This document shows positions 1 through 64,000 of a stretch of DNA of 64,000 bases, in pieces. This DNA comes from Salvia splendens. Lineage: Eukaryota > Streptophyta > Magnoliopsida > Lamiales > Lamiaceae. Numbering within the stretch: position 1 is the stretch's first letter; each line of letters opens with the position of its first letter. Location of the stretch: contig NC_056032.1 of NCBI RefSeq assembly GCF_004379255.2, positions 32,151,322-32,215,321 of the forward strand, given 5' to 3'. Below the pieces are notes generated by a model that was not told where the DNA came from, ran no database searches, and saw only the letters and a list, made by a program, of their open reading frames with translations. The translations under genes and the position numbers were made by a program.

Positions 1-2125
1 GATCCCACGAAGATGGACGCATAAGAAAGCATCTAGAGACTTTGGTTTAGAAAACGGCTGCTGCCACGCAAATTTGGGTTGAGGTATAACTACGGCTAGA
101 CCTAGGCACAAAATCAAACACTAGACCTAGGAAACTGTAAACGTCATGCTGAGATAGAACATCCTTAGGGGTACGTAATTTTAAACTAACTTCCTAGACC
201 GAGCAATAATTACCAACTATAGCTAAACAGAACGCAAATAAAAGTGAGGACCAACTCCTAGAAATAGCAAGTACGGAAGAAAAGCTGCAACTAACTAACT
301 AAGGATTTAACTAACAGCAACATGCATCTCATCGGCTAAATCAAATAGGAATATGAAGAAAACAGAGCACATACCCAGATTCGAACAGAATATAGAAGTT
401 CGGACGTCGGAAACTTGCGACTAGCAGGAAATAAAACAGATCTACATATACTAGACGGAATGAAATGAACACACGAAAACTAGGCATGAATCACGATCAC
501 TCTGTTTCAGCTTCAACGCCGGATGCTTAATCCACTCCGGATCCAAGCAATCCGGTCCCAGCAACAACCAGAATCAACTCCATGATTCTCGATTCAACAG
601 ATCTGCTCCTATCAACACTAGATTCCAACGAGTCTATTCAAACTCAGCAACCAACACGAAAATCAAACATCCAATTCAACATTCACAACTAGCTCAAGAT
701 AAATGACATCCATAATCGAAATCAACAGCAACTCAAATATGGAAAACAGAAATTTCATAAACAACGGAAATTCAACAGCACACAGGGCCGAGCTTCGAAC
801 GGCGAAGCTCGGTGAAATTCACGACAGTAAAGTAAAATGAAAACGATTAAATTGTTTCTTCGCCCTCTGTAAGGAAGGTGTTACCCACTACTGACTAGCA
901 AAATAAACCCGAGAACACCCCCCGATTTCCTGATTAAACCCGAAGTATGTAGAAGTGAGTGAGCTAGAGCTGCAATCTGATCATAAGGCATCCACCGAGA
1001 AGGTCCCCTCTGATTGCATGCTTTATATAGGTGTGGACATAATCTTCTAGAAGCCTTCGTAGAAATCTCCATTCTACCCTTCAGCCCCTTTATTTCCTCC
1101 GTCTTGTAATTTTTCTTCAAATTGCTCACTTATTCGCCAGTTTCCTTGGACCATGCAATTGTCCTTCTCTATTCTTGGATCTGGCGAAAACCTTCTGCAT
1201 ACCTGGCTTAAAACATGTGTTAGACCCCGCAAATGAATGAGTTTCACCCCTATATCTATGCATGAAATTAGCCTTATCAGTGATCCACAGTGACACGACT
1301 TTTTGCACGAGAAGAGCCGACGCCCAGGGCACGAGAGCATAAGAGGGGCAAATGTTGAAAAGGAAGACGAGGAATGATGCTATAAGGGAATAGCACAAGA
1401 TAGATCCTCACTGTGGCTAAGCCACTCGATTAGATCCGAAAGAGAATATCGATCCCATCACGTTTCGTGAGACCCTATAGAAACGTTAGATTTGAGGTGT
1501 GAACTTAGTTGATGACGTTAGATCACACAGTATAGTGGCTCTAGTTGAGGATCCCTTTGACTTAGATTCTCATGCATCGCTCTTTATGCTACGTTTTCCT
1601 GTGAGAACTTCTTTCAACTCGAGATATACCCTTGTGTAGATGGCTTGTCGACGATTTACCTCACGGAAGCGGGTCAGGATGGGTGCTAGCCCCGCAGAGT
1701 ATGTACGAGCTTACCAGACTTACTAGAGGTGTTATGGTGACTCACTAGGGGAGTTTCTGGTGCATTTTCAGTGCCTATGGTGGGATGCAGTCTTTTATGG
1801 CAACGTCACTGGATACGACGGTATAGTCCGTCTTCTGAGCCTTTGTGCAAATTCTCAAGTTCTTCCCCTTTTCTTTCCCCGCTTCTTTAATCCCTCCTAT
1901 TAGTCGCGGTTTACCCGCTTTCGCTATCCTTAGCAAAATGCGATCGTGGCAACAGTTTCGTTTATGTCCATTTATTTTAGTTGGACACCAATATTAGACA
2001 CCAAGACCAAAGACGTTTTCCAAATATCGGGTGGTGTATTTAGAAATAAATTAGTGTCCTTAAGTGACTAAAACAAACATCTTTAGATATTTTTATTATA
2101 GTGAACACACGACTATTTTTAAATA
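1..2125 (-). other. Unidentified region, possibly LTR or leader of a large retroelement
   Basis: I see no host gene here. Read on the minus strand, a TATA-like CTATATAAAG (1021-1030) is followed by about 1 kb of T-rich, non-coding sequence running off the window edge. That is the layout of an LTR promoter followed by R-U5 or a leader. No terminal TG/CA pair, primer-binding site or target duplication can be recognised, so the identity is an inference. Minus-strand open frames at 1074-1398 resemble no family I know. Bases 1400-2125 are unique-looking with nothing recognisable. Confidence 0.25.
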
Positions 2126-2129
2126 TTTG

Positions 2130-3245
2130 GATTGTCAGGTTAGGCGGGCTGACCCGTTCGGGTTATTGGTCGGCCCGTCGGGTTGAAGGCTTCTGCACAT
2201 CGAGCAGTTTTTGTGACGGTCATAACTTTCTCTACAAAGCTCCGATTGAGGCGTGCAATATATCCACGTGAAGCTCTTTCGAAGACGAAGAGAATGATAT
2301 GCATTAGGGGTTTATCAGACTTCAAAATCGCGAGAAACATTGACTCAAACAAGGCTGTTGCACATCCACATATTTTGTGTACATTTTCTAATCCATTTTC
2401 TATCATTTCTCAACAAATATGCAAACATACCAAAATATGAAAATATAATCAAAATCATCCAAGACAACCCTCTAAAACCATGCAAAATCCAAATAAGTCA
2501 ACCGACTATATAAGATCACGAAAAGTCACTATGTGATTAATGGATTCATAAATACTCGTATATAAAAGCTTTCTTTTAGTATATTTCCAGTATAATAGTG
2601 CAAAGTGTTTTTGCGCCGCTTCGTCATTGAATTATGCGTATTAAAACAAAGATAAATTATTATTTGACTTATTTACAGCTGAAATAAATTAAATTTGACT
2701 AATCATAATTCACGAAAACTTAAAGTTACTCCAATTAGCTAGCATCTTGATAATTCACTCTTTAACAATTCAAAATATTTTTGTTACATCTACGATGCAC
2801 CTCTCACGTTATGAAAATTTTATTCAATTTTCTACGAATTGATTTATGTTTGAATTTTAAAACAAAGTGTTGATTTATGTTTTAAATACATAAATATAAA
2901 CATACTATTGATAGATATTTTATAAATAATTATGTAATAAATAAGTTATTTAAATTTAAATAACTTAATCTTTTTTAAAAATATTAAAGAAAATTAAAAA
3001 CACACATTTCATTGTTGAATGATTAATTAAAAATATGTATATAATTAAAGAAAATTTAAAATACGTATTATTTTTTTGAAAATATGAAAAGAATTAAAAA
3101 TACGCATTGGCCCGAATAACCTGGTGGGTTAGCCCGAAACCCGAAGGATTAGGGTCGAACTTTTATAACCCGAAAAAATCATAACCCAAATAGCCCGTAC
3201 CCAAATGACCCGACAACTCGAACGAGTCCCGATTGACATCCCTAC
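2130..3245. mobile_element. Probable non-autonomous hAT-like element, degraded
   Basis: The right end carries clustered CCCGAA/ACCCG motifs and finishes in CGATTGACATCCCTA. Its reverse complement, TAGGGATGTCAATCG, resembles the termini of many plant hAT elements. The left side (about 2133-2190) has similar GGCGGGCTGACCCG and CGGCCCGTCGGGTT motifs, but the terminal repeat is too diverged to fix the boundary. The interior (2450-3100) is very AT-rich and non-coding. No transposase is seen, and no target duplication could be confirmed. Confidence 0.3.
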
Positions 3246-3741
3246 TTCTTCATATGAAGAAATACAGAACCCGTCGTCTCTCTCTATGGTTCTTGTTTCC
3301 GTCATTTCCTCTTCATCGGGCAACATGTATGTTTCTTCCCCCAACAAATACATAAATAAGAAGGGGTGTTTTGCAATTTTTCACAAATTATGCAGTAGCT
3401 ACAGTGTTACCCCATATTTGGGTACCTGTTGTTCAAAAAACGCAAAATTAGGGGATTTGAGATGCGTTTTGGTGTAATTGGGGTTGTTTTTAACTAGAAA
3501 AATGGTTTTTTCAAGTATGGCTTCCAATTAATATAGTTAAACCCCTTAATTTTTGATAATGATAAAAATGACAAATTGTCCCAATTTTGGGAAAATTCGT
3601 CATCCCTATTTACATTTTGGAAACATTTAACTTACATTTAGTCTAAAATTTGTTAGACTTGAAGAAGAAGAAAGACAGTAGGCGAAGTATTTAGCAACAA
3701 CACCCAGAATCTACAGCGTAAAGCAGTACGAAACCCTGATT
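3246..3741 (+). promoter_or_regulatory. Upstream and 5'UTR region of the PI31-like gene
   Basis: This gene-free stretch lies between the repeat on its left and the start codon at 3742. Nothing codes here. The last 80 bp are purine-rich (GAAGAAGAAGAAAG at about 3661-3674) and probably lie in the 5' untranslated leader. I see no convincing TATA box at a fixed distance, so the transcription start cannot be placed. Confidence 0.3.
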
Positions 3742-5947
3742 ATGGCTACTGAGCAGTCGATTTTGGCGGTGATACGGGCGGCGCGGCCACAATTCCGCAC
3801 CGCCTTTGATAAGGCAGCGTACGCCGTCCACGCCTCCTTTGTTGCCACCGGATACGTCCTCCACGCCACCGGTCCTCCCGCTTTCACCGACGACGCTCTT
3901 TCCGTATCCTGCAAAGGTAATTTACGAGAATTTCACTATTTTAGGGTTTTTCCGATCGCTGATAAATTGAGAATGCTATTTTCCCCAATATCTATATGTT
4001 CAATTTGTTTTATGCTGCGGATGTGATTTCGTGCAGATGAAGTTGGGATGGATGGTTGGAACGATGTCGAAGATAATTATGCGTTCGTGTACTCGAACCC
4101 GGAGAAGGGTTCAAAAAAGGTGCTCGTGAAGTGCCTTGTGATGAATGATAAATTGATCGTTGATGTTCTCAAGGAAGGAGGCTCCGAGCCTCTGCATCTT
4201 GAACTGGAGTAAGTTGAACAAGTATAAGAGCTTTCATATTATCTTTGCTTAAAAATAAAGGGTTTTTCGAGGCGGTTTACTCATTAGTATATCGGTTTGT
4301 AGTGCTGGTGAGTATGTCCAAGAGGATGCTGGGAACAATTATGGTTCGCAGTTCAAGAATTTGGGGAAGCTGGTAGAGAATGTTAACAAGGAAGTTTTAA
4401 ACAAACTGGATGCTTCTTCGGCTTCTAGCTCCTCAGCGAAAAGCTCTAGGTACTCCAGTTATTTATGTTGTTTCATCATTGCTATTTACTTGGTTCTAAT
4501 GTAACTGTGGTAGTGGCCATGCCGGAGCATTGCTTGTTTAATTTGTGCTACACTTGGCATTTGTTTGAGTTGGTTGAATTCTGTTTGTCTGGTGGTTGTT
4601 GGTATATGTATTCCTTCTGTGCTGTTTTGCTTTGTCTGCATAATCTTACACTAGTTTATTATAGGCCTCATGTATCCGTTTCTTAGGTTGCTTTGTTATG
4701 TGAATTGTAGTACAGAGGCAAGTATAAGAGAAGAAAGAGATCGGCTCAGGGTAGGACCTGACACGGAAGACCCTTACATGCCCTTACATCCTGGGTAATT
4801 TTCCTGATCCCTTACTTAGATGTTCTAGCCTATATGATGTTCGGTGGTAGGATATTTGATAAGCACTTTGGTTAACCTCACACTGTCACTTCCCCCAATA
4901 TCTTTGAATGATCTGAATTACTTACTTTAGATCCTGCAGTGGACATTTTCAATATTCTTAAAGACCATATATAAGTGGCTCTCCTGATGCTACAGTAAAT
5001 GCACTCCACAGCAACAAGTAGTTCCGTAATTTTTTCTCTAAACGTACTTTAGGACAACCACTTTTACTTTTCATTTGCTTCAGTAGCAAGATAAAACTGA
5101 GTGCACTACAAAATGATAAATTTGATGCTGGTTACAAACTTACAATACTTACTAGACTACTGCATATGACTATGCAGATACGTTGTTCCCGCAATTCCTG
5201 GTTTTGGCGGCAGTGACCTCTTTCCTGGCCCAGGGGCTGGAATGTACCCATCCAGGTTTGATTATTCATTGCTATATTGAGATACTTTCGAGTTCTTATG
5301 CATGAAATTGAGTTGTGCATTTATTGGTAACATTCATTCCAACTTCTTGCAGGGGTGATTTTGGAGGTGGAAGCATGTTGGTGGGTATGTGTCCGGTGTC
5401 GATTGCAAGTCTAATTGGAAATAGCTTATTCTGCTGTCTTAACTTTTCATTGTTTGTTTGCAGGTCCCGATGATCCGAGGTTCTTTGGGGATCGAACTCG
5501 TGGCCCTGGATTTCCTGGTGGTCTACCGTGAGTATTGTCTCTCTCTCTCTGACAGATAGTAGTATGTATTCTTTGATGAGCTAACACGCGTATCTTCTGA
5601 ACAGAGGTGTACCCCCTGGTGCCCGCTTTGATCCTTATGGACCTCCTAATGTACCTGGATTTGAGCCTGGTCGATTTGCCAGGTAGTTTACAATGATTTC
5701 GTTGTCTAGTTGAGTAATGAGGAGTACATGTGATTAGCACGAATGCTTGTTTGATGGAGTCCAATTGTCCATGACTATATTTCACCGTAATTTTAATTTT
5801 TTTTTCTCTTGATTCTGTGACACAATGCACATTCCTAACACGCATGCTGCATATACTAACATGAATGTATCCAGAAATCCACCAAGATCTGGAGGAGGGT
5901 TACATCCAGACTTGGAGCACTTCCACAACGGCTCGGATTTTATATAG
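3742..5947 (+). CDS. Proteasome inhibitor/regulator PI31-like protein (PTRE1-like)
   Basis: The nine exons I derive are 3742-3916, 4037-4208, 4303-4449, 4711-4794, 5178-5255, 5353-5384, 5464-5527, 5605-5682 and 5875-5947. All introns are GT-AG and the sum is 903 nt, giving 300 aa with a clean TAG stop. The N-terminal half (about residues 5-165) begins ILAVIRAARPQFRTAFDKAA and fits the PI31 proteasome-regulator N domain. The second half is Pro/Gly-rich (GFGGSDLFPGPGAG, FGDRTRGPGFPGG, PGARFDPYGPP). The C-terminus, LHPDLEHFHNGSDFI, is the typical end of the plant family. PI31 proteins bind the 20S core; the Arabidopsis relative PTRE1 (At3g53970, from memory) is a positive proteasome regulator linked to auxin. 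Length matches the family. The start is the first ATG before the conserved block. Exon limits are inferred from reading frame and homology, without transcript data. Confidence 0.9.
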
Positions 5948-6870
5948 GAACAACAAGGCAAACAATACAGGAGAGAAATGGCACACATTACAGGAGAGAA
6001 TATATCATTTCTGCTTTAATCACATTAGTTTTTTTGTTATACCATCTAAATTTGAAGCATGCTGCCATATGTGGTATAGTATATAGCAATAAAATGGGTG
6101 CTTTTTGTTTAGTTGGTATTGTTGCTAGACACCAGTATAAAAAACAATTTCTGCTCTTGTTTGTTAGACTTGATTTTTAGTTTTGTTGTTCCCATTTATT
6201 TTCTACGTTGGTGTTTCTTGGAGAGTGAAGGCAGAGGGCCATTTTTCAAGATTTTGGCTTTTAAGTAACCATTATGATTTGTTTCGCTCTATCCTTTATT
6301 CTTGTATTGATATAGTAGAAAAATAGGATTCTTTACCAAATTTTAAGAGATAGTATTCGTACTTAATACTTTATGAAGATATTACTAATAGTATTTTATA
6401 GTATTATACTTATTATTTTTATCTTTTAAGTAGACTATGGCGGCCACATGCTATTTTGAATGAGTATTTGTATATAAATATGCATTTTTCTTGAAAAAGT
6501 TTTAAATCCAAATACATGAATTTTTATTCATCTGACTTTTTCTTAAAAGAAATTAGGAGCGAAATTGAAAGCAGTAGTAACAAATTAGGAGTAGAATTTA
6601 TGTGCATTAAAATGATATCGTTATTATGTTATTAACTTTTAACGGACTATTAATTTTTAAAGAATTTGCTCCGACGATTATATTGGCTTAAAATCGTAAA
6701 TTTTGGATCTCATCCAAATTTATTGTGTAATAGAGTTTGGGTATGCATGCTATAAATACTCTACATGACGGAGTTATGCAATAATTACCAGACAATGGAG
6801 AGATTTTTATTTTTCTTTGGAGATAATTAGTTATTTATTTTTTCCATAACATGGAGTACTCTTCATAGCT

Positions 6871-7053
6871 GATACTCCCACTTCTTCCGTTTGCCATCTA
6901 CTCATGCTTTATGCAATAAGGAGCGTGAGGAACTGAGGGAGAAAGTTAATAAAAATGTAAATGAAATGATTTAGTGAAATGAGATATGTAATTGACTAAT
7001 ATTTTAAAATGACAAAATAAGGTATTTAGTGGAGGATCAAGAGAGTACTACTG
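6871..7053. mobile_element. Degraded Stowaway-like MITE remnant
   Basis: The left edge (TACTCCCACTTCTTCCGTTTG) and right edge (GGATCAAGAGAGTA) resemble worn versions of the CTCCCTCCGTCC/GGACGGAGGGAG ends of intact MITEs elsewhere in this window. The interior (GTTAATAAAAATG, AATGAGATATG) is also of the type found in those MITEs. Too diverged for exact ends. Confidence 0.35.
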
Positions 7054-7172
7054 TACTAGACATGAATCGATTCGCCACTTTAAAAGGCGGGAGGGTTATC
7101 CATTCTTATATAGATAAGATGTAATTATTAGTAAGGGATAAAATTTGAAGAGTTTAACAAAGAGTATTATAC

Positions 7173-7228
7173 ATTTGATATTTGAAATATAAATTCTTGC
7201 ATTTGATATTTGAAATATAAATTCTTGC
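7173..7228. repeat. Two perfect tandem copies of a 28-bp unit
   Basis: The unit ATTTGATATTTGAAATATAA plus ATTCTTGC occurs twice head to tail (7173-7200, 7201-7228) with no mismatches, indicating a recent slippage or unequal-exchange duplication in non-coding DNA. Confidence 0.9.
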
Positions 7229-9996
7229 ATATAAATTAACGCTCTCAATAATGTGCACCAAGTAATCAGGGTTTACGGGCTTGTTAAAATTGGGAAATAA
7301 GTGCTGTTGATAAATATAAATGACATTCTGTATTAGAGGATTGAAAAGAAAAAAAATCAAGAGCAATCCCACGTTGCTCGTAAACGGGCCTAGATAGTTG
7401 GGCTATGGAGATTCTTTTACAACATTAATCATTTTACCCCCTTTTTTAAACTCTCTGATTCAATTAGATATATATCGAGACAATATTTTTAGGATTCAAT
7501 TTATTGATGAGGAATTTTTCACACATTTCACATAGAATGAATGTCTAACGATTTCATAAGAATTTTAATTAACATTGGTTGATGGGGGCTTTAGCCACCC
7601 TTGTTTCTGCTGGTGTATAAATTATTATAATTTCGTTGTATATAAATAAGTAGGGTTATCTTAGTTGTATAGAAAAAAAAACCTCCATTACAAAATCAAA
7701 TTATGAAATTCACTCTAGTACTCTATGTAAAATCTCGCTAAAAAGAAAATTGAAAAAATAAAAGGGAAAAATGCCAAAGTGGTCTTGTATCAGACTGCCT
7801 ATCTTCTTGTAGTCGGATCCCCAAACTTTTGGAATGCGCCAATTCTACTTGAGCGTCTGGGGTCTTAACCAAGACTTGTTTTATTTGATGATGCCATGTG
7901 AATGGCTAGAAACATGTGAAGTTTATGGCTAACCTAATAATGAAAGTTTCATAAGGGGATTGGATGAGACAAAAGATCTTCTTTCTAAAGAGATTTGATT
8001 TGGAACTGTAATATGTCCAAGGTTCACTATTGAAATAATTTCAGAGATTTTTCCTAACTTTGTCCGTGTCAACAAACAATTCGAAATAACTCGAACAGGT
8101 CTCAGTCAAACAGCAATGATTTAAAACATTTCTTTTTTACACTATTTCGAAAACCCAAGAACTCAATCATTACTTTTTGTCAGCCAATTAATGTGAGTTG
8201 TGAGGTACAACAATTATTAGGAAATAACCCTTTGGATCCAAGAGATATTTCATTGATTTCTGTCTTTTGACTTCAAAAAGAAAGGGATGACTGGAAATAT
8301 ATGTAGGGGAAACTCAAATAAAACACGTCTTTCCATGTACATAATCTGAACCATTAACTGTTTATGATTTATTGTAGTACTAATAATTTAGAAATTGTAC
8401 TATCACACAAATGAATTCAATGTGATATAGTTTTATGATTCTAGAAGAGGAAAATCGTCGTGATCTCATTTATAGTAAAAATTACAAGTAGTTCTACTTC
8501 TATATCTTTCTTCAAGTCCATGTGTTACCCCACACGACTAATCGGAGTGCCTTTGTTGTAGAAGATATGTGAGGGAAACATTTTTGCCCACATAGACTGA
8601 AATAGGACAGAGACCACCAGATTAAGATAAGGATTAGATTAAGATATTTATTGCCCCAATTCTGACAATAATGTTATTCCATCGACGGTGATTAAATAAT
8701 TTAGTTAATTTATGCGACATAGTACACATTATACGACACACATTACTATAACTCTTAATCATTCATTATGCATTATTATGATTAACATTATGTTTTCAAC
8801 AATACAATCAATTCTGACTCGCTTTGTAATTGCATGAATCTAAATTTGTGTGGTCCTAGAGTTATCAAATCAGTAATTTGGCCCTACATAGTAGAAATGA
8901 TGTAGACGTTACTTATCCATTTTAATGTATGAGTGGAGAAGTGAGAGCTAAACCATACATATTAATTGGTTTCGTTTGTTACGATTTATAAGCCAAGATC
9001 ATGATTGAGTTTATCTCCTGTAATCATGTTGTTTGCTTTACAAAATAATACTATATGTTTCCAAATATCTAACTTATACTATTATTTTGATTTTGAATCT
9101 TATCTGCCAAATAACCATTATAATATCTACCTTATTCTATCTTTACTATCAACCACATTCTTATCATATCCATTTTATTTTTATCCCATCTATCTAATAA
9201 CCTCGAAATGTAGATTTCTTTCGACTTAATTAATTGCTTAAAAAATAACTGCTTCTCCAAACCTCAAAAAAAATCTTTTGATAATTCTGCCACAATACTT
9301 GAAATGCAAGAGATGATTGGCATAAATTACATGAATTTTGAGCCTTTTATATTTTTCTTATAAACTTAAACACGTGATAACTTAAATTTTGACATTTATT
9401 GTGATGTTCTCACGATCTCATGTGGTAATGCGACGAGAATAAATCGCGACCAATTTTATACAAATAAAATCATAGTATAAGAACAGTAAAAGAATTAAAG
9501 TCATGCGCAAAATCAGAAACAATCTAAAAAAGTTCATGTATTATACAAAAACTCCTCACATACAAAGAGCATGCTCAAATATGAAAATTTTAAATAAATT
9601 GTTAATAAATTATGTTATTATATTATTAAAACGAATTAGTAGTATAGAGATTATCCTGGAGCATGGGCCATATACAAAGACATAACATGTGGACTAACAT
9701 AAAACAGACACTGCTCTAACCATAAACTCCCCTTCTTATTTATTGGTCTAAATATAATCTACTTACCGCTTCTTTCGTAGATTATCCATGTTACGACTAG
9801 TTATGATAATGGTCATGGTTTACACTAGTTACATTTTTTTTGTAGTTTCATTAAAATTTTAAGTTATATTTAATATTCCCCTTGTCCATGATTAAATGTT
9901 CTATATTTGATTAACACAGACTTTAAGAAATTGTTTGACTTTATATATAATAAAGTAAGTAGAAAAGTTAGTGAATGTGAGACTTACTTTTATATA

Positions 9997-10248
9997 CTCT
10001 CTCCGTCCTCCATTAAGAGTCTCATTTATGGGTGACACAGGTTTTAAGAAATGTTAAGCAAAGTGTGTGGAAAAACGTTAGTGGAATAGGAGTCTCACTT
10101 GTATATATTAGTTTTAAATGAAATGTGAGTGGAATGAGTTAGTGGAAGGTGAGACCCCATTACCATTTATGGTAAAAGTGAACCAATACTCCTATTCGCG
10201 GACGTACTAAAATGGAAAAACGGGACTCCTATTCGCGGACAGAGGGAG
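9997..10248. mobile_element. Stowaway-like MITE (Tc1/mariner type)
   Basis: Terminal inverted repeats CTCTCTCCGTCC (left) and GGACAGAGGGAG (right) are flanked by TA on both sides, matching the TA target duplication of Tc1/mariner elements. The interior has the usual non-coding GTGAGACC and CATTTATGG motifs. A further fragment of the same type, without a clear left end, continues to about 10390, ending GGCCGACGGATGGAGTA. Confidence 0.75.
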
Positions 10249-10390
10249 TATAGTGTTTGTTTTATAATAAATATGAGTGTAATGAGTTAGTGAAATGTAG
10301 GGACCACTATAGTAAAAGTGAAATGTGACATTTATTGGCGCACAGACGAAAAAGAAAATGAGACATTTAATGGCCGACGGATGGAGTACA

Positions 10391-11136
10391 TGTTTGAAGA
10401 AAAAATAGTACGTAGTAAATTTTGTATAGACTAAAATAATCTCAATAATATGTAGTATACACAAATTAAGAGTGAGAAATATGAAGGACAACTTAGTAAT
10501 TTTATTTTACTATCTTGGTTCAATTTTCAGAACAATATAACTACCAAAACCAAAATTGTAAGTTACCAAGTTGAAACATGAGCTAATGCGAAATTCTTCG
10601 AGCATAAAAATAACATGGGTATTCACTTAATCTAATATGAGTACGTACAAAACGCATGATTGATACAGATAAGAGTTTGTAACTTGAGTTAACATAGCTA
10701 CCAAACAGCTTCTTATTATATAACTCCATTTCATATAACAAGTCGGAACTAGATATAAATGAGGAACGAAAGAGAGAATGGACATCTAGTTCTTATATGA
10801 TCTGGATTGAGTTTTTTTTTTCCCTCTCACAATACCAATGATGGTTCAGACGAGTAACCAATATGTAGATATCTAAGTCAGAAACCACATTTTTCAAACA
10901 AACTCAAAAGTGACTTGTTTTCAATAATGGGAGGATACAAATAAAAGGGCCAAACCAATTTTCTTTGGATTGTTATCCAAAATCATAAGTACTTATTTAG
11001 CTCTTACCATGTTGTCGCAAATAAGCCCGAATCTATTAATACGATGCGTGAAAGTAATTATATCAATTATTATGAATAGAAGCTAGGTACTGATTTTCTT
11101 CATCATAAACTATAAATAATATATAGTGAGGGCAAG
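10391..11136. other. Gene-free AT-rich DNA, left flank of the Tat retrotransposon
   Basis: No gene, RNA gene or clear element is seen. The minus-strand open frame at 10207-10491 overlaps MITE sequence and is not considered a gene. The stretch ends at the TTAAA target site of the gypsy element. Confidence 0.6.
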
Positions 11137-11141
11137 TTAAA

Positions 11142-11820
11142 TGATGGAGTACGTACTAAACAAGCCCAACAGCAGCAAAGCCCATCAGCCTAAAACCCAA
11201 GAAAGAGTATCAGTTCGGCATGACTAAAGAGTATCAGTCCGGCATGACTAAAGAGTTCAGTTCGGCACAACCAAAGAGTTCGGCCCCAGCCTACAGCTCG
11301 GTAAAAGCCAACCAATCAAACTCTGCTCTCAGGTCGGCATCAAGCTCTACTCTCAGATCGGCAAAAGCTGCTCGGCAATAATTCAGCAGTTTGGTCTTAG
11401 TATTCGACCGAACTAGGAGATAGTGGACTCATGCAGGATCTCCACGACTTCCGTTACACCCACGATCTATTTAGTGGTGTCAAGCAGTCATTAACTCATG
11501 CAGGATAGTGGACCCATGCAAGGTCGCCACGATCTCCACGACATCCACTACCTAGCAAATGGTGCTGCATGCCACGATCTTGGTCCTTTGTATAAATAGA
11601 ACCTAGATCAGATAGATAGGGTTAGACTCTCTCGCTTTCTAGAGATAAAATACAAAATAGCAAGTCTGTATTGTAAGCTGTAAGAAAACAGATCAAGCAA
11701 TACAACTCTGCCCTCATTTCTTCCCGTGGACGTAGATTTACCTCAGTAAATCGAACCACGTAAAATCTCTGTGTCGTGATCAGCATTCTTCACTACCGTC
11801 GAAAATTCGCGGATCCATCA
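11142..11820 (+). repeat. 5' LTR of the Tat retrotransposon
   Basis: It starts TGATGG and ends CCATCA and is 679 bp. A TATA box (TATAAATAG, about 11591-11599) marks the likely U3 promoter, so R begins about 30 bp further on. The U3 half is rich in short repeated TCGGCA/GTTCGG motifs (AGTATCAGTTCGGCATGACT and near copies around 11205-11275), possible enhancer-like repeats. Confidence 0.96.
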
Positions 11821-11821
11821 C

Positions 11822-11837
11822 TGGCGCCGTCTGTGGG
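11822..11837 (+). other. Primer-binding site
   Basis: TGGCGCCGTCTGTGGG starts one base after the 5' LTR. The first nine or so bases match the complement of the 3' end of a plant tRNA-Asp (TGGCGCCGT...), with divergence after that, as is common in Tat-type elements. Assignment of the tRNA is from memory. Confidence 0.8.
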
Positions 11838-11896
11838 AAACAGAGAACCAAATTTGTGATAAAGCGAATTTTTGACCCTTTTTCCACCCCAAAAAA

Positions 11897-13978
11897 ATGC
11901 ATACCAGATCACATAACACCCATAATACCGTTCGTGATAACCGTGAGGAAGCTAGTCCAGCTCGCAGGTCTGAAAAACGGCCTCGGGAGACATCTACCTC
12001 CGGTTCTCACGAAGGAGGAACAAGCCACTCCAGGAGTCATCGCACCGAGTCTTCCCAGCAGCCCGATTTAAATGAAGCTGTCAAGCTGTTCTTGGCCGAG
12101 AAGCAGGAGGAGTTCTTAACCTTCCTGCAGAAGAGCCAACAGCCGGAGAAGACAACGACGGATTCTCCCTCCTCATCTAGGCATGAAAGTCACTACCGCA
12201 GTAGTGACGTGTCTTCCAGGAGAAAGAATCCTCAACCCCGACATGTTCCTGTTCCTCCTCGGTACCGGAACCACAGGAGAACTCCATCTCCTCCGTACCG
12301 AAGAGATGTCGGGTTCGCCATGTACGGAGCATTAAAGACTCCGTTCTCGGACGATATCACCCGAACTCCTTTGCCGCGGAACTACCGAACTCCGTCGATA
12401 ACCTATGACGGACTCGTGGATCCTCATGATTTCTTGGGACGCTATCAATATAACATGGCGAACCAGGGTCTCAACGAGGTCCACATGTGCAAGCTGTTCC
12501 CTGAGCTGCTCATCGGGAACGCCAGAAGGTGGTTCGACAGCCTTCCTCAAGGCAGCATTAGATCCTACCGAGATCTAATGGATGCTTTCCACAGGAGGTT
12601 CTTTCAGAAAGCGGAAGTCCGAATCACTTCGGCTCAGCTGCTTTCCATTCGTCAAGGTCGCGACGAAAGAATCAGCGACTTTATGACAAGATTCCACAAG
12701 GAATGCCTGCAAGTAGACGATCTCAACGATCTGCTTGTCATCTCGGCATTCCAAAATGGAATCCTGCCCGGAGCTCTCTACAGGAAGCTCGTTGAGTGCG
12801 GTCCGCAGACAGCTCAGGAAATGTGGGACATTGTGGACCAGTACTCCCGGGCCGATGAGGCAGACCGTCGCAAACGGTCGTTAGACAGCTCATCGTCCCG
12901 AGGAGACAGAAGGAAGCCCGATCATAGCGATCAGGGGCATCCTCGCCGGACTCCATTTGAAAGAATTCAAAGGGCTCCGGTGCAAGACAGATTGGGACCC
13001 CGTCTCAATCCCGAGAAGCCGCCCGCTCAGTTCGTACCGCTGAACAAGTCAAGAACGGAAATTTTCGAACTACATTCCGATATGTTCGAAAGACCAAAGC
13101 GGATGACGAAATCAGCCGTGCGGCGACCTCAGGATCAATATTGCTCCTTCCATCAAACCCACGGTCACGATACCGAGGAGTGCCGAAATTTGGCTGCAGG
13201 TATTGATGTTCTTGTGAAAACAGGAACGTTAAAAAAATACCAAAGCAAGCAGCCGAAAAAGAACAAAAGACAGAGAGGTGCGAACTGCAATCCTCAGGAT
13301 CCGAAAAGGCATGAGGATCCCGAAGACGACGACGAGCCGCAATATGATGGAGTAATCCTGACTATTGATGCTCTCCCTGCCGGGAAGACTAAGTCGTCCC
13401 TAAAAGCAGAACGCAGAGGTTCCAATCAAGAGGAGCCAACACATAAAAGGCTGAAGAAAGACGAAGTGATTACATTTTCAGATGCCGATCCCGTCCCAGC
13501 CATCTCTCCTCATCAAGACGCTATTGTCATTCAAGCCGGAGTGGCAAACAAACTGATCCACAGAGTATTTGTGGATACAGGAGCGTCAGTCAGCATTCTT
13601 TTTAAAGAATGTTTCGATAAAATGGAAGTGGATCCAGCTCGGCTCAGTCCGGCTCCACTTCCTCTGAAAAGTTTCGCCCAGGAGGACACTCGCCCTGAAG
13701 GTATTATCAGCCTTCCGATCACGGTGGGAAAAGCGCCTACAAGCTCCAATACGATGATCGAGTTCTTTGTGGTGAAAGCTCGGTCCCCGTACAATATCAT
13801 CCTGGGGAGAGACTGGCTCAACACAGTTCGGGCCGTTTGCTCTACTTATCACCTTACCATCAAGATCCCCACTAAAGGTGGGATAGCGGTCATCCGAGGT
13901 GATCAAAAGAGAGCAAAAGAATGTCTGCAGATTGCGCTTAAAAGTGCCGAACAATCAGTTCGGCACCATCAAGCATAG
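11897..13978 (+). CDS. Gag plus aspartic protease polyprotein of the Tat element
   Basis: This 693-aa frame ends in UAG. The N-terminal third is basic and Ser/Arg-rich. A retrotransposon Gag domain lies around residues 165-300 (LLIGNARRWFDSLPQ, FHRRFFQKAEV). A variant zinc knuckle CSFHQTHGHDTEEC lies near residues 416-429, with a His in place of the usual second Cys. A basic stretch follows (KQPKKNKRQRGA). The retroviral-type aspartic protease is at the C-terminus, with active-site VDTGAS near residues 558-563 and a flap/terminal ILGRDWLN motif. Gag packages the RNA; the protease cleaves the polyprotein. Pol follows in the same reading frame, so the protein could be extended by stop-codon readthrough. 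Confidence 0.93.
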   Translation: MHTRSHNTHNTVRDNREEASPARRSEKRPRETSTSGSHEGGTSHSRSHRTESSQQPDLNEAVKLFLAEKQEEFLTFLQKSQQPEKTTTDSPSSSRHESHYRSSDVSSRRKNPQPRHVPVPPRYRNHRRTPSPPYRRDVGFAMYGALKTPFSDDITRTPLPRNYRTPSITYDGLVDPHDFLGRYQYNMANQGLNEVHMCKLFPELLIGNARRWFDSLPQGSIRSYRDLMDAFHRRFFQKAEVRITSAQLLSIRQGRDERISDFMTRFHKECLQVDDLNDLLVISAFQNGILPGALYRKLVECGPQTAQEMWDIVDQYSRADEADRRKRSLDSSSSRGDRRKPDHSDQGHPRRTPFERIQRAPVQDRLGPRLNPEKPPAQFVPLNKSRTEIFELHSDMFERPKRMTKSAVRRPQDQYCSFHQTHGHDTEECRNLAAGIDVLVKTGTLKKYQSKQPKKNKRQRGANCNPQDPKRHEDPEDDDEPQYDGVILTIDALPAGKTKSSLKAERRGSNQEEPTHKRLKKDEVITFSDADPVPAISPHQDAIVIQAGVANKLIHRVFVDTGASVSILFKECFDKMEVDPARLSPAPLPLKSFAQEDTRPEGIISLPITVGKAPTSSNTMIEFFVVKARSPYNIILGRDWLNTVRAVCSTYHLTIKIPTKGGIAVIRGDQKRAKECLQIALKSAEQSVRHHQA

Positions 13979-13984
13979 CAATCA
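13976..13984 (+). promoter_or_regulatory. Candidate stop-codon readthrough signal (UAG CAA UCA)
   Basis: The gag-protease stop is TAG followed by CAA TCA. This fits the UAG-CAR-YYA context known from tobamoviruses to promote leaky termination in plants. The frame stays open through the 33 nt to the first pol ATG (14012) and onward, so readthrough would make a Gag-Pol fusion. Motif and frame are seen directly; function is inferred. Confidence 0.6.
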
Positions 13985-14011
13985 CAGCAACCGGAGTCAG
14001 AGGCAAGCGAG

Positions 14012-17000
14012 ATGACCGAAGTCACTTCAGAGCCAAACTCAATGACCGTTCAGTTATACGAAGATGATCCATCCAGAACGGTCAAGATCGGCTTCGCAGG
14101 AACGCCTCTACTCCGGGAAAAGACCATTCAGCTCCTCAAGGAGTACAAAGATGTCTTTGCATGGTCTCCGTTGGACATGACCGGAGTGCCCCCCGAGGTA
14201 ATCACTCATCGGTTAAATATTGATCCTTCAATCCGGCCAGTAAAACAGAAGCAAAGACTCTTTGCGGCAGAAAGAAGCCAAGTCATCCATGACGAAGTCC
14301 GCCAATTGCTAAAAGCGGATGTACTATACGAGGTGAAATATCCTTCTTGGGTGGCCAATCCTGTGATGATCAAGAAAAAAGAAGGAGGATGGCGGATGTG
14401 CATAGATTTTACCGATCTAAACAAGCACTGTCCTAAAGATTGCTATCCCCTTCCGAATATAGATAAAAAAGTAGAAGCTTTGATCGGCTTCGAAATTTTC
14501 TGTTTTCTTGATTTATACAAAGGATATCACCAAGTGTTGATGGATGAGAGTGACGCTCCGAAAACAGCTTTCATTACCGATTTCGGCATTTTCGCTTATA
14601 AAAAGATGCCATTCGGTTTAAAGAATGCCGGAGCCACTTATCAAAGGATGGTAGACAAGCTTTTTCGGCACCTAATCGGAAAACAGGTTGAAGTGTATGT
14701 CGACGACATAGTTGTCAAAAGCAAAAGCACTTCGGAGTACGAAGACAACCTCAAATCCACTCTCAACGTGCTCCGAAAAGCCAACCTCAAACTCAACCCC
14801 CAAAAATGTACCTTTTTGGTAGATTCGGGAAAGTTTCTGGGTTGTTTGGTTTCAAAGGACGGACTCAAGGCGAACCCCTCAAAAGTTCAAGTCGTTCAGA
14901 ACATGGCAATGCCGAAGTCCATACATGACGTGCAAAGGCTAACCGGATGTCTAGCCGCACTGAATCGATTCCTTTCCCAAGCAGCCGAAAAGCAACTGCC
15001 GTTCTTCAAGGTGTTGAAAAAGGCACCAAAGTTCGAGTGGGGAGCCGAGCAGAAAAAGGCCTTTGACGAGCTCAAAAGTTATCTAGCCGAGCTTCCTATT
15101 CTCTCTGCTCCAACCGAAGCCGAAGTAATTTTCTTATACTTAGCGGCATCCGATCAAACCATTAGCGCGGTGCTTGTACGAGAAGAAGGCCTAAAGCAGT
15201 TTCCCATCTACTTTACAAGCCGAGCATTAAGAGGTCCAGAAACAAGGTATCAACCTCTGGAAAAAATTGCTCTGGCATTAGTAAATGCAGCAAGGAGACT
15301 GCGGCCATACTTCTATGCTCACAAGGTATGTGTCTTAACCGATCTGCCTCTTCGGCAAGTTTTGACCAAGCCAGAAGCATCAGGCAGAATCGCCAAATGG
15401 GCCATAGAGCTGGGAGAACACTCAATCGAGTACCTACCTCGGAAAGCCATCAAGGGACAAGCCTTGGCAGATTTTCTTGCAGAGGCCAAGTTCGATCAAG
15501 CAATCCCCGTCATTGCCGAACAGAAAAATTCCGCCAATGCCGAACTAGCACAGCCCTTGGAATCCGAAGTAGAGCCGCCGGACTGCTGGAGCGGATTCGT
15601 AGATGGAGCTTCAAACAAGATGGGAAGTGGAGCTGGTATTTTACTTGTCGCTCCCGATGGACACGAGGTAACCTACTCACTTCGGTTCCTATTCCCCACT
15701 ACTAATAATGAAGCCGAGTACGAAGCCCTCCTGGCCGGACTCCAGTTAGCGCAAAGTCTGCTCGTCAAATCTCTCAAAGTCCATTGTGATTCACAAGTCA
15801 TAGTAAATCACATGTTGGGTACAAGTGAAGCTCGTGACGAGAGAATGAAGAAGTATTTGGACAAAGCGCAAAGCATCAGCCGAAGTTTCTCCTATTTTCG
15901 GATAATCCGCATTCCCAGAGCGGAAAATAGCCGAGCAGATACCTTAAGTAAGTTGGCCTCAGATCCGAGCTCAAAGGCGGAAGAATTAATGCATCGAAGC
16001 ATTGATGAAGCCGAGGTACGTTCAGTATCCAGCTCGCCGAACTGGATGACGCCAATCTTGCAGTATCTGGATCAAGGACAATTGCCCGAGGATAAGAGAG
16101 AAGCTCGGAAGATCACGTGCCGAGCACTTCGGTACGAACTTCATGAAGGAGTCCTCTTTAGAAAGTCTTACCTCCAGCCGTTATTGCGGTGCGTAGGACC
16201 AGAAGAGACGGACTACATCCTCAGAGAAGTTCATGAAGGATCGTGCGGCAGCCACATCGGAGCTAGAGCTTTAGCTAAAAAAGTTCTAAGATGGGGATAT
16301 TATTGGCCAACCTTGGTACAAGAAGCAGTGCAGCTCGTCAAGACCTGCCCGAAGTGCCAAATCCATGCAAATATCCCAAGGATGCCGCAGACCGATCTAT
16401 CCACTATGCAGAGCCCTTGGCCTTTCATTCAATGGGGCATAGACATAGTGGGACCACTTCCTCAAGCTCCTCGGCAAATGAAATTCCTAATCGTTGCCGT
16501 GGACTACTTTACGAAGTGGGTGGAAGCTGAACCATTAGCTACGATAACGAGCTCGAAGGCATTGGATTTCGTCTGGAAGAACATAGTGTGCCGATTTGGC
16601 ATACCCCACATCCTCATCTCGGATAACGGGACTCAGTTCACCGACAAGACGTTCAAGAATTGGTGCCAAGAGCTGAATATTCAACAGCGGTTCACTTCGG
16701 TCTCTCATCCACAAGCAAACGGACAAACGGAGGTAACAAATCGTATCCTGGTGAAAGGGTTAAAAGCTCGGTTAGAACAAGCCAAAGGACAATGGGTAGA
16801 AAATCTCCCTCAAGTCCTATGGTCCTACCGAACTACACCCACAACCTCCAGCGGTGAAACTCCGTACAGTCTTGTGTACGGCACTGAAGCCGTGATTCCG
16901 GTGGAGATCGGCATACCCAGTCCCCGAACTCTAAACTTCTCAGCAGAAATGAATGACGACGGACTGAGAGCCGAGCTAGATCTTGCCGAAGAAAGAAGAG

Positions 17001-17275
17001 AATTGGCATGCATAAAAGCAGCCAAGTACAAGGAGCAAGTAGCCCGGTATTACAACCAAAGGGTGAAGAAGCTGCAATTTCAAGTGGGAGATCTCGTCTT
17101 GAGAAACAACGAAGTAAGCCGAGCAGAAAAGCTAGGCAAGCTCGAACCCACATGGGAAGGTCCGTATCGGGTGTCAGAAGTCCTCGGCAAAGGGTCTTAC
17201 AAATTGGCTCACATGTCAGGAGAACAGGTACCCCGAACATGGCACGTTTCCAACCTCAAAAAGTTCCATTTGTAA
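14012..17275 (+). CDS. Pol polyprotein (RT, RNase H, aRNase H, integrase) of the Tat element
   Basis: This intact 1087-aa frame starts 33 nt after, and in phase with, the gag stop. Reverse transcriptase spans about residues 70-290, with FLDLYKGYHQ and the catalytic YVDD near 229-232. A Ty3-type RNase H follows (about 345-480, with TDLPLRQVL). A second, archaeal-like RNase H lies near 525-655 (FVDGASNKMGSGAGI, EAEYEALLAGL, CDSQVIVNHM). Integrase has a zinc-binding HEGSCGSHIGARAL...CPKC motif (about 740-790) and a catalytic core with WGIDIVG, ISDNGTQF and NGQTEV holding the D-D-E residues (about 810-910). The C-terminus ends TWHVSNLKKFHL with no chromodomain. No frameshift or stop is seen, so enzyme function is plausible. 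Confidence 0.95.
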   Translation: MTEVTSEPNSMTVQLYEDDPSRTVKIGFAGTPLLREKTIQLLKEYKDVFAWSPLDMTGVPPEVITHRLNIDPSIRPVKQKQRLFAAERSQVIHDEVRQLLKADVLYEVKYPSWVANPVMIKKKEGGWRMCIDFTDLNKHCPKDCYPLPNIDKKVEALIGFEIFCFLDLYKGYHQVLMDESDAPKTAFITDFGIFAYKKMPFGLKNAGATYQRMVDKLFRHLIGKQVEVYVDDIVVKSKSTSEYEDNLKSTLNVLRKANLKLNPQKCTFLVDSGKFLGCLVSKDGLKANPSKVQVVQNMAMPKSIHDVQRLTGCLAALNRFLSQAAEKQLPFFKVLKKAPKFEWGAEQKKAFDELKSYLAELPILSAPTEAEVIFLYLAASDQTISAVLVREEGLKQFPIYFTSRALRGPETRYQPLEKIALALVNAARRLRPYFYAHKVCVLTDLPLRQVLTKPEASGRIAKWAIELGEHSIEYLPRKAIKGQALADFLAEAKFDQAIPVIAEQKNSANAELAQPLESEVEPPDCWSGFVDGASNKMGSGAGILLVAPDGHEVTYSLRFLFPTTNNEAEYEALLAGLQLAQSLLVKSLKVHCDSQVIVNHMLGTSEARDERMKKYLDKAQSISRSFSYFRIIRIPRAENSRADTLSKLASDPSSKAEELMHRSIDEAEVRSVSSSPNWMTPILQYLDQGQLPEDKREARKITCRALRYELHEGVLFRKSYLQPLLRCVGPEETDYILREVHEGSCGSHIGARALAKKVLRWGYYWPTLVQEAVQLVKTCPKCQIHANIPRMPQTDLSTMQSPWPFIQWGIDIVGPLPQAPRQMKFLIVAVDYFTKWVEAEPLATITSSKALDFVWKNIVCRFGIPHILISDNGTQFTDKTFKNWCQELNIQQRFTSVSHPQANGQTEVTNRILVKGLKARLEQAKGQWVENLPQVLWSYRTTPTTSSGETPYSLVYGTEAVIPVEIGIPSPRTLNFSAEMNDDGLRAELDLAEERRELACIKAAKYKEQVARYYNQRVKKLQFQVGDLVLRNNEVSRAEKLGKLEPTWEGPYRVSEVLGKGSYKLAHMSGEQVPRTWHVSNLKKFHL

Positions 17276-17460
17276 GAGACAGTCCGGTCAGTCAGTCTTG
17301 GGTCCTGTTCGGTCAATGTGATTTATTTGGTTTGCTTGGTCTTTATTTGTCTCTGTGCGTTTTGTCTGTGTGTTTTGTCTGTCTCTGTGCGTGTCGTCTC
17401 TTACAAATGTTACTGAGGTATCTTGTTCTTCGAAGGCTGATCCCCTTCTTAGAACATATA

Positions 17461-17819
17461 CAAGCCAACGATTGTGAGTCAAAGCTTCTACAGAAGATAC
17501 AAGACCACAATTCAGCTTAAACAAGCAGTTCGTCTGAAACGAGCTGCAACAAGCCAACGATTGTGAGTCAAAGCTTCTAAAGAGGATACAAGACCACAAT
17601 TCAGCTTAAACAAGCAGTTCGTCTGAAACGAGCTGCAACAAGCCAACGATTGTGAGTCAAAGCTTCTAAAGAGGATACAAGACCACAATTCAGCTTAAAC
17701 AAGCAGTTCGTCTGAAACGAACTGCAATAAGCCAACGATTGTGAAGTCCAAGCTTCTAAAGAGGATACAAGACCACAATTCGGCTTAAAAATCAAGCACT
17801 TCGTCTGAAACGAACTGCA
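17461..17819 (+). repeat. Four tandem copies of an 89-bp repeat in the Tat 3' region
   Basis: Copies begin at 17461, 17550, 17639 and 17728, each starting AAGCCAACGATTGTGA. The last carries small insertions. Each ends in a short hairpin of the type CAGTTCGT-CTGA-ACGA(G/A)CTG; the G-to-A change in copies three and four turns a wobble pair into a Watson-Crick pair. Such 3' tandem repeats are characteristic of Tat elements and can seed satellites. Confidence 0.93.
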
Positions 17820-17823
17820 ACAA

Positions 17824-18105
17824 AAGTCCGATTCTCGCGATAAAACTTGCCTGAATTAGGACAAGGGAAAGTCCGATCCACGCGATAAAACTCGCCGAAT
17901 TAGGACAAGGGAAAGTCCGATCCCCAAATTAGGACAACGGAAAGTCCGATCCGAGCGATAAAACTCGCCAAATTAGGACCAAAGACGAGTCCAGTCAAAG
18001 ATGTTTATTTCATCAGCCCAAAGACGAGTCCGGTCAAAGATGTTTATTTCATCAGACCAAAGCCAAGTCCGGTCAAAGAAGAGTTCACTTCATCAGACCG
18101 AGGAC
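17824..18105 (+). repeat. Two further tandem-repeat families in the Tat 3' region
   Basis: Between about 17824 and 17982, units with AAAGTCCGATCC...GCGATAAAACTCGCC...AATTAGGACAAGG occur about four times, one shortened by an internal deletion. From about 17985 to 18105, three units of about 39 bp follow (GAGTCCGGTCAAAGATG...TTCATCAGACCAAAG). Both are non-coding and directly adjoin the 89-bp array. Confidence 0.85.
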
Positions 18106-18160
18106 AAACATCAACTTACCCCGTACCTTTATCCAGAATGCCGAAGTGATTCACTTCACT

Positions 18161-18175
18161 TTTCGGGGGGGGTAG
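18161..18175 (+). other. Polypurine tract region before the 3' LTR
   Basis: A run of eight G within TTTTCGGGGGGGGTAG lies immediately before the 3' LTR start at 18176. This is the expected place for plus-strand DNA priming. Confidence 0.8.
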
Positions 18176-18854
18176 TGATGGAGTACGTACTAAACAAGCC
18201 CAACAGCAGCAAAGCCCATCAGCCTAAAACCCAAGAAAGAGTATCAGTTCGGCATGACTAAAGAGTATCAGTCCGGCATGACTAAAGAGTTCAGTTCGGC
18301 ACAACCAAAGAGTTCGGCCCCAGCCTACAGCTCGGTAAAAGCCAACCAATCAAACTCTGCTCTCAGGTCGGCATCAAGCTCTACTCTCAGATCGGCAAAA
18401 GCTGCTCGGCAATAATTCAGCAGTTCGGTCTTAGTATTCGACCGAACTAGGAGATAGTGGACTCATGCAGGATCTCCACGACTTCCGTTACACCCACGAT
18501 CTATTTAGTGGTGTCAAGCAGTCATTAACTCATGCAGGATAGTGGACCCATGCAAGGACGCCACGATCTCCACGACATCCACTACCTAGCAAATGGTGCT
18601 GCATGCCACGATCTTGGTCCTTTGTATAAATAGAACCTAGATCAGATAGATAGGGTTAGACTCTCTCGCTTTCTAGAGATAAAATACAAAATAGCAAGTC
18701 TGTATTGTAAGCTGTAAGAAAACAGATCAAGCAATACAACTCTGCCCTCATTTCTTCCCGTGGACGTAGATTTACCTCAGTAAATCGAACCACGTAAAAT
18801 CTCTGTGTCGTGATCAGCATTCTTCACTACCGTCGAAAATTCGCGGATCCATCA
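18176..18854 (+). repeat. 3' LTR of the Tat retrotransposon
   Basis: It is 679 bp, TGATGG...CCATCA, and differs from the 5' LTR at two positions by my reading (TTTGGTC versus TTCGGTC near 11391, and AGGTCGCC versus AGGACGCC near 11524). It is followed by the target duplication TTAAA. Confidence 0.96.
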
Positions 18855-18859
18855 TTAAA

Positions 18860-20600
18860 CAAATTGAAATATGTATGTCCAATGAAATTCATTCCAAAAA
18901 AGGTTATCCAAATATTTGTTCTTTGCTGCCGAAATTCATCGAACCTTACCGAATGTTCAAAGCCAAACATCTTCAAAATCCTACTTTCCTTTGGGGATAA
19001 GATTTTCTCCAATCCCACCGTTTCTTCTAGTTTAGAATTTAGATTTCATCTCACTCTCTCTATACATATGGGACATATATATATATATATATATATAGGG
19101 TTGCGTTAAAGATAGAACCATTCTTAAGTGTAGAACCTAGAACTCTACATATTTTATTCATTGGATGAGGAAAAAATGACGGTCAAGATTAAAAATCATA
19201 CATATTAGACTATGTTTTCACGACATTCCGGACTCAACATGTGAAAAAACTCACATGTTGATGGAAGAATGAATGAAACGAAGAAGAGTCCATGCATGCT
19301 TTATTTTTTCACTTATCTGCATTCACCCATTAATAATAGTTTTGGTTGTAATGGGAAGTTGTTGTGCAAATCAACACCATTGGATTAAAAGATCTAACGA
19401 CCTCCGTTTGTCATTTGTTCTACGTTTAAGAATGATTCTACGTTTAAGAATGGTTACCGGTAGAAATTCAATTCAATATTAATAAAGTTGCAATTTCAAA
19501 TGAATCATCCGTCAATCGCTTTCTAAATACTATCATCCATATATTTTCAACTCTATGTTAATGATATCTAAGTATGCACGAAAGTAATTGATAGGAAAAA
19601 ACAAAATAGAGATCAAAATATTGTCTATACATGTTTGGTATTTATGCTCACTATTTGTGAGAGACAAATATTAGTATCATATGATATGTACTCCCATAAT
19701 TCATATCCCAACACCCAAATAATAAGAGATTTATATTGCTCTCCTTGATGAACCTAGCTATAAACAATCTACAGCAGACAAATTTATGAGAAAAAACTAG
19801 GGGCATCTTCACAGATTTGTGAGTATGTAATTAATCTAGAAATACTAATAGAATAAAGAGTGAACTACAAAAATTATATTTGAGGTATTTTCCACTATTT
19901 TTGAACTTTTTGCCATTTTTAGTTTTAAGAGATTTTAGTCTTCATGTTTAATATTTCATTCTCATCTCCTATCTCTCTTTTCCCATTTTCTACTTTTTAG
20001 TATTAATTGTTTAGTGTATTATCCATGTCTCTAATCATCCATTTATTTTAGATTAATTTCATATTAAGTATATATAATCTTAATAAAATTTTTTCCAAAA
20101 AGAAACGCTCTCGATAACATGGGATAGAGGGGGATTGAAGAAGACCAAATCGGTATGCTTTGACCGACAAGATAAAGAGATAAAATTTAATGTATTTTCC
20201 AATATTTGATGCCAATAGTGTCCTTTGTTATAGCAGTCAATGCTTGCAACAAATTACAACAAGATAACCGTCGATAAATCCATTGCCTTTCGGTGGTTGT
20301 TTCGCAAAAATGCAGTATTCGACCACATACACTGAACCATATCATATGGTGCTTCTCTAGTAATGTAATATTCGGGTTGTGATATAGGCAGAACTAATTT
20401 TTAATGTCGAACCGTTGAACTAAAATATACTCTCTTTGTCCTCCATTAATTGTCCAATTTTACCATTTTTAACTGTCCCTTATTAATTTTCACTAATTTT
20501 TTTACTCCACTTTATTTTACATTTTAACAAAACCAAAGTGGACAATTAAATAAATAAATAGTGTGAATCCGATAAAACTGTCAGAACTGTGTTTGCAAGA
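18860..20600. other. Gene-free DNA with a TA microsatellite and a repeat
   Basis: No gene is seen. A (TA)n run covers about 19074-19097. It is followed by an interspersed repeat (next entry). At about 20430-20550 a half MITE with TACTCTCTTTGTCCTCC is present without a clear partner end. The open frames at 18810 and 19273 are chance or repeat-derived. Confidence 0.55.
19098..19466. mobile_element. Unclassified inverted-repeat element next to a (TA)n tract
   Basis: Near the left end is GAACCATTCTTAAGTGTAGAAC. Near the right end GTTCTACGTTTAAGAATG occurs, followed by a second TTCTACGTTTAAGAATGGTT, giving inverted ends of about 20 bp with a duplicated right copy. The interior is non-coding. It lies directly against the (TA)n run, consistent with insertion into TA-rich DNA. 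Family not identified. Confidence 0.5.
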
Positions 20601-20747
20601 AAGCGACAGTACGATGAGAAGTTAGAGGTAAAAACATAAAATCAAAAAATAAAATGAGTAATCGTTATTATCCACTGGGTATTCGTGGCAGTGAAAGGCT
20701 GGGAGTTGGAATAACCGTACCGGACCCACATCTGGCATTGTCTTTGC

Positions 20748-20986
20748 CACGTGCCGCAATCTCGTTACACTACAACCACGATGAGTAACTGAAACTGAAT
20801 ACATAAACTGAATTTTCATTTTTAACCGAAAGGAGACTTCTTTTATGATTAAATTAATTGCAGACTACAACGTCGGCGATGAAGATACACACAACACAAT
20901 TCCTTTCAATTAACTATTCTATTATTTTCATTTCAATTTTAATTAATACTATTTATTTTCCATCAGACCAGAGAGACATTCACGTG
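20748..20986 (+). promoter_or_regulatory. Two G-box/ABRE elements upstream of the SIS-like gene
   Basis: Perfect CACGTG hexamers occur at 20748-20753 (in GCCACGTGCC) and 20981-20986 (in TTCACGTGCC), about 460 and 225 bp before the start codon at 21211. G-boxes with ACGTG cores are bound by bZIP/bHLH factors and form ABA-response elements. This would fit a salt-induced gene, but no expression evidence is available here. Confidence 0.55.
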
Positions 20987-21210
20987 CCTTGCTCTGTTTT
21001 TTCCTTCATTGCCCATTTCGTTTATTTTATTTATTTTTATTTTATTTTATTTATTTGGCTTTTTTGTTTTCCCTTTTTCGCAACCGATTTCGCTTTTTCT
21101 TCTGGCTTCTGTTTGTTTGTGGGGAAAGATTGTGGGCAGTTACGTTTGCTTCTTGTATATAATAGTGGAGGGTTTTCTCAATTTGAGATCAAGATTGAAA
21201 CAGAGAGGAA

Positions 21211-22480
21211 ATGGAAGGAGGAAAGCAAACCAGCTCTTCACTTGCCTCTGATCTCTTTGGGGCCAAGGATTCTTCTTCTTCTTCTTCTTCTGGGATTTTT
21301 GGTACCATGTTTCCGCCGCCTCCAAAGGTGATCAAATTTGTCTCACACTTCTCTCTTCAATTCGGACCAATTTTAGATTTTTTATGGTTTGTTTTTATTA
21401 GATTGTTATGTGTTTTTGCATTGCATGCCACTTTGTGTTTGTAATGAATTTCCTATCTGTTTCAAATTGGGAACTAACTATTGAGTTTGTGTTCACACCC
21501 CTTTTGGTTCAAACATACAAGGAAAAGGTGGATGTTGGAGATTTCTTGATTTTGAAGAGGAAAAATACTTGTCATGATTTTACTTAGTTTTCAGACATTG
21601 ATTTGCATCATGATTATGATTTATGATCATATGTGTAGGTTGTGGGGCAAGAGTATTCTGGAACAGAGAAGAAGATTATATCTGGAAATCCAAATTGGAC
21701 TGCAAAGAATGGTGTTGCAGGTATATATATATATATATTCCTAATGAATCACTTTAGGTGATGATTTAATCACAATTTATGCCACTGCTTTGTTTGTGAA
21801 AGCTTTACACATGCAGCTGGCTGGTATTGAAAAGATTTTAGTTTAATGTGACTTGACTTATGTGAATTTAAATCCAGATAGAAATGCTGTAGGAGGGCAA
21901 AACCAGAGGAAGGACGACGTCTCTTATTATACGGATGAGAAGGTGCAGCCCTTTCACTACAGCTCCTCGATATACTACGGTGGTCAAGATGTTTATTCTC
22001 GCCCCGAGTCTGCTCAGAATCCCGGGACTAGTGTGAGTAACCATGCTCACTACCTGAATTAGTATTTTGTTGTTGATGTCTCTTCTATTTTGAGAGTGGC
22101 TAACTAGATCAAACTATTGTTGCTGTGAGAAATGATTCAAAGCTTAAAATGATCTCCCAAATTTTCGACAGCTGAAATTGTGTTGCAGTTTACTTCCATG
22201 GGCCTTTCTCTTTATTGTGGCATTGCAATCCCATAATCTAATGCATTGAACATTGTTTGACGTCAGTTCAACAAAGATAACGGAGGAGAAGACGACTTGG
22301 GCAGTGCTTCACGAGGGAATTGGTGGCAGGGTGCGTCGTTTATTTTGCGTGATGTGATAAAAAAAATTATGCAATCTAGTATTTAAGAATAAGATAGAAT
22401 CCATTGATGGAATGTTCTAAATTTATGTTATGAATGCATCATATTGACTATTTTTTTGGGCAGGGTCTCTTTACTATTAA
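21211..22480 (+). CDS. Small serine-rich protein, resembles SIS (salt-induced serine-rich)
   Basis: Five exons: 21211-21327, 21639-21720, 21878-22032, 22267-22330 and 22464-22480. Introns are GT-AG and the total is 435 nt for 144 aa. The N-terminus has SDLFGAKD, then seven Ser from a TCT run, then GIFGTMFPPPPK. The middle contains VQPFHYSSSIYYGGQDVYS, and the protein ends ASRGNWWQGSLYY. I recognise this pattern from the Arabidopsis SIS family (At5g02020, from memory), linked to salt tolerance but with no known enzymatic domain. There is no signal peptide or membrane segment; it looks intrinsically disordered. The last exon supplies only the final five residues. The start is the first ATG after a pyrimidine-rich leader. 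Exon limits are inferred from frame continuity. Confidence 0.8.
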
Positions 22481-23238
22481 GACCTAAATAGATGTACTTA
22501 TTAAGGTAAATAATCATACTATAACTCATTCTTGATAGATGATTGCAACCTCTGTATGACAATAACTTTATTTTTGGTCTTCTCTGCAGGCATAAATATA
22601 TTAAGCAGTGCTCCATATAATGAAGAAACCAGATGTTTAGTGACAGTTATTAAATCAAAACGGCAGCCTCTCTTAGCCACAGTCAATATTTTGTAACTGT
22701 AGCTGAGTAAACTTCATTTGTTCCCTCTTCTTGATCGGGGAACTATATATACATAAATCTCATATTGTAGTAGTGGAGTACTATAATTTATCCTTTTTGT
22801 GATGTGCAAGATAATGAAAGAGGAAGTTCAATTATTTGTTATATTAGTAACACAAAGTAGCAATTACACAAGTAATTATAAACTCCCAGTCATACATAAT
22901 GATCCGATTATGCAATTATCGACTCCATTTCAAGGCAAGCTGTAAGCTGCAAAACCAAACACATACAAATAATATTAAACAAATTAACCATATATATAGT
23001 TTCAAACTCTCAATGGTTCACATTAAAATGCTAATTAATTTTCAAATCAGAATCTCAATTTTGTATATTAAAATTATCAATACAAAAATATAATTATATC
23101 AACATAAGACTATTGATATAAGTGTTTCTGTTGATATTTAAATTTACATGTTGTATTGATAACGTTATGTCTTTGTATTGGGAATTAGTAATCATTTAAT
23201 CACATCCATAATCTTAAATCTGTAATCATGACTACTTA
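22481..23238. other. Intergenic space between convergent SIS-like and LTP genes
   Basis: It contains the probable 3' untranslated region of the SIS-like gene (to about 22800) and, on the other strand, what would have been the original 3' region of the LTP gene before the Harbinger insertion. No coding sequence is recognised. The stretch 22900-23210 is very AT-rich. Confidence 0.5.
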
Positions 23239-24942
23239 GAGCATCCACATCCGTGTTCTTTGGCAAGAGCACGGATGTGGGCCCGGACCCACTTTTATTA
23301 CTTTTTTACTATTTGCTCTTCCCCAATAGCACAACACCCACATCCATGCTCTTCCGCAAAGATATGCTCAAGGGTCTCACCATTCCATTATTTAATTTAA
23401 GTACTTCAATTACTAAAAATACATTAAAATATAAAAATTACATAATTAAATCCTAAAAAATAAAAATTACCAACTTAAAATCCTAAAAATTAAAAATTAC
23501 ATAATTAAAATCCTAAAAAATAAAAATACTTAATTAAAATCCTAAAAAATAAAAAATACATAATTAAAGGCTAAAAAATACCCCCGTGAAAGACTATTCC
23601 TCCGACCCTATCCCAATGTTCTTCGGAGATCCCGTATCATTGTCAAATGTGAATCAAGTTGCTCGGGGGTCATATTTGACCTATCGGCCAAATTGAGTTG
23701 GGCCAAAAGGTTCCACAACGAGTTGGTGAGGGGTTGAGGTGGCACAAAGGGAGCGGGAGCGGGGACGGATGGAGTCGTGGCGAGACGGCGGTTGGCCGTC
23801 GCCTTCTTCCTTCCTTGCGGCCGGCGTTGGGAACTGCTCGGGCCAGCGTCGGGGTTACCCACTTAGCTCCGGCGAGCTGGCTAGCCACCTCACCTTCGCC
23901 GGCGTCGGATAGGGATACCGACCTCGACCGTTTGCTGGAGGAGCTGGAGGAGGATGATACGCCTCCTCCCCTATACTTCGGATGCACACGCACCTCCTGC
24001 TAAACTTTGAGGTGCTTGAACGGTTTGTAATTTAGGGATTGGTAGGTCGCCAAGGCGGCACTGATGACATTGCACACCATACCCCTGGAACTTTTAGATT
24101 TCTTCGTTGGCTCTGAATACGGCATTGCGCACCATACTCTCATTGCGCTCGATGGTTCCAGCCGAACGGTTTTCATTGTACCCGCGAGAGACGCGCCACC
24201 AAAATCTATCCCCGCTTTGGTTCGTGCCAACCTCCGAATCTTCGGAGATAATCAAATATGATTTGAATAATTGATCCATCTCCGTCGGAGTGTACTGGGT
24301 GCGGACACCACGAGGAGTTGGAGTAGGAAGAGGAGGAGTTTGAGAGCCGCCGCTCCCTCCCGATCTGGGTTCGGGTGCCCACCCGTATCGCATATCGGGG
24401 GCATCTTGGTCGTCCACCGGGTAAGGCCGGTAGCCACCCGGAACTTAAGAACCTTGGATTTGAGGAGAGGCCGAAAATTGCGTTTCCGGACTAGGGAATG
24501 GTTGTGAGCCGAACCATTCGTGGTTCCAACCGCGGAAGTCGGAGGGGTGATCGCCGGAGCCGGATATTTTTTTTGTAATAGTGAAAGATTGAGAATTGAT
24601 CAGAGAAGATGAGAGAATTTAAATGAAAATTGTGTAGTGTGGTGGGAAATTTTTTGTGTGGAAGTGGGGGTATTTATAGATAAAAATGTGAATTTTGGGA
24701 AAAAAATTGAAAAATAAATTAAAAGTGGGTAGAAAACAGATATAATTTATTGGGAAGTGGGAAAATATTTTTTTTATTTAATTTGGATTTTTTTAATTAA
24801 ATCTGATTTAAAAAAAACGAAAATGCCAACGGCTTTGCCATTGGCCAATCCGGTGACGCTAGGTCAGCTGCTCAGCGGCACGAACGTGCTCGATGCATCG
24901 AGCAGCGCCGTGCCAGCGGCAAGAGCACCGCTGCGGATGCTC
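23239..24942 (-). mobile_element. Non-autonomous PIF/Harbinger element carrying an ORF1 relic
   Basis: It is 1704 bp with terminal inverted repeats GAGCATCC (left) and GGATGCTC (right) and a TTA target duplication (23236-23238, 24943-24945), the standard for PIF/Harbinger. Longer imperfect end similarity includes ACATCCGTG and AGAGCACGG versus CAGCGGCAAGAGCACCG. Near the left end is a short tandem array of AATTAAAATCCTAAAAA units (23430-23570), also found in the element at 63075. It carries a broken Myb-like ORF1 but no DDE transposase. Confidence 0.9.
23608..24570 (-). pseudogene. Degraded PIF/Harbinger ORF1 (Myb/SANT-like DNA-binding protein)
   Basis: Read on the minus strand, the relic begins near 24560 with SDFRGWNHEWFGSQPFP, hits an in-frame TAA in ...QIQGS*VPGGY, and continues at 24417-24094 with the Myb-like block (YTPTEMDQLFKSYLIISEDS, DRFWWRVSRGYNENR, GTIERNESM). 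The rest is scattered over shifted frames: NVISAALATYQSLNYKPFKH (near 24030-24090), a Ser-run with KRSRSVSLSDAGE (about 23900), and an MTPEQLDSHL tail near 23630. The expected region between the Myb block and the Ser-rich tail is shortened. In autonomous elements this protein helps the transposase bind the ends. Stop, frameshifts and deletion make it non-functional. Confidence 0.8.
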
Positions 24943-25280
24943 TTACGTCCACACTTGAAGCCGACGGGGCGGTTAGCAATACGGCAACGTTTTGGGATGG
25001 TGATGGCCACGACGGGTTTGACACCGGAGGCCTTGGCCGTGGCCGAGAGTAGGACGGCACAGAGGCATTTTGGATTCCCCCCAATCCTCTTCACTTCGAG
25101 GCAGCAGCTGCTCGACACCACGGCCTTCGGGTCGCGCCCCGGGACTGCGCAGGGCGCCAGCAGCACGGCCACTTTGTCCGGGGACAGTTTGCCGCACGCG
25201 CCACCTGCGCCCTCGGTGCCGAGGCCTGCAGCGGCGAGGAGCAAGGCCACGAGACAAACAACCTTGAAGAGAAGAGACAT
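24864..25280 (-). CDS. DIR1-like non-specific lipid transfer protein with transposon-derived C-terminus
   Basis: This single-exon 138-aa frame starts at 25280. A signal peptide of about 24-28 residues (MSLLFKVVCLVALLLAAAG) indicates secretion. The mature part has the eight-cysteine motif C-X14-C-X14-CC-X11-CLC-X24-C-X10-C, the spacing of DIR1-like LTPs, with the conserved AITIPKRCRIANRPVGFKCG. These small helical proteins bind lipids in the apoplast. After KCGR the frame enters the Harbinger element (TSD 24943-24945), so the last ~25 residues (SIRSGALAAG... to the TGA at 24864) are transposon sequence. Without the insertion the frame would read GRK then TAG, giving about 113 aa. The eight-cysteine fold is intact, so the protein may still work. 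A TATA-like TATAAATTA lies about 65 bp upstream (25342-25350, minus). The nearest Arabidopsis relative is probably At3g53980. Confidence 0.88.
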   Translation of the reverse strand: MSLLFKVVCLVALLLAAAGLGTEGAGGACGKLSPDKVAVLLAPCAVPGRDPKAVVSSSCCLEVKRIGGNPKCLCAVLLSATAKASGVKPVVAITIPKRCRIANRPVGFKCGRKSIRSGALAAGTALLDASSTFVPLSS

Positions 25281-25889
25281 TGCTTTTGTAAAATGGAAAT
25301 GTGGGTGAGTTTTGATGTCGGATGAGATTTCATGGGGTTTTTAATTTATAGAAGAGGAGGGTTGGGTGGTGTGAAATTTGAATAGAGGAAAGTGAGAAGC
25401 AGTAAGTAAGTGAGTAAGCATTGAATGATTATGGTTTGTTTGAATTGCATTGGTGTTGAATTGTGTGTGGGTATTTGGGTGACTCAACTACCCAGCTCAA
25501 AATTGGTTTCTCTCTAGTAACCTAACTACCACATTTTTATTTTACTATAAAAATTGTAACAGAAAAAAAATAAAAACAAACGCCGTTGCTAACCCGGGTG
25601 ACGGGCGGGAATACTTACCACTATACTACAACGACAAGTTGAATGTAACTTGATTAATATTTGATCTATCCATTCTAGTGTTTTAAGGCGTAGCATGATA
25701 TCCTTTGGCTAGCACAACCAGGTTCATGTAATGTGGAAAGAAATCTTGATACAATAAAAACATAAATATACAAAATATCCAACTCCAAAAAACTAGTATT
25801 TCTCCCCATTTACATAAAAAAAAGTGAATATATATAAACTTTGTCAAAGAACCATGACATGAAGGAACTAATTAGGACTCAATCAAACC

Positions 25890-28192
25890 TCAAAAATATT
25901 CAAGAGACGGAGAAGAAGATATCTCTCGTGTGGTGCTCGAAAATGAATCCGATCGCTCCATGCCGCTCATCTCCTTCCCTTTACCATCAATGCTAAGATA
26001 ATCTGTCAAAATCTTCTTCACTCCAAATCCACCAAGTGGGAGCTTTCTTCTCTCGGTGTGAGGCACCGTTCTCTCTCCCTTGGCAGGGGTGCTGATGAGC
26101 GGCGAAGGTGATGAGAAGTTCAGAGGTGCATAGGTTGCCTTGAACCCCACATTCTTGTTAGTGATCACACCAACTTTAGAGATGGAGATGAGCTGATCCG
26201 AATGCTTAGACAAGTCATCCACATATAATAGATCATCTATACGTGCCACGATGTTGAATGCTAGGCTCTCAAGAACTCTTGAGTAGCTCTCTAATATGGA
26301 TTTTCCCACATCCTAGATAACGACAATCAACACTAATTCCATCAGCAACAACAACAACACATGTCTTGATGCATACATTTAAATAACTAACTAACTAACC
26401 TTGTTGTATTGGATTTTGCACATGTCTAGAGTGGTCTGAGGCAGGCCAGGAAACCTCAGTTTCAAGCAGAGGAGGAGGCTCTCTGCCCTCCCTGCAAGCA
26501 ACACTCGTCTGTCAGCATCACTAACAAAATCCTTAGCCATTTCCCATGATGATCTTGAATTGGATCTCTGTGTGCTGCCGTGTAATGGCTTTGAGCTCAT
26601 CTTCCTCCGCCACACGTGAATGGTGGCCTCCAATCTGTTGGCGACCTCTGTGGCGTGGTGCTCGGATGACAAGTCCAGGCAGTCCAGCAAACACTCGGGC
26701 GAGAACTGATCACTGCTGATGTATCTGTGGATCACATCCCCTAAGCTTGCCTTCCCATTCTGTTCAAAGAAAAGGGTCATTTCTATTTATTTTAATCATG
26801 TAGTATATCTTAATTTTCTTACCTTTGGAAGAGATTCTAGATATGAATCAGGTACATCCATTTCAGCCAGTGCAGCATTGTTGATAGCCATTGCAGCTTT
26901 ATGGATCTGGTTTGTGGAGTCGCGCCTGTGCTGCAACATCCTTCTAGAATCTTGGCTGAGGCCACCAGGTGGGACTCGGGGAACGGGGAGCCACCATTTG
27001 TCTTGTTGATTAGGGAGGGGCTTGCGGAAGGATGTCGTTCCATCGCCCTCGGAGGCTAGGATACCTTGCTCAACATACCAAAAATCTGACCCCTCAAAAC
27101 TCTCCAATATTTCCTATCAAAAAGAAGGAAAAAATCAGAATTACTATAACATTAGCAAGAGGTAGTAGTAGTAGTAGTCTATGAGGAAGATTCAAGTATC
27201 TCACGAGTAGCATGTTGTCCAATTTACGCAATGCAGGGAGGTTAACGTACAAATCCACCCGCGGTCTGGAAGTCATGACCTAACACATAATTGGAAAAGT
27301 CATCCGACTTCAATATATCGATTTCAAAAACTAGGATCATTTACTACAAGATGAAGAGATTCAAGAATCATCAGTCACCTCAAGTTTGGTACCATCGGGG
27401 AATGTCTGCCAAGAAGGTACCAATTCCACAATCTGATCACTAACACATAGAATCCACTCCATTTCTCTTCGCCACATGAGTTTCTTCTCCGACTGCAGAG
27501 GCTCTAGTCTCCAAATTTGACCAAAAAGTGTAGCTAAGGAGACAGACACACAATCAGAAACAGAATTTTCATAGACAGTTAGATTCAAACAAACATTCAT
27601 ACCACAGAGATTGGTAATAGCATTTGATATAGCCAGAGCAGTGCAAACCCCATTGCCACAACCAGACATGTCTTCACCAAGCAGCAGTTTTGCAAATCTT
27701 TCTTTCATCATCTCACTCTCTACACACACACACACACACACAATTCAATATATGTTGAAGAAGAAGATGACAATAAAATGTGATACTAAAAAGAACATAA
27801 CCTGAAACACAGGATCCTTGTTTAACTAATTTCCTCTTATCCAAATTCGGCTCCTTCAGAGATGGCGAAGATGATTGTTCAGTGCTACTATTTTCATCAC
27901 ACACAGAGGCCAAAAATTCAGAGCTAGAACCGCTTTCTTCTTCATTCAAATCCTTCAACTCTCCGACTTTACTACACTTATTCTCATCTTCTTCATTCAT
28001 CAACACCTCCATTTTCTCCTCGATGTAATCACAATACACAGAGTTGTTCACTACCATTCCATCAAAATGATACCTTTTGCTCGAATTTGTAGCTTTGTTT
28101 TTCAAGAATTTGACAGATTTCGACACCCAATGCGACAATGTAGAAGAGGGCTGCTTCAATATCTCATCTTGGTAGGAGAGAGCTCTATCCAT
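25890..28192 (-). CDS. RopGEF, PRONE-domain guanine nucleotide exchange factor (RopGEF5/6/7-like)
   Basis: Seven exons on the minus strand: 28192-27802, 27719-27603, 27533-27379, 27279-27205, 27113-26823, 26759-26400 and 26312-25890. All are GT-AG and sum to 1812 nt, 603 aa. The N-terminal ~130 residues are variable, with an acidic/Ser-rich stretch. The plant-specific PRONE catalytic domain runs from [18 protein letters not shown] through [56 protein letters not shown] and [20 protein letters not shown] to [20 protein letters not shown] (about residues 131-500). The C-terminal tail (about 500-603) is Ser/Thr-rich, typical of the autoinhibitory, kinase-regulated tail. RopGEFs activate ROP GTPases at the plasma membrane downstream of receptor-like kinases. 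Intron 1 ends in a (TG)n run just before its acceptor. The start is the first ATG of the conserved [12 protein letters not shown] block. Subfamily choice is from memory. Confidence 0.92.
27721..27742. repeat. (CA)n microsatellite at the 3' end of RopGEF intron 1
   Basis: About ten CA units directly abut the acceptor of RopGEF exon 2; on the gene strand this reads (TG)n then TAG. A TG tract in place of a polypyrimidine tract is unusual but tolerated. Length variation could influence splicing and makes a likely polymorphic marker. Confidence 0.85.
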
Positions 28193-29760
28193 AAGGTGGC
28201 AGATTCGGTTTCCGCCATTTTTGGAAGTGGTAAAAGCTTATAAAACAATAAAAAGGTGAAGGAGTGGGAATAAGAATGATGTCTATAGAGATGATAGGAG
28301 AGGTTTTTATGGAGAATGATTAGCAAAAGCGTTCACGAGAAGAGGAGGCAGCGAGGCTCCTGAATCTAAATGCTGCTCCTTTTTTTTTGCTTAAACAATG
28401 CGTTTTACCCTTTCATTGTTTCGCTTTGCTTCAACAAGGGCTCTCATAAAATCATTGCAAAATATAAAGGTAAATTATCATTGATGTAAAACATTTGACT
28501 TAACATGATATTTTATGGAGTATTTTTTAATTTTATTTTATTTTTGGGGGTTGCATCACATGGCACAAGACAAATGTGAGGATTACTTGGTGACAAAAAT
28601 CATGTTTGCTGACAGTTTCAGTTCATCATGGACTAGTGAAGACAACCGATTTTTTCACTTGCAACAAAATCAAAACGCAATTTTGACATTAATTTTGTTT
28701 GGTAGATTCAGTAGAATCTCGGCGTATCATATTGATCGAGTTAGGAATAAAGTATATGTACGTTATTTGGAAATATCAAGAAAACAAATTACTAGCATTT
28801 TGAATTTTTAGATTAGTAATATTAAATTAATTGATAATTTTAGATGTACTACTTAATTTATGCATGATGATTTTTTAACGGTAATATTACCTTCAATCAA
28901 TTTATTGATTTGAATAATAATAATTAAAAAATAATAAGATACAAAAAGGGGTTGTAAAATTGTAAATAGTATGTCAAAATTAATTCATAATTTGATAGAC
29001 GTACTAGTTAATTTATAGTACATGATAAATTTTTTTAAGAGTAAAATTACCTTCAATCAATTAGGGGTTGTAATTAGTGTATTAAAATTAGGGTTTTACT
29101 TTCTTCTTAAATCAAAATACTTGAATAATAAAAATTACCCAAGAATAGATACAAAATGAAAATCTGCTGGAAAATAGAACGTCGCCAGAAATTTAAATTT
29201 GTGGACATGGCCTAAGAAATTATACTAGTACTACTAATAATGAAAGCATGCTTAAAGGTGAAATTTTTGCAGGTATAATGCAATTAGGACATAGAGTAGT
29301 ACAATCAATTATTTTTGGTAGAGTTAAGACTTCATAATCTGAAGTTATTAGCATTATTCATCCAACTCCCTATTATGTTTTGTATCTTTCGTTGTAAGGT
29401 AAAAGGTTAGTGCTAAATGTTGTAGTGGTGGTTGTTCTAACAGAAAATACATAAGTGGAAATAAAATAACTTAAACCAACCACCTTCTAACAACCAACAC
29501 ATTTTTGGGTATCACCATTTCGGTTGCTTAGTTTGCACTATTCACTCTGTACTACTTTTGTGCTATGAAACTGATTAGTAGTTATTGAGAACTATAAGCA
29601 AATTGTAGCTGTTCATTTCATAAGTATTAGTTTGTTAAGAATGTTATTGAGTCATATAAAAGGTTTGAGATTCGGACACAGTGATATGTCATTTTAGTTT
29701 GGAGTTTTGAAGCCAATTAGTTAATTAATGTTGATTTAAAAGAGTTAAGACCCTATTAAA
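28193..29760. other. RopGEF upstream region and gene-free AT-rich DNA
   Basis: 28193-28450 probably includes the RopGEF 5' leader and promoter; no clear TATA box is identified. Beyond that I see no gene. The 98-aa open frame at 28515-28811 has no recognisable motif and is AT-rich, so I do not annotate it. Short similar segments at 28830-28930 and 29000-29080 suggest an old duplication (GATGATTTTTTAACGGTAA... versus GATAAATTTTTTTAAGAGTAA...). Confidence 0.5.
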
Positions 29761-29762
29761 AA

Positions 29763-30115
29763 AGGGATATTGGATCTTAATATCACGAAGTTTTTTAAAA
29801 TTTGTTTTTTTACGGTCTTTATATTTGACATATAATATCACGAACTTAAATAGTTATTAAATTTTTCCCACTGGCGACAAAATTCAACTATACACTAATA
29901 TTAGATGGATAACCAATCCGGCTTTTAGGGACTTTAATCACATCATTACTATCAAACCATATCATATGTGATGTAATGACAAATGAAATGTAGCCGGATT
30001 TTGTCGTTGGTGGAAAAAATTGAACAACTATTTAAGTTCGTGATATTATATGTAAAGTTTGTAGGGAAAAATAAATTTTTAGAAAGTTTTGTGACATTAG
30101 GTGTCAGTATCTCAT
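29763..30115. mobile_element. Fold-back MITE with ~125-bp imperfect inverted repeats
   Basis: The left arm (GGATATTGGATCTTAATATC ... CATATAATATCACGAACTTA) and the right arm (TAAGTTCGTGATATTATATG ... GACATTAGGTGTCAGTATC) are inverted copies over about 125 bp with scattered mismatches, separated by about 110 bp. Long terminal inverted repeats suggest a Mutator-like or fold-back origin. I could not find a convincing target duplication, so the class is uncertain. Confidence 0.6.
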
Positions 30116-30604
30116 AAAAATTGATAGAATTTTGTATAACATTTGTCGATCACGCAAAATAAGATTCAAACGGTCCTTTGCCACCACTACTGATTACTGT
30201 CAGCAAAAAAATAGCACTCTTTTCTTTGTAAATCAAGTGCGGTCGGTATTCACATAATTGATGAACCATTGCGTTAAAATCTGGAGTTCTGCATCAGAAT
30301 TCATGGCCGTGGTGCTTTAAATTAGTCATCACTCTGTTGAACCAAAGTTAGGAAAGGGGGTTTAATTTATTTATTTAAGAAATGTAGTTGTGTTCAAGTT
30401 GCTTTGTTTTACTTATAATATCCTATTCCGGTTAAAATTTATGGTCTTGCATTACATCATTTGAAAAATTAAAGTTTATAAATGTGTATTCCTTTGAAGA
30501 TTGATGAACAACAGTTTTTGTGCTAGCTATCACTTATAAGTACATGTTCCCCTTTCTGATGTAGTGGTAAAGAATAGATTCATCAACATTTATGTTACAG
30601 TTAT

Positions 30605-30847
30605 CATATTTGTGATGGACTTAAAATGATGTTGGGCGACAGCAAGCCTTTGCAGTGTGCTGTGTTTCTGCAATTTCTGGTGTATTTGCTAGTGTAGCCA
30701 ATAATGTGATGTGGAATTTGTTATTTCTTTGACAAGGTGGCTGACTGGATTTTAAAAGAGCCCAAAATCTCTGCAGTATATTCTTCACACTTAAAACGAG
30801 CATTTTGCACTGCCGAGATAATAGCAAAAGGCTGTGGGGTAATTGAG
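30605..30847 (+). pseudogene. Phosphoglycerate-mutase-like gene relic (two exon fragments)
   Basis: The clear exon is 30737-30847 (37 codons, VADWILKEPKISAVYSSHLK then RAFCTAEIIAKGCGVIE), bounded by AG and GT. Upstream, 30634-30654 encodes GRQQAFA and ends at a GT, with an 82-bp GT-AG intron between. Joined in phase they match the GRQQA...ISAVYSSDLKRA core of plant phosphoglycerate-mutase-like phosphatases (from memory). Further upstream the frame is disrupted (TTGTGATGGACTTAAAATG, with extra bases and stops). The N-terminal RHGET region and downstream exons are not found. The preserved intron implies a DNA-level copy, not a retrocopy. Confidence 0.6.
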
Positions 30848-32330
30848 GTATGAGTGGATGATCATATTGTAACTTTGGTTTCATGATTCTTATCTTTTTG
30901 CAGTCAAGTGTTGATGTAAAGTACTTTTCATGAATCTACTTTTAGCAGCCTCACTTATGCGTTGCGGTAATAACTTTGTATTTATGAGAATATGAGCTGG
31001 CTTTTGCACTACAAGGAAATTTAGAAACTTGCAGCACAACTAGGAGAATGGTTGGTGAAACCAGGATCTATATTTATTTAGTTAAGAAAAGAAGGGAATC
31101 TAGAAAAATAAAATGAGATTCTAGTTATTTTAATTTCTTGTCCAACTTCAGTGTCTTCATTCATTTTTGTATTTAGTTTAACAAACTTTTATTGGTTTGT
31201 ATGGTTTTGTAGTAGAGTACTTTCTGGTGTTGAGTATTAGATTAGAGGTAGGACGTCTGTTAATTAAGTTGAGTCATGTCCTAATTAAGTTGAGCCATTT
31301 TTTTATTTTTTTTAAAAAAACATAACCTAATTAAGTTGAGTCATTTCTTTGTTTTTTTAGACATAATGTCTAAGACATAATGAGGTTAAAGTAGTCATTT
31401 TAGATTGTTTTATATTTTTATTTAAATAAATGTTTTGTACATATACCATACTAACTTTGTGCATATAAAAATATTTTTTTTTATATTTAAGAATTACTTG
31501 CTTAAGAAAGTTGTGTGCATTTATATGGATGACATGATTTAAGCAAATATATACCCTAATCATCTCACCATAATCTCTAATCTCTCTACCTAATCATCGG
31601 CTGCATCATATATTGGGTTTAATTTTATACTCCACTATTTTGTTTAAGAAGTAGTCCACAATCTCACCATTTTTTTCTAGTTCCAAAATTCCACTTGATA
31701 TAATACTACCAACACGAGTCACGATGACTTGGACAATACATGCCATATGTCATCACCATTCACACACAACCATAAAAAATGTAGAGAAAACAAAAACCAC
31801 CCCCCAAACCACTATCAAGACAAATGATAAACCACAAAAAATCTTAAGAATTGTATGCTAATCCATCCTTCAAAAAATAAGCAATCCCAAAATAGAAAGT
31901 CAATTTCATGCATTAAGCTCATAAACAGAATCATAGTTCAGGAAAATACGGCCGAAATCAAGGAGCTAAAATTTTGAATTATTCATTCTAACTTCAATCA
32001 CGAATTTTAAAAAAACATTTAATCTAATATAAAGAATTTAAACTTTATTTTAAATAATACATTATACAATTAAATTTTTTAAATTCTAAACTTATAGGTA
32101 CTTAATAGATTTGATACTCAATCTTAATTTTATTATTACAAAACATTATTGAATCTAGAATTTATATTTATAAAATTAATAAATCAATTTAATTGCTTGA
32201 GTTCTTATAGCATCAAATAAAGATTCGAAATTTATACATGCTTTATTTTATTAATGGACAAAATGTTAGGGAACAACAATTTAAATTTGTATACTAGAAT
32301 TAAATTGTTACATGGTGTCAAAATAATGTG
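30848..32330. other. Gene-free AT-rich DNA
   Basis: No gene is recognised. At 31262-31345 the phrase TAATTAAGTTGAG(T/C)CAT occurs three times at 20-60 bp spacing around a T/A-rich spacer. The minus-strand open frame at 31357-31563 is AT-rich with no motif. Confidence 0.5.
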
Positions 32331-32337
32331 TTTTAGA

Positions 32338-33390
32338 ATTTTACAATTAAGAATTTTAAACATTATTATAGAAGAAAAAAAAAGTTGATGTGAGTGACTA
32401 TTACTATTTCGTTGAACGATGACACTAAGAAATTAAGTATGTATATGCATGCAATCATTTTTATGATTCAGAATTTTAGTAATTATTTAATACTAATAAA
32501 ATAATTTGACGCAAATGACTATTATCCTTTCATTAGATGGTACAAGTAGAAATTAAGTATGTAACATATGTATACTACTGGAGTACTATTTTACAATTTA
32601 GAATTTTAAACATTGTTATAGAAGAAAAAAAAGTTGATGTGAGTGACTATTACTATTTCGTTGAACGATGACACTAAGAAATTAAGTATGTATATGCATG
32701 CAATCATTTTTATGATTCAGAATTTTAGTAATTATTTAATACTAAAAAAATAATTTGACGCAAATGACTTTATCCTTTCATTAGATTGTACAAGTAGAAA
32801 TTAAGTATATAACATATGTATACTACTGGAGTATTATTTTACAATTTAGAAATTTAAACATTATTATAGAAGAAAAAAAAGTTGATGTGAGTGACTATTA
32901 CTATTTCGTTGAACGATGACACTAAGAAATTAAGTATGTATATGCATGCAATCATTTTTATGATTCAGAATTTTAGTAATTATTTAATACTAATAAAATA
33001 ATTTGACGCAAATGACTATTATCCTTTCATTAGATGGTACAAGTAGAAATTAAGTATATAACATATGTATACTACTGGAATACTATTTTACAATTTAGAA
33101 TTTTAAACATTATTATAGAAGAAAAAAAAAGTTGATATGAGTGACTATTACTATTTTGTTGAACGATGACACTAAGAACTTAAGTATGTATATGCATGCA
33201 ATCATTTTTATGATTCGGAATTTTAGTAATTATTTAATACTAACTAAAAATTAAATATATTTATGTACGTATATACTTTTTACATTCTAGAACTTTAATG
33301 ATTATTTAATAATAAAATAATTAGATGCGAATGGATTTTTTTTATTTCGTTGGAGGATAATATTAAGAAATTAAGTATTCCTATATGACT
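32338..33390. repeat. Tandem array of ~249-bp units, each made of two diverged ~125-bp halves
   Basis: The marker GTTGAT(G/A)TGAGTGACTA begins at about 32384, 32633, 32881 and 33131, giving unit lengths of 249, 248 and 250. The fourth unit is partial. Within each unit a second half with TTTGACGCAAATGACTATT...GAAATTAAGTAT aligns to the first half (GTGAGTGACTATT...AGAAATTAAGTAT). A further diverged single half follows at about 33285-33385. Non-coding, very AT-rich, satellite-like. Confidence 0.9.
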
Positions 33391-33766
33391 ATTAGATGAT
33401 TGAATTCAAATGTTTTTATATAAAGCAAATTTTGTAGAAAGTCAATTTATGATATGGAGTATCTTACTAAATTATTGGCTAGCGCTTAGAATTAGAAAAT
33501 ATAGACAATTGCAAAATTAGTGCATTGATTTGAAATGTTCATATCATTACAATACTAGTGAATTAATTTGACAAATGCATTAGTTTGAAAAGTTTACATC
33601 TTGCCATCCGAAAATGGTGAATAAAATCATAGACCTTTTAAATCTTTACGGTAATAGCGCATAAATTTGAGTAAGTTTAAATTAATTTTCCTTATTTAAA
33701 AACTTTTAACTACTATATATATGACACTTTGACATTTCATTTTTTCACACAACAGCCAAACACATT

Positions 33767-34113
33767 ATGTCTCTGAAGTCTCCCATGTCTAGCACCACCA
33801 CTCCTACCCCACAGTCGAAAAACCAGCCACTGAGGCGAAGGCTATCCTTGGGGATGCATTCCCCTTCTAAAAATAAATTAGAAACTCTATACCTCAGTGA
33901 GAGGGTCGAAACAAATGACCTAAAAAAGAGGTACAAGAAATGTTCGTGAGAATGGCGGGACTTATGGAGCCTCGTGACATACAATCTATGTTGCTTGAAA
34001 ACCAGTCCCTCAAAAAACTCTATGCTATGTTCTGTGACTCAAAGCTAGGATATGAAGGGCCACATGGAGATGGGGACCAAGTTCGAAAAGTGGAAATAAT
34101 TACCGTAGATTGA
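33767..34113 (+). pseudogene. Small single-exon gene of unknown function, reading frame broken at an A-run
   Basis: An ATG at 33767 opens a 60-codon frame (MSLKSPMSSTTTPTPQS, QPLRRRLSLGMHSPSK, LETLYLSERVETNDLKK) that stops at 33949. The +2 frame picks up exactly there and stays open to the TGA at 34113 (EVQEMFVRMAGLMEPRDIQS, MLLENQSLKKLYAMFCDSK). The switch point is a run of six A (about 33921-33926); one missing A would explain it. Together the parts suggest a basic Ser/Thr/Pro-rich N-terminus and a Leu-rich, probably helical C-terminal half of about 60 residues. A TATATATATG lies about 50 bp upstream. I do not recognise the family. It could be a recently broken gene, a sequencing error, or chance. 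Confidence 0.5.
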
Positions 34114-35467
34114 ACTAGTGTTCATCATAGATATGACGATTTCCTGCTTATCGTTTGTTTTATTTCTATGTTTTTGTTGGTTTAAGTTAATGTTTTGTTG
34201 TTGACCAAGATATAGTATTCTTTTGGTCTTTATCTTTATTTGAATGAAATTTTTATAACAATTTTTATTTATTTCTTTTGATTCGCCTTTTCTGTGACTT
34301 CGCATAAGCTCTCCTTAACAAGTGACTAATAGTTTAATTTTTGGCAAAAAACAATAATATTATTCCGTTCTTAATCTTTACACAAAAGAGTCTCGCCGCC
34401 CATATTGATTCAATATAAACGTGAGCGTTGTTAACGACAGCAATTTGCCCAACGGTTGGTGGGCAGACTACTTGTCAAACAAGTCGAGCTATGGCACTTT
34501 TTTTGATGGGTAAATTGAACGTAACACTTGAACGACGAGCAAACTGAACGTGGCACTGCCAAACAAAACCTTAACTAGAGTTCAAGATCCATAAATTAAT
34601 TTTTTATTGTTAAACAAGGAAAGGCGTGTAGAAGATCACTCACAATAATCCCCCAGGAATAGATTGATTCAATTAGGGAATAGCTTGATACTAATAATTT
34701 TTGCTATCAAATATTAGCTAGATTAACTCATATATTACTTTTTTATATCCATTTTTTAATAGTAGTATTAGTTTTATTCCTTAGTAGGAGTACATAATAC
34801 TACTGATTTTCATTTCCAGAATCGTGCACCAACTGTTCGCTAAATTAACGAAGAAACTTTATTATCCTATTTTTTGTCATAGTGAATATTCTTTTTTGTC
34901 GCATACTAATAACTTTTGTTATCAAATATTAGCTAGATTAACTCATAAATTACTTTTTTATATCCATTTGTTAACAGTAGTACTAGTCTTATTGCTTAGT
35001 AGGTGTATATAATACTTCTGATTTGAATTTCCAGAATCGTCCACCAACTGTTCGCTAAATTGTCGAAAAAACTTTATTCCCCTACACTTGTTCATATATC
35101 ACACAAAGGCTATCATATATCATTTGAATTTTTCTGAAAAATACTATTTAAGATTCTATGGAGATAAAGCAAGAAATAATTCATAGCCTCAAGTTATCTT
35201 AGTAAAACATAAATGCAAGATCAAAAGAAAGAATACAAACTAAAGCATCTCAAAAATGAAAAGAACGAAAACAAAACTCATCCTGTAAGGGAAATCATAC
35301 ATCACTATTAAGGCAGTAAATCTCTTAAAATAATCCAGCAACCACATAAGACGATCATATGTATCAAAAATCCATCAATTAAAGGTAAATATAAACAAAC
35401 CATCTCAATTCCCAGACATCAAAACAGGGCATCAACTGAATAGAAACAGAATCATCACAATGAAAGC
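34114..35467. other. Gene-free region with a ~212-bp tandem duplication
   Basis: Two imperfect direct copies (about 34683-34895 and 34897-35087) share ATCAAATATTAGCTAGATTA, CTTTTTTATATCCATTT and CCAACTGTTCGCTAAATT. The rest shows nothing recognisable. Bases 35100-35467 form the likely 3' flank of the FAR1-like gene on the minus strand. Confidence 0.65.
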
Positions 35468-36967
35468 TCAAGCAACTTCTTGACCACGATTCGAACGTCG
35501 TCCACGAGAACCTGTTCGTCCTCCACCACGCCTATTATGAGTTGTGTTAATTTCAAAATTTGAACGAAGCCTCGTGTCTGCTCTCGGCCGTCTGTGAGGA
35601 ATACTCACCAGCGGATCTACTATAGCAGGCGGATCAGTAGAAATGCGTGCATTCTCACCATTGGGACTTGGATTCGAAATTAACCCACCACGAATAATAT
35701 TCATTATATCCACCAATAACTTTTCGTGAGCTTCTTTCACCATCTTTATCGCACGTGGGTCAGTTATAGCTGCATCTGCACATTTTACAAAGCTTCTTTC
35801 CATATCTTGAAACACTTTGAACTCTTCGGTCATGTGAGGATAACCACCTGCAAAAACAATACTAGAATGCGGTCTATACTCCCTTGCCCACCATCTTTTC
35901 ATGATGTAACGATCGTGTACATGATTAATATCTTTGTACACCAAGACTTTGAAGATATGAAAGCAAAATATGCCTTTAAATTTATACCTACGGCAGTTGC
36001 AGCTTATATATTCCCCAAAAGGACGATACTCAACATTGTAAGTGTATTCCTTGTGAAAAACATTCTGCACTAATCGCATCTCCTTTATCTTGCAACGATG
36101 CACACCATCTTCACCAATTGCGACATCTTCCACATTGCAACTGCTAATTTTCTTGATTTCCACTTGCAACAAGAGGCCGATGTTATGAGTGTATTCACCT
36201 AGCAATTGTTTCTCCCATTGAAAAGTTGACACCGGTTTCAGCATCACGCACTTGGACTGGTAATCAGCGTTCATCTCCTTCTGAATTTTGTTTTGAATAG
36301 CGATCTCGTATTGTTCCACAAACAGTTTCAACGTGCTCTTCGAGTTCACAAAACCATCAAAGAATGCGTGCATAGATTCACTTCGTTGGGTCTATACCAT
36401 ACCAGCCCAAAAAATATGATTCAAATAGATGGGTGCCTAATTCTCATTTTCATCAAACAAATCTTTCTGCCACCTATTGTTATGAAGATTGTGTTTAGAT
36501 AGAAAATCTATCCACCTTGACTTGAATTCTGCAATACTGAGACTATCATATATCGTTGAGTAGAAATCAGACGAACAACTACGAAAATCAGCAACACCTT
36601 TGAACTTCTGTGGAATTTTACTGGCAATATGCAATAGACAAAGTCTATGTATAGTCATTGGAAAAATTGCCTTCATGGCAATCTTTATACTCTCACATTG
36701 ATCTGTTAGCATTGTTGTAGGTTGAACACCTTTCATGGCCAGTAACCAGTTGCTAAAGAACCATTTAAATGATTCGGACTGCTCGTGACTCAATAAACCA
36801 CATCCCAGTAATATTGATTGGTTATGTTGGTTAACTCCGACAACCGTCGCCAACGGCATCTTGTATTTGTTTACAAGGTAAGTTGTATCAAAACTCACAA
36901 AATCGTGGAACTCTTCGTACGCAGCTATATTATGAGGATGTACCCACATCACATTATGCAGACGTCC
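35468..36967 (-). pseudogene. 3' part of a split FAR1-related (FRS-like) gene
   Basis: The minus-strand frame resumes at the retrotransposon junction with RLHNVMWVHPHN, followed by the MULE-transposase-like core (FVSFDTTYLVNKYKMPLATV, LLTDQCESIKIA-like blocks) and, at 36373-35468, the FAR1 middle region (MHAFFDGFVNSKSTLKLF) and a SWIM zinc finger (CNCRRYKFKGIFCFH). The tail is Arg/Gly-rich (RRGGGRTGSRGRRSNRGQ). Two in-frame TAG codons (36439-36437 and 36394-36392) interrupt it. FAR1/FRS proteins are transposase-derived transcription factors, famously in phytochrome A signalling. The 5' part lies at 45288-46117, beyond an 8.3-kb copia insertion. Pieces plus one target-site copy give 2325 nt, exactly divisible by three. 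Non-functional as it stands. Confidence 0.88.
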
Positions 36968-38432
36968 TGTTAGGATTGGTATACTGAAAAGCATATTTCG
37001 AGCATGTTGCACGGATAGAATTGCTTGTATACAATAAACTCTACAATCCACTTTTAACCCAAGGTGAGAAGAATTAATTTTATCACATTGGTGTTTGCTT
37101 ATGCATTTATAAGATGTTTCTCAAACATTTAAATGTATAAGAAGCAAATAAGTTTAATTCTTCTGCATAGTAGACTGTTCGTGAACGACGTTCACAGAAG
37201 GTGACGCAATCTGTCCTCTGTAGAAGAGAAATAGAATTTCACAACCTAGATAGGCTTTGGCTACCTATCGTGAAAGGTTGCAGTGTCAGTCCGCATGTTT
37301 CCTTACCTTAGGAAATAAACGACACTGGTGTGGTATAGCACTGAAGGATCTAACAGTTGAGATAAGTCTTTCTTGCTATTTACTGAAAGACGAGGTCTCG
37401 GTGATTGTTATTTCTTAATCATTGTTGATATAACATTGAGCATACAATATTGATTATGCACTACTTAGATTTATCAAATGGTGCGGATTTTTTGCAATCC
37501 AAGAATCCTGATAACTTGGGTAGTGGTGATTAATGTCCGGGGACAGTTTGCATTGTTATTGCAATGAATCGTGTACTGGTGAGTCCAGTTTGATAATATC
37601 CTCAAGAGGTGTTCGAAAAAGGTTTTATTACTCAGAAACCCGGCCGGTTGGAATTTATTCCAGAATAATAAATAAAGATTTTGAACTAGACAAATCTTGG
37701 AAAGAGATATTAATTAATTAAAGTCAAATAGGAGCTTAAATTAATTAATGAATATTTATATCTTAAACACGAGAAATAATAAATTAAAGAGGTAAAGTCC
37801 GGATTACTCATAATTTGGGATTGGACGGACAGTCAATATTATTTTACTATAGTGGCTGATAATAATATTATGTTGGACTTGTATTAAATTGGGGCACAAT
37901 TTAATTAGTAAAAGTCCAACAGGTTTGGCCTAAGTCCAATCTCCATGGATCCCTAATCTGGACCATAATAACTCTATATAAAAGGAGATTAGAAAGAAGA
38001 TTAAGTGGGATTAACACTAATAATTTCGTGCTCCCCTTTGGGAGTGGACGAAAAAATCGGTTCTTCACAGAACTAGAGTTCAGTCTCCTTTCTAATCAAG
38101 CCCTTTTCGATTTTGACAAGCTTTGCCCACCCAAAGGTCATTATCAGAGTTCGGGATACAGATTAGAAGGTTTGTGGATGAGTATGAAGAACATCACGTG
38201 GAGAAGGCGTAAACAATCGACGATTCTTTGGAGAATCAGATCGGTAATTCTAAACCGTAGGAATTCATGTTGTAGGTTTTAATTCCTTTTACATGAATTA
38301 TGTGCGTTCTTGGATGCAATTCTGTGTTTAACATGTAGTTAATTGATCACATAATCGGTCAAATAGATCTGTAATTATGATTTATTTGTGAATGCATAAC
38401 TTTCGCTGTGCAAGGGGCTCCAAACCCCAGCA
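36968..38432 (+). repeat. 5' LTR of the copia element in FAR1 (full length, 1465 bp)
   Basis: It starts TGTTAGGATTGGTATACTG and ends CCCCAGCA. A TATA box (CTATATAAAAGG, about 37974-37985) marks the promoter. Small open frames inside it are shared with the other LTR but encode nothing recognisable. Confidence 0.92.
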
Positions 38433-38435
38433 ATT

Positions 38436-38447
38436 GGTATCAGAGCC
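38436..38447 (+). other. Primer-binding site (initiator tRNA-Met type)
   Basis: TGGTATCAGAGC lies three bases after the LTR end. This is the complement of the 3' end of plant initiator tRNA-Met, used by most plant copia elements. Confidence 0.92.
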
Positions 38448-38784
38448 AATTTTTGGCTTTGATTATGTGAATTAATTTCATGTTATGTGAATTGCTTTAA
38501 TGTATGATCACATGCGGTTTTTGTTGTATGTTCGTAGTTTATATATTTTGTATATACAAACAAATTTTCGAACAGGCGATGAAACCCTAGTTCCCCTTTC
38601 GCGTGAATTGATTTGGTTTTTATTCAATCAAGTGGCGGTGATGATTCAAATTTCAAAGTAGTAATCATTGGTTAATTCACCAAGAACTAATGATTACGTG
38701 TGTAATCATTACATGAATTTAGTGATTTAATTTAATCAAGTCATTGATATTAAATGTAATTCTTGTACGTGATTTTGTCATCAT

Positions 38785-39105
38785 CGTGAACGCGCTGGAG
38801 GAAGAATCTTGACTGCAGCGTCGTCGGGCACACATCGCGATCGGCTATGTGAGCGGCACAGAGGCTGCAACCTGCAGCAGCGGCTGCTGATCGAGTGAGA
38901 GTCGGAGCAGCCCCAAAACGGTGATTGCTACAGCCTACAGCAGCGACGTTCCGATAGGCGATGTCGAGCACTCCAGCAGCAGTTGCGGTTCGAGTGGGAG
39001 CCCTTCGTGGGCAGTTCCCAGGCTCGGAGGAAGCTGTCGTGACACCAGCTGTGGTTCGAGTGGGAGCTCGTCGGTGGCGTTTCCGGCCTCGTGGTAGCAC
39101 AACTT
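38785..39105. other. GC-rich island in the leader of the copia element
   Basis: About 320 bp of markedly GC-rich sequence with repeated GTTCGAGTGGGAGC (about 38990 and 39054) and several CAGCAGC clusters lies in an otherwise AT-rich element. Open on the minus strand but with low-complexity Ala/Arg/Thr translation. It could be a captured host fragment or part of the element's leader; origin unknown. Confidence 0.5.
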
Positions 39106-39108
39106 TTC

Positions 39109-40234
39109 AAATTAGTTAGGGTTTCCCTAATCCTAGGAACTAATTTGGAGAAAATTTTGAAATTAGTTAGGGTTTCCTAACCTTTGGAAACTAATTTTAG
39201 AGTTATTTTCAAGATATAATTTAGAATAAGATTTGACATATCTTAAATGGATTATCTAAAATTTAATTTTAATTAAATTATGGATTAATTGAATATTTAT
39301 TCTTATTTTATGGATTTGGATAGATTAAATTCTATCTAAATAAATCCTAGATAGACTAGATAAATTAATTATATTTTGGATTTTATCTTTATTTTATGGA
39401 TTTAGATATATTTAATTATATCTAGAGAAATCCTAGATAAATTTGGATGAATAATTAAATTTATTTCTGTCATATGGATTTTGATAGATTTTATTCTATC
39501 TTGTTGAATTCTTGATTGACTAAGATAAATATTAATTAAGTTTATCCATATCTTGTAGATATTGATAGATCTATATCTATTTAGAATATATCTTAGTAGA
39601 TTTGGATAATTAAAAATCCATGTTTATCTTTATCTTGTGGATATTTATAGAATTAATTCTATTTAGAAAATATCCTAGTAGGTTTAGATAATTAAATGTA
39701 TCTCTATCTTATGGATATTGATAGATTTATATCTATCTAGAATCTATCTTAGAAGATTTAGATAATTGTTAATCCAGTATTGTAATTATCTTTTGGATTT
39801 AAGATAGATTTAGTTCTATCTGGTTAAATCCTAGTTGAATTAATTAATATTAATTCTAGTTTATCCTAATTTTATGGATATAAATAGATTTATTTCTATT
39901 TAGAAAATATCCTAGATAAATTTGGATAAACATAATACAAGATAATCCTAATCTAATTGGATTTTGATAAAGTTAATTTATCTAGAATAAATCCTAATAG
40001 ATATGATATATTCTGGTTTCTTATTCTAAATAATTTAAGATTTTCTTAAATCTTATAGTGATTGGATTTTATCTTATGGATTTGGATAGATTTGTTTCTA
40101 TCCTGAAATATCCTAGTACGATTTTGATAATGATAATCTAAGATTAGTCTTATCTTGAATTTAAGGATTTGATTTTATTCTTTTAAAATCTAGAATAATC
40201 CCCAAAAGGATTTAGATAGATTCAACTCTATCTA
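39109..40234 (+). repeat. Array of covarying stem-loops in the copia leader
   Basis: Two nested stem-loops come first: AAATTAGTT pairs with AACTAATTT at 39109-39146 and again at 39160-39197, each enclosing TTAGGG-TTT-CCCTAA or the shortened form. Then hairpins with mostly 6-nt loops follow about every 80 bp: 39319-39336, 39403-39424, 39483-39500, 39565-39580, 39647-39662, 39720-39737, 39802-39821, 39881-39902, 39966-39982, 40036-40055, 40084-40103, 40171-40190 and 40213-40234. Stems include GATAGA/TCTATC, AGATATA/TATATCT, AAATAGA/TCTATTT, GGATAGA/TCTATCC, GATAAA/TTTATC and GATTTTA/TAAAATC, so both sides change together. Between hairpins, AATCCTAGATA-like single-stranded phrases recur. Function unknown. 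Confidence 0.8.
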
Positions 40235-40558
40235 GATAAATCCAAAATTAATTTGGATAGTCATTATCCAAGATAAATTTATCAAATCCGAAATTCATAT
40301 TTTGGATAAGATAAGGAATTAATTATTTATTTAAATCTCCCTAAATTTATTAAATAATTTCAATAATTATCCAGTGTGATTAATTACCATGAAGTAAATG
40401 GACTTATCTATTTATTTGGTGTTAATCTGTTTTAAGTGGATTATCTGCCTTATCTGCTTGTGTGATAATTATGCAAAAATCATGTTTAAAATGACTAAGC
40501 GATAATTACAACAGTGCGTTGTATATGGTCTCCATAAATTAGACTATATATGAAGCAG

Positions 40559-40948
40559 TTTCTAATATTATCGCGACCCACCTTAGTGGGAGCAATAATC
40601 CTACGAAATAGCAAGTTCATAAGATTAGACTTCTTTATAGTAGGTTGCTTAAACTAGAAGCTTGTTTCTAATATTATCGCGACCCACCCTAGTGGGAGCC
40701 ATAATCCTACGAAATTGCAAGTTCGTATGTTTAAGCATATTTATAAGATAGCTATGGAATTTTGTTAGTGGCGTACGACCTTCCCTAGAAGGAGTATCAA
40801 AACAGAAATGAAATTCCTAGATGCAAATATTTATGGTAAATGCTTAGGCAATATTTGGCGGCCATGCCACCTTAGTGGTCTCTGGACTATCCGTCGGTAT
40901 TGTGACTAGGAATTGTTGGAATCCGAATTTGTATGACCTCCCTAGAGG
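40559..40948 (+). repeat. Five CYTA-loop hairpins just before gag in the copia element
   Basis: Hairpins: CCCAC-CTTA-GTGGG (40577-40590), CCCAC-CCTA-GTGGG (40683-40696), CCTTC-CCTA-GAAGG (40779-40792), CCAC-CTTA-GTGG (40867-40878) and CCTC-CCTA-GAGG (40937-40948). The first two lie in a ~106-bp tandem duplication starting TTTCTAATATTATCGCGAC. The others are spaced 70-100 bp. Loops are conserved while stems change on both sides. Confidence 0.8.
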
Positions 40949-41071
40949 CGTACTTATTTTGGTTTTGACAGTTGCGAGATACATACATTGTTTTGTGGTT
41001 GTTTGCAATTATGTATCAAGCATAGTATGTGATAAATAGTTTATTTCTTCTCAGCCAAATTCTTAATAATG

Positions 41072-43935
41072 TCTGCGAACCTTAAAGAAATCAAACTCGA
41101 AGGCCAAAATTATGTAGAGTGGAAATATTAAATGGATAAGATTCTCATTGCTGAAAACTTAAAGTTTGTACTCACTAATTCATGTCCTCCATTTCCTCGA
41201 TAAAATTCTACAAAGAAAGTTTGAGAATGCATTTTATGCATGCACTTGGCAAGTTCTTTGAGATAGAAGGTCAAACTACTTTCTTTTAAGTAGTAAGGCA
41301 CGTCTTGGTTTATATTGATGAAAGAGGGATATCCAATGAGGACGTTGTCCAGATTCTGTTGAAGCATCCAAAAGAGTTAGAATATTTTGAAGAATCTTCT
41401 GATTCAGTTACTCAAATAGTTTCTACACTCAGTTCATCGCCAAATATAATAGGAAGTGATTATATGAAGGTTGTTACTTAAAAGTTGGAAACCTTCTACA
41501 TGATATTCACTTTATTAGTAATAGAGGAAGATAACATGATAGATGACAAATTCGTTAAAGTTGCATCTTTCATATGTCTTAGTTCAATTGAACAGAAGAC
41601 TAGTAATGGAAAGAGGGAAGAACTGAATTGTCATCAATGCCTGCTGAAAGCAAGAAAGACAAGAAAAATTTTGGTGAAAATGCAAAGAGAATATACATTG
41701 TAAGTTGGATTGACCTCTTCTAAAGAAGGACAATGACTTAAATAACAATGCAACTTCTAAAGGATGGATCTTAATCCAGTTGGGCAGTTGTTGCAGTGGG
41801 AGCTATTTATTTATGCTCAATTTATTGTTTTGTTTTGATATTAGAGATTTTGTTTTATTGGTACAGTCTTGTTTAGAATGAATTTATATTCAGTTTCTAA
41901 ACTCATTTATGATTCTACGATGTTCAATTTCATTTTATAATGCTTGCATTATTGAGAAATGTGGATCGAATATCTATCATAGTACCATAGAAAAACAAAT
42001 TATACATCATAGTATCTAAACAATATAATTGCAAAAAGATTGAGTTTAACACGACAGTTCAACTTCTTAAACAATGAATGATAAAATATTTATGGTACTT
42101 AAACATAAGGCCAAGAAAATACTCCCTCCGTCCCGGGCTACTTGCTCATTTCCTTTTCGGCTCGGAGATTAAGGAATGGGTGTATAGGAAAGTCAAAAAT
42201 GACGGCTGTAGGTGAAATTTTTTACTAAAAATGGAGTGCAAGTAACTTGGGACGCCCAAAAAGGAAATAAGTGCGAGTAGTGCGGGACGGAGGGAGTACT
42301 TAGTAATTGTTCAAACTAATTTTGTCTTACTCAAGTGAATATCAAGATTTTAACAACTTGTTTGTTAAATAGCTTAAAGGTCAAGTAAGTCTGGTTGATG
42401 CACTATAAGTTATAATCCTTTGGTGGTTCAAGGGATTCATAATACTTATAGAGATGCAACATAGAAAGACTAGTAAGTCTCAATGGTTTACACCATAGGA
42501 GACGAGCAAATGAGTTAAGATCAGTAGTGGGAGTTAAATCCTAGTTGACTACTCCAAGCATTCTTCTAAAGAATGGGATAGTCATATAAGAAGATATTGA
42601 AGTCTCTCGAAGACAAGTTCGATAAGTGAACAGTTTGACTCAATAACACCTTATCATTGATGGGATATACGTTGGAAACAATGAGTTATACCTTAAAGAA
42701 ACTACCATAACATCAGTACCTTCTACAACACGCGAGTTGTGGACTAGAGGCAAGTCTAGTCCAGCACATCACAAGGTGTGGAGTTATTCCAACACATGTT
42801 TGGAAAAAGGTATCCAAGTAATTGGAGTTGTGTACTGAGGTATGTTTTAAGGTTGTCCCAAATGATATAAAAGGTACAAGTTCTATAATCTTCACGGCAA
42901 GATATGTGTTTGTTTACACGAATACTAGATTCTTTGATGAAGATTATGAGGAGAACTACAAGCCTAACAAACATGATAATTCTCAAGATAATGAGAATAT
43001 CTATTTTCCATCTTAACCAAGAAGTCATACCATTAGAAACTTATGCACTAAGAAAATCAACGTTTGTACCTAAGATTGTAAGAGTCGTGTCGTAGTGGGA
43101 GCGTTCTTTGCGAACATAATAAGTTCATGGGTCTAAAAGAGTCTTAAGACTCAGTCTTAGATCAACTTGAAAATAATCCCTGTAACTACAAGGACGCAAT
43201 GACTTATTCAGATAATCATTCTTGATAAGATGATAGATTCTGAAGAACAATCTTAAATAGACAAGAATGTTTGCAAGACTTGCGATACTACCCATAGACT
43301 ATTTCAGTCAGTGGGAGCTAGTGGACCTGCAAGTGTAAGTATAGATCTCAAAAGGCTAGAATAATGGCAAAGGGTTATACCCAGAGAGAATTATATTCTC
43401 GCCTGCCATTTTTGCCTAAGTCGATCTGTAAATTGTCTATTGTAGCCTACATAAATTAGGATGTATGTATTCTGATTGTCAAGAGAGTTTTCTTTAAGTA
43501 GAAGTCTTGAGGAGATCATCTGCATGGAACATCTTAATGGTTATGTAATACAGGGCAAGAAAGTTGAAAGTGCACTATATTTGGTATTCTTGGTACTCTA
43601 CGATGATGACATCTATAAAAGTTGATAAACAACTAAGAGGGTTATCTAGCGTAGGAAACTGGTCGTCTACCCAGTTTAAGGATGATAGATTTAAGATAAT
43701 CTAGTTACATTCTAAGCATCTGTGTCATTAGATTGCTAGAAAAAAAAATGTATGTTTTCTTAAAGAATCCTACATCTACACAATACTTAGACACTTTAGC
43801 ATTGAAAATTCCAAGAAAAGGTTTTTCTTTTTCTAGACGGAATTATTTTGTCTCTAGTCAAAGATTTTTCAACATTGAATGAGATCAAGAAGAATGAGAC
43901 ATGGTCCGTAATTGGAAGTCTCATATATGCTTATG
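41072..43935 (+). pseudogene. Degraded copia gag-pol remnants
   Basis: A gag-like start at 41072 (MSANLKEIKLEGQNYVEW) meets stop codons within 20 residues. Later fragments include an integrase C-terminal-like block (YVFVYTNTRFFDEDYEENYK, about 42900-42965), a degenerate RT segment (LVFLVLYDDDIYKS near 43575-43620) and the VIGSLIYA block at about 43908-43931, after which sequence jumps to the LTR. Frameshifts and stops are pervasive; no part could make a working protein. Confidence 0.75.
42122..42296. mobile_element. Stowaway-like MITE nested in the copia element
   Basis: A 175-bp element with ends CTCCCTCCGTCCCGGGCTAC and GTAGTGCGGGACGGAGGGAG, flanked by TA on both sides. The inverted ends are nearly perfect over 14 bp, so it is among the younger MITEs here and postdates the copia insertion. 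Confidence 0.88.
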
Positions 43936-43946
43936 CATTTATAAGA

Positions 43947-45287
43947 TGTTTGCTTATGCATTTATAAGATGTTTCTCAAACATTTAAATGTATATGAAGC
44001 AAATAAGTCTAATTCTTCTGCATAGTAGACTGGTCGTGAACGACGTTCACAGAAGGTGACGCAGTCGGTCCTCTGTAGAAGAGAAATAGAATTTCATAAC
44101 CTAGATAGGCTTTGGCTACCTATCGTGAAAGGTTGCAGTGTCAGTCCGCATGTTTCCTTACCTTAGGAAATAAACGACACTGGTGTGGTATAGCACTGAA
44201 GGATCTAACAGTTGAGATAAGTCTTTCTTGCTATTTACTGAAAGACGAGGTCTCGGTGATTGTTATTTCTTAATCATTGTTGATATAACATTGAGCATAC
44301 GATATTGATTATGCACTACTTTGATTTATCAAATGGTGCGGATTTTTCGCAATCCAAGAATCCTGATATCTTGGGTAGTGGTGATTAATGTCTAGATGTG
44401 CTAGTATTGTTATTGCAATGAATCGTGTACTGGGTGAGTCCAGTTTGATAATATCCTCAAGAGGTGTTCGAAAAAGGTTTTATTACTCAGAAACCCGGCC
44501 GGTTGGAATTTATTCCAGAATAATAAATAAAGATTTTGAACTAGACAACTCTTGGAAAGAGATATTAATTAATTAAAGTCAAATAGGAGCTTAAATTAAT
44601 TAATGAATATTTATATCTTAAACACGGAAAATAATAAATTAAAGAGGTAAAGTCCGGATTACTCATAATTTGGGATTGGACGGACAGTCAATATTATTTT
44701 ACTATAGTGGCTGATAATAATATTATGTTGGACTTGTATTAAATTGGGGCACAATTTAATTAGTAAAAGTCCAACAGGTTTGGCCTAAGTCCAATCTCCA
44801 TGGATCCCTAATCTGGACCATAATAACTCTATATAAAAGGAGATTAGAAAGAAGATTAAGTGGGATTAACACTAATAATTTCGTGCTCCCCTTTGGGAGT
44901 GGACGAAAAAATCGGTTCTTCACAGAACTAGAGTTCTGTCTCCTTTCTAATCAAGCCCTTTTCGATTTTGACAAGCTTTGCCCACCCAAAGGTCATTATC
45001 AGAGTTCGGGATACAGATTAGAAGGTTTGTGGATGAGTATGAAGAACATCACGTGGAGAAGGCGCAAGCAATCGACGATTCTTTGGAGAATCAGATCGGT
45101 AATTCTAAACCGTAGGAATTCATGTTTTAGGTATTAATTCCTTTTACATGAATTATGTGCGTTCTTGGATGCAATTCTGTGTTTAACATGTAGTTAATTG
45201 ATCCCATAATCGGTCAAATAGATCTGTAATTATGATTTATTTGTGAATGCATAACTTCTGTTGTGCAAGAGGCTCCAAACCCCAGCA
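43947..45287 (+). repeat. 3' LTR of the copia element, 5'-truncated
   Basis: About 1341 bp match the 5' LTR from its position 37082 onward. The first ~115 bp are missing. A ~23-bp segment (GCTTATGCATTTATAAGATG...) is present twice at the break (from 43929 and 43952). The LTR ends CCCCAGCA and abuts CATCC and the FAR1 5' part. A TATA box matches that in the 5' LTR. Confidence 0.9.
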
Positions 45288-46117
45288 CATCCTTCATCGA
45301 CAAAATCCATAATGTGAAAAAAGTTTTTATCTTGCAGTTGCATTCTCAAAAACAGCCCGTGTATAGTTTTGGCATCCCTCTCTCCAAGTCTCAACCTTCT
45401 CCTTTTATCTATGAAGTTCTTACAGACTCGCTCAGTGACACCTAGATTCTGAGGACCTCCGACCATAACTTCTAGAGTCCTCACGTTTTTACAAGTCCTA
45501 TAGCCTGCAATATCTCGACTTTCCAGCAGGTGTTTCATGTGCAAACTTAACTCTCGATTACCTGGCATAAACATTGACAATTGCGGCTCAAGACTGTGAT
45601 TGTGATTCAACTCAACATTCGACACAATCACTTTACCATTAGTCTTCACAATGAAATTAACACGAGCCGGACACTGCGTTTGTCTGGTAAACTTCATAAT
45701 TACATCCTTAGGCTTTCGCCATTTGAGGCAAGCAAGCACGTAATACTTAGACGACGAGCTACGTATTGCAACAGAAAAGCCTTGCAGCTTCGCATAATCT
45801 TGATAGGCTTTCATAAGGCTCTCTTTTGAATCATATTCCATTCCCTTCATAGGAGCCATGTTGGCTATAAGATCTTCACCCGAAACATCATCATCATCAT
45901 CATCGCCGTCTACACCATTAGAATCTAGGATCACAGTAGCTTCTTCTTCTCTGTTGTTATTTTCGTCATCTTCTTCTATCACATCATCTCCTTCTTCATC
46001 ATTGTTGTTACCTTCCTCTTCCACTGTCACATCATATTCTTCTTCACCATTGTTGTTATCCTCTTCCGATAACTCATGATTGTCGCCAAAAATTTCCTCA
46101 TATATCTCGTTCATCAT
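45288..46117 (-). pseudogene. 5' part of the split FAR1-related gene
   Basis: The probable start is 46117 (MMNEIYEEIFGD), preceded by TGTTTAG, which could be a 3' splice site of an intron in the leader. The N-terminal ~90 residues are very acidic (EEDNNNGEEEYDVTVEEEG, then a DDDDDD run). The FAR1 DNA-binding domain follows (MEYDSKESLMKAYQDYAKLQ, CLKWRKPKD, CPARVNF, ELNHNHSLEP), a WRKY/GCM1-like zinc fold with C-C-H-H ligands. It breaks off after NFFHIMDFVDEG, where the copia element begins; the chain resumes at RLHNV at 36967. No stop occurs in this half. Confidence 0.87.
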
Positions 46118-47316
46118 ACCTAAACACAGGATCTGATCAAACTCGCACCTAAGCCAACATTGGAGTAAATGCAAATATGTTATCAACAAGAAAAAGACAA
46201 TCTGACAACAAGAAGAGAGAAAGAAACAAAATACACCTATAGTTAGTAAAAACTAGTCAGTTCAGGCTTCGGGTTTTAATCTGTTATATGTGATCAATGC
46301 ATAGAAATACCAATTTAAGCAGACAATAAATAATGATTGTACGTAGTGAAAGCAAGTTTTCAAGAGGATAAGTGATTGAACACATTGAGGTGAGGAGAAA
46401 TGCTTGACCATGAACATGTATACGAAGCCTACAACACATATAAATAAGAGCATAGGGGTGGTACCTTTGATGTTTTCTTATATCGTGGCACCAATGATTT
46501 GGGTGAACAAGGCTGAAGATGCCGCAACCTGCGACGCAGAGGGCCGGACGGTGGAGGCTAGTCGACGGAGACGGTGGAGGCTGGTCGACGGATGGAGGAG
46601 TGAAGATATTTCTTTAGTTGTAAATCTTTATTTTTGATTGAGTGTATTAGGTAAAAGAGTGTAATTTGATATGAGTTTACTTTTGATAATAATTTGATTG
46701 ATGTATATTTAGATAAAAGATAGTAATTTGATATGAATTGCCTTTCCTTTTATGATTAATTGATATATATTTATTTATTCAATTATTATTTAATTCAAAA
46801 TAAGGGTATATTAGTCCATATTATAATTTGGCTTATGGCAAATTGACATAGGGGTATTATGGCTTGGAGACATTATGTCTCTAAATAATCACTCCACCTG
46901 AAACTAGTGTTACTTTATTTCCTCTACTACTTTACTCTTTTTTATTTCTATATTTTATTTTATCTTCGTTTAACTTATTTAACACAATTTCTTAATCTCC
47001 GTGCCCAAATGAAATTAAATGACCTAACTTAATTGGGATGGAGGAGTATCCATTTTTGCTATTTCGGTACATATGCGATTCAAAATTCTATTTTTTCATA
47101 TTTCGAATAAGTGAACCTTACATTCAACTAAATCATTTTACTTGTACTCTACTACTATAAAGACATAGAGTATAAAATTCATGTTTCACTCGCCATTTAT
47201 TTTCATAAAGTTAAAACAAATTTTAAACCCGTAGCTGAGTTATTTTAACTGACAAATATATGTAATTAGATGTTACTAGTTCTTTCATTCTTTTGACTAA
47301 TAAAGTTAAGCTGTCA
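46118..47316. other. Upstream region of the FAR1-like gene and gene-free DNA
   Basis: A GC-richer stretch (46510-46600) has a 20-bp direct duplication around GGTGGAGGCT(A/G)GTCGACGGA. A tandem pair at 46660-46740 shares (G/A)TAATTTGATATGA. No gene is recognised. This may include the FAR1-like promoter and first non-coding exon. Confidence 0.45.
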
Positions 47317-47321
47317 TGTCA

Positions 47322-47559
47322 TGTTAAATGGTTCAGGAAACATATTAAGAGAGAAAGCTTAGGAGATTAATAAGTTTATATGGAATTGAGTGAGTTTTTC
47401 ATTGAGTATTACTCCCTTTAGATAGGGCATAGGGTATGATGTACATGGTATGATTTTTCCTATATAAGGAATAATCAAATCTCCTAATTAATACAAAATA
47501 TTCACGCATTCCTTGATTAGAGTAATTGATTCTAAAGAAATCTTGTCTTATTTCTAACA
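47322..47559 (-). repeat. 3' LTR of the minus-strand copia element
   Basis: 238 bp. It lacks the small CAAGCCT-like insertion seen in the partner LTR. On the minus strand a purine-rich GAGAAGGAG tract (about 47561-47569) precedes it as polypurine tract. Confidence 0.9.
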
Positions 47560-50500
47560 CTCCTTCTCAAATTGAATGGTGTGATCTCCAACACTCAATT
47601 TGCATAGTACTTCTTCAAAGCTTCTGGCATTAACTGTTTTGGTCAGTATATCAGCAAGCTGGTCTTCAGATCTGACAAATGGAAACTCCACAATGCCATT
47701 TTCAATGTTCTCCTTAATAAAGTGTCTATCTACCTCCACATGCTTAGTCTTGTCATGTTGGACTGGATTCTCCGAGATGCTTATAGCAGCTTTATTGTCA
47801 CAGTATAATTGCCATTTGTTGGGAGGCAAGTTCATTTCTCCCAACAATCTTCTCAGCCATAGTATTTCAGTCAAAGCACTTTTAATCCCACGAAACTCTG
47901 CCTCTGCACTTGATAAGGTCATCACCTTTTGCTTTTTACTCATCCAAGTCATTAAATTCCCACCAACGAAGGTGAAATAACCTGCTGTAGACTTCCTGTC
48001 GTTGGGATTTTCTGCCCAATCAGCATCGGTGAAGCCATGAACCTCAAGATGTCCATTCTTCGAGAACATCACTCCATGCCCAGTAGTTCCTTTTAAGTAC
48101 CGACAAATCCTGAGTGCTGCCTCCATATGATCTGCATGTGGCTTGTGCATAAATTGACTCACAATTCCAACTGCATAAGCAATATCAGGTCTAGTGTGAG
48201 AGAGATAAATGAGTTTTCCGACTAACCATTGTTATCGACTTCGATCAGCCAGCTCAGCTTCATCCTTGATCTGCAATCTGTGGTTTACTGCCATAGGTGT
48301 GTCTAGTAGACCTGTTTCTGCCAGTATGTATAGAATGTATTTTCTCTGCCTTAGGAAGATTCCATTCAGTGATCTGAGAACCCCAATGCCTAGAATGTAT
48401 TTTAGATCTCCCAAGTCTTTCACCTCAAACTTTTGGAACAGATTCTTCTTCAAACTTTCAATCTCTTGTAAGTCATCACCAGTAACAATCATATCATCCA
48501 CATATATAATTAAACAAGTGATCTTATCTCATCGCTTCTTCAAGAACAGTGTATGATCTGAGTTGCTCTGCTTATACACATAACCTTTCATTGCTCCAGT
48601 AAATCTTTCAAACCACACTCTTGAGGATTGTTTTAGCCCGTACAATGTTTTCTTCAAGCGACACCCTTCTTCTATCTTGAAGTCTGTAGTAAATCCTGGA
48701 GGTGCTTTCATGTAAACTTCTTGTTCTTTCTTTAGCTCGCCATGAAGGAAGGCATTTGTGACATCAAACTGATGCAGATGTCAGTCTTTGTTTGCTGCTA
48801 CTGACAATAGCACGCGAACGGTTTTCATCTTAGCCACTGGAGAGAAAGTTTGTGTGTACCCCTTTGCCACGAGTCGGGCTTTATATCTCTCAATCGAGCC
48901 ATCAGATCTTCTCTTAATAGTAAACACCCAACGACACCCCACTGGTCGTTTTTTTGTTGGTACAACACACTTCTCCCATGTTGCATTTCGAATCAATGCA
49001 TATATTTCTTTCTTCATAGCCTCCCTCCAGTGCTTGTGTCTCATTGCTTCCTCCCATGATTGTGGGATTTCTTCTTCCTCGTACAAAGCATCATCGAATG
49101 CTTGAGCCATCTCCGAAAATGTCCCTTTACCAGATTCACCACTGAATATCGTGCTTTTCTGTTAATCTTCTCGGGTATATATATCTTTGGTGGGACTCCT
49201 CTGTTTGATCTAGGTGGAAGTCTATATCTCTTTGGTGGGACTCCTCTGTTTGATCTAGGTGGAAGTATGTATCCACCCGTATTAGGATCTATTCCTTCTA
49301 CTTCCACGGAGGCATCACTTTCTCCTTCCCTATTGTCAGTATCTTCCAGAACCACAATATCAGTAGAAACAACATTTGTATCCATAGGGATATGAGTACT
49401 TACATTGGATATCCGCATCGGAGAAATAGTCGAAGCATTGTCACTTTCCACGATGGATTTAACTACATCAGGGACCTGCTCAGCGGTACTGCATGCGTAC
49501 TGCCTTCTCTGTTAGGTCCGCCACAGGACTGCTTGGCATTGACATTGATATCCAGCTTAGTGAGTCAGTAGTACTACTCTCCCCCTGAATACTAAGGTGG
49601 ATAAAAAATACTCGGTTTTAAGGAAGTTGCAGTTCATTGTGGTGAACATGTGACTGGTTTTAGGGTATACCCCTTCTGATTAACTCCGTAACCAACAAAC
49701 ACACATTTAATGGCACGAGGAGACAATTTGGTTCTTTCATGTTTTGGGATATGAACAAAAACAAAGTATCCGAAGATACGAGGTTCTAGAGTCAAGGAAG
49801 GAAGAATTTTTATTAGGGTGGATAGAACTTGTAACGGGGTTTGGTATTTGAGGATACTAGTGGGTAAACGGCTTAAGAGATAGGCTGATGTGGCAATAGC
49901 TTCAGGCCAGAAATGTTTTGGGGTTTTTGAATCAATGAGCATTGATCGGGTCATTTCGAGAAGAGTTCGATTTTTCCTCTCGGCTACGCCATTTTGTTCG
50001 GGAGTATAAGCACAAGTAGTTTGGTGTATGAGGCATTTTTCTTGGAAGAATTGTTTCATGCTAGAATTAACGAACTCTCCCTCATTATCTAACCTAAGGA
50101 TTTTTATGGTTTTCTGGAATGTTATAGAAGGAAGAGAAATGTGTAAAGACTTCAGATTTTTGTTTCATGAAATATACCCAAGTCATGCGTGTACAATCAT
50201 CGACAAATACTAAGTAGTATCTAAAACCTTGTCTGCTAGTAATTGGTGCGGACCCCATATGTCAAAATGTACTAAGGAAAATATAGTCTCAATGCAAGTA
50301 TTATTTAAAGGATAAGAGGTTCGATGACTTTTAGCTAAAAACAGTTTTCGCAATACATGTCATGCTTAGGAACAATATCAGGAAACAACATTTTTAAATA
50401 ACCCAAGGAATGATGCCCTAGACGTCGATACCAAAGACAAGCTTTCCGATCAGCAGACCCGTGAGTTAACATGGCAGTTCCTTTTTGAACTATCTCATCC

Positions 50501-52347
50501 ACGTAGTACAGTCCATCACGTTCAGTGCCACACCTAATAATCTTCACTGTTCGGATATCCTGCAACAAACAAAAGTGTGGTTGCATTAGTAATGTACAGT
50601 TCAATTCTTTTGTGGCATGGCTGATCGATAACAGTTTATGAGACATAGACGGGATATATAGACAGTTTGATAATTGCAGAGTAGGAGATATTTTCACAGT
50701 TCCAGCCCCCTCTATAACAGTAAATTCTCCATTAGCCGTCCGAATGTGGGATTTCTGAGGCTTTTGCATTTCTGTAAGGTCTGATGCATCATAGGTTATT
50801 GTGTCGGTGGCCCCACAGTCAAATATCCATTTAACATTTTTCCCTATATCCCCATACATATGACATACAGCATCAAGTTTTTTGTAGTGGATGAAATTGA
50901 TTTTTACATAAAATCTAGGCATTTGTGGATTTATTTGGAGTTTTAAGGGTCAATTTTAACTGAGCAGAAAAACATGAGCTAGTATGCAATTTATCTAGGA
51001 CATGAGGTATATTTTTGGATTTAGGAAGAGTTTGGGGGTCCATAATAAAAGTCCCCCCAAACCCTAAGTTACCTTCTGCCCTAGTATCCGTTGTTTCCTG
51101 CTCCACGCTCAAGTCCTCTGCCCAATTCTGGATGACGGTTCCTCCGACGAAATTGGCTGCTCCGGTTGGATTTGTCAACTGAGCAGCTCCGCCGCCCCGA
51201 GTCTGTGCGACCTCTCGGTTGCTCTCGGTGGTGGCGGGGTGATTTCCCCCTTTGCCTAGTTGTCCTACGTCAGCAGCGGCGGCACGGCCGTCGCGGTTCC
51301 AGGGTGTGTGAGCTGCCGGTGGTGCAGATGGTTGCTTGCCGTGTTTTTCCTCCCACCAATCTGGATATCCGACCAATTCAAAGCAAGATTCCTTGGTGTG
51401 TCTCTTTCTCTTACAATGTGAACAAACCAATTTTGATTTATCTTCTTCATCGTTTCGTCGGTTCCAGCCTCCGCCGCCGTGATTGTTGCCACCACGAGAG
51501 CCTCCACCGCCGCTGCTGGGTTGGTTCGGCCTTCCTCGGACGGTGAACCCAGCTCCGATGCCGTCTGCAGTGATTCCAGTTTCTGGATGCAGAACCTGAT
51601 TCCGCTTTTCCTCCCGCTTTACCAGGTTGTAAGCGTGGTCAACCTAGGAAGTGGCTCCATTTTAACGATTTCCCTCTTGGTTGATTCATACTTACTGTCG
51701 ATTGCAATTAGAAATTGAAAAAGTCTGTGTTCTTGGATGAAATTATCATGAATTTCTATGTCCTCCGGATACTTCATTGGGTTTGGTCGTTTTTCATCAA
51801 TTGACATCCACAGATCTTGTAGAGTGCTCTATGTCTCTTCCAGTGATTGATTCCCCTGTTTCACCATGCTGGCCTTTATTTGCAGGTCGTATATTTGGAG
51901 TTTGTCTCCTCCACTCCCGTATGTGATGACCAATGCATCCCAAATATGTTTCGCCGTCGGCTGCTTTGAAACTCGGCTGACCAGTCGTGGTTCAATGTTT
52001 TGTATGAGCCAAGTGAACACGCAATGATCGGCTTGTTGCCACTGCAGAAAGGTTGGGTCGGTTCTTGGCGGGGAAGGCGGCACTTCGGTTATGTGAGAGA
52101 CCATTCCCCGGCCTCTAATCGTTGTTTGGACCAATACAGCCCATACGGGATAATTTTCCCCATTCAATTTGTTCCCTCCGTTGTGGAGAGGCTGTGTATC
52201 AATTTTGTATGGTGTGGGTGTTTCTGGTGGGTTATTTGGTGGTTGATTCATGGCAAAACTATTGCGCATGAAGTTGGCAAATTTTCTGGCAAACTCGTCT
52301 GCCATGGCTGAATTTGTGGTTTCGGGTAAAATATTTTCTTCTGACAT
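47554..52347 (-). pseudogene. Copia gag-pol polyprotein relic
   Basis: Gag (52347-51620) has LNGENYPVWAVLVQTTIRGR and a stop after NQSLEET. The nucleocapsid CCHC knuckle CSHCKRKRHTKESC is at about 51420. The protease has FDCGATDTIT (about 50822), where D-S/T-G is expected. The integrase zinc region has WYRRLGHHSLGYL (about 50430); the core/C-terminal part is at 50059-49634 (YTPEQNGVAERKNRTLLEMT). RT is at 49110-48232 ([43 protein letters not shown]). RNase H is at 48162-47554 (DADWAENPNDRKSTAGY, CDNKAAISISENPVQHDKTK). Several frame breaks and stops separate the blocks, so it cannot act autonomously. Confidence 0.88.
49179..49268 (-). repeat. In-frame 45-bp tandem duplication in the copia polyprotein
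   Basis: Two copies of a 45-bp unit (CTTTGGTGGGACTCCTCTG..., at 49185 and 49230) encode a doubled LPPRSNRGVPPK motif in the linker between integrase and reverse transcriptase. The phase is preserved (15 codons). Confidence 0.85.
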
Positions 52348-52460
52348 TGGCGCTACTTGCGCATGTTCAAGGTGCGGAAATGGAAATGGAAAAGGAAAAG
52401 AACAAGAGGGCCGAGAATGGTATCACGGACTATGACGATACCTATTCTGAGTCCTAACCT

Positions 52461-52473
52461 GCTCTTGATACCA
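52461..52473 (-). other. Primer-binding site of the minus-strand copia element
   Basis: On the minus strand TGGTATCAAGAGC directly follows the 5' LTR end (52474). It matches the initiator tRNA-Met complement except for one extra A, typical of many plant copia elements. Confidence 0.85.
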
Positions 52474-52718
52474 TGTTAAATGGTTCAGGGAACATATTAA
52501 GAGAGAAAGCTTAGGAGATGAATAAGTTTGTATGAAATTGAGTGAGTTTTTCATTAAGTATTACTCCCTTTAAATAGGGCATCGAATATGATTTACATGG
52601 TATGATTTTTCTTATATAAGGAATATTCAAATCTCTTAATTAATACAAAATATTCACTCAAGCCTCATTCCTTGATTAGAGTAATTGATTCTAAAGAAAT
52701 CTTGCCTTATTTCTAACA
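52474..52718 (-). repeat. 5' LTR of the minus-strand copia element
   Basis: 245 bp, TGTTAAATGG...TTTCTAACA on the plus strand. About 6% divergence from the partner LTR makes this insertion clearly older than the Tat element. Confidence 0.9.
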
Positions 52719-53082
52719 TATCATTGATAATTGCACACACACCAATGAGGAAAATGGATGTAACGAATATTGCGACAAAATCTAACCCAAATAAAGGTCC
52801 ATATAAAGTGTGAGGACCTGTTGGGAAAGTAACTAGCCCAGCCCAGTAAGAGTTTGATTTTACCTTATTTCGTTAGCCCAAACCTGTATTTTATATTAAC
52901 TCTGGTAAAAAATAATTTTGACATAAAATGTTGTTTATGTTATGTAACTGTAACGAACCCAGAATTCATAGAAAAAATAATGAATACGAAATAAATGCAA
53001 TACACAACAATAATCGTGGGCAATATTGGATGTACAATTTGAAAGTAAAAGTGGAGGTTTATTTAGTTGAAGAATTGTAAAA

Positions 53083-54177
53083 TCATGGATTCTTGACAAT
53101 GGTAACTGCACATTTTGCATTGGCCATCACATAATTGCTTACGCTGCCCACAATGATCCTACATAACATAAATAGAAATAGTGAAGTAATGTCAGTGGAT
53201 TGTAAAGTTCACAGTATTAGTATTTTTTTGTCTTATAAAAATATGCACTCTTTCTTTTCTAATCCGTCCCACAAGAATATGCACTTTCTAATTTTGAAAA
53301 CTATTTTCTGTTTAATAAGCTGCGACTCATTCTTGTGCCTAACACAATGTACATTCTTCTCTAACAATACTTTAATTACTTTTTCTTTTTATCTCTCACT
53401 TATTAATTACTTTTTCTTTCTACCTCTCTCTTACTTACCAATTGTGCGTTAGAAACTTGTGCCTAACACAATGTACATATTATTGTGTGACGGAAAGAGT
53501 AGTATTTAAATGGTTAAAACTTTCTATATTTAGAAATTGGTTTAATTTTAGTGGAGGAAGTTAGTATTATTATGGTGAGATTGAGAATTGAAAAATAGGT
53601 AAAGAAGGAAGAAGAATACCTTTGGATGAGGGTGAGGCCCCTGCTACCCATCACCAAAGAATCCAATTTGAATTCTTCACAAGCATCACAAAGCTTCTCT
53701 CTCGCATCTCCCCAATACAGCTTTACCACCACATTTATCTAATTAATCCGTCAAATTGTTCCTAATTTCATTAGTATTAATCAATGAAATGAAATGAAAT
53801 GCAGTAAGTATAGAACACAACCTCTTTCTGCCTGGCCGCAGTGTCCAGCATGTCCAGAACTTCGATATCAATGCTCACGTTGTACTTCTTCATTCTCTCC
53901 GGCTCCCGGAATTCCGCCAGTGGCATCACAGCTTCAATCAAAATCACAATAAAAATCTCTTTTTTGAAAAGAAAAAAAAGAAATTGTAACAGTTGGACAT
54001 ACGAGAACCAGATTGGGCCCAGAGTTGGCTCTGGGAGTCATCGGCGGAGTGAGGTTTGACGTGGAGAATGTAGAATGTGTCGCCTTTATCAGCCAAATGA
54101 TCGATCGACCATTGCAGCGCCGCTTTGCTGCTCTTCGAGAAATCTATCGCCACGCCGATTGTCTTGTCTTTCGTCAT
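53083..54177 (-). CDS. Universal stress protein A-like protein
   Basis: Four exons on the minus strand: 54177-54003, 53931-53822, 53738-53620 and 53158-53083. All are GT-AG and total 480 nt, 159 aa. The single USP domain begins [20 protein letters not shown] and includes [28 protein letters not shown] and [20 protein letters not shown]. The ATP-binding-type loop [11 protein letters not shown]...[10 protein letters not shown] (G-x2-G-x9-G-S) is followed by the terminal strand CAVTIVKNP. Length and layout match the Arabidopsis At3g53990 type (from memory). Such small cytosolic proteins bind nucleotides and are induced by stress. No targeting sequence is seen. The start is the first ATG of the conserved N-terminus. 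Intron 3 (53159-53619) holds a small CA/AT-rich stretch but no gene. Confidence 0.93.
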
Positions 54178-55896
54178 TCTCTTATCACACCAAATTTCTG
54201 TTTTTATTTTCTCTACACTATTGGATTTACATTTACTCCTCTTCTTCTTCTTCTGATCCGAAAATATGATTTTCCCATCTTCCCTAACTTATACACGTGC
54301 CATTTAATTCATGGTCTGTATTATTTTTATTTTTCTAGTACAACATTTAAAACTCTTAATAAACCGCATATTATTTGCCAAAATGATGGGCAATCATTTT
54401 ATTGTTTTGGGCCTATTTATCCACATTTACGCTCTTATCCAGTTTGATTTATCCGGCCCATTTTATCAAAAAATGAAATCATTATCATATAATTTGAATA
54501 AAGAAATTACTACTCTTGATGCGTTTCTTTTTGGTACAGTGTTTAAGAAAATTTTGTTTAGTAAGTTAAATAAAGTAGATGAGAGATCAAAGTAAGAGAG
54601 AGAAGAGAGAGTAAAGTAAAAGAAAGAATAAAGTAAAAGAAAAGAGAAGAGAGACCAAAAAAAATGACTCAAGTAACTTGTGACAGCCCAAAATGAAATA
54701 CGATTCAAATAACTTGGGTAAGAGGGAGTGCATGATAAAAAATGCATAAACTCTTACGTAATAAATCACAAATTTTTTAGATCATTAATAATATACTACT
54801 ATTCACTTTGTTCCATTTAAGATGTCCACATATTATAGTTATTTTTTTATGTATTATACAGGGTTGTTAGTTTAATTGTGCCACAAAATAAGTGTTAAGA
54901 GTATTTTGTATTGTATTATTAAGTGACTTTACAATTGAATAATTTTTTAAAACGTATACAGTTTTAGATATTACTCTATTTTATTTTTATATGTTATGGA
55001 ATATTTAATTGGTATATAATTCACATCCCAATTTAAAAGTTCGAGATCCACAGTACTAAAATGGTTCGTGGCGTGCGTCCTACACTGGGCCCAAACTACC
55101 ACCTCAAAATGGGTTATAAAGCCCAACCCATTTATAAATGTCCATGTTTTAGCACCAAGAACAATATGGGTTAAATGAAGTCCGGTATTTTAAAGCTCAA
55201 GCCTTTGCTGTAAATAGTTTGCTTAACAGCCTTCTTTCCCCAGCTTATTTGTTTTGTTTTGTTTTGTTTTATCAGTGCCAAAGTATCACAAGCTTCAGTA
55301 TTAAAAATAATTTCTTACATGCACACACGTGGCAAAAAAAAGAAGAAATATAATGGTTATCACTGAACACTGTAAAAATCAGAGACACACTATTGCACAT
55401 ATATATTCTCAATTTTGCAAATGTCTATTGACATATCCTTTTATGTATGCAATAAGTTTTGAAAGGGCACCAACTGATATTTTTGTTGGGATCAGTGACT
55501 GTATGCATAACATTATAGATTCATTGCACTCTACCAAATATATTACCCACCATGCACTTGCAAACATGCCAACAGATATTAGGCTTCTAATCATTACTAC
55601 TATGCAAATATTAATTACCTAATGAATCTGTTTGTATCTTTCATCCTTTACTCCTGTCTTTTTCGTGAATTTGGAATTGCAATTATTTTCCATTTTGAAA
55701 ATGTAAAACGAATAAACACAGAAGTTGTATTCAAAGGTGATGATAGATCTAGATCTAGTGCAATGGATGAGCCTCCACGTGCATTTCTTACCTTGTCCCA
55801 TAACCATAGGACATCTTACCTAGCACATAGTATATAAATATGTTTCTATTAAATACTCCATAAAACACATATTTTTTTGTAATTGAGTTAAATGAA
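54178..55896. other. USP upstream region and gene-free DNA
   Basis: The probable USP promoter is at 54178-54400. A degraded MITE-like stretch at about 54521-54735 is rich in AAGTAAAAGAGAG and ends GGGTAAGAGGGAGT, resembling a worn GGACGGAGGGAGT terminus. A (GTTTT)n run lies near 55249-55270. The 97-aa open frame at 55329-55622 has no domain that I recognise, no clear promoter and a composition like the flanks, so it is not called. Confidence 0.5.
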
Positions 55897-55905
55897 TTAA
55901 TATTT

Positions 55906-56237
55906 AGAGAAATTGGTCATAAAAATCATGAACTTTCACAAAAATCTGGTATTTCCCACAATATTTAAAAGTGATCTTTCCGGTATAAATTTTTCCTATA
56001 TCGAATGCAGACACTAAATCTAGAACATTGATATCATCATTAGTTTCATATTCCCTACACAATGAAATGTAGCCTGACTATTACACGTAGGTTTTTGGCA
56101 TTCCTCATCTTGTGCCTGAAACTTTAGTATGGGAAATCCGCACAATTCAAAAAATTGATGATATTTAAGACCACCTTTAAAAATGGTGAGAAATACCAGA
56201 ATTTTGTGAAAGTTCATAATTTTTCTGACCAATTTCC
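55906..56237. mobile_element. Mutator-like MITE with long inverted repeats and 9-bp target duplication
   Basis: It is 332 bp. The left arm (AGAAATTGGTCATAAAAATC, ATGAACTTTCACAAAAATCT) and right arm (inverse of GGAAATTGGTCAGAAAAATT, ATGAACTTTCACAAAATTCT) pair over at least 80 bp. A perfect 9-bp direct repeat, TTAATATTT, flanks it (55897-55905, 56238-56246), as expected for Mutator-type transposition. Non-coding. Confidence 0.85.
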
Positions 56238-56246
56238 TTAATATTT

Positions 56247-57065
56247 ATAACGTTAACGTGCGATGAACTATGTGCTGTACAACCAGCATGACAGGTACAA
56301 CCACCGCCATCTCCATTACATCACGCACTAAGTGTTTCAGCGTAGTTATGAAACATGGATACGTGCAGCAGACATATATTAATTCAACTTAATTAATACC
56401 AAAAATAATCAAACCCGTCTTCTTTGATTAATCCAATCCAAGCAAAATACTCTTATAGGCATTAATTCGAATCCTTAATTAAGACCAGCTCAAAATTCTG
56501 CATAAAAAAACAAGTTACATCAGGTGTATGATTCAGTTAATTGATGAAAACATAAAAGTAGCCAAATATGTAGTGGAAATGTATATATTGGTCGACACCG
56601 ATTTAAATGCGGTTAATTACTTGCAATGTGTATGTATTTATTGCGTACGTTCATTGAATTTCTCATTGCACATCGTCGAAGAGGTTGACTAACTTCAAAT
56701 ACCTTAAAACTGGCAAACGACATTGAATCGCTAACTCCTAATTTAATGAGAATAATATGGATAATTGATTAAAGAAGTCGGTAATAGGAATCTTGGCGCC
56801 AAGTGAAAGTCGGTGCACTGAATTAGCTCAAGCAACAATCATTCCCATATCAAAACAAAATAAATATTGCACAACAATATATTAAAAAGACACCCTACAT
56901 AATTTCGTTGCTTATCCAAAACTCTTAATAACTCAAAGAATGTGGTTGAATGACATAAAAGACTTTGGTTGAATGACATAAGACTAGTCTATTTTTATTA
57001 AATGATTAGAGGATCGATCCCTGTCTTTGGGTAAAGAACAACTTTAAATTCTTGGAGGTAAATTT
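56247..57065. other. Gene-free AT-rich DNA
   Basis: I find no gene, RNA gene or clear repeat boundary. A short direct repeat (GGTTGAATGACATAA) occurs at 56943 and 56967. Confidence 0.5.
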
Positions 57066-57067
57066 TA

Positions 57068-57344
57068 CTCCCTCCGCCCAAAGAGTATAAACTTTGGGTT
57101 TGACACGAGTTTTAATAAATAAAGAGAAAAGTAAGAGAGAGAGAAAAGGTAGTGGAAATAATGTTAGTGGAGAGTGGGGTACACATTATTATAATGATAT
57201 AAGTGTTAATGGTAATTGTATAAGATGTAAATAAAATGATGTGTAAGGTAGTATGTTGTTTGAATTTTTCAAAATTAGAAAGTTTATACTCTTTAGTGAC
57301 GGACGAAAAAGGAAATAGTTTATACTCTTTGGAAACGGAGGGAG
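57068..57344. mobile_element. Stowaway-like MITE
   Basis: It is 277 bp with ends CTCCCTCCGCCCAAAGAGTA and TACTCTTTGGAAACGGAGGG and TA on both sides. A second internal copy of the right-end motif (TTTATACTCTTTAGTGACGG at about 57283) suggests a partial internal duplication. Confidence 0.88.
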
Positions 57345-57472
57345 TATATGTTCCGAATTGAAAGCTATAAGGTGCCTGACTCTATAAAGAATATATCTCT
57401 GAATACTAAACCTAAATAGGGTCTCTGAATGCGAATCTAATTCCAATGAATAACGAGAGAGGTTTTTCAGTG

Positions 57473-57600
57473 CACTACAAAAATTGAAGTTAATCGACAG
57501 ACATTAGACGGTTCACTGACGGATTTCTAGCAGAAAACACAATTTTAAATTACTGGCAAATTAACTAACTAACTTTTGTGCGTAAATGACACGGCCCAAA
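57473..57600. mobile_element. CACTA-type transposon end (one side only)
   Basis: CACTACAAAAATTGAAG begins at 57473, a typical CACTA terminus, followed by subterminal CGACAGACATTAGACGG and CACTGACGG motifs. No inverse end was found within several kilobases, so it is a truncated remnant. Confidence 0.5.
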
Positions 57601-57947
57601 CACAGTAGAGTGTAGAGATTATTATTGACAGTCCATGGTTATACTCCATTCGTCCCAAAAACTTTTAGCACAAATTTTCATCATTTCTATACCAAAAACT
57701 GCATCTACACATGCAAATATATTCGTTATAGAGCAAATAGTGATCGAAAACATATGACACAAATCAACCTATTAGACATGTACGTACACTCACATCTTTT
57801 TGTACACAAACTCCAATATTTTGACCACCATATTCAACTGCTACTGAATACAAAGCCCGTTAATGTCCGGCCCTATAGATACCTTAACTTAAAAAAAATG
57901 AGATTGAGAAACAAGTGGAGAAGATAGGATGAAACGTACCACTTCTA

Positions 57948-58305
57948 CTGATTCAGAGGAGCCATGTCTCCTTCTCATCACCCGTCCTACTGATTCGTAA
58001 GAAGGATGAAAGTTTCTACTTCTGCATCGACTACTGAGCCTTAAACACGACCACGGTTTTGGACCACTCCCAATCCCGACTTCTAACAAGTTGTTCAAAG
58101 AATTGGGGTCCATAGTTTTTTTTCCTAAACTAGATCTATGCTCGGGATACCATCAGATCCTCATGCAAAAGAGAACAAGTATTCAAAACTTCTTTCGGAA
58201 CTTACGATTGGCACTTCGAGTTCTTGGTGATGCCTTTTGGCCTCACGAATGCCCCTTCCACGTTCCAAGCCGCAATGAATAGTATATTCCGACCTTTGCT
58301 ACACA
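57948..58305 (+). pseudogene. Ty3/gypsy reverse transcriptase fragment
   Basis: Pieces of a gypsy RT are readable in shifting frames: [30 protein letters not shown], and near the end [20 protein letters not shown] and MNSIFRP. Order and spacing follow the RT palm domain. Stops and frameshifts separate the blocks, and no LTRs are seen nearby. It is unrelated in sequence to the Tat element at 11142. Confidence 0.85.
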
Positions 58306-60307
58306 AGTCATTGATAATCCCTTTGTTCCATAATAGATGTCACACTTGAATAATGACAAGAGATTTTATGAGATGTTTTTTGTGTATTAAGTGGAGAGAG
58401 AAAATAATACAACATGTATTTTAATATGAGATAAACTTTTTTCAAAAAAAGGAAATATAGAATCTTTTATGGGACAAACTAAAAAAATATGAAAGAGAGT
58501 TGAATCAACATTTGGGTCCATAGTCTTATAAATAGGAGCCTTGTCATTATTTTCCAATTAATGAAATCATAATTCTCCTTTTACTATTTGTGTTTATTTT
58601 ACAAATTGCCGATCTTTGGACTCTGACCACCTGGTAGGAGTAACTTCCTAACATTGTAGCTCTTCCCTGGTTGTATACTAGTTGATCGAACCACCTAAAT
58701 CTTTTCTTTTTCATTTCGTATGTGAACGTGTGATTGTTCATGTTTTGGCTGAATTGTAACTGAGCTCATTAATTGTACTTTTATTTACTTGTAATAATAC
58801 TGTAAATGTAAAATATCTAGATTCTAGAAACTATAACTTTAGTTGGGCCTTTTCACTGTCTGAACATGAAATATGCCCTAGTAATTCATTGCTAACATTT
58901 ACTAATATTTTTACTATTTCATTATTCTTGGTTATTCCCTATTGATCAAGTACGAATCTTATTTAGATAGCAATTAATAATGAAAAAGAAGGCATGACCA
59001 TAATTAGCTTCCCATTAGCATGCCATTAACTAATCCAATGATTTAATGAGTATTTATGCCTAATGATCGGTGATCAGGCTTAATTGTTGGAGATTTATTC
59101 AAATCTTGGGCATGTGAAGCATGGTCCCTACAAAATGATAATATTTGCAGGTAAAGTTGGAGTTATCACATCAGTTGTTAGAGAACAAGTTCTCTCATGA
59201 CAGAGCACATTAGTTATCTAGATTCCATTAATTTCTTTACATGGTTCTATATATAGGGTTGCATGCCTCGCCTAGTGGTATCCAATTACACGATTTGTGG
59301 GGGCTACTTTGAACTAAAGCAAAATTAAATCTTGCTAGATCATGGGCATACCATATATAATATAGCATATTTTCATTTCATTCTAATACTCCCTTTATTT
59401 CATTAAAAATGAAATATTTTATCTCATTAAAAATAAAATATTTTCTACAATAGAAATAACACCATTGTCTCTACTTTTATATCTCTTTACTTTACTCTCT
59501 CTTTATTAAATCACAAAATAACACTGCATAAAATAAATCTAATATTTGATATTTATTGAAACAGAGTCTTTTAATGTTGAAAGGACTGTTGATACGATCG
59601 TTTAAAATTAGCTAATAAATGATGGCCATCAATTTAAAATCACGAAAACCAAAACCTACTATGAAACAATATAGACTATGTGAATAAATATGTGAATGGC
59701 TTCTGAGAGCGTAACAAATAATTTTAATAATTTAATGTGTATGGTTTTGATGGAGTTGACTGAATTATAGCTTCTATACTAAAGACAGGTGCAAAAGGTT
59801 GCCCTAATCACAATCCAAGTAAATGTGCTAAAGAATTAAATATGATTCCTTAAGGAATTCATTAGATATAGGAGTATATAATTATGTTGAGTTGATATTT
59901 AAATAGAATCAGTGAGAAGCTCTAGCTTAATAATTGGTGATGGCGCCATTTGTAAATCAAGTTTTTCCCTTCAGTCACAAACCATATTTCAGTGGGGTTG
60001 AACAGAAGGAAAACTATTTTTTTGCAAGAGTGCTTTTGTCAATATAATCAAAATTTGGCACGATACCGGGGATAGGTGTGGTCGTGGAAAGAAAATTATG
60101 CAATCAACCAACTTTAATAGTCATTGGTTAATTAGCAATTATAAATGGTAAAAAACAAGTTTAATCATGAAAGCTATTCTGATGTCATTTGTTTATTTGT
60201 ATTGTATTTCGACAGCAATCTTTAAAAAGCAATGATATTCATTTTGTTCGAGTGTGACAGGTGAGTATTTATTAACTGATTAAAATTTAGTGCAAACTGC
60301 TAAATTA
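58306..60307. other. Gene-free DNA with MITE remnants
   Basis: Halves of Stowaway-type elements occur at about 58317-58480 (CCCTTTGTTCCATAATAG ... TTTTATGGGACAAACT) and 59390-59575 (ACTCCCTTTATTTCATT ... TTGAAACAGAGTC). No gene is recognised. Confidence 0.5.
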
Positions 60308-60322
60308 AATTGTAAATCTTGA

Positions 60323-60457
60323 GAGGTCACGGGTTCAAACCCCACCACCTGCTGGAAGACTTTCGGCCTTAATCCATAAGTCCGGTCGAGTATGATTAAT
60401 TCGATTCCGCCAAAGGTGGATTCGGAACACCTGTGGTCAAACCAAAACCAAAAAAAA
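60323..60457 (+). mobile_element. 5'-truncated tRNA-derived SINE
   Basis: The sequence begins inside a tRNA-like head containing a B-box, GGTTCAAACCC (60332-60342), continues through GACTTTCGGCCTTAATCC and a GATTCCGCCAAAGGTGGATTC hairpin-like motif, and ends in a CCAAAACCAAAAAAA tail. A target duplication AATTGTAAATCTTGA lies on both sides (60308-60322 and 60456-60470, overlapping the A-tail). No A-box is present, so it is probably 5'-truncated. Confidence 0.7.
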
Positions 60458-60478
60458 TTGTAAATCTTGAAATTTGAA

Positions 60479-60565
60479 GGATTAATTCGATTCCGCCAAA
60501 GGTGGATTCAAAACACCCGTGGTTAAACCAAAACCAAAAAAAAATTGTAAATCTTGAAATTTGAA
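60479..60565 (+). repeat. Duplicated SINE 3' end plus target sequence
   Basis: GGATTAATTCGATTCCGCC through the CCAAAACC-A tail and AATTGTAAATCTTGAAATTTG is repeated directly after the SINE, with a few substitutions (GGAACACCTG versus AAAACACCCG). This is a tandem duplication of about 85-90 bp including the flank, so it arose after insertion. Confidence 0.75.
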
Positions 60566-61258
60566 ACTTTCACAAATTACTCTTTAAAAAATGCGATGAT
60601 GTGGTAGCAAATTTTAAATATGAAACCTACCACATAAACATATGTCATCCTATGAAGTGAGTTAACAATCCTAATACAGTCATAATACTATCATATGTTT
60701 GAAATAGATTCACGTTATCGCGTATTTTGCAAAAAATGAGATGGATGTGATCGTTGTGATAATTGCAAACTTCGAGACTTTTAATTATGGTTCAAAAAAT
60801 TTTGGAACGGACCTAAATTTAAATATAGTTTATAATTTATTTAGCAATTTACCTTAAAATTTAGACTTGCAAATTGGGCACCACATGTACCTGAAATAAA
60901 TTTTTTTTTTAAATATCTCACTTTTCATTTTCTTCTATTTATATAGCTAGTACTAAAATTAATATTGTGATGGGTATAAAAGTTATGAAATTTAGCAAAA
61001 TATTTATGGTTTAAACTCCCAATTTAGTACTTTAATTTTCTCAATTTTATGAATATTGACCATATATATATACTAGTAGACACTACGTAATTTTCAAATA
61101 GAGTAGTTCAGTTTTTCTTATTATTTGTAATGATATATGTATTGGTTAATTAGATTTGAACATGAAAACAACGCAAGCTTCCACACGGTTACTCGTTAAA
61201 AGAATAACATGCAATCTTTCGTTAAAAGAATAACATGCAAATAGGAAAGATAGCGAAA
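60566..61258. other. Gene-free AT-rich DNA
   Basis: No gene or clear element. A 21-bp direct duplication, CGTTAAAAGAATAACATGCAA, occurs at about 61194 and 61221. Confidence 0.5.
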
Positions 61259-61260
61259 TA

Positions 61261-61510
61261 CTCCATCCGTCCCACAATAATTGTCACTCTTTTCCATTTC
61301 GGTTCGTCTCACAATAATTGTCACATTTCATTTTTACCATAAATGGTAAGTAGGTCGCATTCCACTAATTCAGTTAACTCACATTTTATTATAATACCAA
61401 TATAAAAAAGTAGGTCTCACATTCCACTAACTTTTTCAACCAACTTTTCTTTATATTTCTTAAAACTCTTGCTCACAATAAGAGTGACAATTATTGTGGG
61501 ATGGATGGAG
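61261..61510. mobile_element. Stowaway-like MITE
   Basis: It is 250 bp. The ends CTCCATCCGTCCCACAATAA and TTATTGTGGGATGGATGGAG are near-perfect inverted repeats flanked by TA. Internal ATTGTCAC motifs are also inverted. It appears intact. Confidence 0.9.
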
Positions 61511-62070
61511 TAGTAATTAACATGAGAATACACACCGTAACACACGCGTAAAAATTTTCCACCTATCCTCCTGCTGTAGCCGAAAAGAACATACATAGAG
61601 TATAGGTGGCGATATAGTGATGCGGTGACAAAACCAGGAATTTAAATAAGTCAGGCTAAAATTTAACGATACTATAGCATAACATCTTTATTATCTACGA
61701 GAGAGGTTAGCCTTCATCCAGACACATTCTAGATTATCAATTTATAGATTCGAAATAAATACTAGTATGTTTTATGTTAGTACAAATAAATATAAATTAT
61801 AAGAATATTATAAAATAAACTATTAAACACTAATTTTTAAATAAACATAATACGAATAAATTATAAATACTAGAAATTAATACACATTATGATCTACAAA
61901 AGCAATGTTTTAATGGTAACAAAACATATTTTATTCTTCAAATTTTCTTTAAAAGTAATCAAAATTCCTATTATAATATTATCATCACTAAACATTTCTC
62001 CCAAACTGTTTTAGTAAAATCAATAATTTTATTACTACTACTATTAAATTCCTGACTAAAAGAACCCCAA

Positions 62071-62091
62071 CTCTCTCTCTCTCTCTCTCTC
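62071..62091. repeat. (CT)n microsatellite
   Basis: About ten uninterrupted CT units in gene-free DNA. Confidence 0.9.
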
Positions 62092-62138
62092 CAAATTCCT
62101 TCTCTCTGTAAAAAGGGCTAATGGTCACATGCTTCCAC

Positions 62139-62353
62139 TGCGCGTCCCACAAAATTTGTTATATTTCACTTTATATATCATTTTTAGTAATAAACCTCAC
62201 TTTCCATTAACTTATTTCCTCTTATATTTATTATAGCTAATATTTAAAAATAAGATCCACATTTCACTAACTTTATCAACCTACTTTTTTATTACATTTC
62301 TTAAAATCTGTGCTCAATCAAAATGTGACCAAATTTAAGGAACGAAAGGAGTG
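62139..62353. mobile_element. Degraded Stowaway-like MITE
   Basis: The left part, GCGTCCCACAAAATTTGTTA, and the right part, AATTTAAGGAACGAAAGGAG, are worn inverted ends. The interior shares CTCACTTTCCATTAACTT-like phrases with the MITEs at 61261 and 62817. Confidence 0.55.
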
Positions 62354-62379
62354 ATAATAACAATTGATTTTACAATTCA

Positions 62380-62785
62380 AATAGATGAATGAGAACATTG
62401 TTCTATATGTTTTGTGATATTATATCTTAATCATACACCTATATAGTTGGATGAGATTAAGTTTTTTTTACAAATCAAATTATTGGATAAAAATAATTAA
62501 ATCATTGATATCTATTATATAATATTATAAATTAAATATGTTAATTTGTTATTTAAAATCTAATATTAAAGTCATTATAATTTCTTTTAACAATCAAATA
62601 CTTAGATAACAATAGTTTACTAATTGATTTATCTGTTTCATTGTATAAGATCTTAACCATATTAAAAAATTTATTTAATAAACTATTAAAGTCATTAGAA
62701 TTATATTTTACAAGAAAAATAGTTGGACAAAAATAATTCATTGGTTGATTGATCTATTTTGGTGATATTAGATCTTAAGCCCATT
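62380..62785. repeat. Diverged tandem repeats of ~115-120 bp
   Basis: Phrases such as TTTTACAA(A/G)...AAAT...TTGGA(C/T)AAAAATAATT and (T/A)GAT(A/C)TTAA(T/G)C recur near 62425-62500, 62545-62610 and 62665-62745. Copies are strongly diverged and very AT-rich; the unit limits are approximate. Confidence 0.45.
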
Positions 62786-62816
62786 AAATTATTCTCATCA
62801 AATTGTTTAAATTGTA

Positions 62817-63006
62817 CTCCCTTCGTCTCACATTTGTAGTCATATTTGGTGTGGGCATGAGTTTAAAAATGTAAAGAATAGTGAGTTGGAAAAGTTAGTG
62901 GAATATGAAATCCACTTTTTTATATTGGTATTATAATAGAATATGGAACCTACTTACCATTTATGGTAAAAGTAAAATGTGACTTCTTATTATGGGACGA
63001 ATGAAG
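62817..63006. mobile_element. Stowaway-like MITE
   Basis: It is 190 bp with ends CTCCCTTCGTCTCACATTTG and TTATTATGGGACGAATGAAG, flanked by TA. The interior contains TACTTACCATTTATGGTAAA, shared with other MITEs of the window. Confidence 0.85.
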
Positions 63007-63074
63007 TAGTAGAAATTCAGACTTTGGAGGATAGAGCAATATATGGAGCCAAATTTAGAAAGATATAAAACTAA

Positions 63075-63805
63075 GAGCATCCACAACCGTGCTCTTGCCA
63101 GCGGCACGGTTGTGGGCCCGGGCGGTACTATTCATGCCTGCTCTCTGGCAAGAGCACAACACCCACAACTGTGCTCTTCCGCAAGGACGAGCACAATTAA
63201 TTTAAAATTCAATTAAACAATAACATTTCCATAATACTAAAATTCATTAAAAAACCACAATAAATATTACAAATTACAAATAAAATAAAAAAGACATAAT
63301 TAAAATCCTAAAAATTAAAAATTACATAATTAAAATACTAAAAATTAAAAATTACATAATTAAACTCCTAAAAATTAAAAATTACAAAATTAAAATCCTA
63401 AAAATTGAGATTGAGAGAGTTGTTTAGTATAGTGTCATTTTTTGTGTTTGAAATGAGAGTATTTATAGATAAAAGTATGAATTTTGGGGTAAAAATAATG
63501 AAAAAAAATTAAAAGTGTGGAAAAAATGGATATATTTTATTAGGAAGTGAGACAATATTTTTTTTATTAATTTCGAATTTTTCAGATTTTTTCGATTTTT
63601 TTAAAAAAATAAATAAATAAATGATAAATCAACGGGCCAATCGGAAGCTGCCACGTCGACGCGCTGTGCTCTTGCCGCTGGCACGGACGTGCTCTATGCA
63701 TAGAGCAGCGCCCTGCCAGCGGCAAGAGCGCAATGGTGGCGGAGCGCGTCCTTGCCAGCGGCAAGGACGGACGGTGAGCTGCTGCTCACCGTTGGGGGAA
63801 TGCTC
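63075..63805. mobile_element. PIF/Harbinger-derived MITE related to the element at 23239
   Basis: It is 731 bp with ends GAGCATCC and GGAATGCTC and a TAA target duplication (63072-63074, 63806-63808). It shares with the 23239 element the ATCCACA(T/A)CCGTG start, GGGCCCGG phrase, AATTAAAATCCTAAAAATTA tandem units (63296-63405) and the CCAGCGGCAAGAGC right end, but lacks the ORF1 relic. It is a deletion derivative of the same family. Confidence 0.85.
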
Positions 63806-63808
63806 TAA

Positions 63809-64000
63809 ATAAGTTGATATTGAACCAATAATTATGAATAAATCGATTTTTTTGTTAAATTAATTTATATCTATATAATGTGACCTCGCGTATTTACTAA
63901 AAGAACTACGAATTAATGCGACCACCTCGTCCTCGACAAGTTACCCTTTCTATTTAAGGTCAAGATTTTTGGGATCGAAACCTTAGGCCATCTCCAATCA
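63809..64000. other. Gene-free window end, possible start of another Harbinger-type MITE
   Basis: Nothing codes here. The last bases read TTA then GGCCATCTCCAATCA (63983-64000), resembling a Tourist/Harbinger terminus next to its TTA target, but the element would lie outside the window. Confidence 0.35.

Follow-up and report, generated by a model that had tools for sequence, protein, structure and literature searches.

We analysed a window of 64,000 nt from Salvia splendens (GCF_004379255.2, NC_056032.1:32,151,322-32,215,321, forward strand), which carries on its + strand an LTR retrotransposon with a leader rich in hairpins; features of the element are given on this strand throughout. The 5' LTR (TGTTAGG...CAGCA) spans 36968-38432. 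Its start at 36968 is probable, being placed by the TG and by the adjoining near target duplication of 5 bp (CGTCC at 36963-36967 and CATCC at 45288-45292, with one mismatch). The 3' LTR (43947-45287) lacks its first ~124 bp, and internal sequence runs directly into it. Over the segment that the two LTRs have in common (37092-38432 and 43947-45287), they form a direct repeat of 1344 columns with 97.5% identity (K2P 0.024). Long terminal repeats, TG...CA ends and a target duplication, albeit with its one mismatch, are those of an LTR retrotransposon. A MULE-transposase frame and a FAR1-domain frame (36437-36967 and 45288-46252, - strand) flank the element and were apparently a single gene that its insertion split.

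The primer-binding site, TATCAGAGC at 38438-38446, follows ATTGG (38433-38437) and is of the initiator Met tRNA type. Such a site directly 3' of the 5' LTR (TGGTATCAGAGCC) is found in Ty1/copia elements, although it is not exclusive to copia. A gag remnant lies at 41069-41290, with an in-frame stop at codon 21 (TAA, 41129). The start of gag scored 15 bits against Pfam Retrotran_gag_3 (E 0.022), below the cut-off of 24.1. No pol domain was found in the 10 pieces run against Pfam (nine of the 45 listed open frames plus the gag start), and pieces of the window's second copia element gave a best match no better than E 0.3. The name copia is likely to be right, though domain order gives no proof of it. 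This copy is deleted and broken; the start of the 3' LTR and the sequence preceding it are missing.

We compared the gag region with that of five other alignable copies. The stop at 41129 is common to four of these five (five of six rows with the window), and the fifth has different stops in every frame. In the first 360 letters, each of the six rows has 3-12 stops per frame. Because four of the five other copies carry the window's first gag stop, the family looks non-autonomous; judged on these six rows only, copies have spread with a common broken frame, as in LARD-like elements.

Several other features were noted. The leader includes a GC-rich block at 38800-39100 (60% GC at 38800-38999) with a repeated GGTTCGAGTGGGAGC motif. 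Inside the element, at 42117-42301, is a MITE with TACTCCCTCCGT ends, which we take to be Stowaway-like; its matches to the miRNA families MIR1120 and MIR1862 fall short of the gathering scores. With Rfam 15, the leader gave no match up to E 1; the only matches were to MITE-type miRNAs (42119-42299), apart from one weak match at 41688-41758. Elsewhere in the window, a second copia-type element (47554-52422, - strand) has longer open frames with matches to Pol_BBD, gag_pre-integrs and SH3_retrovirus, and two long adjoining open frames of 700 and 1098 aa (11876-17275, + strand) read like gypsy-type gag and pol.

Hairpins of the leader

An array of 12 hairpins, array A (U1-U9 and U11-U13), lies in the leader 3' of the primer-binding site and 5' of the gag remnant. 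In each unit an inner stem, usually GATAGA/TCTATC and closed by a loop of 5-6 nt, sits within an outer stem, GGATWT/AWATCC. The units lie at 39312-39347 (U1), 39398-39433 (U2, inner stem GATATA/TATATC), 39476-39511 (U3), 39557-39593 (U4), 39639-39675 (U5), 39713-39749 (U6), 39795-39831 (U7), 39876-39912 (U8, AATAGA/TCTATT), 39959-39994 (U9, GATAAA/TTTATC), 40078-40113 (U11, GGATAGA/TCTATCC), 40165-40202 (U12) and 40208-40243 (U13). U12 combines an outer stem of the usual kind with a differing inner stem, GATTTTA/TAAAATC. An irregular hairpin, U10, was placed at 40036-40055 (TAAGATTT/AAATCTTA, loop TCTT), with an overlapping alternative at 40033-40051.

An earlier, sequence-only reading of this DNA had described about a dozen hairpins recurring every ~80 bp between the primer-binding site and gag, mostly with 6-nt loops. 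The stems that it quoted are present, the number holds and 10 of the 11 regular units have a 6-nt loop; the even spacing applies only to U1-U8 (74-86 bp) and is lost beyond U8. It had the inner stems right, left the outer stem unnamed, and missed two hairpins upstream and five long ones downstream of array A.

The two upstream hairpins, each of ~50 nt, stand in tandem at 39104-39202 (AAATTAGTT...AACTAATTT; fold of 39101-39202, z -3.4). The five downstream hairpins form array B, just 5' of gag (40556-40984); they are about 50-70 nt long, and at the tip of every one a CYTA loop is closed by a stem of 4-5 bp. They are B1 (40556-40622; apex CCCAC-CTTA-GTGGG at 40577-40590; z -3.3), its close duplicate B2 (40662-40728; CCCAC-CCTA-GTGGG at 40683-40696; z -2.5), B3 (40748-40822; CCTTC-CCTA-GAAGG at 40779-40792; z -3.8), B4 (40840-40912; CCAC-CTTA-GTGG at 40867-40878; z -2.0) and B5 (40906-40984; CCTC-CCTA-GAGG at 40937-40948; z -5.2). 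Counted from the loop, stem pairs two and three show two-sided differences among B1-B5 (A-T or T-A, and C-G or T-A, respectively), in a comparison that includes the near-duplicates B1 and B2.

By eye, single units of array A seemed to hold a further hairpin in their other half; the RNAalifold consensus of nine units contained the known hairpin only, and the candidate was rejected as a conserved feature. In the minimum-energy fold of array A, other pairs are preferred to several of the outer stems.

Comparison with chance

Dinucleotide shuffling of 39300-40290 did not reproduce the stems of array A. In this region 12 stems reach 7 bp or more with loops of 3-10 nt, compared with a mean of 2.77 and a maximum of 6 in 200 shuffles, and 11 reach 6 bp or more with a 6-nt loop, compared with a mean of 1.50 and a maximum of 5. 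Neither count was matched by any of the 200 shuffles, one of the two controls on which the sequence-only reading had staked its proposal. When the window was cut into 64 tiles of 1 kb and stems that have at least 7 bp and a loop of 4-6 nt were counted, the two array tiles ranked first and second, while the most AT-rich tile (79% AT) had one such stem.

A covariance model, R1, was built from eight array A units. It recovered the left-out units U13 (E 1.2e-9), U9 (2.7e-7) and U7 (7e-7), and U12 weakly (0.0076); U10 gave no match up to E 5. Outside the array the best match had E 0.096. The minus strand of the array gave weaker matches (E 0.0003 at best), which reflect the near-symmetry of the hairpins.

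For array B, stems of at least 6 bp were not in excess (2, against a mean of 1.23; reached by 72 of 200 shuffles). The CYTA apices, a motif chosen after looking at the sequence, number five, against a mean of 0.03 and a maximum of 1 in 2000 shuffles. Low folding energy is not specific to the arrays: z was -3.7 for one stretch of the LTR, -3.2 for the upper leader and -3.5 for the coding remnant read on the minus strand.

Pairing between the arms of the window's units

Pair counts within the window were made on a hand alignment set by structure, since MAFFT put U7 and U12 in the wrong place and displaced an arm of U9. U10 and U12, whose inner stems do not align, were left out of these counts, of the arm permutation and of the simulation. 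Across 11 units and 12 pairs, 129 of 132 cells were paired (125 Watson-Crick and 4 G-U); the other three held no A-C. Five two-sided pair types were seen among the 11 units, which bears out the earlier statement that the two sides of the stems change together.

When whole 3' arms were dealt anew among the units, the observed pairing was rarely reached (p 0.0005 for inner and p 0.0056 for outer stems). Outer arms paired in 64 of 66 cases within their own unit and in 53 of 60 each with the next and with the previous unit. We further simulated neutral drift on the unit tree with per-pair rates fitted to the data. In 4000 runs the observed number of paired cells was never attained, the Watson-Crick count was attained in 6 and the number of two-sided types in 2. 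Neutral drift on the unit tree is thus rejected.

Other copies in the host genome

With array A as a DNA query against the host genome, 40 of 1132 candidates were scored, and the other copies were 93-96% identical. The pattern GGATTTNGATAGANNNNNNTCTATC, with at most one mismatch, occurs 1055 times, against once for its reversed control. Allowing for a few pattern matches per copy, we estimate that the genome holds hundreds of copies. Sixty leaders were fetched; after two that did not span the array and four near-duplicates had been dropped, 55 rows remained, including the window. R1 gave 287 matches at E <= 0.001 in 25 of the 60 fetched loci, four of them, by our reading, running opposite to the direction of the array.

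Relatives were also sought outside this genome. The primer-site pattern occurred in at least 120 plus at least 118 stretches; among the 238 loci listed, 99 matches lie shortly after CA, and in none of these 99 does the preceding 25-mer recur downstream. Viral contigs gave no match to one exact array B motif and no relative of two copia protein pieces.

In the 55 leaders, where U12 was included, 95.9% of the array A stem cells pair, compared with 22-57% when partners were slid by 1-3 columns. The number of paired cells, 7512, exceeds the mean (7455) and the maximum (7469) of 300 shuffles of the 3' letters among rows. For U1, only 23 of 50 rows retain some stem of at least six Watson-Crick pairs, and for U11 only 31 of 55; the other units have one in 43 to 54 of 54 or 55 rows, U12 among them (54 of 55 rows, with differing loops).

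Subfamilies swap base pairs on both sides of the stem. In U2, 43 of the 55 rows have T-A at the pair 39409/39418 and 11 have G-C; in U3, 44 rows have G-C at 39483/39500 and 9 have T-G. Five two-sided pair types occur in at least two rows (50 cells), compared with 0-2 types (0-9 cells) with slid partners. The sequence-only reading had taken a lack of covarying pairs across family members as an outcome that would tell against it, and the aligned members show two-sided pair changes. On a tree from non-stem columns, 18 branches with changes on both sides end paired, 6 break the pair and 1 stays unpaired; the slid-partner controls gave 0-6 branches that go from paired to paired. Since identical swaps recur on several branches, the 18 changes are not independent events. 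The swaps in U1, U2, U3 and U11 are accompanied by 4-8 further differences within the unit, so some of them may come from exchange of whole units.

On the 5' side of the array, the best alignment of most copies to the window begins at or near 39284, so copies seem to differ in how many hairpin units they have at this end. Because most alignments begin at U1, its columns may compare different units. Single changes that keep the pair were in excess on internal branches when U1 was included (22:21 vs 66:154, p 0.013); without U1 the excess was gone (8:16 vs 58:146).

Shared and singleton variants

Singleton variants were taken as mostly post-insertion, and variants found in at least four rows as having arisen during movement of the family. 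In the 55 leaders without U1, stems had shared and singleton variants at 13:116, as against 24:60 for loops and spacers (p 0.00075). With U1 included, the 288 stem sites had 19 shared variants and the 150 sites in loops and spacers had 26 (p 0.0008), while singletons were about equally dense in both (122 and 66, respectively; p 0.76).

As the earlier tree used loops and not stems, it could favour the stem result, and the comparison was repeated on a tree from positions outside the hairpins. Without U1, internal to terminal changes were 41:253 in stems and 57:180 in loops and spacers (p 0.0034), with 0.96 terminal changes per site in stems and 1.30 in loops and spacers. On the earlier tree, positions between hairpins were intermediate (119:427). 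A depletion of shared but not of singleton variants in stems is as expected if selection acted during movement. This contrast, our strongest evidence, suggests that the paired positions were of consequence for copies on the move but not for those already resident. Together with the arm permutation and the unit-tree simulation, the tests on the 55 leaders favour selection on pairing, in line with the earlier argument that drift would break the stems and that selection on structure is likely.

The apices of array B carry no shared variants and 30 singletons, against 38:132 in their flanks (p 0.0017). Within the family, array B shows conservation but no covariation across the 55 leaders; it is arguably more signal-like than array A.

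RNA or DNA

A wobble test for the strand on which pairing matters was null, with G-U:A-C at 3:5 on internal branches without U1. By variant class, the same ratio was 31:27 among singletons, 14:9 among variants in 2-3 rows and 6:2 among those in four or more. In z-scores, folds of the minus strand of array A lie farther from shuffles than those of the plus strand.

Discussion

The hairpins exceed chance, their arms pair best with their own partners, shared variants are depleted in the stems and subfamilies differ on both sides of a pair; for these reasons the hairpin structure is very probably under selection. What it does is less certain. On a finely balanced judgement, the leader consists of two hairpin arrays that were kept by selection on base pairing in the mobile phase and that act as cis signals.

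Acting in the genomic RNA, the hairpins would be repeated cis signals that most likely work through binding of Gag at many sites (packaging and dimerisation), with the proteins supplied in trans, because the compared copies have a broken gag and yet have spread. If the broken gag holds family-wide, copies would move with borrowed proteins, and cis-acting sequence would then be what selection can still see. Array B, with a constant CYTA loop on differing stems just 5' of gag, could make a specific contact, and array A, with constant geometry and changing loops, could serve as a multivalent scaffold. The leader 5' of gag is the usual site of packaging and dimerisation signals in retroelements. 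We rank packaging first for this reason and because such signals are described for BARE2 in the part of the account available (PMC3735527); even so, a packaging role is a tentative assignment that falls just short of that balance. More doubtful is the bolder form in which the leader is a multivalent packaging device, whose dozen geometry-conserved and five apex-conserved hairpins would capture the Gag of another element and out-compete the helper's RNA, the number of units being an evolving dose. We place translation or export next, followed by a mutational origin and then by a role of the DNA.

Leader structure might instead serve ribosome shunting, reinitiation, export or splicing of the gag transcript. 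Plant introns are AT-rich, and the array resembles them in this; the leader also contains 44 ATGs. Structured 5' leaders of plant pararetroviruses serve translation and export, according to the portions of the sources at hand (PMC5902531, PMC12786077). The compared copies, however, have a broken gag, so control of gag translation should no longer be selected, and neither a splice donor nor an acceptor was found in the leader among the two simple forms sought. We consider such a role unlikely.

Similarly unlikely, and next in rank, is a functionless origin by mutation, in which a tandem array of short inverted repeats is kept symmetrical by template switching (quasi-palindrome correction) in the course of reverse transcription or repair, and also through exchange of units. 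The several linked differences that come with pair swaps in one unit would fit such a process, as would the break of most alignments around 39284, suggestive of a varying number of units, and the wholly different inner stem of U12. It would not, however, lead one to expect that shared variants are scarcer in stems than in loops while singletons are equal, or that the array B apices lack any shared variant, and the five hairpins of array B, with B1/B2 set apart, form no regular tandem array.

A role at the DNA level, with the inverted repeats extruding as cruciforms or being bound as dyad motifs by a host or element protein (in chromatin, replication or integration), appears quite improbable. 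The wobble test gave RNA no preference, folds of the minus strand likewise lie far from shuffles, and DNA dyad repeats of Sireviruses have been interpreted as transcriptional motifs in the available part of their description (PMC2829016). Against this, array A keeps no fixed DNA word, its loops varying and its stems swapping bases, and singletons are not depleted in stems, so that there is no sign of protection of resident copies. That AT-rich, low-complexity DNA simply yields many short stems can be dismissed, since array A, though 79% A+T, has stem counts that no shuffle and no tile of like AT content reached, and the arm permutation and unit-tree simulation contradict it.

Returning to packaging as the preferred role, how plant LTR retrotransposons choose RNA for packaging is little known, and the accessible part of the BARE account says as much of packaged RNA outside BARE (PMC3735527). 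With an estimated hundreds of copies, conserved pairing and a near-neutral internal control in the singletons, the family offers a target for probing and binding experiments. It also gives a view of selection on nucleic-acid structure in which the compared copies no longer code for Gag.

Relation to known systems

The sequence-only reading knew of no such array, and this agrees with our word searches of the open-licence literature (titles and the starts of abstracts, which is weak evidence), where we found, among the papers listed, no leader hairpin array in a plant LTR element. Packaging leaders of retroviruses and RNA viruses consist of a few unlike hairpins, whereas here about twelve near-equal units are joined by five with a common apex. 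In retroviruses such as MMTV and in RNA viruses, cis signals bound by Gag or coat protein select the genomic RNA, as far as the parts available of two accounts describe it (PMC8096270, PMC6466141).

BARE2, a barley Ty1/copia subfamily that cannot make Gag, is described as trans-packaged and as keeping conserved dimerisation and packaging signals (PMC3735527). The likeness to the present family lies in a Gag-less copia-type subfamily, matched here by copies with a broken gag; the portion available of the BARE1/BARE2 description includes no repeated hairpin array, and the two are set apart by description alone (PMC3735527). At the junction of the 5' LTR with the internal region, the Sirevirus sequence CA/ATTGG-TATCAGAGC, as given in the part of the source at hand, is identical letter for letter to ours (PMC2829016). 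The palindromic repeats of Sireviruses are placed there in the 3' LTR and next to env, unlike the hairpin array in the leader here (PMC2829016).

The element can also be likened, by description, to LARDs, since it looks non-autonomous too, but it retains a gag remnant and has its arrays in the leader. LARDs have a long internal region and move in trans. They are counted among the non-autonomous LTR elements in the accessible part of a source that also treats tandem repeats in the 3' UTR of Tat LTR elements as sources of satellites (PMC10794571). Those repeats are likewise tandem and in a non-coding part of an LTR element, and paired-stem conservation goes unmentioned in that part of the text (PMC10794571). 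The leader described here is of a known kind, the structured retroelement leader, and what is unusual about it is its repeated layout.
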